From Saururus chinensis (lineage: Eukaryota > Streptophyta > Magnoliopsida > Piperales > Saururaceae): a stretch of DNA of 64,000 nt. The stretch spans positions 40,719,178 through 40,783,177 of the forward strand of contig CP141143.1 in assembly GCA_035235625.1 (NCBI GenBank), written 5' to 3'. The translations under genes were made by a program, and so were the position numbers. Shown one piece after another: positions 1-64,000 of the stretch; position 1 is the first letter of the stretch; every line of letters begins with the position of its first letter. Under the pieces are notes generated by a model. It worked only from the letters and a program-made list of their open reading frames with translations. It was not told the origin of the DNA and made no database searches.

Positions 1-299
1 AATACACATGCCCAGGGACCACTGTGCATAGAGCTCCTAGTTTACACTGAGTTTAAAAATCACTATGCACATTGTGTCATTACACATTGGTCACAAAAAT
101 AAGTACACGAAATAAAATCACTCGGAAATCCCTTCCGCTTCCACCCCTGTCCTTGCTAAAACACCTGCAGGATTTGGGGATGGGTGAGTATATTTATACT
201 GAGTAGGTTGTGTTAAAATCTAAAATGATACTAAGCACCGAAACCTTCAAAAACACACTCCTTACACTCTTGCTAAAATCTTTTGTCCTCTGTAAATTG

Positions 300-470
300 C
301 CCAAAATTTAACTTTGTTTGGAAGCAAATCAAATCCACAAGCTTAATTCCAAAACACGTCAAATCCACAAGCTCACTTCTGAGTCAAACCCGCACATTTA
401 ATCCCCAAATCATATTAAATCCACAAGATAAATTCCACATTAGATCCACAAGCTCAAATCTAGAATTAAA
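300..470. repeat. Degenerate short direct repeats (AATCCACAAGCTCA type)
   Basis: The phrase AATCCACAAG recurs several times at irregular spacing (near 334, 364, 418 and 447), with CAAATC/AAATC phrases between. It resembles a decayed relative of the 50-bp array that starts at 741. No coding signal is visible. Confidence 0.4.
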
Positions 471-977
471 TTAGATCCTTGATCTCAAAACCAAGTCACA
501 ACGCATCCACAGTATCAAATCTAGATCAAAGCATTTCATAAAATCAAATCCTAAACACATCACAAGCCGCAATACACTACGGCCTACCCTCAACGCTAAT
601 GGGGCAAATAAGGGTCGCTTAGGGAAGGAGTTTCCCCATGATACTCCACCCTGTGCGCATTTCACTTGACAATTATTTTTCTTGGTGAGCATCCAGATCA
701 ATGCACTCAACCAAACACTCAGGGGTACGGACAAAGATCAATTCAAATCACATCATTGTACAAAACCAAAACACAAAGTGGCATGTACAAAATCAAATCA
801 CATTACTATACGAAACCAATACACTAAGCGGGTCGTACAAAATCAAATCACATCAATGTATGAAATCAAAACACTAAGTGGCTCGTAAGAAATCAAATCA
901 CATCATTGTATGAAACCAAAACACTAAGTGGTTCATACGAAATCAAATCACATCACTGTACAAAATCAATATACTAA

Positions 978-1784
978 GGGTCTGTTTGGATTGGTAGAAA
1001 CTGGGAGAAAGAGAAAGTGAATCCAGGTGAAAGAGAAACTAAGACATTCCTAAAAAACATTCACTGTCTGGTTACACAAATGATGTTAGAGAAAATTGAT
1101 GGTGACAGTGGTGGTGGTAGTCGCGGTCATGGTAATAGTGACGGTGGTGGTGGTTGTGGCAGCGGTGGCAGTGGTGGTGGTGGTGGCTGTGGTGGTGGTG
1201 GCAGCGATGGTGGTGGCGATGGAGGTGGTTGTGGCGGTCATGGTGGCGGCGGCATTGGTGGTGGTGGCGGTGGCGGTGGAGGCAATGGTAGTGGTGGCTA
1301 TGGTGGCAGTGGGGGTGGTAGCAGTGGTGGTGGCAGTGGTGGTGGTAGTGAGGGTAGTGTCAATGGTGGTAGCAGTTGTGGTAGTGGTGATGGCAGCAGT
1401 GGTGGTGATGGTGGCAGCAAGGGTGGCGGTGGTGAAGGTGGTGGCAGTGGCGGTGATGGTAGCAGTGGCGACTGTGGTGGTGGTAGTAGTAGCAGTGGTG
1501 GTGATGACTGTGGTGACAGCAATGGTGGTGGTGGTAGCAGCAGTGGTGAAGGCAATGACAGTGATGGTGGTGGTAGTAGCATCAAGATATAAGTCTTTAG
1601 TAGGATGATTTTCTCCCAAAATCCATGGGTTGATGGGTGAAAAATTTTTGGGCCAAATTTTCATCTGTTTTCTCTCAGTTTTTACTCTAGTTTCTCTTTC
1701 CCCGTTTCACCAAATAGTGGAAACGGGGGGATTTTAAGAAGATTCCTTTCCTTTCCCCCACTTTCCACCAATCCAAACAGACCC
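978..1784. mobile_element. PIF/Harbinger (Tourist-like) non-autonomous element
   Basis: The ends are near-perfect inverted repeats. The left end reads GGGTCTGTTTGGATTGGTAG; the right end, reverse-complemented, reads GGGTCTGTTTGGATTGGTGG. They stay similar for about 40 bp through a GGGAGAAAG/GGGGGAAAG stretch. A three-base TAA duplication flanks the element (975-977 and 1785-1787). TAA duplications with GGGTCTGTTTGG termini are typical of Tourist-like PIF/Harbinger elements in plants. There is no transposase, so it would need one in trans. The middle is dominated by a GGN microsatellite. The empty site is confirmed by the neighbouring 50-bp repeats. Confidence 0.85.
1099..1580 (+). repeat. GGN trinucleotide tract (glycine-codon-like)
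   Basis: About 480 bp of imperfect GGT/GGC/AGT triplets sit in the middle of the Tourist-like element. Because of the triplet period all three plus frames and two minus frames stay open, which yields spurious Gly/Ser-, Val/Met/Ala-, Thr/Ala- and Pro/Leu-rich translations. No start context, splice sites or non-repetitive domain supports a gene. The tract is G-rich on the plus strand and could adopt G-quadruplex-like folds. Confidence 0.8.
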
Positions 1785-2320
1785 TAAGTGGCCTATACGT
1801 AATCAAATCCACAACACTGCAAATAACCAAAGCTCTAAGAGGCTCTTACGAAATCAAATAAGATCATTGCACATAAGCAAAGAACTAAGACGCTCGTACA
1901 TAATCAAATCGCAAAGTAAACGTAACCCAATCACTACAAATCACATGTCAAAAAGATTCACTACATAATATATTTATCAAAATAAGCCTCATAAACATTG
2001 CCATGTCAAAACACTCATAAGAACTACACTGACTATGCATTTAGAGTTTAAAACCCTTTACCACACTTTCTGTGCGAGAAAGAAAATGATGCGCCAAACA
2101 CCCTGAACTTGGATGTCATATTTTTTGCCTATAGAGGTCTCAAATCAGAAAAATAACCCTGGCACGATGTCCGACATTCTCAATTTAGGTTCGAGCACCT
2201 CAAAAATGACTTGAATCAGACATTAAATGATTGAGAAATGAAGAAATGAAGTTTGAAGAACGTAGGAGAAATTGTAGAAACGTGGGAGAGAAAGCACTTG
2301 AAAATTGGACGCTCTGGATG

Positions 2321-2330
2321 ATATTTATAG
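2321..2330 (-). promoter_or_regulatory. TATA-box-like element of the LTR
   Basis: The minus strand reads CTATAAATAT, about 525 bp inside the TGTAATGACCC terminus. Its position suits a U3 promoter of an LTR retrotransposon. This is sequence resemblance only. Confidence 0.4.
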
Positions 2331-2381
2331 AAAAAGTGGATAAATGTTAAGTTGACACATGGCAAATAGAATTGACACATG

Positions 2382-2483
2382 TCAATCCTATCCGATACAT
2401 CATCAATCTTATCTGCTACGTCATTGATCCTATCCGCTTTGTCGTCAGTCTTATCTATTGTGTTGCTGATCCTTTCCGATTGA
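2382..2483. repeat. About 21-bp tandem repeat, five units
   Basis: Units such as TCAATCCTATCCGATACATCA and TCAATCTTATCTGCTACGTCA follow one another with the last units diverged (TCAGTCTTATC, TGATCCTTTCC). On the minus strand the array lies upstream of the TATA-like box, within the putative U3. It could be an enhancer-like reiteration, but no factor site is recognised. Confidence 0.6.
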
Positions 2484-2854
2484 TATTATTTTATTTAAAA
2501 AAATATCTCAGCCTCAAAATGCAATAACTTCTAACCTCAATGTTGGAATCACACGTTCTTATTACCGATGTACTCGTGTCGATGAGCCCCTTCAAAATAA
2601 GACCTCACATGGGTAGGTTATCACGTACTTTTTATGTGGGTCCTGCCCATGTGGCACGTTTCTGAAGTCATACCTTTCAACCCTGGTGTCTGATTCAAGC
2701 AAATCAAGGCCCGCTACACTCGTTTTATAGTTCTCTAACACATCATTATTAATACTCATAAAGTAAAATATTTAACTAAACATAACTCAATAAAAACTAG
2801 AATATAAGCATTATTAAAATCATAAAATCACATCCAAAAATCTGGGTCATTACA

Positions 2855-4972
2855 CTTTCTCTATTTGATTCATTATTATGAACGTAATAAATGATTGGGA
2901 GGTCTCTTTAAACTTTAAATAATAAAATAATTTGTGAACATTCTTTACGAACTTCGATTTTAATTGATTAAAAGAGTATAATTTGACCAAATGTGGTTCG
3001 ATTGGTTTGCGTTTAGTGCGCTTGATTAATTAATATGAACTTAGCAAATGAGTACGTATTTATTTAAAACAATTAAATACACATTCATGACGAGTTTTGA
3101 TTCTTTGTTTTAAATCTAGTTAAATGAATAAATTTATATAAGTTAAGGAAGAAAGGTCAAATTGTGGTATCACTCTGTTCATTTGATTCATTAGTACGAA
3201 CTTAAGAATTATACGGGATGCCGCTTTAAACTTTAAACGATATAGCAATTTATGTACATTCTTAACAAACATTAGTTCTAATAGATATATAAATTATAAC
3301 TTGACCAAAATTGTCTAATTTGTTTGTCGTTTTGTGGATTTGATTTATTTTTACAAACTTAGCAAATGAAGATTTATTTAAAGCAATTAAATACACTTTC
3401 ATGGCAACCTTTGGTGCTATTGAAATCATATAAGTTACGGAAGAACGGTCAAATTGTGATATCACTTTAGTCCATTTGATTCTTTATTACGAATATAAAT
3501 AATAAATAGGAGGTCTCTTTAAACAATAAATAATTGTCTGTACACATTCTTAATAAACTTCAGTTTTAATTAATGAAAAGTATACAACTTGACAAAAATT
3601 GGTCCAATTAATTCCTAGTTAGTGTATTTGATTCATTCTTACGCACATAGCAAATGAATATGTATTTATTTAAAAAAATTAAATACAAATTCATGATGAG
3701 CTTTAGTGCTTTGCTCTAATTCTAGTTAAATGAATGAAATCACATTAATTAAGGAAGAACGGTCATATTGTGGTATCACTTTGTTTATTTGATTTGTTAT
3801 TATGAACATAATAAATGAATGTGAGGCATCATTAAACTTTAAATCATATAATGATTTGTGAACATTCTTAACGAACTTTGATTCTAATCGATTAAACGGG
3901 TATAACTTGACCAAATGTTGTTTGATTGGTTCGCATTTAGTGCATTTGATTCATTACTATGAACTTAGCAAGTGAGTACATATTTATTTAAAATAATTAA
4001 ATACACATTCGTGACGAGATTTGATGTTTTCTCCTAAATCTAGTGAAGCGATTAAAATCATATAAGTTAAGGAAGAATGGAAAAATTGTGGTATCACTAT
4101 ATCTATTTGATTCATTAATATGAGCTTAACAAATGAATAGGAGATCGCTTTAAACTTTAAATGATATCATGGTTTGTGCAAATTCTTAAAAACTTTTTTT
4201 TTAAACGATTGATAGGATATAGCTTGAAAAAAGTTGTCCTATTTGCTTGTCGTTTAGTGCGTTTGATTCATTCTTACGAACATAGAAAAAGTATATTTTT
4301 TTTAAATAATGAAATACACTTTCAAGATCAACTTTGGTATTTTGTTCTAAATCTAGTTAAGCGATTGAAATCATGTACGTTAAGGAAGAATGGTCAAATT
4401 GTGGTATCACTTTATTTATTTAATTCATTATTACGAATGTAACAAATGTTTGGGAGGTCTCCTTAAACTTTAAATAATATAATTTTTTACGCACATTCTT
4501 AACGAACTTCAATTTTAATCGATTGAAAGGACATAACTTCACCAAAAGCCGTCCAATTGGTTTATCGTTCAGTGCATTTCATTCATTCTTATGAGCATAA
4601 CAAATGAGTACGTATTTATTTAAAATAATGAAATATATATTCTCGACGAGCTTTGGAGATTTGTCCTAAAACTAGTTAAGCAAACGAAATTACAGAAGTT
4701 AATGAAGAACGGTCAAATTGTGGCATCGCTTTGTCTATTTCATTCGTTATTACGAACTTAACAAATGAATGGGAGGTCTATTTAAACTTTAAACGACAAA
4801 ACAGTTTGTACATATTGGTTCTTAAAAGGATATAACTTGACAAAAATTTGTCCAATTGGTTCTTTATTTTGTGCGTTTGATTCATTCTATTGAAATAACA
4901 AATGAGTACGTATTTATTTAAAATAATTTGATACAAATTCATGACGAGCTTCAGTGTTTTGTTCTAAATCTA
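2855..4972 (+). repeat. 318-bp satellite array, block 1 (forward orientation)
   Basis: About six to seven diverged monomers of the window's main satellite. Diagnostic phrases recur in order: ATATAACTTGACCAAAA, ATTTGATTCATTCTTA, AAATGAGTACGTATTTATTT, CACATTCGTGACGAGCTT and TTTAATCGATTAAAAGG. The orientation called forward reads CCATTTGATTCGTTATTACG on the plus strand. The block is cut on the left by the LTR-like sequence and on the right by the CACTA-type element, whose three-base duplication CTA marks the join. There are no genes; short open frames here are by-products of the repeat. Confidence 0.95.
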
Positions 4973-4986
4973 CAATACAACAAAAT

Positions 4987-5480
4987 GTAGTATTAGCGAC
5001 GCATTTATTAGCGATGCAAAGCTAAGTGTCGTTAAAAATAACTATTTGCGATGAATAAACACGTGCCACAAGAAAATGAACTATTAGCGATGCATTTTCA
5101 TATGCATCGCTAATAGTCATATATTAGTGACGCTTACTTTAAAGCGTTGCTAACACTAATCATATTAGTGACACTTTATTATAAGTGTCACTAATAGTTC
5201 TTCTATTTGCGATGCTTTACACAACCGTCACTAAAAGATATATATTTTAAATAAAAAAACAAAACTATTAGCGATGCTTTTTTTAAGTGTCGCTAATGGC
5301 TTTCGCAATAGCGACGCTTATTTAAAAGCATCGGTAATAGTGCTACTATTAGCAACGCTTACAAAATCGTCACTAATTGTAATGAATTCAAAATAAAAAA
5401 AATTTGAATTATTAGTGATGCTTGTAAATAAGCATCACAAATACAATTTTAACAACCATCGCTAATAGCATTATTAATTA
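4987..5480. repeat. Left subterminal TAGCGACG repeat cluster of the CACTA element
   Basis: Many copies of TATTAGCGACGCTT and its inverse AAGCATCGCTAATA alternate at roughly 30-60-bp spacing, giving a series of short hairpins. Similar smaller clusters occur at about 5985-6110, 6900-7020 and 7225-7325, between the GA tracts. Confidence 0.8.
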
Positions 5481-5679
5481 ATTTTATTTAATAAAAAATA
5501 TTAATAAACTTCCTAAATATAATATAATTTATTTAATATTTACTATTTTTATATACAATAAATAAATATCAAATTTTTAATAAAAACTAGTGTTAATAAT
5601 AGATTAAGCTTTTATTATTTATATATATTATATTTTATTTTTTAAAATTTATTATTAATTTTAAAATATAATTTATAAT

Positions 5680-5925
5680 AAAAGAGAGAGTGAAGAGAGT
5701 GCATGTAGAGAGAGAGTCAGAGTGAGGAGAGAGGGATCGAAGAGAGAGAGAGGAGAGAGAAGGAGGAGAGGAGATAGAGAAGAGAGTGGAGAGAGGAGAG
5801 AGAGGAGAGAGAGGAGAGAGAGAAGAGGGAGGACAAAGGAGAGAGCGAGAGGGAGGAGAGAGGAGAGAGAGGGAGAAGAGAGAGGGAGAGGGAGAGAGGG
5901 TAGAGAGAGAAGAGAGAGAGGAAAA
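5680..5925. repeat. GA-rich purine tract 1 in the CACTA element
   Basis: About 245 bp of almost pure purine on the plus strand (GAGAGAGGAGAGA type). The open frames of Arg/Glu or Ser/Leu repeats across it are low-complexity artefacts. Confidence 0.85.
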
Positions 5926-6150
5926 CATTTTATTTTATTTATTTTATATATATTTTTTTAAAATTATTTAAAAAATAAAAATATATTAGCGACGTATATA
6001 AATATACGTCAATAATACCTTTGAGTATTAGCGACGTATATAAATATACATCATTAATACCCTTAGTATTAGCAACGTATATCCCTATGCATCGCTAATA
6101 CATTTTTGTTTATTTATTTTTAATTAAATTTGAAATAAAAAATATAAAAT

Positions 6151-6878
6151 AGAGAGGATATAGAGAGAGGGGGAGGTGGAGGAGAGAGGGATAGAAAGAG
6201 ATAGGAGAGAGGAGAGAGGGAGAGGGAGAGAGAGGAAGGAGAGAAAGAGAGAGGAGCGAGGGAGAGGGAGAGAGAGGGAGGAGAGAAAGAGAGAAAGAGA
6301 GAAGAGAGAGGGAGGAGAGAAAGAGAGAGGAGAGAGGGAGGAGAGAGGGAGAGAGAGAGAGGAGAGAGGGAGGAGAGAGGGAGAGAGAGAGAGGAGAGAG
6401 GGAGAGAGAAAGGAGAGAGGGAGAAGAGAGATGGAGGGCGAGGAGAGAGAGGAGAGAGGGAGAAGAGAGAGAGAGAGGAGAGGAGAGAGAGAGAAGAGGG
6501 TGGAGAGAGGCAGGAGAGGAGAGAGAGGAGAGGAGAGAGAGAAGAGGGTGGAGAGAGGCAGGAGAGAGAGAGAGAGAAGAGGGTGGAGAGAGGGAGGAGA
6601 GAGAGACGGAGGAGAGATAGAGAGGAGAGAGTGGAGAGAGAGAAAAGAGAGAGGAGAGAGTGGAGAGAGAGAAAAGAGAGAGGAGAGAGTGGAGAGAGAG
6701 AAAAGAGAGAGGAGAGAGTGGAGAGAGAGAAAAGAGAGAGGAGAGAGTGGAGAGAGAGAAAAGAGAGAGGAGAGAGTGAAGAGAGAGGAGAGAGAGGGAG
6801 AGGGAGAAGAGGATAGAGTGGGGAGAGTGGAGAGAGAGGAGAGGAGAGAGGGAGAGAGAGGGAGGAGAGGAGAGGGGG
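6151..6878. repeat. GA-rich purine tract 2 in the CACTA element
   Basis: About 730 bp of purine-only or nearly purine-only sequence. Near 6613-6780 a subrepeat of about 32 bp (GAGAGTGGAGAGAGAGAAAA type) is reiterated almost exactly, which indicates recent local expansion. Confidence 0.85.
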
Positions 6879-7054
6879 GTATTAATTTTTTTTGAAAAAT
6901 GATTATTAGCAATGTATACATGTATACATCGCTAATACTACTGTGTATTAGCAATGTATATATTTATACGTCGCTAATATACTATAGTTTTAGCGACTTA
7001 GAGATATACGTCAGTAATGGCTTTTTTAATTTTTTAAATAATTAAAATTAAAAT

Positions 7055-7155
7055 AGATAGTGAGAGTGAGGACGGGGAAGAGAGAGAGGGGAGGGAAGAG
7101 AGAGATAGGGGAGGGAAGAGAGAGAGGGGAGGGAAGATAGAGTGAGAGGGAGAGT
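7055..7155. repeat. GA/GGGA purine tract 3 in the CACTA element
   Basis: A short purine tract built from GGGAAGAGAGAGAGGGGA-like units of about 22-24 bp, bordered by AT-rich DNA and TAGCGACG repeats. Confidence 0.75.
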
Positions 7156-7350
7156 AATTTTATTTTAATTTTTTTATTAATTTTTTTTATTTTTAAAATA
7201 AAAAATAAAACTTAAAATAAATACTAAGAGCAACGTATATATGTATACATCGCTATTAGTATATGTAGTAGTGACATATAAAATTATATGTCGCTAATAC
7301 ATGACATATTAGCGACGTATATAAAGAATACAAAATCTTTGAAAATTGAA

Positions 7351-7800
7351 ATTAAAGGAGAGAGAGTTTGTAGGGAGAGAGGAGAGAGAGGGAGAGAGTG
7401 GAGAGGGAGAGAGAGAGAGGAGAGGAGAGGGAAAGGAGAGAGAGGGAGAGAGTGGAGAGGGAGAGAGAGAGGAGAGGAGAGGGAGGAGAGAGAGGCGAGG
7501 GATAAGAGGGAGTGAGGAAGAGGAGAGTGATAGAGAGAGGGGAGAGGAGAGGGAGAGAGAGTAAAGGAAAGAGAGAGCGAGAGAGGAGAGGGAGAAGAGA
7601 GAGAGAAGGGAGGGAAGAGAGAGGGGAGAGAGGGGAGGGAAGAGAGAGGAGAGAGGAGAGGGAGAAAGAGGAGAGGGAGAGAAGGGGGAAGGAAGAGGAG
7701 AGAGAGAAAGGAAAGAAAGAGGGAAGAGGGAAGAGAGAGATGAAAGGAAGAGAGAGAGAGAGGAGAGGGTAGAGAGTGAGAGAGGAGAGGGAGTGAGGGG
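7351..7800. repeat. GA-rich purine tract 4 in the CACTA element
   Basis: About 450 bp of GAGAGG/GGAGA purine sequence on the same strand as tracts 1-3. It is followed by the right subterminal repeat cluster. Confidence 0.85.
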
Positions 7801-7804
7801 GGAT

Positions 7805-8012
7805 TTTTTAGAGACGATTCATAAAAAGCGTCGCTAATAATCCTGTATTAGAGACGTAATGCGAAACATTGCTAATAGTATACAATTAGTGATGCTTATT
7901 CTTAAGCATCGCTAATGACTATTAACAACTCCTTTTTTATCAACTTATTTAGTGACACTTTTTAAGCGTCACTAATAACTTATTTAGCTTAAAAGTGTCG
8001 CTAATAGTGTTT
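7805..8012. repeat. Right subterminal TAGCGACG repeat cluster of the CACTA element
   Basis: Alternating TTAGAGACG/GCGTCGCTAATA, TTAGTGATGCTT and AAGTGTCGCTAATAG phrases mirror the left subterminal cluster and run up to the terminal inverted repeat. Confidence 0.8.
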
Positions 8013-8025
8013 TTTTGTTGTAGTA

Positions 8026-8933
8026 CTAGTTAAGCAAATAAATTTATATAATTTATGGAAAAACAGCCAAATTGTGGTATCACTTTGTCAATTTCATTCG
8101 TTATTACAAACATAATAAATGAATGAGCGGTTTCTTTTAAATTTTAAACAATATAATGATTAGTGCACATACTTAACAAACTTCTGTTTTAATTGATTAA
8201 AAGGATATAACATGATATAAATTGGTCTAATTGTTTGTCAATTGGTGCATTTGATTGATTTTATGAACTTAGAAATAAGTATGTATTTATTTAAAATAAT
8301 TAATAGTACATTCGTGACGAGCTTCAGTGTTTTGTTCAGTTAAGCAAATGAAATTACATAAGTTAACGAAGAACGGGCAGAATTGTGGTATCACTTTGTT
8401 CATTTGATTCGTTATTACCAATGTAGCAAATGATTGAGAGTTCTCTTTAATATTTAAACCATATAAGGATTTATGCACATTTTTAATGATCTTCAGTTTT
8501 AATTAATTAGAAAGATATAACTTGACCAAAATTCATCGGATTAGTTCATTGTTCAGTGCGTTTGATTCATTATTTCCAACTTTGGAAATAAATAGTTATT
8601 TATTTAAAGTAATTACATATTCTTGAGGTACTTTGGTGTTTGTTGCTAAATCTAGTTAAGCAAATAAAATCAAATCAGTTTTGGTAGAATTATCAAATTG
8701 TTGTATCAATTTATCCATTTGATTCATTATTACGAATGCAACTAATAAATGGGATGTCTCTCTTTAAACCTTCAATGATATAACAATTTGTGTACTTCTT
8801 GTTATACTTCGGTTTTAATTGATTAAAAGGATATAATTATACTAAAAGTGATTTGATTAGTTTGGCATTTAGTGCATTTGATTGATTCTTATGAACTTAG
8901 TAAATGAGTGCATATTTATTTAAAATAATTAAA
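8026..8933 (+). repeat. 318-bp satellite array, block 2 (forward orientation)
   Basis: About three diverged monomers continue in the same orientation and phase as block 1. Removing the CACTA element leaves an uninterrupted AAATCTAGTTAAGC. The block ends abruptly at TAAAATAATTAAA where the chromovirus composite begins. Confidence 0.95.
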
Positions 8934-9570
8934 CCCAAAGCTCCTAGCCCTTTCTCCTATGCTTATAGGACTTGAATTCAATCCAAAGATTGTTGCTTTG
9001 TGTGCTCTAAAGCTACTGGTTATGGAGGTCTTTGCTGGGAGAAGGAAGAGGAGGGAAGTGATGGGAGAAGAGGGAGGCCGAACCAAGCAAAAAGAACATG
9101 GTTTGCCCTTCCTCTTTCTTTTATAAAAACTCCCCCTTTCTTTCTAGGATTTTGGGCCAATGAGAGGGCTGAACTAAAGTAGATAGACTCCTCCATAAGT
9201 ATCCTAAATCCCCCCCTCCTATAAAATAGAAGCCCCTCCTAGAGCCACTAACAACCTCCTCCTAGTTTGTAGGGGCTGCCCCTACAATCTAGGGGCAGCT
9301 CCCTCATCCTCCTTTTGAGTATCCTTTCCCCCTAGGACTCTCTTAAATACTTAAAAACCTAATTCTAGTGGGCCGGACCCCCTTATAATAGTATGGGACC
9401 CATGAACCCCTGAACCCTAAGTGGCCTACCCCCTTCCACACAAGGGTTGGACCAAAAACCTAACCGGTTAGTACACAAACAATTGTAGAGTTTGAATGCA
9501 AATCGGGCAACTAATCAAACATACACACAAGTAAGGGAAAAAAACTTTACCTAGAATTTGGGGTGTTACA
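8934..9570 (-). mobile_element. Partial 3' LTR of a Tekay-like chromovirus
   Basis: On the minus strand the LTR starts at 9570 with TGTAACACCCCAAATTC. It is directly preceded by a polypurine tract, AAGGGGGGAAGGA (about 9571-9583). It runs 637 bp to the satellite junction, where it is cut. The order polypurine tract then LTR fixes this as the 3' LTR of a minus-strand element. Fossil; the far end and any target duplication are missing. Confidence 0.75.
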
Positions 9571-10282
9571 TCCTTCCCCCCTTATTAGGCATTTTGTCCT
9601 CGAAATGGAGTGAACTAATCAGCAAAAAGCTCTGGGTATGCTTGCCTCATCTCCGACTTAGCTTCCCAAGTCATTTCTTCATAAAATTGCCTTTATCACA
9701 AAACCTTCACTAGATGAATGATTTTGTTTCTCAGCCGTGTTCTTTCATGTCTGGTTTCCTCATTGGCTTCTCCTAAAAAGTGGGATCAGCCTCTAGTTCC
9801 AACATGGTGCAATCCAACACATGGGAGGGATCAAGAGCATATTTCCTCAGCATGGAAACATGGAAAACATTATGCACATCTGCAAGTTGAGGAGGTAATG
9901 CCAAATGATATGCAACAAGTCCAATCCTCTCAAGTTTTTCAAAAGGACCAACATAATGAGGGCTTAGTTTACCTTTCTTACCAAACCTCATAATCCCTTT
10001 AGTTGGAGAAACCTTCAAAAACACATGATCCCCCACCAAGAACTCCAGCCCCTGCCGTCTTCTATATGCATAGCATTTTTGTTGACAATAAGCAGTGAGA
10101 AGTTTTTGTTTAAAGTGTTTTACTTTCTCTCCACATTGCTGCACCAAATCAGATTTTAGAACCCTCTGTTCACCAACATCATCAAAGCATGTTGGTGATC
10201 TGCAAGGTTGACCATAGAGTGCTTCATACGGTGGTGTTGTGAATGTTCTAGGAGCTACTATTGGTGGCCACGTGAGGGCCAT
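9571..10282 (-). pseudogene. Fossil pol 3' end (integrase C-terminus and chromodomain) of a Tekay-like Ty3/gypsy element
   Basis: Minus-strand translation gives the tail of a gypsy polyprotein. It includes PPYEALYGQPCRSP (integrase core end), GDHVFLKVSP and LSPHYVGPFE (the GPY/F region), and VHNVFHVSMLRKY. Closer to the LTR lies chromodomain-like coding sequence. These motifs are standard in plant chromoviruses of the Tekay/Del clade. It lies immediately upstream of its own polypurine tract and 3' LTR and stops at 10282, where unrelated sequence begins. Fossil: truncated and broken, with a few interruptions. Confidence 0.8.
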
Positions 10283-10860
10283 GTGCTACGGTAATTAGGT
10301 AATTATGTAATAAGGGCATTTAGGTAAATAGGTTAATTAGGGTATTAGTGCTTTCTTTTAATTATGTTAATGGGCCTTGGGTGTTTGTTAGTAAGGCCAT
10401 TAGGATTATCTATTTACGTGTAAGGGCTATGCCCTGATTTAATTAATGAATGAATCAATTAGTGTCTAATCCTCTCCTCTTCTCCCCTTTCCAGTGGCCA
10501 AACCGCTCCTCCCCCCTTTCCCGGCTTTCTTGCGCCGCTCCCTCCCCCTATGTCGACTGCCACACCATTGTAGACAACCATTCACAACACTTGTATTGGC
10601 CCAAAGTTCAATGGGATAATGGGTGAAGATACTCGTGAAGGTTGCAGCTATGCTTGAAAAAATACGCACGGAGGTTGGAAATGGGTTTGAGAATTTAAAG
10701 ATGCTTCTTAATGTCCCTAGCGGCATCCAAGCCAGCCAAGGTGCTGGCCCGGGCAGACCCAATGCCTCCACCACCATCAGATCTTCCATCGAACTCTCCT
10801 ATTGTGCCCGATGTAGGCACAATTGGTACACCAGAGTTCTATGCAAAGAAAGGGAAAGAA
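10283..10860 (+). mobile_element. Possible LTR/leader fragment of a further LTR retroelement
   Basis: This stretch separates the Tekay-like piece from the Reina-like piece. It has an AT-rich part with ATTTAATTAATGAATGAATC, like the R/U5 part of some plant LTRs, then a C/T-rich leader. A short gag-like frame follows (10623 onward: VAAMLEKIRTEVGNGFENLK). No complete LTR boundaries or primer-binding site could be read. The assignment is an inference from context. Confidence 0.35.
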
Positions 10861-11123
10861 GTTGGAAGAAAGGGAAAGGAAATACTGGAATTTCATTAAG
10901 CATAACTGTCCAAGGAGGGAGACGACCCTCTTATGGGGAGTCGTGCCCCCCCTCACATGGGGAGTCGTGCCACTAGTTGGCCCGGATCACCCGTGGTCCA
11001 ATAGTGTTCCTATTACAATTTAATAACAAGATGCAAATAATAGTCAACTGCTAACATAAGGGAAACTAGCCTAAATAACAGAAATAAACCACTGAGTCGA
11101 GCTTAGTGCACCCGTGCACAACA
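10861..11123 (-). mobile_element. Fragment of a 3' LTR of a Reina-like chromovirus
   Basis: On the minus strand the sequence after the purine-rich TGGAAGTGTGGTGGAG (11124-11139) starts TGTTGTGCACGGG and runs through GCTTAATGAAATTCCAGTAT, a U5-like phrase. It directly follows the 3' end of the coding part to its right, in the order expected for a minus-strand element. The 3' limit is uncertain. Fossil. Confidence 0.5.
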
Positions 11124-11153
11124 CTCCACCACACTTCCACCCAAGCCTTGTCC

Positions 11154-11420
11154 TCAAGGCGACCATGAAGGGTACCGGAGAAGAAACTCATCCTCAGACA
11201 ACCACGTAGCATCCTCAAGTGGCTGGCCTTGCCAAGAAACTAAAACCTCCGTGGTAATACAACTAGAGCGGCGGACACGGCACTTATCAAGCCACACTGC
11301 AGGAATGGGGTCAGAAGAAGCCACTGAACACATCAATGGAAGAGGTGGAGCATCCACAGCCAGGGAGGGGTCACCGATGCAATGATGCAGCCTAGAAACA
11401 TGAAAAACAAGATGGACCAT
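11154..11420 (-). pseudogene. Chromodomain part of the Reina-like element
   Basis: The translation contains VSWQGQPLEDATWLSEDEFL followed by LRYPSWSP. This matches the W..P...ATWE...E....YP pattern of chromovirus chromodomains. It is the last coding part before the polypurine tract and LTR. Fossil. Confidence 0.75.
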
Positions 11421-11534
11421 CGAACCCGGTGGTAGAGTGAGGCGGTAGGCAACCGATCCAATGTGCTCTTTGACAACATAGGGACCATGAAATCAGGGGG
11501 CCAGCTTAGAGTGCTCTAGCTGGAACAAGGAGGT

Positions 11535-12446
11535 CTAGCGCTGAGGAAGAACAGAGACATAAATCAAGTCTCCCATGGCAAACTCGCACTCTATGTGATG
11601 GCTATCATAAATCTGCTTCATTCTGTTAAGAGCCTCAAACAGGTTCGCCTTAAGCTGGCGAAGAACCTCATCCCGAGTCTGAAGCATGTAGTCAACCTCG
11701 GCCACTGAGGACCGATGGGGAACATAGGAGAGCACTATAGGGGGTGGCTGCCCATATAGTACCTCAAAAGGAGTAAACCCAGCGCGAGCGTGATAAGCAG
11801 TATTATAAGACCACTCAGCCCACAGAAGGAGCTAAAGCCAACGACGGGGCTGAGACATAGTAAAACAGCGTAGGTACTGCTCCAAATAGCGGTTGACGAC
11901 CTCAGTTTGCCCATCAGTCTACGGGTGATAGGCATTACTCATGTACAAAGAAGTGCCGTGTAAAGTGAAGAACTCCTACCAAAACTGAGAGATAAAAATC
12001 CTGTCGTGATCAGAAATGATAGTGCGAGGCATACTGTGCAATTTGGCCACCTCACGAACGTATAGTTCTGCCACAGACTTGGCGGTGTAGAGATGACCGA
12101 GAGCACTAAAGTGGGCATATTTGGACAGCTGATCCACTACCACCATGATCACCGACTTGCCTTGGATCAACGGCAAGGCCTCCACAAAGTCCATAGAAAC
12201 ATCATCCGAAACCTTATCTGGAATGGGCAATGGCTGAAGTAACCCGACAGGAGAGGTGGTGGCGGACTTGGCACACTGACAGACATCACAAGCGGCCACA
12301 TAAGCAGTCACCATGTGATGTACGCCCTGCCACAAGAAGCTCTGACTGACCCGTTTATAGGTGTGGAGGGCACCTTCATGACCTGCCAAGGGAGAAGCAT
12401 GGAAGTGAGCTATGATACGCTGGCGCAGGTCGGTAACCTCAAGCAC
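11535..12446 (-). pseudogene. Integrase part of the Reina-like element
   Basis: The N-terminal zinc-binding region is seen around 12446-12250 (HFHASPLAGHEGALHTYKRV, then CDVCQCAK). The catalytic core begins with SMDFVEALPLIQGKSVIMVV. The C-terminal part lies at 11735-11535 (ANLFEALNRMKQIYDSHHIE and GDLIYVSVLPQR). Domain order and sequences are those of Ty3/gypsy integrases. Fossil, broken. Confidence 0.8.
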
Positions 12447-12461
12447 CCAAAGACGGTCTTT

Positions 12462-13945
12462 CTAGAAGAGAAGGCCATCCTTCCAGGCAAAGCAAGGGCG
12501 TGCTGATGGATCAGACTGGAGGGCCGCAATCAATGTGGTGGTCGGGGGATCATCTTGATATGCCTGTTTCAATTCAACAAGGAATGGATAAACCGGACCG
12601 AAAATAGCCAAACACGAACCTGGAGTGGGGCAGCGAGATAGTGTGTCGGCCACGGTGTTGTCAGATCCCTTCTTGTACACAACCTCATAGTCATAGCCCA
12701 AGAGCCTGCTGACCCACAGCTGCTGCGCGTGAGTGGACACCCGCTGTTCGAGAAAATACTTGAGCGGTTGGTGGTCAGTGCGAATGAGAAACTGCCGGCC
12801 CAGCAAATAAGGGCACCATTTGTCAACCGCGAGAACAATGGCCAGCATCTCTTTCTCGTAGACAGAGAGGGACAGGGAGTGGCCAGCCAAAGCCTTGCTG
12901 AAGTAGGCAATAGGACACTCCTCCTGAAGTAGTATTGCCCCCAGCCCGGCATCAAAGCATCAGTCTCAACCACAAATGACCGGCTGAAATCAGGAAGAAT
13001 CAAAACAGGGGTGGTCGCCATAGCTTGCTTCAACTCCTCAAAGGTTGCCTGGGCAGTGTCAGACCAATGAAAGGCACCTTTCTGTAACAGCTGAGTAAGA
13101 GGGCGAGCAATCTCGCCATAGCGGGGAATAAAGCGCCAATAGTAGCCAGTCAGGCCAAGGAAGCCTCCCAGCGCCAAGGCACAAGTAGGGGATGGCCAAG
13201 ACAGCATGGCGGTCACCTTAGAGGGGTCTGTAGTCATGCCGTCACGAGAGATAATATGACCCAAATATTCCACTTGTGGGCTGCCAAATGAACACTTCGA
13301 TCGTTTAAGAAACAATGAATTAGCTTTCAGGATATCAAAGATAGACCTGAGATGCTCCAAGTGGTCGCCCCATGACTTGCTATAGACAAGTATATCATCG
13401 AAGAACACCAAAATGAAGCGGTGGAGGAAGGGCCGAAAGTGATCATTCATAAGGCTCTAAAATGTAGAGGGAGCATTCGTGAGGCCAAACGGCATAACCA
13501 GGAACTCGAAATGACCATCATGAGTGCGGAAGGCAGTCTTGGGCACATCGGTGGGCTGCATTCGGATCTGATGATAACCTGAATGAAGGTCAAGTTTACT
13601 GAATACAGTAGCACCGGACAGAAGCTCCTCCACCACCTGCATAGGGTATTTGTCCTTCACTGTGATAGCATTCAATGCCCAGTAATCAACACAGAAACGC
13701 CAAGTACCATCTTTCTTACAAACCAGCATCACTGGGGAAGAGAAGGAGCTCGTGCTAAGCCGAATGATACCAGAATGAAGCATGTCCGCCACTAGACGTT
13801 CGATTTCAGCCTTCTGAATGTATGGATAACGATATGGGCGGACATTGGCTGGAGAAGCACCTGGAATGATAGGGATAAAATGGTCATGTGCCCGCACCGG
13901 AGGAAGGCCCTTTGATTCAGCAAACACCGTACCATACTCCGCCAA
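12462..13945 (-). pseudogene. Reverse transcriptase and RNase H part of the Reina-like element
   Basis: Reverse transcriptase hallmarks include [25 protein letters not shown] and DDILVYSKS. RNase H is marked by YEKEMLAIVLAVDKW and LIRTDHQPLKYFLEQ. All are Ty3/gypsy-type. Fossil; several interruptions spread the domain over more than one frame. Confidence 0.85.
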
Positions 13946-14049
13946 GAGGTCAAGAAGATCCTACGGCAAGTCATCTTGCACAACGTCCACTGAGGCCCGC
14001 TGCTGGAGGAGTAGTCCCTGCGATGCGAACCGGAATAGGACCCCATCGC

Positions 14050-14331
14050 CTACGCAGAAAGGAGAGTGCCTGGTTGAGAGCCTTGGATGTGCACCCGCTG
14101 TCCGTTCAGTGTGAAATCCATCACCAGGTCCTTAAAGTTCCAGAGAACGTCCCCAAGCTCTTGGAGCCACTGCACCCCTAACACCACGTCCGCCCCCTTC
14201 GTTGGAAGTAAGAAGTGATCGGTCACAAATGTGTGGCCCTGAATGGAGAGTGCGGCCTGGGTACAGACGTCAGAACTTCGGAGGTGCTTGCCATCACCAA
14301 TCAAGACATCAAAGGGTGTCGAGTCAGACAC
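14050..14331 (-). pseudogene. Aspartic-protease part of the Reina-like element
   Basis: The translation holds HTFVTDHFLLPTKGADVVLG followed by VQWLQELGDVLWNFKDL. This is the C-terminal half of the retropepsin-like domain found between gag and reverse transcriptase in plant gypsy elements. Fossil. Confidence 0.65.
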
Positions 14332-14393
14332 AAAGCAACCTAGCTGCTAAGCAACTTTATCGTTGATGAAGTTGTGAGTAGACCCACTGTTAA

Positions 14394-15681
14394 TCAGAAT
14401 GGCAACCTGTTGCCACTTGAGGTAACCCTGTACTCGCATGGTGCCGGAGTGAATGCCCCTGAAAAAGCATGCACAGAAATCTCCGGCAGTGTATCGGTAG
14501 GGTATGAAGAATCTGGCCCCTCCATCACCTCTGCCTCCTCATCGATCTCCTCCACTAAGAGACTACCCTTGACGGAACAACGGTGCTCTAGGATGAACTT
14601 CTCATTGCAGCGAAAACAAAGCCCTTTTGAATGATGTTCCTCCATTTGCGCCGGAGTGAGACGGCAGACAATCGGGCCAGTCTGAGGGGGCGCTTGGCCA
14701 GCGCGGCCAGCCACTAGCTGCTGGCTGGAGTGGCAAGAGGGGATGCGGTCACAGCAGCCCGAGGGAAGGGTCCGAGCCTGCCCCCATGCCTCTGTCTAGC
14801 CAATTTCTCTTCCTTGATGTGTGCATAACGCACAACATCCCGCATGCTGAAACAGGGAAAATGGCGCATCTCCTCAGAAATCTTTGGTTTGAGCCCTCGC
14901 TTGAACCTGCCCACCAAGGCGGCCACTGGCCAATCAAGGAGGCGGTTAGCCACCTTCATGAACTCCATGTAGTATGCTCTCATGGTGGATATCTGGCGTA
15001 GGGAGGAGAGCATTTCGTTGAAGTCTTGGAACTCATTCGGGCCGAACTGGACGCACAATTCATCGGAGAAGGCGGTCCAAGTGGGGTAGCGCACCTCCTT
15101 CTCAAAGCTCTGAAACCATACCGAGGCATCCCCATCTAGGTGGAAAGCCACTATTCGTAGTCGTTCAGCCTCCGACTGCGTCCCCTGGTAGGCAAAAAAC
15201 TTCTCTGCCTTGTACAGCCACTCAATGGGGTCATCGTCCCCGTTATAGTGCGGGAACTATAGGTGGGCCAAACAGGGTTCCGCCCCACCATGGTGTGCTC
15301 CGCTGTGTCCTGGGTACTCCTCCCAGTCATCCTCCATCTCTTGGTACAAGTTTCGGGGAGGTGACGCCATTGGGGCATTTTCCCGAACACCTAGTGTGCC
15401 TCACGAGTCCCAGGCTTAGGCCTCCCATTCATGGCCTCGTCGACAGTGCCAAAGCGTACACCATCCCGGGCAAAGCGCGTATCGTGGTCTACCGGCGGTG
15501 GGAAGTCAGAGTGGAGAGGTTCTGGAGCCTGGGACGGACCCCCCTTCTCCATGGAAGCTGGCAGCTTGGACAGAAGAGGTGGTGCACACTCTACCTGAAG
15601 CTGGGCAATGGCCAATCCCAAAGCATCGATCTTGGCTACTCCCATGCTCAGAGCCTTGATCTCCGCCACAAGTTGTGCCAT
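14394..15681 (-). pseudogene. Gag part of the Reina-like element
   Basis: Starting near 15681 (MAQLVAEIKALSMGVAKID), the translation passes through a gag core (AFHLDGDASVWFQSFEKEV, FNEMLSSLRQ, GRFKRGLKPKISEEM). It then reaches a zinc-knuckle region with CFRCNEKFILEHRC. Retrotrans_gag plus a CX2C knuckle is typical of plant gypsy nucleocapsids. Fossil, broken. Confidence 0.8.
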
Positions 15682-15751
15682 CGTGAACTTGCCGCTGGAT
15701 TCAAGCGCTGATTTGGGACTATTCGCAGAGGCGAGAAGAGTAAATGAATGG

Positions 15752-18700
15752 CATTTGATTTGTTATTATGAACGTAACAAATGAATGGTAAGCCTCTTTA
15801 AACTTCAAACGATCTTACAATTTGTGAACATTCTTAAGGAACTTCAGTTTTATTCGATTAAAATAATATAAATTGACCAAAAGTAGTCCAATTCACTCAT
15901 CATTTATGGCATTTAATTCATTCTGATGAGCTTAGCAAATAAGTACATATTTATATATAATGACTAAATACACATTTGTGATGAGCTTTGGTGCTTTATT
16001 ATAAATCTAGTTAAACGAATACATTCATATAAGTTAAGAAAGAATGGTCAAATTATGGTATCACTTTTTCCATTTGTATGATTATTGTGCATAACAAATG
16101 ATAGGGAAGTCTCTTAAAGATTTAAACGATATAAAGATTTGTACACATTCTTATGGAAATTCATTTCATATCGATTAAAAGGATATTATAACTTGACCAA
16201 TAGTTGTCTGATTGGTTTGTTGTTTAGTTCGTTTGATTAATCCTTACAAACTTAGAAAATGAGTATGTATTTATTTAATATAATTCAATACACATTTGTC
16301 ACAAGCCTTGGTACTTTGATCTAAATCAATTTAGGCGAATGAAATTATAGAAATTAAGGAAGAACATTCAAATTGTGGTATCACTTTCTCCATTTAATTC
16401 GTTATTTTGAAAGTAACAAATGAATGGGTGGTCTCTTTAAACTTAAAACGATATAATGATTTATGTACATTCTTAACAAACTTTCATTTTAATCGATTAA
16501 AAGGATATAACTTGACTAAAAGAATTTTGATTGGTTCATTATTTAGTTCATTTTATTCATTCTTATGAACTTAGCAAATGAGTACGTATTTATTTAAAAT
16601 AATTAAATACACATTTGCGATGAGCTTCGGAGCTTTGTTATAAAACTAGTTAAGCGAACGAAATCACATTAAGTAATGAAAGAACGGTCAAATTATGGCA
16701 TTACTTTGCCCATTTGATTAGCTTTGTGCACATTCATAAGGAACTTTAGCATTAATCAATTATGGGATATAACTTAACCAAAAGTTGTCCGATGGGTTCA
16801 TCATTTAGTGTGTTCGATTCATTCTTACAAACTTAACAAATGTATACGTATTTATTTAAAATGATTAAATAAACATTCGTGGAAAGCTTTGGTGTTATGT
16901 TCTAAATCTAGTTAAACAAATAAAATAATATAAGTAAAGAAAGGAAGACAAAATTGTTCTATTACTTTATCCATTTGATTTGTCATTGCGAATGTAACAT
17001 ATGAATATGAGGTCTATTTAAACTTTAAAGGATATAACAATTTCTCCACATTCTTCACGAACTTCTGTTTTAGTTGATTTCTCAACATTCTTCACGAACT
17101 TCGATTCATTCATCATTTAGTGCATTTGATTAATTCTTATGAAATTAACAAAGGAGTACATATTTATTTCAAATAATTAAATACACATTCGTGATGAGCT
17201 TTTGTGCTTTGTATTGAATCTAGTTGAGAGAATGAAATCATATACATTAAGGAAGAACAATCAAATTAGGGCATCACTTTCTCCATTTGATTTGTTATTA
17301 CAAACATAACAATTGTATAGGAGATCTCTTTCAACTTTAGGCGATATAACGATTTGTGCATATTCCTAACATACTTTGTTTTAATTGATTAAAAAAATAT
17401 AACTTCACCAAAAGTTGTCTGATTGATTCGTATTTTAGTGCATTTATTTCATTCTAATGAACTTAGAAAATGAGTACATATTTATTTATAATAATTAAAT
17501 ATACATTTGTGACGAGCTTCGATACTTAATTTTAAATCTATTTAAGCAAATGAAATCATATATGTTAAAGAAGAATGACCAAATTGTACAATTACTTTGT
17601 CAATTTTATTCATTATTATGAAAGTAAGAAATGAATGGGAGGTCATGTGCACATTCTTAATGAACTTCGGTTTCAATCGACTGAAAGGATATAACCGATC
17701 AAAAGTTTTCTAAATTGTTCGTCATCTTGTACTTTGATTCATTCATATGAAGATATCAAATGAGTACGTATTTATTGAAAGTAATTAAATAAACATTTGT
17801 GATGAGCTTTTGTGTTTTGTTTTAAATCTAGTTAAGTGATTTAAATCATATATGTTAAGGAAGAACGACCAAAATGTACTATTACTTAGTCAATTTAATT
17901 CGTCATTACGAAAGTAACAAACTAATGAGAGGTTACTTTAAATTTTAAATGATATAATGATTTATACACATTCTCAATGAACTTCAGTTTTAATCGATTA
18001 AAAGGATATAACTTAGCCAAAAGTTATATGAGTTGTTCGTCATTTTTGTATTTGATTCATTCTTACGAACATAATAAATGAGTATGTATTTATTTAAAAC
18101 AATTAAATACGAATTTGTGACAAGCTTTTGTGCTTTGTTTAAAATCTAGTTAAGTGAAAGAAATCATATAAGTTAAGGAAGAATGGTCAAATTGTAGTAT
18201 AACTATGTTCATTTGATTTCTTATTTCAAATGTAATAAACGAATGAGTGATCTCTTTTAACTTTAAATGATAAAACAATTCATACACATTCTTAACAAAC
18301 TTCAGTTTTAATCGATTAAAAGTATATAACTCAACCAAATGTGGTCAAATTGCTACATTGTTTAGTGTAATTAATACATTCTTACAAACTTAGTAAATTG
18401 AGTATTTGTTTATTTATAATATTTAAGTACACATTCACGAAAAGTTTATGTGCTTTGTTCAAAATCTAGTTAAGCAAATAAAATTAAATAAGTTAAGGTA
18501 GAATGGTCAAATTGTGGTATAACTTTGTCCATTTGATCCTTATTACAAAGGTAAAAACTAAATGGGATGCCTCTATAAACATTACATTATATAATGATTT
18601 GTGTGCATTCTTAATAAACTTTGATTTTAATCGATTAAAAGGATATAACTTTACCAAAATTGGTCTGAATTGTCTGTTGATTATTGCATTTGATTCATTC

Positions 18701-21700
18701 TTATGAATTTAAAAATTGAGTGCGTATATATTTAAAACAAATAAATACACATTTGTAACAAGCATTAGTGCTTTGTTTTAAATCTAGTAAAAGGAATGAA
18801 ATCATATAAGTTAAGGAAGAATGGACAAATTGTAGTATCACTTTTTTGTGTTATTCATTATTATGAATGTAACAAATAAATGAGATATCTCTTTTAACTT
18901 TAAATAATATAATGATTTGTGCACATTCTTAATAAATTTTAATTTTAATCGATTTAAAGGATATAACTTGGCCAATAGTGGTCTGATTAGTTCGTCATTT
19001 AGTCCATTTGATTTATTGTTATGAGCTTATCAAATCCATATGTATTTATTTAAAATAATTAAATACACATTCGTGACAAGCTTTGACGCTTTGTTCTAAA
19101 TCTTTAACTTTAAACGATACAATGATTTGTGCACATTCTTAATAAACTTCAATTTTAATCGATTTAAAGGATATAACTTGGCCAATAGTGGTCTGATTAG
19201 TTTGTCATTTAGTCCATTTGATTTATTATTATGAGCTTATCAAATCCATATGTATTTATTTAAAATAATTAAATACACATTCGTGACAAGCTTTGATGCT
19301 TTGTTCTAAATCTAGTTAAGCGAATGAAATAATATAAATTAAGGAAGAAACGACCAAATTCTGCTATTACTTTGTCAATTTGCTTCGTCATTACAAATGT
19401 AACTAATGAATAGGATATCTCTTTAAACTTCAAATGGTATAACAATTTGTGCACATTCTTAATGAATTTCAGTTTTAATCGATTAAAAGGATATCACTTG
19501 AGCAAAAATGGTTTAATTGGTTTGTCATTTAGTGCATTTGATTCATTCTTACAAACTTGGAAAATGAGTATGCATATATTTAAAATAATTAAATACACAT
19601 TTGTGACAAGCTGTGGTGCTTTGTTCTAAATTTAGTTACGTAAGTGAAATCTCAAAAGGAAGAATGGTCAAGTTGTGGTATCACTTTGTCTATTTGATTT
19701 ATTATTACAAACGAAAATTTGGAGGTGTCTTTAAACTTTGAATAATATAATGACTCATGTGCATTCTTAACGAACTTGGATTTTAATTGATTAAAGAGAT
19801 ATAACTTGATAAAAATTAGTCAGATTGGTTCATCGTTTAGTGTGTTTGATTCATTCTTACAAACTTCGCAATTAAGTATGTATTTATTTAAAATAATTAT
19901 CTATATACTCAAGACAAGCTTTCGTGCTTTGTTCTAAATCAAGTTAAGCAAATAAAATTACATAAGTTAGGGAAGAATTGTCAAATTGTGGTATAACTTT
20001 GTCCATTTGATTCATTATTCGGAACAAAATAAATGATTGGGTGGTCTATTTAAAGTTCAAATAATCTAATAATTTATTCACATTATTGACAAACTTCAAT
20101 TTTAATCAATTAAAAGGGTCTAGACTTGACCAATATTAGTCCTAATAGTTTGTCATTTAGAGTGTTCAATTCATTCTTATGAATATAGAAAATGAGTACA
20201 TATTTATATAAGACAATTAACACCACATTCGTGACGAGGTTCAGTGTTTTGTTCTAAATCTAGTGAAACAAATTAAATCATATAAGTTAAGGAAAAACTG
20301 TCAAATTGTGGTATCGCTTTGTCCATTTGAGTCATTATTACGAACATAACAAATGAATGAGAGATCTCTTTTAACTTTATATAATATAATGATTTGTGCA
20401 CAATCTTTACCAGCTTCAGTTTTAATAGATTAAAAGGATATAACTTTACAAAAATGGGTCCGATTGGTTCATCATTTAGTGTGTATGATTTATTCTTACA
20501 AACATAGAAAATAAAAATATATTTATTTAAAATAATTAAATAAACAAACCTCATGAGCTTTGGGCTTTGTTCTAAATCAAGTTAAGCAAATAAAATAAAA
20601 TAAGTTAATAAAGAACGGTCAAATTGAGTTATTTTTTTTTCCATTTGATTTGTCATTATGAACATAACAAATAAATGGGAGGTCTTTTTATACTTGAAAT
20701 GATATAACAATTTGTGCACTTTTTTAATAAACTTCGATTTTAATCTATTAAAAGGATATAACCTAAGAAAAAGTGGTCCAATTGGTTTGTCATTTAGTGC
20801 ATTTGATGTATTCTTAGAATATAGCAAATGAGTATGTATTTAATTAAAACAATTCAATAGATATTCGTGATGAGCTTTGGTGCTTTGTTCTAAATCTAGT
20901 GGAGTGAATGAAGTCATATAAGTTAAGGAATAACGGTCAAATTGTAGTATCACTTTATCCATTTGATGCGTTATTTTGAACGTAACAATTAATGAGAGAT
21001 CTCTTTTTTAACTTTAAATGATATTATGAGTCGTGCATATTCTTGATAAACTTCAATTTAATTGATTAAAACAATATAACTCTACAAAATTGGTCTAATT
21101 GGTTCATCAATTTATTGCATTTATTTCATTCTTACTAACATGGGAAATGAGCTCATTTTTATTTAAAATAATTAAATAATATTTGTAACAAGCATTGGTG
21201 CTTTGTTCTAAATATAATTAAGTGAATGAAATGATACAAGTTAAGGAAAAATGGCCAAATTGTGATATTACTTTATTAGTTTGATTTGTCATTACAAACG
21301 TAAAAAATGAATAAGATATCTCTATAAACTTAAAATTATATAACAATTTTTGCACATTCTTAACAAACTTCAGCATGAATCGATTAAAAGGTTATATAAC
21401 TTGACCAAAAATGGTCCAATTGGTTCATCATTTAATGCATTTGATTCATTCTTATGAATTTTTGGCAAATGAGTACATATTTATTTAAAATAATTAAATA
21501 CATAATTGTGATGAGCTATAGTGTTTTATTCTAAATCCAGTGAAGCGAATAAAATCATATCAGTTAAGAAAGAATGGTCAAATTGTGATATCACTTTGTC
21601 CATTGATTTGCTATTATGAATATTACAAAGGAGGTCTTTTTAAACATTAAACAATATAATGATTTGTGCATATTTATAATGAACTTTGATTTTAATCAAT

Positions 21701-24700
21701 TAAAAAGATATTTAACTATAAGTGCTATGATTGGTTAGTCATTTAGCATATTTGATTCCTTCTTATGAACATCATAAATAAGTACTTATTTATTTAAAAC
21801 AATTATATAAGCATTCCTCATGAGCTTTGGTACTTTGTTTAAAATAGAGTTAAGAAGATGAAATAGTATAAGTTAAGGAAGAACAACCAAATGGTTCAAT
21901 TACTTTGTACATTTGATTCATCATTATGAACGTAACACATGAATGAGAGGTCTCTTTATACTTGCATAGATATAATGATTTGTTCATATTCTAAACGAAC
22001 TTTAATTTTAATCAATTAAAAGGATATAACTTGACAAAAAGTGGTTTGAATAATTCATCATTTAGTGCATGTAATGAATTCTTAGAACTTAGCAAATTAG
22101 AAAATATTTATTTAAAACAATTAAATACACATCTATGATAAGCTTTAGTGCTTTGTTCTATATTTAGTTATGCTAATAAAATCATTTAGTTAAGAAAAAA
22201 TTATCAAATTGTAGTATCACTTTGTCCATTTGATTCATCATTACGAACATAACAAATGATTGAGAGATCTCTTTTAACTTTAAACAATATATCAATTTAT
22301 GCAAATTCTTTACAAATTAATAAATTAAATGGATACTAGTTGACAAAAATTGGTTTGATTGGTTCATCATTTCGTGCATTTGATTCTTTCCTACAAATTT
22401 AGCATATGAGTACATATTTATTTAAAATAATTACATAAACATTCCTACGAGCTTTAGTGCTTTGTTCTAAATCAAATTAAGTGAATGAAATAATATAAAT
22501 TAAGGAAGAATAGGCAAACTACGCTATTACATTGTCCATTTGATTTGTTATTACAAACATAATAAATGATTCAGAGATCCCTTTTAACTTTAAATGATAT
22601 AACAATTTATCCATATTCTTAATTGGTTTTAATCTATTGAAGGGATATGGATTGACCAAAAGTGGTCCAATTTGCTTATTGTTTAGTGCTTTGATTGCAT
22701 TCTTACTTAGCAAATGAGTACGTATTTATTTAAAACATATAAATACCAATTCGTGACAAGTTTTCATGTTGTGTTCTAAATCTAGTTAAGTGAATGAAAT
22801 CATATAAGTTATGGAAGAACATTCATATTATGCTATCACTTTGTTCATTTGATTCATTATTCTAGACATAATAAATGAATGGGAGGTCTCTTTGAAATTT
22901 AAAGAATATTATGATTTGTGGACTTTGGTCTTAATCGATTCAAAAGATATAACTTGACAAAAAGTGGTCCAATTAGTTCGTCATTTAATACGTTTGATTC
23001 ATTCTTATAAACTTAGAAAATGAGTTCATATTTATTAAAAATAATTAAATCTACATTCCTAGCGAGCTTTGGTAATGTTTTCTAAATCTAGTTAAGGAAG
23101 AACAATCAAATTGTTAGATCACTTTCTCCAATTGACTTGTTAATACCAACGTAACAAATGGATTAGAGATCTCTTTCAACTTTAAATGATATAATGATTT
23201 GTTCATAAACTTATCAAACTTTGGTTTTAATTGATAAAAGGAGATAACTTAACCAAATGTGGTCCAATTGGTTCATCGTTTAGTTCGTTTAATTCATTCC
23301 TATGAACATAGAAAATGAGTGCTTATTTATTTAAAATATACATTGGTGACGAGCTTCAGTGCTTTGTTCTAAATTTAGTTAAGCGAGTGAAAATATTTAA
23401 GTTAAGGAAGAATGACCAAATTTTATGATTACTTTGTCCATTAGATTCCTCATTACCAACATAACAAATGAATTGGGATCTTATTAAAGTTTAAACAATA
23501 TAACAATTTGTACATATTCTTAATGAAATTTGGTTGTAATCGATTAAAATGATATAATGTGACCAAAATTTCTCCGATTGATTCATCGTTTGGTGAGTTT
23601 GATTCATTCTTATAAACTTTACAAATGAGTATATATTTATTTAAAATAATTAAGTATTCATTCATGAAGAGCTTTGGTACTTTGTTCTAAATCAAGTTAA
23701 GCGAATGAAATCAAATAAGTTAAGAAAGAATGGTTAAATTGTGGTATCACTTTGTCAATTTGATTCTTTATTATAAACATAACAAATGAATAAGTGGTCT
23801 CTTTAAACATTTAATAATATAATGTTTTCTACATATTCTTAAGGAACTCGGTTTTAATGGATTAAAAGGATGTAACTTGACCAAAATTAGTCTAATTAGT
23901 TTGTCTTTTAGTCCATTTGATGCATTCTTACGAACTTAGAAAATGATTACATATTTAATAAAAATAATTAAATCCACATTTGTGATGAGATTTGGTTCTT
24001 TGTTCTAAATCTAGTTAAGCAAATGAAATCATGTAAGTAAAGACAGAATAGCCCAATTGTGGTATCACTTTCTACCTTTGATATATTATTACAAATGTAA
24101 CAAATTAATAGGACTCTTTAACTTTTAAATGATTTAATGATTGGTGCACATTCTTATTTAGGTTTAATTGATTAAAAAATATAAATTGACCAAAGTGGTA
24201 TGATTGGTTCATTGTTTAGTGCGTTTGATGCATTCTTACGAATATTGGAAATTAGTACATATTTATTTAAAATAATTAGATACACATTCATGGTTAGTAT
24301 TAGTGTTTTGTTCTAAATTGAGTTAAGCGAATAAAATCATATCAGTTAAGGAAGAACGATCAAATTGTGGTATCACTTTGTCCATTTGATTCATTATTAT
24401 GAATGTAACAAATGCATGGGAGAACATTTTTGACCTTTAGATAATGTAATAATTTGTGCACATTCTTAACAAACTTTAGTTTTAATTGATTAAAACGATA
24501 TAACTAGACCAAAAGTGGTCTTATTGGTTCGTTGTTTAATTTGTTTGATTCAATTTTACAAACTTAGCAAATGAATATTTATTTATTTAAAATAATTATA
24601 TACATACTTGTGACAAGCTTTGGTGCTTTATTCTAAATCTAGTTAAGCAAATAACAAGTTAAAGAAAAATATCTAAAATGTGCTCTTACTTTGTCTATTT

Positions 24701-27700
24701 GATTTGTCACTATGAATGTAACAAAGTAATGGGAGGTCTATTAAAACTTTAAATGATATAATGATTTGTGCATATTTTTAACGAATTTTTATTTTAGTCG
24801 ATTAAAGCAATATAACTTGAAAAAAAGTGGTCCATTTGGTACATCGTTTAGTGCGTTTAATTCATTCTTTTGAACTTGGCAAATGAGTATGTATTTATTT
24901 AAAATAATTAAACAAATTCCTAGTGAGCTTTGGTTCTTTGTTTTAAATCTAGTTAAGCGAATGAAATCACATAAGTTATGAAAGAGTGGTTATATTGTGG
25001 TATCACTTTGTCTATTTAATTCGTTATTTCAAGCATAACAAATGAATAGGTGGTCTCTATAAACTTTAAATAAAATAATGATTTGTGCACATTCTTTATG
25101 AACTTTGGTTTTAATCGATTAAAAAGTTATAACTTGAAAAAATTTAGTACAATTGGTTCGTTGTTTAGTACATTTGATTTATTCTTATGAATTTAGCAAA
25201 TGAGTTCATATTATTGAAAATAGTTAAATCTACATTCTTACGAGCTTCAATTCTTTAATCTAAATCTATTTAACTGATTTAAATGAACGGTCAAATTGTT
25301 GTATTACTTTATCCATTTAATTCTTTTTTATGAACATAACAAAGGAATAGGATGACCCTTTAAACATTACACAATATAACAATTTTTGCACATTCTTTAC
25401 GAATTTTGGTTTTAATCAATTAAAAGGTTATATAACTTGACCAAAAGTGGTCCAATTGGTTTGTCATTTAGTGCGGTTGATTCTTTCTCGCGAACATCAC
25501 AAATGAGTACGTATTTGTTTAAAACAATTAAATCCACATTCAAGACAAGATGTTGTTCTTTGTTCTTTTGATTCGTAATTATGAACATAACAAATAAATT
25601 GGAGGTCTCTTTATACTTTAAACAATATAAAGATTTATACATATTCTTTAAAACTTCAGTTTTCATAGACTAAATAGATATAACTTGACTGAAAGTGGTC
25701 TAATTGGTTCATTGTTTAGGGCATTTGATTAGTGGTTATGAACTTAGCTAATGAATACATTTTTATTGATAATAATTAATTATACATTTGTGATGAACTT
25801 CGGTTCTTTGTTCTAAAACGAATTAAGAGAATGAAATAATATAAGGAAGAATGACCAAATTGTGCTATTAGTTTGTCCATTTAATTCGTCATTATGAATG
25901 ACACAAATTAATAATGATATATGTGCACATTCTTAATTAACTTTAGTTTTAATCGATTAAAAGGATATAACTTGAAGAAAAGTTGTCTGATTCGTTCGTC
26001 ATTTAGTGCATTTAATTTATTCTTAAGAATATGACAAATGAGTACATATTTTCCTAAAATAATTAAATACAAATTAATGGCGAGCTGTGGTGCTTTGCTC
26101 TAATTCTAGTTAAGCGAATGAAATCACATAAGTTAAGGAATAACATTCTTATTGTGGTATTACTTTGTCCATTTGACTCATTGTTATGAGCATAACAAAT
26201 GAATGAGAGCTCTCTTTAAAATTTAAATAACATAATAATTTTTCACACTCTTAATGAACTTTGGTTTTAATCAATTAAAAATATTAACTTGACAAACTTT
26301 AGTACGATTGGTTCGTCATTTAGTGCATTTGATTCATTCATATGAACTTAGCAAATAAGTTCGTATTTGTTAAAAGTAATTAAATCTACATTTATGATGA
26401 GCCTCAATTCTTTATTCTAAATCTAGTTAACCGAAATAAATTATTTAAGTTAAGAATGAACGGTTAAATTATTTTATCACTTTATCCTTTTAATTCTTTA
26501 TTACGATTGTAACAAATAAATAAGAGGTCTCTTTACATGATATAACAATTTATGCAAATTCTTTACAAATTTTAGTTTTAATTGAATAAAAGGTTATAAC
26601 TTGATGAAATGTGGTCCAATTAGTTCGTTGTTTAGTGCGTTTGATTCATTCTCACGAACTTTGTAAATGAGTACGTATTTTTAAAAAATAATTAAATACA
26701 CATTCAAGAAGAGCTGTTGAGCTTTGTACTAAATCAAGTTAGGTGGCTGAAATAATATAAAGAAGAACGGGCAAATTGTGATATTACTTTGTCCATTTGA
26801 TTCATCATTATGAACATAACAAATGAATGGAAGATCTCCTTATACTTGAAATGATATAACTATTTGTACACATTCTTTATGAACTTTGGTTTTAATAGAT
26901 TAAAATGATATAACTTGACCAAAAGTGGTCTGATTGGTTCAACATTTAGTGCATTCATTAGTTTTTACGAACTTAGCTAATGAGTACATATTTATTTAAA
27001 ATAATTAAATACACATTTGTAACGAGCTTCAGTGCTTCGTTCAAAATCTAGTCAAACAAATGAAATAGTAGAAGGAATAATAGCCAAATTTTGCTATTAC
27101 TTTGTCCATTTGCTTGGCCATTTGAACATAACAAATGAATGGTATGTCTCTTTATACTTTAAACAATATAACTATTTATGAACATTTTTATCTAACTTCA
27201 GTTTTAATCAATCAAATAGATATAAATTGACCAAAAGTGGTCCGATTGGTTCGCCGTTTATTACATTTTATGCATTCCTACAAACTAAGTAAATAAGTAC
27301 GTATTTATTTAAAAAATAAAATACACATTCATAACGAGCTTGTGCACTTTGTTCTAAATCTAGTTAAACAAATGAAATCATATAAGTTAAGAAATAGTGA
27401 TCAAATTATGGTATCACTTTCTCCATTTGATTTGTTATTATAAATGTAATGAATGAATGGGAGAACTCCTTTAATTTTAAACAATATATTGTTTTATGGA
27501 CATTCTTTATGAAATTCGGTTCTTATCGATTAAAAGGATATAACTTGAGCAAAAGGTGTCTAATTGATTCTTCGTTTAGTGCATTTGATGCATTCTTACA
27601 AACTTAGTAAGTGAGTACATATTTATTTAAAACAATTAAATACACATTTGTGAAAAGATTTGGTGCTTTGTTCTAAATCTAGCTAAGTGACTGAAATCAT

Positions 27701-30700
27701 ATAAGTTAAGGAATAATGGTCAAACTATAGCATCACTTTCTCCATTTGATTCATTATTATGAATATAACAAATAATTGAGAGGACTATTTTAATTTTAAA
27801 CAATATAATGATTTGTCCACATTCTTTATGAACTTTGGTTTTAATCGATTATAGGGATATAACTTGACCAAAAACAGTTTGATTGATTCATCATTTAGTG
27901 CATTTGATGCATTCTTACGAACTTAGCTAATGAGTACATATTTATTAAAAATAATTAAATACACATTCGTGACGAACTTTTGTGTTCTGTTCGAAATCTA
28001 ATTAAGCATATGAAATCATATAAGTTATAGATGAACGGTCAAATTATGATATTACTTTGCCCATTTGATTCATCATTACAAACGTAACAAATGATTGACA
28101 AGTCTCTTTTAACTTTAAACGATATAACAATTTGTGCACATTCTTTATAAACTTCGGTTTTAATAAATTAAAAGTACATAACTTGACCAAAATTGGACCA
28201 ATTCGTTTATCATTTATTGCATTTGATTTATTCTAATACACTTAGCAAATGAGTACGTATTTATTCTAAATTAAGTTAAGCGAATGAAATAATATAAGTT
28301 AAGGAAGAAAGGCCAAATTGTGCTATTACTTTCCCTATTTGATTCAAAATTATGAACATAACAAATGGGTGTGAGGCCTCTTTAAACTTTAAACGATATA
28401 ACGATTTGTACACGTTCCTAACAAACTTTGGTTTTGATTGATTAAAAGGGTATAAATTGACCAAAATTGGTCCAATTGGTTCATCATTTAGTGCATTTGA
28501 TGCATTTTTAAGAACTTTGAAAATGAGTACATATTTGATTAAAATAATTAAATATATATTTTGACGAACTTTGGTACTTTGTTATAAATCTAGTTAAGCA
28601 GATGAAACCATATCAGCTAAGGAATAACGACTAAATTGTGATATTACTTATTCCATTTGATTCACCATTACAAATGTAACAAATGAATGGGAGGTCTCTT
28701 TGTACTTTAAAAAAATAACGATTTGTACACATTCTTAACACACTTCAGTTTAATCAATGAAAAAGATTCAACCTCACAAAAATGGTCTTATTAGTTCATC
28801 GTTTGTTGCGTTCGATGCATTCTTACAAACTTACCAATGAGTACATATTTATTAAAAAAAATTAAATCAACATTCGAGATGAGCTTTGGTGCATTGTTCT
28901 AAATCCTATCAAAATAATTAAATCATATAAGTTAAGGAAGAATGGTAAAGTTGTGGTGAATAAATGAGAGGACTTTTTAAACTTTAAATAATATGATGAA
29001 TTATACACATTCTTAAATAACTTCAGTTTTAATCGATTAAAAAGATATAACTTGACCAAAAGTAGTTCGATTAGTTTGTCCTTTAGTGTGTTTAATACAT
29101 TCTTATGAACTTAGCAAATTAGTGCGTATTTATTTTAAATAATTAAATACACATTCTTTTCTATCATTGGTGCTTTGTTGTAAATCTAGCTAAGCAAATG
29201 AAATCGTATAAGTTATGGAAGAATGGTCAAATTGTATTATCACTCTGCCTATTTAAATCATTATTACGAACGTAAAAAATGAATAATAGGTCTCTTTAAA
29301 CTTTAAATGATATAGCAATTTGTGCAAATTCTTATTGAACTTCGGTTTTAACTGATTAAAAGGACAACTTGACCAAATGTGGTCAGATTGGTTCATCATT
29401 TAGTACATTTGATACATTCTTATGAATTTAACAAACAAGTAAATATTTATTTAAAATAATTAAATACCCATTCATAACGAGATTTGGTGCTTTGTTCAAA
29501 ATCTAGTTACGTGATTGAAATCATATAAGTTAAGAAATTGTCAAATTGTGGCATCACTTTGTGATTTATTATTACGAACGTAACAAATGAATAGGAGGTA
29601 TCTTTAAACTTTAAATCATGTAATGATTTGTGGACAATTTTAACAAACTTCAGTCTTAATCGATTAAAAAGATAAAACTTAACCAAAAGTTGTCTGATTC
29701 GTTCGTTGTTTATTCTATTTGATTCATTCTTATGAACTTAGCAAATGAGTACGTATTTATTTAAAATATTTAAATACACATCCGTGACGAGCTTTGGTGC
29801 TATGTTGAAAATCAAGTTAAACAAATGATATCACATAAGGCATGGAAGAATGGTCAAATTGTAATACTACATTGTCAATTTGATTCATTATTATGAACAT
29901 AATAAATGAATGGGAGATCTATTTTAACTTTAATCCATATAAAAATTTATGCATATTCTTAATGATTCAATCTTATGAACTTATCAAATGAGCATGTATT
30001 TATTTAAAATAATTAAATACAATTTGTGATTAGCTTTGGTGCTTTGTTTTTAAATTTAGATAAGCAAATGAAATAATGCAAGTTAAGAAACAAGAGCCAA
30101 ATTGTGCTTTCACTTTATCCATTTAATTCGTCATTACCAACATAACAAATGAATGGGAGGTCTCTTTAAACTTTAAAAGAAATATTCATTTGTGCACATT
30201 CTTAACTAACTTCAGTTTTAATAAAAAAATATAACTTGGCCAAAAGTGATTCGATAGATTCATCCTTTTGTATGTTTGAAAAATTCTTACGAACTTAGCA
30301 AATGAGTACGTATTTATTTAAAATAATTAAATACACATTTGTGACAAGCTTTGGTCCTTTTTTAGAAATCTAGTTAAGTGAAAAGTGGTCAAATTGTAGT
30401 ATCACTTTGTACATTTGATTCATTATTACAAACAGACAAATGAATGGAAGGTCTCTTTAAACATTGAATGATATAGCAGTATGATAACATTCTTAACGTA
30501 CATTGGTTTTAATCAATTGAAAGGAAATAACTTGACCAAAAGTGGTATAAATAATTTACCATTTAGTGCATTTGATTCATTCTAACGAACCTAGCGAATG
30601 AGCATGCATTTAATTAAAATAATTAAATACACATTCGTGACGACCTTTGGTGCTCTATTTTAAATTTAGTTGAGCGAATAAAATCTTATAAGTTAATGGG

Positions 30701-31243
30701 GAACATGCAAATTGTGGTATCACATAGGCAATTTGATTTGTTATTACAGACATAACAAAGAATTAAGATTTCTCTTTAAACTTTAAATGATATAACTATT
30801 TGTGCAATTTCTTAACAAACTTCAGCTTTAATAGATTAAAAGGATATAACTAAAAAAAGTGGTCTGATTAGTTCATAGTTTAGTGTGTTTGATGCATTCT
30901 TATAAACTTACTAAATAACTATTTATTTATTTAAAATAATTAAATACACATTGTGTTATAGCTTTGTGCATTTGATTCAGTATTACAAACGTAATAAATG
31001 AATGTGAGGTCTCTTTAAACTTTAAACATTCTTACCGAATATTAGTATTAATTGATTGAAAGAATATAACTTGATGAAAAGTTGTCTGATTGGTTTGTCA
31101 TTTTGTGGGTTTTATGCATTCTTCAAAACATAGCAAATTTGTATGTATTTATTTAAAACAATTTAACACACATTTGTGACAATCTTTGGTGCTTTATTTT
31201 AAATTTACTTAAGTGAATAAAATCATATAAGTTAAGGAAGAAT
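15752..31243 (+). repeat. 318-bp satellite array, block 3 (main forward array, 15.5 kb)
   Basis: About 48 diverged monomers in uninterrupted tandem. The phrase GGATATAACTTGACC recurs near 18004, 18322, 18640 and 18960, about 318 bp apart. Each monomer contains two related half-units sharing ATTTGATTC, TTACGAAC and CAAATGA. The half-units are about 157-161 bp apart, for example ATTTGATCC at 18531 and ATTTGATTC at 18688. Monomers differ by many substitutions and small indels, so this is not a freshly homogenised array. No genes are seen. Minus-strand frames of 60-97 codons recur because the same monomer segment is AT-rich and stop-poor. Confidence 0.95.
18894..19313 (+). repeat. Recent 210-bp duplication of a shortened satellite monomer
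   Basis: Two nearly identical 210-bp copies (18894-19103 and 19104-19313) both carry TTGGCCAATAGTGGTCTGAT and the unusual CTTATCAAATCCATATG. The junction joins TTCTAAATCT directly to TTAACTTTAAA, omitting about 108 bp of the normal 318-bp monomer. The high identity compared with neighbouring monomers marks a late event. Confidence 0.85.
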
Positions 31244-33035
31244 TGTGACACCTGAGGATTTTCCACACATTTACTTTAAAATTTTACTAGAAATATATTT
31301 CAAAACACGAACGTAAATCAAATTAAACAACAAAATTCAAAATGTGTGAAAACAATTTTAGCAAATTAATTCATCACACGACAAAACCAACATTCTCAGG
31401 CTTGACCCAAAATGATGATATAAATCATCCACCTTACGACCAAAACATCTTACTTGACATCATCAAACTGAGCTCCCCATAGTAGATCACTATTATCGCC
31501 CTCTTACTTAATACCTCACTTATTATGCTTACTTTTCACTTCATAGTATGTACATTATGTGTGTACAATTATGCATGCTCTTACTATCTAATAAATCCCA
31601 TAAGGCTCCAAGCCTAAGTCCATTTACTTACCAAACACTCGACGTATGCTCCAAACCGAACCAAACCAATCTACATCTATTGTCTTCTGTCACACACTAA
31701 CGCATCCACATACACATCCAACTCCATACCAAACACTCTATCACCTTTTACCGTTCATCACCCACACGCACAGTTCACATATGTAACTTACTAATAGACT
31801 CACTAGTCATAACTAACACATACGTATTCTACATACATCAACCATACTTAGCACATGTATTACACATACATCAACTATAGTTACAACTCATATGCATGCC
31901 ATATGTATCTAAACATACCATATAATCATGCTTATATGCACCTCATGAAATCCTAGCATGCTACTACTAATTCAAGCATGCTATCATGAAATTATGAATT
32001 CAAAGCTCCTCTACCTCATAATCATTACGTTTGATGGCAAGCAAACGACGGTGGCGGCATTGGTGGCGGAGTTGGTAGTCAAAACCATTGTTAAGTTGAG
32101 AGAACTGCTATCCCAAGGTTTTAGGAAGCGCCAGAACTATTCGCGGCCAAACAGGGGTGAAACATGTCAATGCGGAAAATCCGCGATTGTAACGCCCGAG
32201 ATTTTTCATACATTTTCCTTAAAATTCACGGAAAATTTTTGCAATATAACATCTGTAAATCAGAGGAAAAATAACGAAATCAAAACCTGATAAAACAGTT
32301 TATAATTTAAAACACTAAACATCCATTTTCCATCTAAAGATTTTCATCATAAAGTCAAACATTGTACGGCCAAAGCAAATATCATCAGGCACTACTCGAA
32401 AACACACGTACGAATAAATTGCTATGATCATAGACTTTAAATACAAATCCCTCCTAGGCATCCCTGAGTGCAAGCCCCATAACAATCCATAGACTAATCC
32501 AAATGAAAGTCCAGAACATAAACATTTTAACGTCTCATCTCTCCCAATACATCGAATCGTGGCACAAATAAACTCGCAGTGAGTCAAGCATATACCTGAG
32601 TCAACGGGAATCAATCCACCGCTGAAACGAGCGTCCATCTCCAGGAGCTCTCCGCATAACCTGCAAAACCTCCCGTACAACGGGGCTAAAAAGTAGGGTA
32701 ATGAGTATTTTCATACCCAGTAGGAAAATACCTAGTAGGGGAATCCAAAACAGTGAACTCACTAAGTTCACAAATACATGCATTCATGCAACTCAAACAT
32801 GAAGCAGAAGCATATCAATATCATGCTCATACGCATACAAACATATCAAAAGCACCATCGTGCCAAAGACATACCAAATGCACCATCGTGCCAAAATCAT
32901 ACCAACAAATTAAACTTACACAAACACCCTTATTCAGGGTCTTACAAAATTACTCGTACCATCGTACGCATACTCATACAACATACGCAAACTTGTACGA
33001 CCTTACTCGTACAGCTTACACAAAGTCACACTTAC

Positions 33036-33235
33036 TGTCTTACTCATACTCATACTCTTACAATCATACTCATACACATACTCTTACAGTTGTACTCATA
33101 CACATACTCTTACAGTTGTACTCATACACACACTCTTACAGTCGTACTCATACTCATACGCTTATAGTCGTGCTCATATTCATACGCTTACAGTCGTGCT
33201 CATACTCATACAGTCGTACTCATAATCGTACACAT
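33036..33235. repeat. 26-bp minisatellite within the giant LTR
   Basis: Units of the type CATACACATACTCTTACAGT repeat about eight times with a period near 26 bp. The inverted copy has the same array at 59638-59790. Short Tyr/Thr/His-rich frames arise from it and are not genes. Confidence 0.85.
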
Positions 33236-33479
33236 ATCAATGACCACTTAAGCTCATTACAACTAATAAGCTTGAGCGGCGAAATGGAAAAGATTGCCAC
33301 TAGGGCAACACCTTAAACTCCGGGGATCAACTAGACGCCATGGACTTTTCCGAAGGTAGGGCACACCAATGCTCATGGGGCACTAGATCAAACAGGTAAG
33401 AGTAGATCTATAATACTACTTACCTGAGCGGGCAAACATAAACACCCACACATAAGGGGTCACACAGTTGCCCACCATA

Positions 33480-33720
33480 ATGGGTCTTATAGTGCCATCG
33501 CCACTCTTGGGCAGAAAACATGCAGTGCCACTTGGGTAGAAACATACAGTGCCACTTGGGCAAAAACGTACAGTGCCACTCTTGGGCGAAAACATACAAC
33601 GCTCTCAACAGAGAATCAAACGTCTGGGCTTATACAGCACGCAGACCAAATTAGAAACATACATCGCTCTCAGCAGAGCATCAGATGTCTGGTGCTCTAT
33701 ACAACACATAAACAACATCC
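33480..33720. repeat. GCCACTTGGGC-type and about 66-bp repeats within the giant LTR
   Basis: Four short units containing CAGTGCCACT and TGGGCAAAAAC (about 27-30 bp) are followed by two units of the type CGCTCTCAACAGAGAATCAA with GTCTGG. The inverted copy carries expanded versions at 55461-55950. Confidence 0.75.
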
Positions 33721-34470
33721 CGCAGGATAAACACCATGGCAAGACATGAAAAATGCTCAGCCGACTCATTAGCGGCCAGCTCAAACACAGAACTTAATCC
33801 ATCGAACTCTCAGATCTCAAACTCACAATGCTATCATTAGTTGTGCTTATATTCAAGTTTGAATTAAGTACATTATGCGGTACAATTATGCCAAACAAAC
33901 TCACAGTCCTTGATTGATCAAACTGAAGCTGAGCCCGATCGAAACCCAAGTTCGTTAAGGCAGCAGACTTCACTTACCTATCCACATCATGGACAAAACT
34001 CATCTTACATCAAACCCTTACAGTCTTACATACTTCGCCATCCATCTTATGGCCAAATCATCTTACACTGACATCCTCAAATGAAGCTCCTCAGAGCCAA
34101 CCCAATTGTCGCCCTCTTACTTATATCTCACTTATTATGCTTACTTTTCACTTCATAATCTGTATGTTATGCTTATACAATTATGCACACTCTTACTATC
34201 TCACAATCGCCCAACATACAATCCAACCCAAACCTATCCATTCTAATCCTTGCCCGTCATACTCATATCCTCTGACATCCGTCATACACTTACACATCCA
34301 TATCCAAATCCAGACAAAACCTCTGTCACCTCTTACTGTCCATTGCCCATACCTCTGCCCACATACACTTACACATACCCATAGCATAGTCATATAGTCA
34401 TCATACATACGTATGTATCACACATACGTATAACATACACATAGGGTCATACATACGTAGCTTACAAACA

Positions 34471-34890
34471 TGCTCACTAGCCATCACTAGCACATGCATA
34501 CATACGTCAAACATACACGCTAGCCATCACTAACACATGCATACATACATCAAACATACACGCTAGCCATCACTAGCACATGCACACACATTCATACATA
34601 CTTCAAACATGCACGCTAGACATCACTAGCACATGCATAATACATGCATACTTCAAACATGCACGCTAGCCATTACTAGCACATGCATAATACATGCATA
34701 CTTCAAACATGCACGCTAGCCATCATTAGCACATGCATAATCCAAACATACTTCAAGCATGCACGCTAGCCATTACTAGCACATGCATAATCCATACATA
34801 CTCCAAACATGCACGCTAGCCATCACTAGCACATGCATACATACGTCAACATACACGCTAGCCATCACTAGCACATACTCAATCAGCATA
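34471..34890. repeat. 42-53-bp minisatellite with GCTAG...CTAGC dyad in the giant LTR
   Basis: Nine or ten units begin GCTAGCCATCACTAGCACAT and end CATGCAC, most of them 50 bp long and some 42-43 bp. The start of each unit is a small inverted repeat (GCTAG-CCATCA-CTAGC) that can fold as a hairpin. The array recurs in the inverted copy at about 54430-54770. Confidence 0.9.
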
Positions 34891-35139
34891 CGGAACTTAC
34901 CAACAAACACGCTACTCATCACTAGCATATACTTACATCCAACATACTTACAGCCAACATGCATGTCATATGCATTTCAACATACCATACAATCATGCTC
35001 CATGTACATCATGCAATCGGATCGTTACTTAACATCCAAAGCATGGAATCATACAATCCTAGCATGCTACTACTTATTCAAAGCATGCTATCATGAATTT
35101 ATGAGTTCAAAGCTCCCCTAGCTTGTAATCATGACGTTC

Positions 35140-36624
35140 AATGGCAAGCACACGACGGTGGCGGCGTCGGTAGCAGAGTTGGCGGTCAAAACTGTTGCCT
35201 GGCTGAGAGAGCTGCTGTCTTAAGGATTTTAGGAAGCACCGGAACTAGTCACGGCCAAATGGGGTGTCAGAAGTCAATGCGGCAAAACCCGTGATCCACG
35301 GTGGCACACTAGGGCGGCTGGGAGAAATATCATGCCAACATATGTGGCGGTGCGACCAGAAGTCGATGGTGTACTCACTGAAGATGGGCCGGTGGCTAAG
35401 ACGTGCTCAACTGGCCACAATACGTCGAAATCGGCTATGGACAGCACCCAACGGCAATGATTTCGGTCAACAAAGGCCCACATAAGGGCGGAGAGCGTGG
35501 GGCCACGCTCGAGGATAGAGGAGGGCTATGTGTTAACTCCACTCGGTGGCAAAGCCAACCGATGGTCAGGCGGCGCGAATGCGGCGCCTAAACCCAAAAG
35601 CACATGCATGGCCACATGCACACGCGACCCAAAGGGGTGGGGGAGAGGGCTGAAAGGAGGTGACCCAAGGCCCACAAAAGCCAACAGGGCCAAGGTCCTA
35701 GCTGTGGCCAATCAAAGCGGCGACATCGCCGATAGCCACCCACAACCAAAACCCATGGTGCGGGCGGCTATGCATCTCGCACGGTATAGGGCAAATGGCA
35801 AGTGGCCCATTTTAAGCGAAAGAATAATCGGGCCAAGTGGGGCTAACCCTCACTGTCGCCGATCTGGGGCAAAGCCCATAATGCCAAATGACCCGAAACG
35901 CACCCAAGGCATCTAATTGGGCAGAGCAAGGCAATAGGGGAAAGGCGGGGTCAAAAATGGCAAACTCCTACCGACACCGGGTCGAGGTCGGCTGGACGGA
36001 GTCCTACCAGTGACCGGACGATGATCGGAAACACACCGGCATCCAAAAAATCCCATGGACAATGAGATGGAAATAAAAATAAAGCCCGACCAAAGTGTCG
36101 GTAGCTCACCAAGGAGCGAAGAAAGCATGGCGGCGGCTCTAGCCAGCGCCTATGGGTTCCTAGCGGCCAACTAAACATAAGTCTAGTTGAGAGTGGCCGC
36201 AAACGATGTCAAAATCATACACCCACAGTTCAAAAATGGGAATGGAGAGAAAAACCCGAAAAAAAGGTTCGGTACCTCGTGGAGGAGCGAAGAGGCCGTG
36301 GCGGCAATCATAGCTGGTACCTATGGACTCGTGGCGGTGAGGCAAAGCAGATCGTGATAAGAACCACCAGAATTTGACGACAGAGGAGGGAAAACGGGGT
36401 GACCGGCAATGGGCTCGGGTTTCTCTCCCAACTCATTGGACGTCTGGAAAAAGTTTATGGGCGTCGAAAAGTTACTGGAATTTGATCTTCTGATTGATAC
36501 TTATAATCTTTTCAATTTTTATATCCATGTCCCTAATGTGCGTTAACCTCCCAGTTAAATGTTGTAGCTCCAAAATTTGCGCCATAAGCGTGCAGCGAGG
36601 CCTGCAGCTCTACGGGTAAAAATA
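35140..36624. other. GC-rich non-coding part of the nested giant LTR
   Basis: After the AT-rich minisatellite half, the element becomes GC-rich and CpG-containing. Open frames of up to 139 codons occur on both strands, but the other copies do not keep the same frames, so none is supported as a gene. Near 36130 and 36301 a segment of about 40 bp (GTGGCGGC...TATGG) is duplicated about 171 bp apart. The same duplication is seen in the inverted copy near 52992 and 53163. Confidence 0.6.
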
Positions 36625-36625
36625 T

Positions 36626-36637
36626 GGGGGGGGGGGG
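36626..36637. repeat. G homopolymer run (12 G)
   Basis: Twelve consecutive G in the nested giant LTR. The equivalent place in the inverted copy has only CCCC. The length may be a real expansion or a base-calling uncertainty. Confidence 0.7.
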
Positions 36638-38593
36638 AATACACATACAAATACGCCATAGCGTCACATTTTCCCGCCAAAAATGACTAGAAAAATAGCA
36701 GGAAAATCCCAAAAAATTGTAGAAAAATCAGGGACCTTACAGTGATCCACGATGGCACACTAGGGGTGGTCAGGAGATAGATCGTGCCAACAAGTGGCAG
36801 GTGTGACCAATGGTCTAGGCGTACACAATAAAATTCAATCGGCAATTGAAAAATACTCAACCGGTCACAAGACGTCCAAATCAGTTGTGGACAGCATCCA
36901 ACGGCATCGATTTCATGTTCACAAGGGCCCACATAAGGGTAGAGGTGTGGGGCGACACTCAAGGATAGAGGAGAGGTGGAGAACTCTGGTGGTCAAATCC
37001 AAATGTTGGCAGAGCCATGTGATTGTCAGGCATCGCCAAAGCGGCACCAAAACCTTAAACCGCATGCGATGCTACTTGCACACGCGGCCAAAGGGAGGGG
37101 GAGAGGGCTAGAAAGAGTCTGTCCAAGGCTCATAAGGGGCTGATAGGGCTAAGGCCCTAGTGGTGGCCAATCAAAAAGGCGACATTGCTTATCACCACCC
37201 ACAACCAAAACCAATGGTGCGGGTGGCTCTGCATCTCACACGGCAGAGGATGGTGGAAAGGTTCAGGGTCAAGCAAAGGCCATGAGGCTGTCATTGGCCA
37301 AGGCCTATGAAGGTGAACTCGTCCACCTTCAGTCAAGATAGGCCATACAGATTCTTGCCAGAGTTCATCCGGTACTGACTGAGTAAAATGGACAAGAGGG
37401 GTCAACGGTAGACATGTCAGTGAGGCAGAACTAGTTTGGGGCTACAAGCTACAAAGAGGAGCTGGGGTTAGACGAGGTTGAACCGGCCGAGGTGGGTCCA
37501 GCACTATGACAAGGCTGGCCAAACATGGCCCACGGTTGCACCAGAATGGTCCTTCTTTGACTGGTGTATGCTACATGCATTGGAAAATGGGGTCTAGCCA
37601 AGGGGAAAGTGACTCATTCCAGTGAAGGCGGACGAACCAAGCTAGGTACGGTAGAATGGAACTGGGTACAGTGGTCCACCACCGCTGGGTCGGGGCGGAG
37701 CCAAATGAAGGTCCACTTCACTAGGTTTGGCATCCGGCTGGTGATGGTACTCACAACGTCAAAAATAGACATAACAAAAACAGGGGCTGACTGGAGGGAA
37801 AATTAGAGGTGGGGAGGGAAGGTGGTGGCCTTGGCCGGCTCCTCTATGGCCAAAGCGGCCCGGCGGAGCTGTCCTCAGCCAAAGCCGGTAACTTCCGATG
37901 TCAATAACCCCATCTGAAGAACATCGAACAAAACCAAAACAAAGGGGCATTTGGACTGAGCAGAGGAGAGACGTAGGGGGAGGAGGAGGAACTAGTTTGG
38001 GTGGGGTGGCTCACTGCCTTCGCCGGGCCCAGGTAGAGTCAGATGGAGGTCCGATCGGCCACGGCTCACCGCTGGAGGCCAGTGGTTAATCAAAACAGCG
38101 TACTGGCAAAAAAAAAGGGCAGAGAGGCAAATGAGGAAAGGCCCAAGTGGATGGGAGGGGTAGTTCCCTACTGACGCGCGACCAAGGCAGATCCACGGCC
38201 AGTTGGCCGTTCCTTGTAGGCCTATGGCGGTAGCGACATGATGAAAATAAAGAAGGAAGAGGGCAAACCGGGGAGAAGCTCATAGCTGGTCGAATTGAGC
38301 TGGGGCGGCATCGGGGAGGTGGCCTGGCCATCGCCCGGCCATCATCGGGCTGAGGTCAGCCGGCGGCCTGTTCCAGAAGCTTTTGGAATGGGCTCGGGCT
38401 CCTTTTCTTATTTAATTATTTTATTTATATTATTATTATTTCCCTTATGCTCTCTAGTTCCATACTCTTTATCGATTTTTCTTGTCAAAACGTGCGTCCA
38501 GGCCCATGGCCTACGATCAACCCCACACTCGACTCTACCGGTATGGATACCAAGGTCAAATATGCGAAGCGTCATATTTTTCTGCCAAAATGA

Positions 38594-39154
38594 TCAGAAA
38601 ATAGCAGAAAAATTACAAGAAATCATACATAAAATCAGGGGCATTACAATAACACCAGGACCCCCATGTGCATGATAGCCAACCATGCTATCCTCGTCTG
38701 ACAGAGTCCGTGTGTCGGCAGCCACTTCTTTCAACATTTCTTTAAGTCCTGTCTTCTCCGTCCACTTCCCTTGGAAGAACTTCTTGTAGAATTGCCCCTT
38801 GCCTTGGGCAGCCTTCCCCTTTCTACTTTCCAATTTAGACGTGTTCCCTTTTCCATTCAAAACTGTGATCATTGCCACTTCATACACATTAAGGGGTAGT
38901 CGTTTGCCCCTAATGTTGAAGACCTCCAGTGAGTCATCTCAACACTCACCAATGAGAACGTCCAAGAGTGGCCTGGAGATGATGATGGGCTTGCAATCAT
39001 ATACTTGGTAGAACCCAGTCTCCACCAAGATGGCTTTGCATCCCAAATGTGAATCTACAAGGTCTTTTGATAGATGAAGTCCAGTGGGGAAACTATTCGT
39101 TCGCAAACCTAGTCTTCTCACATATATTCTCTTCTTATTTTCTGCTGCCTTCAC
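38594..39154 (-). pseudogene. Broken gene fragment of unknown function
   Basis: Two minus-strand open stretches read on in one frame, separated by an in-frame TGA at 39-41 (38939-38941). Upstream part: LHLSKDLVDSHLGCKAILVE then PIIISRPLLDVLIGEC. Downstream part: DDSLEVFNIRGKRLPLNVYE then VAMITVLNGKGNTSK and a Lys-rich stretch. The pattern 'LL..L.....D.LEVFNIRGKRLPLNVYEV' faintly recalls DUF1985/plant-mobile-domain proteins often carried by plant transposons, but the match is weak and I do not assign a function. It has no recognisable start or splice structure. It lies just outside the outer giant LTR and before satellite resumes, so it is probably a captured or stranded fragment. Confidence 0.4.
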
Positions 39155-40066
39155 TCACTCTGCCATTTGGTGTAATACTCTAACTTTACTACAAAATTGG
39201 ATAAATATATGTATATCAACAATGGGTCGTGACCATAATCATTAGTCGCATTGATTCACATTATCTAACTAATTTCTATATATATGATAAGTATATATAT
39301 CGTGTTGTCGGACATATGATAAGAGAACCTCTCATACACAATAAGTACCATATCATGTTGCGAGTGTCTTATTGAACACATGATATATGACTTATCATCT
39401 TACTTAAAACACAATAGACTGCTTCGACTACCTATGCCGTGTGATCTATTAAACAACAAAACAAAAAATCATGTATACAAATATACGTCGTAGATTTTTG
39501 TAAAGGCCATACCACGAAACAGCTGCTGATTTTCTTCAAGCTAGATCCAAGCCGGATTAACCCCTCGGTTGGCCACTAAGTTTTTTCAAAATTCACTCCT
39601 GTATCGGGATTGCATCAAATAGAACCTCGCTACACGGCCAAAACTTGCTTCAGGGTGTACTGTTTGAAAATCACCTTGCAAAACAAGATGAAACAGAACT
39701 ACCGTTGGAGTGATTTTTAAAAAATCCTTCTGAAAACAAAAAACCTACTATAGTTTTTTGCAATCACTGGTCGGATAGGTTGCAAATCTCCCCTCATGCT
39801 GCGTGAACGCTGATCAATGCTCCAAATGACAAAAATGATGTATCAAAAATTCAAACGAACTTTTTAATCAGAGGAATCACAGCCTTCTGAAGTTGTTTGC
39901 TTGTGAATGCAACTTCGTGAGGATTTTACATGATATAAAGCCCTATCTCCATTCAGGGGCTTTTTTGTCCAAAATTTGTATTATATCGTGTAATCCAGGT
40001 TTCATGTTATTTGTGTTTAAAATCCAGGGAATGTAGAATTCCGTACTCTTCGGCTAGGCAATATAG
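39155..40066. other. Unassigned unique-looking sequence
   Basis: About 0.9 kb, first AT-rich (39180-39480), then mixed. It shows no open frame longer than 60 codons, no tandem structure, no recognisable transposon ends and no satellite phrases. Satellite in reverse orientation begins at about 40067. With 38649-39154 it forms the only 1.4 kb not explained by a named repeat near the satellite orientation switch. Confidence 0.5.
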
Positions 40067-43000
40067 AACAAACTTATGAAATGACAAACCAATCGGACCA
40101 CTTTTAGTCTAGTCATATCCTTTTAATTGATTAAAACTAAGGTTTGTAAAGATTGTGCATAAATCATTATATCATTTAGAGTTTAAAGAGATCTCTCATT
40201 TATTTGTTATATTTGTAATAGTGAATCAAATGGACAAAGTGATACAATAATTTGACTAGATTTAGAACAAAGCACGAAAGCTTGTCACAAATGTGTAATT
40301 AATTGTTTTAAACAATACTCAATTGCTAAGTTTGTAAGAATGAATCAAATGGACTAAACGATGACCCAATCCTACCACTCTTAGTCAAGTTATATCCTTT
40401 TAATCCTCCAAAACAAAAGTTTGTTAAGAATGTGTACAAATCGCTATATTGTTTAAAGTTTAAAGAGACCTCTCAATCATTTGTCATGTTCATAATAGGG
40501 AATCAAATGAATAAAGTGATACAACAATTTGACCGTTTTTCCTTAAGTTATATAATTTCATTTGCTAAACTAAATTTAGAATAAAGCAGCAAAGCTTGTC
40601 ACGAATGTGTATTTAATTGTTTCAAATAAATATGTACTTAGTTACATAGTTCCTACTAATGAATCAAACATATTAAACGACGACCCAATCCTTCCACTTT
40701 TGGTAAAGTTCTATCTTTTTAATCGTTTCAAACCAAAATTTGTTAAGAATGTGCACAAATTGTTATATTATTTAAAGTTTAAAGAGACTACTCATTCATT
40801 TGTTTCATTTGTAATAGAAAATCAAATGGACAAAGTGAAACAATAATTTGATCGTTGTTCCTGATGGTATATAATTTTATTTTTTTAACTAAATTCAGAA
40901 CAAAGCATTTAAGCCCATCGCAAATGTGTATTTATTTATTTATAATGAAAACATACTCAATTGCTAAGTTCGTAAGAATAAATCAAACATACTGAACGAT
41001 AAACCAACTATACCACTTTTGGTCAAGTTATATGCTTTTAATTGATTAAAATTAAAGTTTGTTAAGAATGCGCACAAATCATTATATCATTTAAAGTTTA
41101 AAGAAACCTCTCATTCATTTGTTACATTCGTAAGAACAAATTAAATAAACAAAAAAATACCATAATTTGATCGTTCTTCCTTAACCTTTGTGATTTAACT
41201 CGCTTAACTTTTTCTAAGACAATGCACCCAAACTCGTCACAAATGTGTACTTATAGTTTTAAATATAAAGTACTAATTTGCTAAGCTCGTGAGAATGAAT
41301 CGAACGTACTAAACGATAAACCAATTAGACCACTTTTGGTCTTGTTATATCATTTCAATCGATTAAAACTGATATTTGTGAAGAATGTGCAAAAATTGTT
41401 ATATCATTTAAAGTTTAAAGAAACCTCCCAATAATTTGTTATGTTCATAATGATGAATCAAATGGACAAAGTGTTGCAACAATTTGATTGTTCTTCCTTA
41501 AGTTATATAATTTCATTTGCTTAACTAGATTTACAACAAAGCAAAGCCTATCACAAACATGTATTTAATTATTTTTAAAAAAATACTCAATTGCTAAGGT
41601 TGTAAGAATTAATAAAAATTATTAAATGACGAACCAATCGAACCACTTTTGGTCAAGTTATCTCCTTTTAATCAATTAAACTAAAGTTTGTTAAGAATGT
41701 GCAAAAATTATTACATCGTTTATAGTTTGAGGATACCTCTCATTCATTAATCTCGTAAAGACAAATCAAATGGACAAAATGATAGCACAATTTGCCATTC
41801 TTTCATTACTTATATGATTTCATTCGTTAAACTACTTTTAGAACAAAGCACCAAAGCTTGTTAAGAATATCTATTTTTAATTATGTTAAATAAATATATA
41901 TTTATTTTTTAACTTTGTATGAATGAATCAAAAGCCGTAAATGACAAACCAATCAGACAACTTCTTGTCTTGTTATACCCATTTAATCGATTAAAATTGA
42001 CATTAATAAAGAATGTGCACAAATTGTTATATTGTTTAAAATTTAAATAGACATCACATTCATTTGTTACATTTGTAATGATGATTAAAATTGACAAATC
42101 GATTGCACAATTTGACCGTTCTTCTTAAATTTATGTGATTTCATTCGGTTAACTAGTTTTAGAACAAAGCACTAAAGCTCATCATGAATTTATATTTAAT
42201 TATTTTAAATAAATAAATACTCATTTGTTTAGAGAATAAAAGGTACTAAACAATGAACTAATCAGTCCACTTTTATTCTAATTATATCCTTTTAATTGAT
42301 TAAAACCAAAGGTAATTAAGAATATGCACAAAACAATATATCATTTAAAGTTTATAGAAACCTCCCATTCATTTTACATTTGTAAAGCTCATCATGAATT
42401 TATATTTAATTATTTTAAATAAATAAATACTCATTTATTTAGTTTGTAAGATTGAATAAAAGGTACTAAATAATGAACTAATCAGTTCACTTTTGTTCTA
42501 ATTATATCCTTTTAATCGATTAAAACCAAAGGTAATTAAGAATATGCACAAAAAAATATATCGTTTAAATTTTATAGAGACCTCCTATTCATTTGTTACA
42601 TTCGTATTGATGAATGAAATGGATAAAGTGATACCACAATTTAACTGTTGTTCCTTAACTTATATCATTTTATTTTCTTGGCTAGTTTTAGAAAAAAGTA
42701 TCCAAGACGGTCACAAATATGTATTTAATTGTTTAAAATAAATGCGTACTCATTTGTTAAGTTGGTAAGAATTAATCATACACAGTAAATGACGAACAAT
42801 TCATACCATTTTTTTCTAGTTATAACATGTTAATCAATTAAATCCGAAGTTCGTAAAAAATATATAAATCGTTATATCTTTTAAACTTAAAAGAGACCTC
42901 CCATTAATTTGTTGCATTCATAATGATGAATCCAATGGACAAAGTGATACCACAAATTGATCATTCTTCCTTATGTAATTTTATTCACTTAGCTAATTTT

Positions 43001-46000
43001 AGAACAATGCAACCAAGATTGTCGCAAATGTGTATTTAGTTGTTTTAAATAAATACATACACATTTGCTAAGTTCGTAAGAATGAGTTAATTACACTAAA
43101 CTACGAATTAATCAGACAACTTTTTGTCAAGTTTAATCCTTCTAATCTATTAAAACCGAAGTTTATTAAGAATGCGCACAAATTGTTATATAGTTTAAAG
43201 TTTAAAAAGACCTCCCATTTATTTATTATGTTCATAATGACGAATCAAATGGACAATGTAATAGCACAATTTGACCATTGTTCCCTAATTTATATGATTT
43301 CATTTGTTTAACTAGTTTTAGTCAAAGTATCTAAGGTCGTCAAGAATGTGTATTTAATTATTTTTAATAAATACGTACTCATTTGTTAAATTAGTAACAA
43401 ATGAATCTTGCACACTAAATGCTGAACCAATCGGACCATGTTTCATCTAGTTATATCCATTAAATTGATTAAACCCAAAGTTCGTTAAAAATGGGTAGAA
43501 ATGTTATATCATTTAAACTTTAAAATGACCTCCCAATAATTTATTACATTCATAATGACAAATCAAACAGATAATATGGTACCACAATTTGGTCATTCTT
43601 TTTTAACTTATGTGATTTGATTCACTTAACTAGTTTTAGAACAAACTACCCATGATCGTCATGAAAGTGTATTTAATTATTTAAAATAAATACGCAATCA
43701 TTTGTTAAGTTGGTAAGAATGAGTCAAATGAACTAAATGATGAACCAATTGCACCACTTTTTGTCAAGTTATATCCTTTTAATCAATTAAAATCAAAGTT
43801 CATTAAGAATGTATATGAATTGTTATATCATATAAAGTTTAAAGAGACCTTGCATTAATTTGTTACATTTGTAATGATAAATTCAATGGACAAACTGATA
43901 CCACTAATTGATCGTTCTTTTTTAACTTAAGTGATCTCATTTACTTGACAAGTTTTTTAACAAAACACCCAAGCTCATCATAAATGTGTATTTAATTATT
44001 TTAAATAAATATGTACTCATTTGATAAGTTCATAATAATGAATCAAATGCACTAAAATAAGAACAAATTAGATCACTTTTTGTAAAGTTATATCCTTTTA
44101 ATCGATTAAAAATAAAGTTTGTTAAGAATGTACATAAATTGTTATATCATTTAATGTTTAAAAAACCTCTCAATCATCTATTATGCATGTGATAATATAT
44201 TAAATGGATAAAGTGATACTACAATCTAATCATTTTTCTATAAGCTATGTGATTTAATTCTCTTAATTAGTTTTAGAACGAACAACTAAAGCTCATCAGA
44301 TATTTTTATTTAATTGTTTTAAAAAAATACGTACTCATATGATAAACTCATAAGAATGAATCAAACGTACTAAATGATGAACCAATCGGACCATTTTTAC
44401 TCAAGTTATATCATTTTAATCGATTAAAAACAAAGTTCGTTAAGAATGTACACAAATCATTATATCGTTTAAAGTTTAATGAGATATCTCATTCATTTAT
44501 TATGTTCATAATAACGAATCAAATGGACAAAGTGATAGCACAATTTAGCCGTTTTTTTTAAACTTTTGTGATTTCATTCACTTAACTAGGTTTTACAACA
44601 AAGCACCCAAGCTTATCACAAATGCGTATTTGGTTATTTTAAACAAATACGTACTCATTTACTAAACTAGTAATAATTAGTCAAGCACACTAAAAGATGA
44701 ACCAATCGGACCACTTTTGGTCTAGTCATATCCCTTTAATCAATTAAAACAGAAGTTCTTTAAGCATGTGCATTAATCATTTCATTGTTTAAAGTTTAAA
44801 GAGTCTTCTCATTCATTTGTTATGTTTGTAAAGACTAATTAAATGAACAAAGTGATAGTACAATTTGACTATTCTTCAATAACTTATGATTCTATTTGCT
44901 AAACTAGTTTTAGAACAAAGTAACAAAGCTCGTCATGAATATGTATTTAATTGTTTTAGATAAATATGTACTTATTTGTTAACTTCAAAAGAATGAATCA
45001 ACACACTAAATGATGAACCAATTTGACCACTTTTGGTCTAATGATATCATTTTAAACAATTAAAACTGAAGATCATTAAGAATATGCATAAAACTTTATA
45101 TCATTTAAAGTTGAAAAAGGTATCCAATTAATTTATTACATTTGGAATGAACTTTCAAATGTTAAAATTAATAGCACAATTTGACCACTTTTCTTCAACT
45201 TGTGTGATTTCATTCATTTAACTTGTTTCAAAATAAAACACAAAAGCTCATCACAATGTGTATTTAATTACTTAAAATAAATACTTACTCATTTGTTAAG
45301 TTCGTAATAATGAATCAAATGCACTAAATGTTGAGCCAATCGGACCACTACTGGTCTAATTAAATTGTTTTAATCGATTAAAACTAAAGTTGGTTGAGAG
45401 TATGCACAAATCATTATATTGTTTAAAGTTTAAAAAGTCTGCCCATGAGTTCATAATTACGAATCAAATGGACAAAGTGATAGCATTATTTGACCATTCA
45501 TCCTTAACTCTATGATTTTATTAACTTGACTAATTTTAGAACAAAGCACCCAAGCTTGACACAAATATGTACTTAATTATTTTTCATAAATATGTTGTCA
45601 TTTGCTAAGTTCATAAGAATGTATCAAATGCACTAAACGACAAACTAATGAGACCACTTTTGGTCATGTTATATCCTTTTAATCGATTAAAACTGAAGTT
45701 CGTTAAGAATGTACACTAATCATTATATCCTTTAAAGTTTAAAGAGACCACTCATTTATTTGTTACGTTCGAAATAACATATCAAATCAACAAAGTGGTA
45801 CCACATTTTGACTATTTTTCCTTATCTTATGTTATTTAATTCACTTAACTAGTTTTTGAACAAAGCACCTAAGTTCGTAACAAATGTGTATTTAATTGTT
45901 TCAAAACATACATACTGATTTGATAAGCTCGTAAAAATGAATGAAACGTAGTAAACAATGAACAAATCAACCACTTATGTAAAGAACATGCACATATTGT

Positions 46001-48972
46001 TATATCATCTAATTTCAAGGATACCTCTAACTTATTTCTTACGTTCCTAATAACGAATCAAATTGACAATGTGATAACACAATTTGACCTGTCTTCCTTA
46101 ACCTACATGATTTCATTCGCTTTACTAAATTTAGAACATAGCACTGAAGCTCATCACAAATGTTTATGTAATTGCAAGAATAAATCAAATGCACTAAACG
46201 ATGCACCAATCACACCACTTTTGGTCCAATTAGATCCTTTTAAGAAATTAAAATGAAAGATCCTTAATAACGTACACAAATCATTATATCGTTTAAATTT
46301 TAAAGAAACCTCTTGTTCATTTGTTACATTCGTAATAACAAATAATATGGACAAAGTGATAGCACAATTTGACTGTTCCTAAACTTATATAATTTTATTT
46401 GCTTAACTAGTTATAGAAAAAAACATCAAAGCACATCACAAATGTTTATTTAATTATTTTAAATGAATAAATACTCATTTGCTAGGTTGATAATAATAAA
46501 TCAAACATACTAAACAATGAAACAATTAGACCACTTTTGTTTTAATTATAATCTTTTAATAGATTAAAACCAAAGCTCATTAAGAATGTGCATAAATCGT
46601 TATATCGCTTAAAGAGACCTCCATTCATTTGTTACATTCATAATGACGAATCAAATGGACAAAGTGATAACACAATTTGACTGTTATTCTTAAACTTATG
46701 TAATTTTATTTGCTTAACTAGTTATAAAACAAAGCACCAAAGCTCATCATGAATGTGTATTTAAATATTTTAAATAAATAAATACTCATTGGTTGAGTTC
46801 ATAAGAAAAAATCAAACATACTAAATGATGTACCAATCAGACCACTTTTGGTCAAAATTATATGCTTTTAATAGATTAAAATCAAAGTTCGATATGAATG
46901 TGCACAAATCATTATATCATTTAAAGTTTAAAGATACCTCTCATACATTTGTTACATTCATAATGATGAATCAAATATAGCACAATTTAATCGTTGTTCC
47001 TTAACTAGTTTTAGAACATAGCACCCAAGATCATCACGAATGTATATTTAATTTTTAAAAATAAATATGCAGTTATTTTTTAAGTTGGTAAAAATGAATC
47101 ATATGCACAAACGATGAACCAAATAAATAACTTTTTGTCTAGTTATATCCTTTTAATTGATTAAAACCGAAGTTCGTTATGAATGTGTATAAATCATTAT
47201 ATTGTTTAAAATTTAAAAAACCCTCCCATTAATTTGTTATGTTCATAATGACGAATCAAATGGATAAAGTGATACCAAAATTTGATCGTTCTTCTTTAAT
47301 TTATGAAGTTCCATTAACTCAACTACTTTTAGAAAAAACACCAAAGATTGTTACAAATGTGTATTTAATTATTCTAAATAAATACATACTCATTACCAAT
47401 GTTCATAAAACGAATCAAACACAAAACTACAAACCAATTGGACCACTTTTGGATATGTTTTATGCTTTTAATTGATTAAAACCAAAGTTTGAAAAAAATG
47501 TGCACAAATTCTTCTGTCGTTTAAAGTTTATAGAGACCTCCCATTTATTTGTTATGTTTCTAATGACGAATTAAATGGACAAAATGCATAGCACAATTTG
47601 ACTGCTCTTCTTTAACTTACGTCATTTCATTTGCTTAACTATTTTAGAACAAAGGATCCAAGATCATCACGAATGTATATTTAATTATTTAAAATAAATA
47701 CGTACTCATTTGTTAAGTTATTTAGAATGAATCAAATGCACTAAACGACTAACCAATCGAACCACTTTTCTTCAAGTTACATCCTTTTAATCTATTTAAA
47801 CTCAAGGTGATAAAAATGTGTGTAAATTGTTATACCATTTAAAGTTTAAAGAGACATCTTATTCATTTGTTACATTCATAATAATGAATCAAATAAACAA
47901 AGTGATACCACAATTAGACCTTTCTTCTTTAGCTTATGATATTTTATTCTCTTAATTAGCTTTATAAAAAAGCACCCAAGATCTTCATGATTGTGTACTT
48001 AATTGTTTAAAAAAATACATACTCATTTGTCAATTAATTAAAATTGAAGTTCGTTAAGAATGTTTATAGATCGTTATATTGTATCAAATTTAAACAAACC
48101 TCCCACTAATTTATTACGTGCATAATAACGAATGAAATGGACAAAGTGATACCACAATTTGATCATTCTTCTTTACCTTATGTAGTTTTATTCGCTTAAC
48201 TAGTTTTAGAATAAAACACCCAAGCTTGTAATAAATGTGTCTTTAATTGATTTAAATAAATTCTTACTCATTTTTTAAGTTTGTAAGAATGAATCAAATG
48301 CACTAAACTACAAACCAATCGGACTACTTTTGGTCAAGTTATATTCTTTTAATCAATTAAAACTGAAGTTCATTAAGAAATTGTTATATCATTTAAAGTT
48401 TAAAGAGACCTCTCATTTATCTATAATGTTTGTAATTATGAATCTAATGGACAAAGCGCTACCACAGTTAAATCGTTCTTTCTTAACCTATGTGATTTAA
48501 TTCTTTTAACTAGTTTTAGAACAAACATATGATGCTCGCCATAAATGAGTATTTAATTATTTCAAACAAAAACCTACTAATATGCTAAGCTTAAAAGAAT
48601 GAATCAAACGTACTAAACTATGAACCAATTGGACCACTTTTGGTCACTTATACATTTTAATCGATTAAAACTGAAGTTTGTTAAGGATGTGTAGAAATCA
48701 TTATATCATTTAAGGTTTAAAGAGACCTCCCATTCATTTGTTACATTTGTAATAACGAATCAAATAGACAAAGTGATAGCATAATTTGACTGTTCTTCTT
48801 AAAGTTATGTGATTTTATTCACTTAAATAATTTTAGAACAAAGCACCTAAGCTCATCACAAATGTGTATTTAATTGTTTTAAATAAAAATGTATGCATTT
48901 GTTAAGTTCATAATAATAAATAAAATGCACTAAATGATGAACCAACTGGATGGCTTTTTGTCAAAATATATC
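40067..48972 (-). repeat. 318-bp satellite array, block 4 (reverse orientation, 8.9 kb)
   Basis: The same satellite as blocks 1-3 but reverse-complemented: the plus strand now reads CGAATCAAATGGACAAAGTG and AAGTTATATCCTTTTAATCG. The half-unit phrase AATCAAA occurs near 40500, 40661, 40818 and 40979, spacings of 161, 157 and 161 bp, summing to 318. About 28 monomers are present, diverged to a similar degree as in the forward block. One early monomer is shortened (half-unit spacing of 120 bp near 40222-40342). No genes. Confidence 0.95.
42173..42592 (-). repeat. Second 210-bp duplication of a shortened satellite monomer
   Basis: TAAAGCTCATCATGAATTTA occurs at 42173 and again at 42383, exactly 210 bp apart. 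The intervening 200 bp are nearly identical, including the private phrase CCAAAGGTAATTAAGAATAT. As at 18.9 kb, about 108 bp of the normal monomer is missing at the junction (CATTTGTAAAGCTC), though the breakpoint differs. Confidence 0.85.
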
Positions 48973-49480
48973 CAATGGTGCTAACAATATATCCCCACTC
49001 ATCAAGAAAGGCTGACGCATAAAAAGATCGGACCTATTTTTTGTGCACGCAAGCGTTAAGTGTCTGTGATTTGTGAGAAAAAGGAGCGCCAATCCTCTCG
49101 CTCCATAAGCCATGAATGGGTGGCAATAATGGTGGGGACAAACTCCACTTGTCATTTTTAAACAATGGCATGAAGAGGCAGATCGACAGTGGTGGTAGTA
49201 GAAAATGAAGCATGCAAAGTAGAAGGGGATCCCTTCCTCTTCTTCGGGGCTTTAGAACGAGAACCGCGTGCCATAGATCTCATAAACAGTGGGATAACAT
49301 GAAATAGATGCCGATTCAGCTAAAATTGACACAAAAAATGGATTCAACACGAAAAATTGGAAGGAAAAGAGGATTTTTTTACAAAAATGCTTGGAGGATA
49401 GTGCACTGAATACGACAAAAAAGCAGGGTGATGCGGTGGAGAAAAAATTGGCGGGCGGCAAAACTGGCAGGCGTGCATTT
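48973..49480 (-). pseudogene. Athila/Tat-type gypsy-related ORF remnant (N-terminal part)
   Basis: Minus-strand sequence from about 49273 encodes MARGSRSKAPKKRKGSPS. Downstream, in another frame, comes VRSFYASAFLDEWGYIV-like sequence. A basic N-terminus followed by a 'R.FYA' block resembles the putative plant transposon protein region carried by Athila/Tat-type gypsy elements. Fossil with several interruptions. The assignment is by resemblance. Confidence 0.45.
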
Positions 49481-49690
49481 TAAGTGATGACTCGACTATT
49501 AGAATGGTAACTTGGCCATTCGATCAACCGATCAATTGGGTGTCTACCAGATTGAATAGCTGAACAAGTTTTTTTTAAAATAAACTTAAAATAAATCAGT
49601 TAGTCTACTAAAACTACTAAATCAAATAAATCAATACATGGAGAAAATAAAGTAAAAGTAACTAAAACAAACAAATGAAAATAAAAATAA
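49481..49690. other. AT-rich spacer between retroelement remnants
   Basis: No open frame, satellite phrase or terminal motif is visible. Probably untranslated retroelement sequence or decayed filler. Confidence 0.4.
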
Positions 49691-50395
49691 ACCAAAGAAA
49701 ACAAGGTTTGCCTCCCTAGAAGCACTAAGTTTAACATCTTTAGCCAGACGGTGTGCACTCCCTTAATGTATTAGTGGATCAATCAAATCAATGGAGTCAA
49801 TGTCACCCCTCTCATGCCCCTCTCGATATCTCTCTCGATAACAGGCTTAAGTCTCTAACCATTAACTTTAAAAATCTGATTTCCTCGTTGGTCAGAGATT
49901 TTAACTGCTGCATGAGGGAAATTTTGAGTTACAACATAGAGGCCATCCTAGCAAGATCTAAGCTTACCTGGGAAGAGGCATAATTTAGAATTAAAGAGCC
50001 AAACTTTCTAGTTAGGTTCAAAGGACTTTTGATGAATTAAGCGGTCGTGTAAAGCCTTAGTCCTTTGTTTATATAATTTGGCACTCTCGTAAGCTTCATG
50101 ATGCATCTCTTCTAATTCATTAAGTTGGAGTTTGTGGTGGGAACCATCTTAGTCCATGTCAAAATTAAATGATTCAATGGCCCAAAAAGTATGGCGCTCT
50201 AGCTCAACGGGTAAGTGATATGCCTTAGCTAAACAAGACGGTAAGGGGACATGCCAATATGGGCTTTATAAGCAGTCCAATATGCCCATAAGGCATCACT
50301 AAGTCGCATGGACCAATCTTTTTTATCAAGGTGCACTATTTTCTCAAGGATTTTCATAATCTCACGATTGGACACCTCTACTACACCACTAGTCT
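49691..50395 (-). pseudogene. Fossil integrase segment of an Athila/Tat-type gypsy element
   Basis: Minus-strand translation contains [20 protein letters not shown] and HLPVELEHR (core end). It then has [19 protein letters not shown] and LFPGKLRSRWDGLYVV. These phrases are hallmarks of the integrase C-terminal region of the Athila/Tat branch of plant Ty3/gypsy. It is a fragment without LTRs or polypurine tract. Fossil, broken, perhaps a few interruptions. Confidence 0.75.
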
Positions 50396-50900
50396 ATGGT
50401 TGGTAGGGGGTCCTTAGTGGTGAATAATGATTTTAGTGGTAAATCTAGCCTAGGCTCATCTAATGGATTTTGTTCCTTCAAGAGTTTTATTATGAAATTC
50501 AGGACAAGAAGGGTGTTGAGAATGTCGTGGTTGATCATTTGTCTAGGATCTTACATGAGGAACCTTCAAACTCTAAACCACTTCATGATTCATAACCCAA
50601 TGAGCAACTCTTTGTGGTCTCTACCACTTCACCCCCTAGATTGCCCATATTGTTAACTATCTTGCAAGGCTAGATTTATAGGCGCAGTCCTTGGCTAAAG
50701 AGTGAACAAAGTCCCCCACATCATTTATTATGCTAGAAAGACCCTTTCTAATGCCCAATTGAACTATACCACCACAGAAAAGGAACTGCTATTGTCTATG
50801 CCCTTGATAAATTCTAATCATACCTTTTAGGGTCCAAAATCATTATCTTTTCTGACCATGCATCCTTACACTACGAAGATCTAAATTAAAAAGAAAAGAA
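50396..50900 (+). pseudogene. Fossil RNase H-region segments of an Athila/Tat-type gypsy element, opposite strand
   Basis: Plus-strand translation gives DKKGVENVVVDHLSRI (end of RNase H), followed further right by HIIYYARKTLSNAQLNYTTT and KIIIFSDHASLHY (earlier RNase H). Two things are odd: the strand is opposite to the adjoining integrase piece, and the two RNase H blocks are in swapped order. The region is therefore a scrambled composite. Fossil. Confidence 0.7.
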
Positions 50901-51431
50901 ACTAAAACTTATCTATAGCTTTATCGACTCCTAAGTAAAAGAAAAATCTAGCCTTGCATGGTAGAAGAAAGCTCTTGAATATCCATTAAAAGCTTTGAAT
51001 GATCTTCTATCTTCTTCTCCCTTTTTTTAAGAAAATATATTATCCAATCCTTAATTTTGAGTCAAATGTGTCTTTATAAAGGCATAAGAATCGTAGGAGG
51101 AAGTCTAATATGAAAAGGATTCAAAACCAGCTCAAAATAGGAAACTGCGCATTACCCAGTTCAAATGCCCTCCATTCTCATTCCAATGGCTGTATTGTTT
51201 CTATTTTTTTTCAAAATTACGTGTACTGATCCAACGCCCTTGTACCCCGTTCAAACATCAATTAAGAATCTGCACAAAATTAATACATGTTAGCCAATTT
51301 AGTTCAAAACATCATACAAGCTATTCCTAACCTAATAAACCTTAATTCCTAATTATTTAAACTATACTAACTCTTAAATATGACTAGACAATAGAATAAT
51401 TGAGGGTAATATAACATATAAATTATTCTTA
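50901..51431. other. Unassigned AT-rich sequence
   Basis: No satellite phrases, terminal motifs or coding signals are recognised. It may be the remainder of the retroelement composite. Satellite resumes at about 51432 with CTCCCATTCAGTTGTTATG. Confidence 0.4.
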
Positions 51432-52553
51432 TCAATCTCCCATTCAGTTGTTATGTTTGTAATGTCGAATTAAATAGACAAATTGGTAACCTAATTTAAC
51501 CATTCTTCCTTCTCACTTAAATAGATTTAAAACAAATCACTGAAGCATGTCATGAATGTGCATTTAGTTGTTTTAAAGAAATACGTACTTATTTGATAAG
51601 TTCATAAGAATAAATAAAACACTAAACAACGAACCAATTGGACCACTTTTGGTTTAATTATATCCATTTAATCAATTAAATCCAAAGTTTGTTAATAATG
51701 TTCACAAACTGTTATATCATTTAAAATATAAAGAGACCCCCCATTCATTTCTTCCATTCGTAATGATGAATCAAATGGAGGAATTAATACCACAATCTGA
51801 CCATTCTTCCTTAACTTATATGATTTCATTCGCATAGTACCAAAACTCATCACGAATATGTATTTAATTATTTTAAATAAATATGTGTATCAAATGTATT
51901 GAATGATGAGCAAATTGGCATGTTTTTTGTCGAATTATATCCTTTTAATCAATTAAAATTAAATTTCTTTAAGAATGTGCACAAATTGTTATATATCTTT
52001 TAAACTTTAAAGAGACCTCTTATTCATTTGTTATGTTCATAATGACGAATTAAATGATTTCATTTGCTTAACATAATTTAGAACAAAACATTAAAGCTTG
52101 TCACGAATGTGTATCTAATTATTTTAAATAAGTATGTACTCATTATTAACATTCATAAGAATAAATCAAACGCACCAAATGATAAACCAATCCAACCATT
52201 TTTTGTCCAATTATATCTTTTAAATTGATTAAAACCGAAGTTTGATAATAATGTGCACAAATTGTTATATAGTTTAAAAAATTTAAAAAGACCTCCCATT
52301 CATTTGTTACATTCATAATGACAAGTCAAATAGACAAAGTGAAAACACAAATTGACTCTTCTTCCATAACCTATATAATTCCAATCACTTAAATAGTTTT
52401 AGAACAAAGCACCAATGCTCGTTATGATTGTATATTTAATTGTTTATAAAAATATATATACCCATTTGTTAACCTCGTAAGAATGCATCAAATGTACTAA
52501 ACGATGAACTAATTAGACCACTTTTTGTTTAATTATATCTTTTCAATTAATTA
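51432..52553 (-). repeat. 318-bp satellite array, block 5 (reverse orientation)
   Basis: About three and a half monomers with the same phrases and orientation as block 4. The right edge is cut by the giant LTR-like element. Its pentamer duplication AATTA (52549-52553 and 60739-60743) shows that blocks 5 and 6 were once contiguous. Confidence 0.95.
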
Positions 52554-52984
52554 TGTAAGGTCCTTGATTTTTCTACAATTTCCTAGGATTTTCCTGCTAT
52601 TTTTCTAGTCATTTTCGGTGGGAAAATGTGACGCTTCGGCGTATCTGTATTTATATATTTTACCCCATATTTATACCCGTAGAGTTGGGTGTGGGGCTTA
52701 GTCGCGGGCCGTGGGCCTCGCTAAGCGCTTACGGTGCGAATTTTGGAGCTACAATGCGTAATCGGTAGGTGAACGTGTGTTAGATACGTAGATGTAAAAA
52801 TAAAAAAGAGTGAATAGTAAAATTGGCATAAAAAGGCGATCCAGTAAGTTTCATTCCAGAAACTTACAAAAGATGAACTCAACGTCCAAAGAGAAAGGAG
52901 AGAAACCTGAGCCCATTTCCGGTTGCTCCATTCTCCCTCCTCCATCGGATTCCACCGGTTCTTGTCAAGATCTGCTTTGCCTCA

Positions 52985-53245
52985 CCACCATGAGTCCATA
53001 GATACCAGCTATGACCGCCACCATGGCCTCTTCACTCCTCCACGAGGTACCGAACTTTTCTTCAGGTTTTTCTTCCTTCAAATCCCATTTTTGAGCCATG
53101 GGGGTACGATTTTGATGTCATTTACAACCGCTCTCAACTAGACTTATTTTAGTTGGCTGCTAGGAACTCATAGGTGCTAGCTAGAGCCGCCGCCGTGCTT
53201 TCTTCGCTCCGCTGTGAGCTACCGGCACTTTGGTCGGGTTTTGGT
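52985..53245. repeat. Internal duplication about 171 bp apart in the giant LTR
   Basis: GAGTCCATAGATACCAGCTA (52992) is repeated in diverged form at about 53163 (GAACTCATAGGTGCTAGCTA). In both cases a GCCGCC/CTTCTTCGCTCC-like stretch follows. The nested copy has the same paired arrangement near 36130 and 36301, so the duplication predates both insertions. Confidence 0.65.
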
Positions 53246-54429
53246 CAAATTTTCCATCTCACTGTCCATGGGTTTTTTTGAGACGCCGGTGTGTTTCCGA
53301 TCGTCGTCTGGCCACCGGATGGATTCCGTCCAGCCTACCTCAACCCAGTGTCAGTAGGGGGTTGCCGTTTCTGACCCTGCTTCGCCCTATTGACTTGCTC
53401 CGCCCAATTAGACGCTTTGGGTGCGTCTCGGGTCATTTTCATCGGCTAGCTGTAGGCCATTTGGCCATCGTGGGCTATGCCCCGGCTCGGCGATAGTGAG
53501 GGTCAGCCCCACTTGGCCTGATTATACACTCCACCCGAAATGGGCTACTTGCCATTGCCCTATACTGTGCAAGATGCACAACTGCCCGCACCATGGTTTT
53601 GGTTGTGGGTGACGATCGGTGATGTCGCCGCTTCGATCGGCCACCACTTCTTGTCCCTAGCTCAGTTGTCCTTTTGTGGGCCTTGGGCCACTACCATATG
53701 ACCCATCTACCCCTAGAGTGGTCCTTTTTGGCCGCGTATGCTTGTGGCCACGTGTGTGCTTTTGGGTTTAGGCACCGTATTCGCGCCACTTGACCATCGG
53801 TTGGCTTTGCCACCGAGTAGAGTTGATACATAGCCCTCCTCCACCTCTCCTTTGTCCTCGAGTGTTGCCCCATCCTCTCCGCCCTTATGTGGGCCCTTGT
53901 TGACACGAAATCATCACTGTTGGGTGCTATCCATGGCTGATTTCGATGTCTTGTGGCCGGCCGAGTAGGTCTTAGCCACCGGCCGATCTTCAGTGAGTAC
54001 ACCATCGACTTCTGATCGCACCACCACTTATGTTGGCACAACATTTCTCCTGGCCGCTCTAGTGTGCCGCCGTGGATCGTGGGTTTTGCTCCATTGACTT
54101 CTAACACCTCGTTTGCTGTGATTGTTTCTGGCACTTCCTAAAATCCTTGGGACAACAACTCTCTCAGCTAGGCAACGGTTTTGACCGCCAACTCCGACAC
54201 CGCCACCGTCGTGTGCTCGCCATCAAACGGCATGATTATGAGGTAGGGGATCTTTGAACTCGTAATTTCATGATAGCATGCTTGAATGAGTAGTAGCATG
54301 CTAGGATTGCACGATGTGCATATAAGCATGATTATATGGTATGTTTATATACATATGGCTCAAAAATGTGTGATAAGTATGATTGATATGTATGAGATGT
54401 ATGCACGTTTTATGGATGTGGAATATGTA

Positions 54430-54770
54430 TGCGCTAGCGATGGCTAGCGAATATGCTAGTATGCTACATATGTGTATTATGCATGTGCTAGTGATGGTTA
54501 GCGTGCATATTTGAAGTATGTATGGATTATGCATGTGCTAGTGATGGCTAGTGTGCATGCTTGAAGTATGTATGGATTATGAACGTGCTAGTGATGGTTA
54601 GCATGTATGTTTGAGGTATGTATGGATTATGCATGTGCCAATGATGGCTAGTGTGCATGTTTGAAGTATGTATGTATGTGCTAGTGATGACTAGCGTGTA
54701 TGTTTGAAGTATGTATAAATGTGTATGTATGTGCTAGTGATGGCTGGTGAGCATGTTTGTAAGCTACGTA
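54430..54770. repeat. GCTAG-dyad minisatellite, inverted-copy version
   Basis: About seven units with GTGCTAGTGATGGCTAGCGT and TTGAAGTATGTATGGATTAT, period about 50 bp. This is the reverse-complement counterpart of the array at 34471-34890. Confidence 0.85.
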
Positions 54771-55460
54771 TGTATGACAGTATGTGTATGTTATACATAT
54801 GTGTGAAAAACATACATATGTATGATGGCTATTTGCCTATGCTATGGATATGCGTATGTGCATGTGGGCAGTGTCAGTGTTTGGTATGGATTTGGGTATG
54901 GAAGTGTAAGTGTATGACGGATGACAGAGGATATGGGTATGACGGGTGAGGTATGTCAAACAGTAAGAGTGTGCATAATTGTACAAACATAACTTATAGA
55001 TTATGAAGTGAAAAGTAAGCATAATAAGTGAGATATAAGTAAGAGGGCGACAACTGGGTTGGCTTTGAGGAGCTTCATTTGATGATGTCAGTGTAAGATA
55101 ATTTTGCCATAAGGTAGTGGCGGAGATTGTAAGACCATAAGGATTTTGATGTACGATGAGTTTTGTCCATGATATGGACTGGTTAAGTGATGTTTGTTGC
55201 CCTGACAAACTAGGGTTTTGGATCGGGCTCAGCTTCGGTTTGATTAGTGGAGCACGGTATGCTTGAGTGCTTGTGTGGCATAATTGCACTACATAATTTA
55301 CTTAATTCAAACTTGAATTATAAGCACAGCTAATGATAGCATTGTGAGTTTGAGACCTGAGGGTTCGACATATTAAATTCCGTGTTTGAGCTAGCTGATA
55401 ATGAGTTGGTTGAGCATTTCTCATGTCTTGTCATGGTGTTTATCCTACGGGATGTTGTCT

Positions 55461-55710
55461 GTGTAATGTATAGAGCACCGAACATTTGATGCTCTGTTGA
55501 GAGTGACATATGTTTCCGATTTGGTCTACGTGTTGTATAAGCCCAGATGCTTGATGCTCTGTTGAGAACGATGTACGTTTCCGACTTTGTCTCTGTGTTA
55601 TATGAAGCCCAGACGTCTGATGCTCTATTGAAAGCGATATATATTTTTGATTTGGTCTGTGTGCTGTATTTAAGCCCAGACGTTTGATGCTCTGTTGGGA
55701 GCGTTGTATG
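55461..55710. repeat. About 66-bp tandem repeat, four units
   Basis: Units share AAGCCCAGACGTTTGATGCT, CTGTTGAGAGCG and TTCCGATTTGGTCT. There are four units here against about two in the nested copy, so copy number has changed since the two diverged. Confidence 0.8.
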
Positions 55711-55805
55711 ATTTCTGCCCAAGAGTGGCATAGTATGATTCCGCCCAAGAGTGGCACTATATGTTTCTGCCCAAGTGGCACTATATATTTTTTGCCTAAG
55801 AGTGG

Positions 55806-55950
55806 CATTGGCACTATAAGACCCATAATGGTGGGCAATTCTATGGCACTATAAGACCCATTATGGTGGGCAATTCTATGGCACTATAAGACCCATTATG
55901 GTGGGCACTTCTATGGAACTATAAGACCCATTATGGTGGCCAACTGTATG
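55806..55950. repeat. 35-bp tandem repeat, four units
   Basis: GGCACTATAAGACCCATTAT with GGTGGGCAATTC recurs at about 55810, 55845, 55880 and 55915. The nested copy has only one such unit (near 33470-33500), so this is an expansion specific to the inverted copy. Confidence 0.85.
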
Positions 55951-56229
55951 ACCCTCATGTGTGGGTGTTTATGTTTGCGCGCTCAGGTAAGTAGCATCAT
56001 GGACCTGCTCTTACCTGTTTGATCTAGTGCCCCATGAGCATTGGTGTGCCTTACCTTCAAAAAAGTCAATGACGTCTACTCACTCCCCGGAGGTTAAGGT
56101 GATGCCCCAGTGGCATTCTTTACCATTTCAACACGAAAGCTTATTAGTTGTAATGAGCTTCAGCGGTTGATAGTATGTGTATGAGTAAGGGTGCTAACGA
56201 GCCGAGTCGAACTGAGTTTTCAAATTTTT

Positions 56230-56400
56230 TGACTCGAGCTCGATTTTTGAAAGCTCGGTTCGAGCTCGGCTCGAGCTCGATCGAATAGCTCGATTCCTGG
56301 CTCGAGCTCGGTTCGGCTAAAAACTCGAAACTCAACTCGAGCTCGAGCTTGAGCTCGAAAACATATTATAGCAACTCGAACTTGTGTTTGAATTGAGCTC
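56230..56400. repeat. Left subterminal CTCGAGCTCG cluster of the hAT-like element
   Basis: Overlapping GAGCTCGAG/CTCGAGCTC palindromic motifs occur about a dozen times. A matching cluster in the form GAGTCGAG/CGAGCTGAGC lies at 59418-59610. Such motif clusters are typical binding regions for hAT transposases. Confidence 0.7.
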
Positions 56401-56642
56401 GAATCCCATTTACAACCAAAATTATTTTTTTCTATAAAAATCTATATTAATTTAGAGAATCACACCAACATTACAAAAATAAAAAATATATATAATAAAC
56501 ATAATTTTATTGTATTAAAGTTTTAAATATTATTTTAAAATCCATGGTTAAGATAAGAGTCAATAAATACCCAACAAAAAAATTTCATTTGTCACCAAAA
56601 ATTTATCTAATATTATTCAAATATCCCATATAATAAATATAA

Positions 56643-57533
56643 GGGAAATTTATTTAAATAATATTTTTTAAAAAAATATTTACCAATTCAGACCACTTTG
56701 GGAAATATTTTCCAAAGTGGTGTTGTTTTTTGCCATGCAGGCGCCAGCCAAGCAATTGGCGCCTGTGTGGTTTTTTTTCAATTTTTTTTTTATTTCATCA
56801 TTTAGAATGACGAAATCAGTACACGAAATCAGTCATTGTAAAGGACGAAATGTATTGATTTCGTCCTTCTCAGTACATCCCTCCCCCCTCTCTCTCTTCA
56901 CTCTCTCTCTCTCTTCACTCTCCTCTCTCTCCTCTTTCTTTCTACAATCTTTCTCTCTTCTATCTCTCCATTCTCTCTCTCTTCTCTCCTCTTTCTCTCT
57001 TCATTCACTGTCTCTCTCCTCTTTCTCTCTCTATTAATTCTCTTAAAGAGGAGAGAGAGAAGGGAAAGAGGAGAGAAAGTGGAGAGAGAGAGAAGATAGA
57101 GTGAATAGAGAGAAAGAGGAGAGAGAGAAAGAGTGGAGAGAGAAAAATAGGAGAGAAGACAGAGAGAGTAGAGGAGAGAATGAAGAGAGAGAGAGTGGAG
57201 AAAGAGAGTGAATGAAGAGAGAGAGAGTGGAGAAAGAGAGTGAATAAAGAGAGAGTGAAGTGAGAGAGAGTGAAGAGAGAGAGAGTGGAGAGAGAGTGAA
57301 GAGGAGAGAGAGAAGAGGGGAGGGGAGAGAGGGTAGTACACAATATTGATTTCGTCCTTTTAAAGGATGAAATCAATAAAATGACTAATTTGGTCCTTCT
57401 AAAGGATGAAATAAAAAAAGTTCAAAAAAAGCCATGCAGGCGCCAGCCGCTTGGCTGACACCTGTGTGGCAAAAAGCAACACCACTTTGTTGGTAAATAT
57501 TTTTTTAAAAAATATTATTTAAATAAATTTCCC
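56643..57533. mobile_element. Mutator-like fold-back element, 891 bp
   Basis: Terminal inverted repeats of about 43 bp are nearly perfect and begin GGGAAATTTATTTAAATAAT. A perfect nine-base duplication TAAATATAA flanks the element (56634-56642 and 57534-57542). Nine-base duplications with GGGAAA ends are typical of plant Mutator-like MITEs. The whole element is an inverted repeat. GCAGGCGCCAGCC and GAAATCAGT/GATTTCGTCCTT phrases in the left arm recur inverted in the right arm. A CT tract (56880-57045) faces a GA tract (57046-57340) around AATTCTCTTAAAGAGG. Its transcript would be a long hairpin. No protein is encoded. Confidence 0.85.
56880..57340. repeat. Facing CT and GA tracts forming the hairpin core of the Mutator-like element
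   Basis: The left half is pyrimidine-rich (TCTCTCTCTTC type), the right half purine-rich (GAGAGAGAAAGAG type), with the turn near 57046. The right half is longer, so slippage has lengthened one arm. Long open frames here are low-complexity artefacts. Confidence 0.85.
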
Positions 57534-57717
57534 TAAATATAATTATATAAGAGTCTCATTAATATCAGCCCAGGCTCACGCGCGCCGGCATGCACCAGGG
57601 CTGATTGGGCCGTCGGATTTACATCCAACGGCCCATCAAACTCACGAGTTTAAATAATATTAACTTTTTCCATTATATAAATAATATTAAAAATAATAAT
57701 TACCAAAATAAAATAAA

Positions 57718-58741
57718 GGAAAAAATATTTACTAATATGGTGTTTCTTTTCGCGAGCACCTCCGTGACTTTTTTTATTTATTTTTTAATTTCATTCTTAA
57801 AGAGGAAAAATTCAATATAATGTACTAATTTGTGATTTAAGGGACGAAATCAATAGAATTTTGTGCTTTTAAAAGATGAAATTAATGCAATGTACTGATT
57901 TCGTCATTTAGAAGGATAAAATCGATAATTAAATAATTTTATCCTTTCTTCTCTCTAGTATATCTTCATTCTCTCTCCTCTCTCTCTCCTCTTTCTCTTC
58001 ACTCTCTCCTCTTTCTATTCGCTCTCTCTTCTCTCGCTATTCACTCTCTCTTTCTTTTAGCTATCTCTCTCTCCTCTTTCTCTCTCTTCACACACTCTCT
58101 ATTCACTCTCTCCTCTCTATATTTCTATTCAATCTCTCTCATCTCTCTTTTGGCTATCTCTATTATTCTCACTCTCCACTCTCTCTCTACACTTTCTTTT
58201 TTCTCTGTCCTCTCTTTTTTCTCTTTCTCTTTTTCTTTCTCTTTCTCTCTCTCTATCTCTCTCTCATGTAAGTGATGTGAGCCCTAGCTCTGAGAAGTGG
58301 GGAGAAAGTAAAAAATTTTAATTTAATTTTTTCTTATTTATATATTATATATAAAAATATTAAATTTAAAATAAAATATAATGTATTTGTGAATGACGAA
58401 AAATAATATTTTTTAAATTTTTTCATGATTTTGTCTTTTAGAAGAGAGGAGAGAGAAAATAGAAAGAGAGAAGAGAGATAACCGAAAGAGAGAGGAGAGA
58501 GAGGAAAGAGAGAGTGAATAGAGAGCGGAGCGAGAGAGGAAAGAGAAAAGAGAGAAAAAATCAATTAATTATTGATTTCGTCATTTGGAAGGACAAAGTT
58601 AGTACATTGTATTAATTTAAGTGTACTTATTTCATCTTTCTAAAAGATAAAATTATAAAAAAATATTAAAAAAAACCATGCAGGTGTGAGCGCCTAGTTA
58701 GTGAAAAGGAACATCATATTGGTAAATATTTTTCTCTTTCC
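57718..58741. mobile_element. Diverged relative of the Mutator-like fold-back element
   Basis: The left arm (AAATATTTACTAATATGGTG, then GAGCACCTCCGTGAC) and the inverted right arm (AAATATTTACCAATATGATG, then CACCTGCATGG) resemble the 56643 element. They share the GATTTCGTCATTT phrases and a CT tract (57950-58265) facing a GA tract (58440-58560). Divergence between arms is much higher, and no clear target duplication was found. The limits are approximate. It is an older insertion of the same or a sister family within the same hAT element. Confidence 0.6.
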
Positions 58742-59400
58742 GTTATTTTGATAGTTATATAAAATTTCTCATATAATAAGTCACAAAAGACTGAACTAGT
58801 CACCAAAGTTATGACAACTCTTATTTACATATTTCATATCTAATTATTCTAATGACTACAAAAAAAATTCATAATAAGAGAATTATTTGGACTTTAGCAA
58901 TAATATATTTCATGATGTGTGGATTGCCTGTAAAAAAAAAATTAATATAATTGGAATTAAATAGTAAAATCTAGACTTGGTTCAGTGGATATATTTATAG
59001 GAAAAATCTAGATATAGTTCACTAAATCTCTAATTCTAAACTAATATAATTGGTTGAATTAAAAATGTTTATTTGCAAGTAGAATAACATATTTATATTT
59101 CTTAGGATTAGAATGATTAAAGGTAGTATTTAAAATTTAAATAATATTATATAGATGAATAGGGGTAGAATAGAAATAAAATAATTTATCAAACCTACAT
59201 TCTCAATTTTATTAGTAGTAGGATTTATATTTGTTTAAAATATAATAGTATAATATAGGTATTATATATCATATTATATAATATATCATATACTATATAT
59301 TAATGTATATATAGGATATATATTTTATAAAGTAATATAAAATATTATGGGTACATGAAAGGTAAAAGTTAGAAAATTTATATAATATTGGTATAATAAT
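58742..59400. other. AT-rich interior of the hAT-like element
   Basis: Very AT-rich sequence with TATA/ATAT runs (59230-59340). No open frame, terminal motif or tandem unit is recognised. Confidence 0.6.
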
Positions 59401-59637
59401 TTGAAAGTGATATATATCAAATCGAGTCGAGTTCGAGTCGAGCTTCGAATCGATTTCGAGTTGAACCGATTAGGTTTCAAGTCGAGTCGATTCGAGCTGA
59501 CCCATGTTCGAGATCGGCTCGTTTGATTTCGAGTTCGAACCTAGCTCGAGTCGAGCTCACTTCGAGCTGAGCCTGTTTAGCTCAACGAGCTGGCTCGGCT
59601 CGTTAGCAGCCTTATGTGTGAGCACGGCTATAAGAGT

Positions 59638-59790
59638 ATGTGTATGAGCACGACTATAAGAGTATGTGTATGAGAACGACTGTAAAAGTATGTGTATGAG
59701 CACGACTGTAAGAGTATGTGTATGAGCACAACTGTAAGAGTATGTGTATGAGTACGATTGTGAAAGTATGTTTCTGAGTAAGATAGTAAG
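59638..59790. repeat. 26-bp minisatellite, inverted-copy version
   Basis: TATGTGTATGAGCACGACTG with TAAGAG repeats five to six times at 26 bp. It is the inverted counterpart of the array at 33036-33235. The hAT-like element inserted in a unit of this array, so its eight-base duplication is drawn from the repeat itself. Confidence 0.85.
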
Positions 59791-60738
59791 TGTGATTTTG
59801 TGTAAGCTGTACGAGTAAAGTCGTACGAGTATGATTGTACGAGTAAGGTCATACAAGTATGTGTAAGCTATATGAGTAAGCTTATGATTATACGAGTAAG
59901 GTCGTACAAGTATGCGTATGTTGTATGAGTAAGCGTACAGTGGTACGAGTAAGTTTGTAAGACCGTGAATAAGGGTGTTTGGGTAAGTTTAATTTGATGG
60001 TATGATTTTGGCACGATGGTGCATTTGGTATGTTTTTGGCACGATGGTGCATTTGGTTTGACTTTGGCATGATGGTGTATTTGGTATGTTTGTATGCGTA
60101 TGAGCATGATTATAATATGCCTGCTTGCTTCATGTTTGAGTTGCATGAACACATCTATGTATGGATTTACTGAGTTCACTATTTAGAACTCCCCTACTGG
60201 GTATTTTCCTACTGAGTATGAAAATGCTCATTACCCTACTTTTTCACCCCGTCGTACGGGAGGCTTTTGCAGGTTGTGACGGAGAGCTACTGGAGAGGAT
60301 GCTCATTTCAGCAGTGGATTGATTCCCATTGACTCAGGTATATGCTTGACTCACTACGAGTTTATTTGTGCCACGATCTGATGTATTGGGTGAGATGAGA
60401 AAACAAGTGTTTATATATTCTGGACTTTCGTTTAGATTAGATGGTGGGCTGTTATGGGACTTGCACTCAGGGATGCCTGGGAGAGATTTGTATTTAAAGT
60501 CTATGATCATAGTAATTTATTTGTACGGTTGTTTTCGAGTAGCGCCTATGGATCTTTGGTTTGGCTGTACGATGTTTGATCGAATGTGTAAAAAAGTTTG
60601 TATGGGAAAACCAATGTGTTATGTTTTAAATTATAAAATTGTTTTCATAGGTTTCATATTTCCCAATTTATAGTAGTTATATTGCAAAAAATTTCCATGA
60701 ATTTTGAGAAAAATGGATAAAAAATCACGGGTGTTACA

Positions 60739-63700
60739 AATTAAAATTCCTTTTAATCAATTAAAATGGAAGTTAGATAAGAATGTGTGTATATTGTTAT
60801 ATGGTTGAAAGTTTAAAGAGATCTCCCATCAATTTACTACGTTCATAATTATGAATCAATTGGACAAAGTGATTTCACAATTTGACCATTCTTTTTTAAC
60901 TTATGTAATTTCATTCACTTAACTAGTTTTAAAACAGATCACTAAAGTTCCACCCAAATGTGTATTTATTTGTTTTAAATAAATATGCACTCATTTGTTA
61001 AGTTTGCAAGAATAAATCAAACACACTAAACAACTAACCTATCAAACCACTCCTGGTCAAGTTATATCCTTTGTATCGATTAAAACCAAAGATCATCAAG
61101 AATGTGCACGAATCGATATATAGTTTAAAGTTTAAAGAGACCTCCGAATCATTTATTATGTACATAATGATGAATTAAATAGATAAAGTGATTACACAAT
61201 TTGACCGTACTTCCTTAACGTGTTTTTTTATTTTCTTAACTAGATTTACAACAAAGCATCGAACCTGACCATGACTGTGTATTTAATTATTTTTAATAAA
61301 TATGAACCCATTTGCTAAGTTCGTATGAATGAATCAAATGCACCAGACGAAAAATGAATCAAAACACTTTTTCTCAAGTTATATCCATTTAATTGATTAA
61401 AACAAAAGTTTGTTGAGAATGTGCACAAATATTATTTTATTTAAATTTTAAAAGACCTTCCATTCATTTGTTACATTCGTAATAACGAATCAAATGGACA
61501 AATTGATACCACAATTTGACTGTTCTTTCTTAAGTTATATGATTTTATTCGCTTAACTAGTTTTAGAACAAAGCACCAAAGCTCGTCACAATTGTGTATT
61601 TAATTATTTTAAATATATACGTAGTCATTTGTTAAGTTTGTAAGAATGAAACCAATACACTAAATGATGAACCAATTTGACCACTTCTAGTCTAGTTATA
61701 TTCTTTTAATTGATTAAAACAAAAGTTTGTAAACAATGTACGCAAATGATTATATCGTTTAAAGTTTCAAGAGACCCCCCATTCATTTGTTATGTTTATA
61801 ATAATGAATCAAATGGACAAAGTGATGCCTGTTCTTCCTTAACTTATGTGATTTTATTTGCATAACTAGTTTTAGAACAAAGCACACATGATAGCCATGA
61901 ATACATATTTAATTGTTTAAAATAAATACGTACTCATTTATTAAGTTGGATGAATGAATAAAATGCACTAAACAACAAACTAATCAAACCACTTTTTATT
62001 TACTTATATCCTTTTAATAGATTAAAACTGATGTTTATTAAGAATATGTAGAAATCATTATATCATTTAAAATTTAAAGGGACCTCCCAAAAAAAATTTA
62101 CGTTCGTATGACAGATTATGTGGACAAAGCTATATTACAATTTGATCATTCTTCTTTAACTTATGAGATTTCATTCAATTAATTAGTTTTAGAACTAAGC
62201 ACCATGCTTGTCACAAATGTGTATTTTAGATAAATAGTACACATTTGATAGTTCATAATAATAATAGAAATAAATGCACTAAATGATGAACCAAGCATAT
62301 CACTTTTGGTCTAATTCTATCTTTTTAATCGATTAAAATCGAAGTTTATTAAAAATGTGAACAAACTATTATATCCTTTAAAGTTTAAAGAAACCTCTCA
62401 TCAATTTGTTATGTACGTAATTACAAATCAAGTGGACAAAGTGATATCATAAATTGACTGTCCTTCCTTAACTTAAATGATTTTATTCACTTAACTAAAT
62501 TTGGATCAAAGCACCCAAGCTTGTCACGAATGTGTATTTAATTGATTTAAATAAATACGTATACATTTGCTAAGCTTATTAGAATGAATGAAACACACTA
62601 AATGCTAAAGAAATTGGAGCAATTTTGGTCAAGCTATACCTTTTAATTGATTAAACCCAAAGTTTGTTGAGAATGTGCACAAATTGTTATATCATTTAAA
62701 GTCTAAAGAGACCTCTAATTAATTTGTTATGTTGGTAATGAGAAGTCAAATGGAAATGTGATACCACAATATGACCAATCTTTCTTAACTTTTACGATTT
62801 CACTAACTTAACTAGATTTACAACAAAGCACCAAAAGTTATCACAAATGTGTATTTAAGTTTTTTAAATAAATACGTACTCATTTTCTAAGTTCATAAGA
62901 ATCTATCAAATGCACTACACGAAGACCAATCAGACCACTTTTGGTCAAGTTATATCCATTTAATTGATTAAAACAAAAGTTCATGAATAATGTGCAAAAA
63001 TAGTTATATCATTTAAAATTTAAAGAGACCTCTCATTTATTTGTTACGTTGGCAATAGCGAATCAAAAAGAAAAAGTGATAGCACAATTTGACCATTCTT
63101 CTTTAACTTATATGATTTCTTTCGCTTATTTAGATTTAGAACAACTCACCGAATCCCATCACAAATGTGTATTTAATTATTTTAAATAAATACATAATCA
63201 TTCGGTAAGTTAGTAAGAATGAATCTAATGCACTAAATGGTAACCCAACTGTACCACTTTTGGTCAAGAATGTGCACAAATCATTATATCTTTTAAAGTT
63301 TAAAGTAACCTTCCACTAATTTTTTACATTCGTAATGACGAAGTAAATGGACAAAGTGATACCACAATTTAATCGTTCTTCTATAACTTATGTAATTTCA
63401 TTTGCTTAGCTAGTTTTAGAAAAAAAATACCTAAGCTCATCACAAATGTGTATATAATTGTTTGAAATAAATATGTACACATTTGTTAAGTTCATAATAA
63501 TAAATAAAATACACTAAATGATGAACCAATCAGAGTACTTTTGGCCTACTTATGACGTTTGATCAATTAAAACCGAAATTTGTTACAAATTGTTATATTG
63601 TTTATAATTAAAAAGACCTCTCATTCATTTGTTACGTTTGTAATGACGAATCAAATGGACGAAGTGAGTACAAATTGACTGTTCTTCCTTAACTTAAATA

Positions 63701-64000
63701 ATTTCATTCGCTTTATTAAATTTAGAATAAAGCACCCAAGCTTGTCACGAATGTGTATTTAATTATTTTAAATAAATACATACTCATTTACTAAGTTCAT
63801 TAGAATAAATCAAACGCACTAAATGACAAAGTAATAGGATCAATTTTGGTCAAAATATATCCTATTAATTAATTAAAACTAAAGTTCATTAAGAATGTGC
63901 ACAAATTGTTATATTGTCTAGAGTTTAATGACATCTCTTAATCATTTGTTATATTGGTAATAACGAATTGAAAAGATAAATTGATACCACAATTTGACCA
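60739..64000 (-). repeat. 318-bp satellite array, block 6 (reverse orientation, runs off the window)
   Basis: About ten monomers in the same orientation as blocks 4 and 5, continuing past the window edge. The palindromic phrase TTAATCGATTAAAA or close variants recurs once per monomer. No genes. Confidence 0.95.

Follow-up and report, generated by a model that had tools for sequence, protein, structure and literature searches.

A dimeric 318-bp satellite of Saururus chinensis with alternating, diverged half-units and little-homogenised copies

A tandem satellite with a 318-bp monomer fills positions 15752-31243 of a 64,000-nucleotide stretch of Saururus chinensis DNA (the window; GenBank assembly GCA_035235625.1, contig CP141143.1, C4:40719178-40783177). 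The locus raises the question of whether this monomer is a doubled older unit and, if so, what has become of the doubled form. The initial annotation of the window had proposed that each monomer comprises two alignable half-units of about 159 bp, which alternate strictly at about 157 and 161 bp in both forward and reverse arrays. The proposal was followed through the window and the remainder of the genome (516.46 Mb, 11 contigs, C1-C11).

TRF, which had been suggested as a check, found a periodicity of 318-320 bp across the greater part of 15752-31243 (15752-16719, 17650-19103, 19101-25541 and 25924-28279), beside partial-unit rows of 210-281 bp. Across the window the large satellite blocks have periods of 310-320 bp, mostly 317-320 bp, with some partial-unit periods. 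A monomer HMM gave 113 matches in the window, three of them weak and each on the strand opposite a stronger one. The others tile the + strand at 2860-4972, 8012-8939 and 15752-31247 and the − strand at 40040-48974, 51435-52553 and 60748-63972, and the unit is present beyond 15752-31243 as further blocks on both strands (Table 1). Positions 1-158 of the model are the A half and 159-314 the B half, the split point being taken from the half-unit analysis. A search of Rfam gave no match. Partial-unit tandem duplications were seen by TRF at 18893-19313 (210 bp, 96%) and 42173-42594 (220 bp, 91%), neither length being a multiple of the half-unit. Outside the satellite, a GGT/GGC-rich repeat at 978-1592 has long open frames on both strands, which are probably an artefact of simple sequence.

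Table 1 Features of the 64-kb window (window positions) and satellite zones and in-zone genes on the contigs (Mb).
Feature	Location	Strand	Basis
Dimeric satellite, left block	2853..4972	+	HMM tiling (from 2860)
CACTA-like DNA transposon (presumed class), 3053 bp, in a B half	4973..8025	.	sequence reading
Dimeric satellite, block right of CACTA-like insertion	8012..8939	+	HMM tiling and sequence reading
Ty3/gypsy-type retrotransposon pieces, separate open stretches, between two satellite blocks	9773..15256	−	
Main array, 318-bp dimeric satellite, A/B halves alternating	15752..31247	+	HMM tiling, TRF, half-unit tree, junction reading
Example monomer; A half about 20001-20158, B half about 20159-20315	20001..20315	+	HMM coordinates; half borders interpolated
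LTR-like element TGTAACGCCC..GGGACCTTACA, internal 26- and 50-bp tandem repeats	32187..36742	+	borders by eye
Dimeric satellite, inverted array	40040..48974	−	TRF, HMM tiling
Dimeric satellite, inverted block	51435..52553	−	HMM tiling
Second copy of the same LTR-like family, extra internal sequence, 8185 bp, within inverted satellite	52554..60738	−	
Dimeric satellite, inverted array reaching window end	60748..64000	−	TRF, HMM tiling
Satellite zone C1	34.4-35.3 Mb		
Satellite zone C2	25.3-25.8 Mb		
Satellite zone C3	18.5-19.2 Mb		
Satellite zone C4 (contains window)	about 40.2-47.0 Mb		
Satellite zone C5	31.4-32.1 Mb		
Satellite zone C6	8.2-10.8 Mb		
Satellite zone C7	26.9-28.1 Mb		
Satellite zone C8	9.5-10.7 Mb		
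Satellite zone C9	15.2-18.1 Mb		
Satellite zone C10	5.7-5.9 Mb		
Satellite zone C11	22.9-24.3 Mb		
In-zone gene, NAC	C6 8.59 Mb		
In-zone gene, NAC	C7 27.24 Mb		
In-zone gene, NB-ARC	C4 46.10 Mb		

The consensus sequences of the two halves align locally with a score of 49, well above all of 2000 dinucleotide shuffles (mean 18.0, s.d. 2.7, maximum 33), and the ancestral halves, with CG sites restored, are identical at 103 of 139 aligned positions (74%) and differ in addition by several indels. Among half-unit copies in the window, identity within each half class exceeds that between adjacent half classes (means: A-A 75.4%, B-B 75.4%, A-B 57.0%; the highest A-B value is 0.706). A half-unit model built on A and B jointly found 252 matches in the window, 185 of them near full length. 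These form 184 consecutive pairs, of which 159 are same-strand neighbours, and every one of the 159 alternates (80 AB, 79 BA, no AA or BB); of the other 25 pairs, 23 are separated by too great a distance to count as neighbours and two involve a single spurious + match within a − array. The median start-to-start distances on the + strand, 157 and 159 bp, are close to those first proposed. A looser run over the window that included partial halves gave one BB junction, at 28218-28320. In the tree of window half-units 95 A and 90 B copies are parted without error (support 0.83), in keeping with the two alternating clades that had been predicted. The sequence strings quoted in the initial annotation fared less well; they are consensus-like or idealised, three of the nine checked are absent from the window, and CCATTTGATTCGTTATTACG occurs there once, at 61478 on the − strand, outside 15752-31243. 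With an array composition of about 74% AT, the likeness of the halves could be thought a by-product of base composition, an explanation that is refuted by the shuffling test and by both half-unit trees (that of the window and the wider tree described below, with three errors in 1223 halves) and has a negligible chance of being right.

The same arrangement recurs elsewhere in the genome. The satellite unit was found in 27 of 27 fetched loci (L013-L039; 20 of 10 kb on C1-C4 and seven of 5 kb on C5-C11), a non-random sample picked at motif or BLAST matches. When 1223 near-full halves of the window and these loci, on all 11 contigs, were placed in one tree, 622 A separated from 601 B with three misplaced (support 1.0, branch length 0.27). 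With partial halves included, 1280 of 1311 adjacent same-strand pairs are AB or BA and 31 are AA or BB; the exceptions are dispersed, many are partial units that sit at junctions, and one group lies in a locally rearranged patch (L028). The 318-bp monomer is a doubled unit of about 159 bp with diverged halves, A and B, and, given the alternation of the halves and their separation in the tree, the A-B pair is the repeating unit wherever it was sampled, in the window as well as in each of the 27 loci. As a check for a third half-unit class, a widened motif gave 5916 matches versus 3332 and 1694 for the A and B motifs; the surplus places among the 100 listed resembled A/B variants or recombinants, although this is a weak test.

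The initial annotation had explained the dimer by duplication of a nucleosome-sized repeat, and the dimerisation itself is supported; an earlier homogeneous array of 159-bp monomers may only be supposed. Fusion of two related satellites that had evolved separately, as opposed to tandem duplication within one array, is an improbable origin for the dimer. The 26% of aligned sites at which the ancestral halves differ, together with several indels, speaks for fusion, as does the want of a monomeric array in the sampled loci. Against it, the halves are colinear over their length, as tandem duplication predicts, and no free A or B family occurs in the sample, no A-only or B-only array being present among the 27 loci and the window; neither point is decisive.

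Clustering of 26 loci revealed two main groups of 404 and 173 monomers, which differ at 12 positions, and one outlier locus (L038, 8 monomers). In this sample the smaller subfamily is found on C1-C5. Both subfamilies contain the dimer, so dimerisation is older than either, and the existence of two subfamilies means that amplification was not a single burst.

Searches of the genome with short motifs, allowing at most one mismatch, gave 3332 places for A and 1694 for B, and none for a reversed control. Scaled from the motif match rates of either the window or the full set of sampled loci, the satellite amounts to about 3.2-4.9 Mb, a rough figure because the loci were chosen at such motif matches. 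The complete lists of exact motifs (64 places for A, 47 for B, none for the reversed control) together cover all 11 contigs, C6 being represented solely in the A list. When one zone per contig is drawn from these same exact-motif places and the BLAST places (Table 1), 107 of the 111 exact-motif places fall inside, with outliers on C8, C9 and C10; C10 has just two such places, one of them outside its zone. Arrays out of zone were found at 40.7 (C1), 18.5 (C2), 17.7 (C7), 12.6 (C8), 22.7 (C9), 1.1 (C10) and 18.2 Mb (C11). Clustering in mainly one region per chromosome fits a pericentromeric or centromeric satellite, and it is from this clustering alone that a centromeric position is inferred. 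By eye, three genes lie within the zones among the matches listed (150-odd of 164 NAC; 124 NB-ARC), and proton-pump-like matches lie in zones at C4 41.97, C9 15.63 and C9 17.12 Mb. With a few NAC, NB-ARC and proton-pump-like matches inside the zones, gene content is no proof of a pericentromere. The genome is marked as that of a plant by the 164 matches to the NAM/NAC domain, which is absent from all 14 control genomes, by the NB-ARC genes and by a 127-aa vacuolar proton-pump fragment whose best match in PDB is from Vigna radiata, with visible differences.

Orientation flips within single stretches of 5-10 kb at L016, L021, L028, L031 and L035, as in the window, and inversions inside arrays seem to be common. 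A recent palindromic (mirror) duplication as the source of the inverted arrays in the window was rejected, with mean identities of 0.757 within +, 0.757 within − and 0.753 between strands and a best cross pair of 0.83.

The copies have diverged from each other to a large extent. Mean pairwise identity over 588 near-full monomers is 0.759 (about 76%), and within the 26 arrays with at least four monomers it is 0.75-0.81, short of the high monomer identity expected of a homogenised centromeric satellite; adjacent copies are barely above the mean of their array. Neighbouring copies in the window (distance 1) have an identity of 0.760, copies more than 12 apart one of 0.754. In permutation tests, 8 of 10 arrays showed no significant fall in identity with growing distance and two showed a weak one (L020, p=0.033; L025, p=0.019). 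Consistent with this pattern, 84% of the length of the 1223-half tree is terminal. The copies decay in a star-like manner from one consensus, or from two subfamily consensuses, with little local homogenisation. Recent local duplications are present in the window (18853-19367) and in L032 (C4:40255000-40264999), where one pair is 99% identical within a local higher-order repeat (about 1640 bp) at about 2464-5937; these and the weak declines in L020 and L025 indicate that exchange has not wholly stopped.

Divergence is concentrated at cytosines, those in CG above all. Measured over the 588 monomers from a methylation-aware ancestor, which was inferred from the same copies by our own rule and on which the CG figure leans, it is 41% at CG (36 positions), 25% at CHH (65 positions), 23.5% at CHG (3 positions only) and 8.3% at A/T (210 positions). 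At the 18 ancestral CG sites, CG is kept in 18-40% of copies and is otherwise mostly TG or CA. A comparison free of the rule gave 57% conservation at majority-CG sites in the window versus 86% elsewhere. The loss of CG probably came about through deamination of methylcytosine. Plant substitution rates range from 2.5e-9 to 1.3e-8 per site per year, at which an A/T divergence of 8.3% would correspond, very roughly, to 7-35 million years, a figure that is not relied on here. The idea that the blocks common to A and B (e.g. CATTTG..CAAATG) are under selective constraint was considered and rejected: divergence at A/T positions is 0.081 in shared, 0.088 in differing and 0.097 in unaligned positions, and shared A/T positions versus the rest gave p=0.77 in a Mann-Whitney test. 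Because the shared blocks are without detected constraint, no protein-binding box is claimed.

The arrays look fossil, that is, they look to have decayed independently since an old amplification. The preferred reading, with a probability of roughly 0.8, is of a dimeric satellite of the pericentromeric type which was amplified on all chromosomes, whose homogenisation nearly stopped and which has been decaying in heterochromatin. An ancestral unit of about 159 bp would have doubled, probably by unequal exchange, and its A and B halves would then have diverged. Amplified as a dimer, the satellite may have reached all chromosomes, in two or more waves, after which exchange and conversion would almost have ceased. 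Since then, within methylated heterochromatin, the arrays would have lost CG to deamination and acquired transposon insertions. Judged from sequence, the present role is most likely a passive one, as methylated heterochromatin around (or formerly at) the centromeres, which is the most economical reading because no constraint was detected on the blocks that A and B share; no function tied to the sequence itself was detected. The decay of the arrays, their recurrence throughout the genome and the existence of at least two subfamilies had not featured in the initial annotation.

The assembly could lack younger arrays, and this counts against the fossil reading. Centromere cores are often absent from assemblies, and the satellite might then be an active, CENH3-binding centromere repeat that looks old only because its homogeneous cores are unassembled. 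The concentration in mainly one zone per chromosome would agree with such a repeat, but the 40 copies scored, out of 3596 candidate matches to the consensus, are at most 92% identical to it, and identity within each of six loci taken from consensus-candidate places is only 0.77-0.84, which makes an active role doubtful. A decaying, passive satellite remains the preferred reading. A tentative extension of it, on the unlikely side, is that a genome-wide replacement of centromeres brought homogenisation almost to a halt on all 11 chromosomes during one period and left the former satellite as a datable fossil, in arrays close to ideal star-like decay. If that replacement did occur, the decay of cytosines by sequence context could be read from thousands of nearly independent copies.

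Dimeric satellites of this kind are known. According to the available part of the survey by Melters et al. (2013, PMC4053949), higher-order repeat structure is clear in 76 of 171 species; Sorghum has an AB dimer whose A and B copies form clades of their own, and the 343-bp repeat of New World monkeys is a 171-bp unit in doubled form, its two halves being weakly related. Likened by description and not by sequence, the Saururus satellite resembles those AB dimers (PMC4053949) in having two diverged halves per unit, in the separate clustering of A and B and in the dominance of the doubled unit, and differs in the strong, star-like decay of every array sampled. The satellite is a clean further example of the known AB-dimer type and not a new class, the dimer itself being ordinary. 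In the open-access literature searched, the sole other 318-bp plant satellite found was PpTR-1 of Poa pratensis. PpTR-1, compared by description only, is a tandem repeat that shares the monomer length but is subtelomeric by FISH, and the part of its description available does not mention a half-unit structure (PMC5345224). CANR4 of Rosa, as far as its description was available, resembles the half-unit in having a unit of 158-160 bp and two variant clades and is pericentromeric; unlike the present satellite it is monomeric, its clades are closer (about 89% identical, with little sequence change across the genus) and x=7, versus 11 chromosomes here (PMC7262465). The CANR4 dodecamer motif given in that source has no match in the ancestral satellite sequence below 3 mismatches of 12 (PMC7262465). 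What the Saururus case adds is a clean dimeric satellite that occurs on all the chromosomes of a plant and is unusual in the near-independent decay of its copies. Its thousands of little-homogenised copies of one ancestor naturally record how cytosine-biased mutation varies with context, and provide a test case for the fate of a satellite after losing, or never having had, centromere activity.

Transposable elements lie in and beside the arrays of the window. The element at 4973-8025, which we take to be CACTA-like, has the ends CAATACAAC..GTTGTAGTA, a target-site duplication CTA (4970-4972 and 8026-8028), TTAGCGACGC-type subterminal repeats and a GA-rich interior; by eye, the satellite unit resumes in phase past it. 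The Ty3/gypsy pieces encode gag, RT, RNase H, integrase and an SH3-like domain. The LTR-like copy at 52554-60738 is flanked by a 5-bp target-site duplication AATTA (52549-52553 and 60739-60743). Since this copy and the CACTA-like element sit inside satellite units with target-site duplications, both insertions postdate the array. That order makes it very improbable that the tandem repeat was derived from, and spread within, a transposon, even though the arrays have LTR-like elements as neighbours, one of which begins exactly at the right end of the main array at about 31244, and the two LTR-like copies (32187-36742 and 52554-60738; n=2) share one orientation relative to the satellite. The LTR-like element at 32187-36742 is apparently nested in a related element at about 31244-38655. 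The family has TG..CA ends and is unusually long, about 4.5 kb without the extra sequence. Within the second copy, positions 56888-58555 are CT/GA-rich and resemble the inner part of the CACTA-like element (4973-8025), and are perhaps a relative of that element nested in the LTR-like one.
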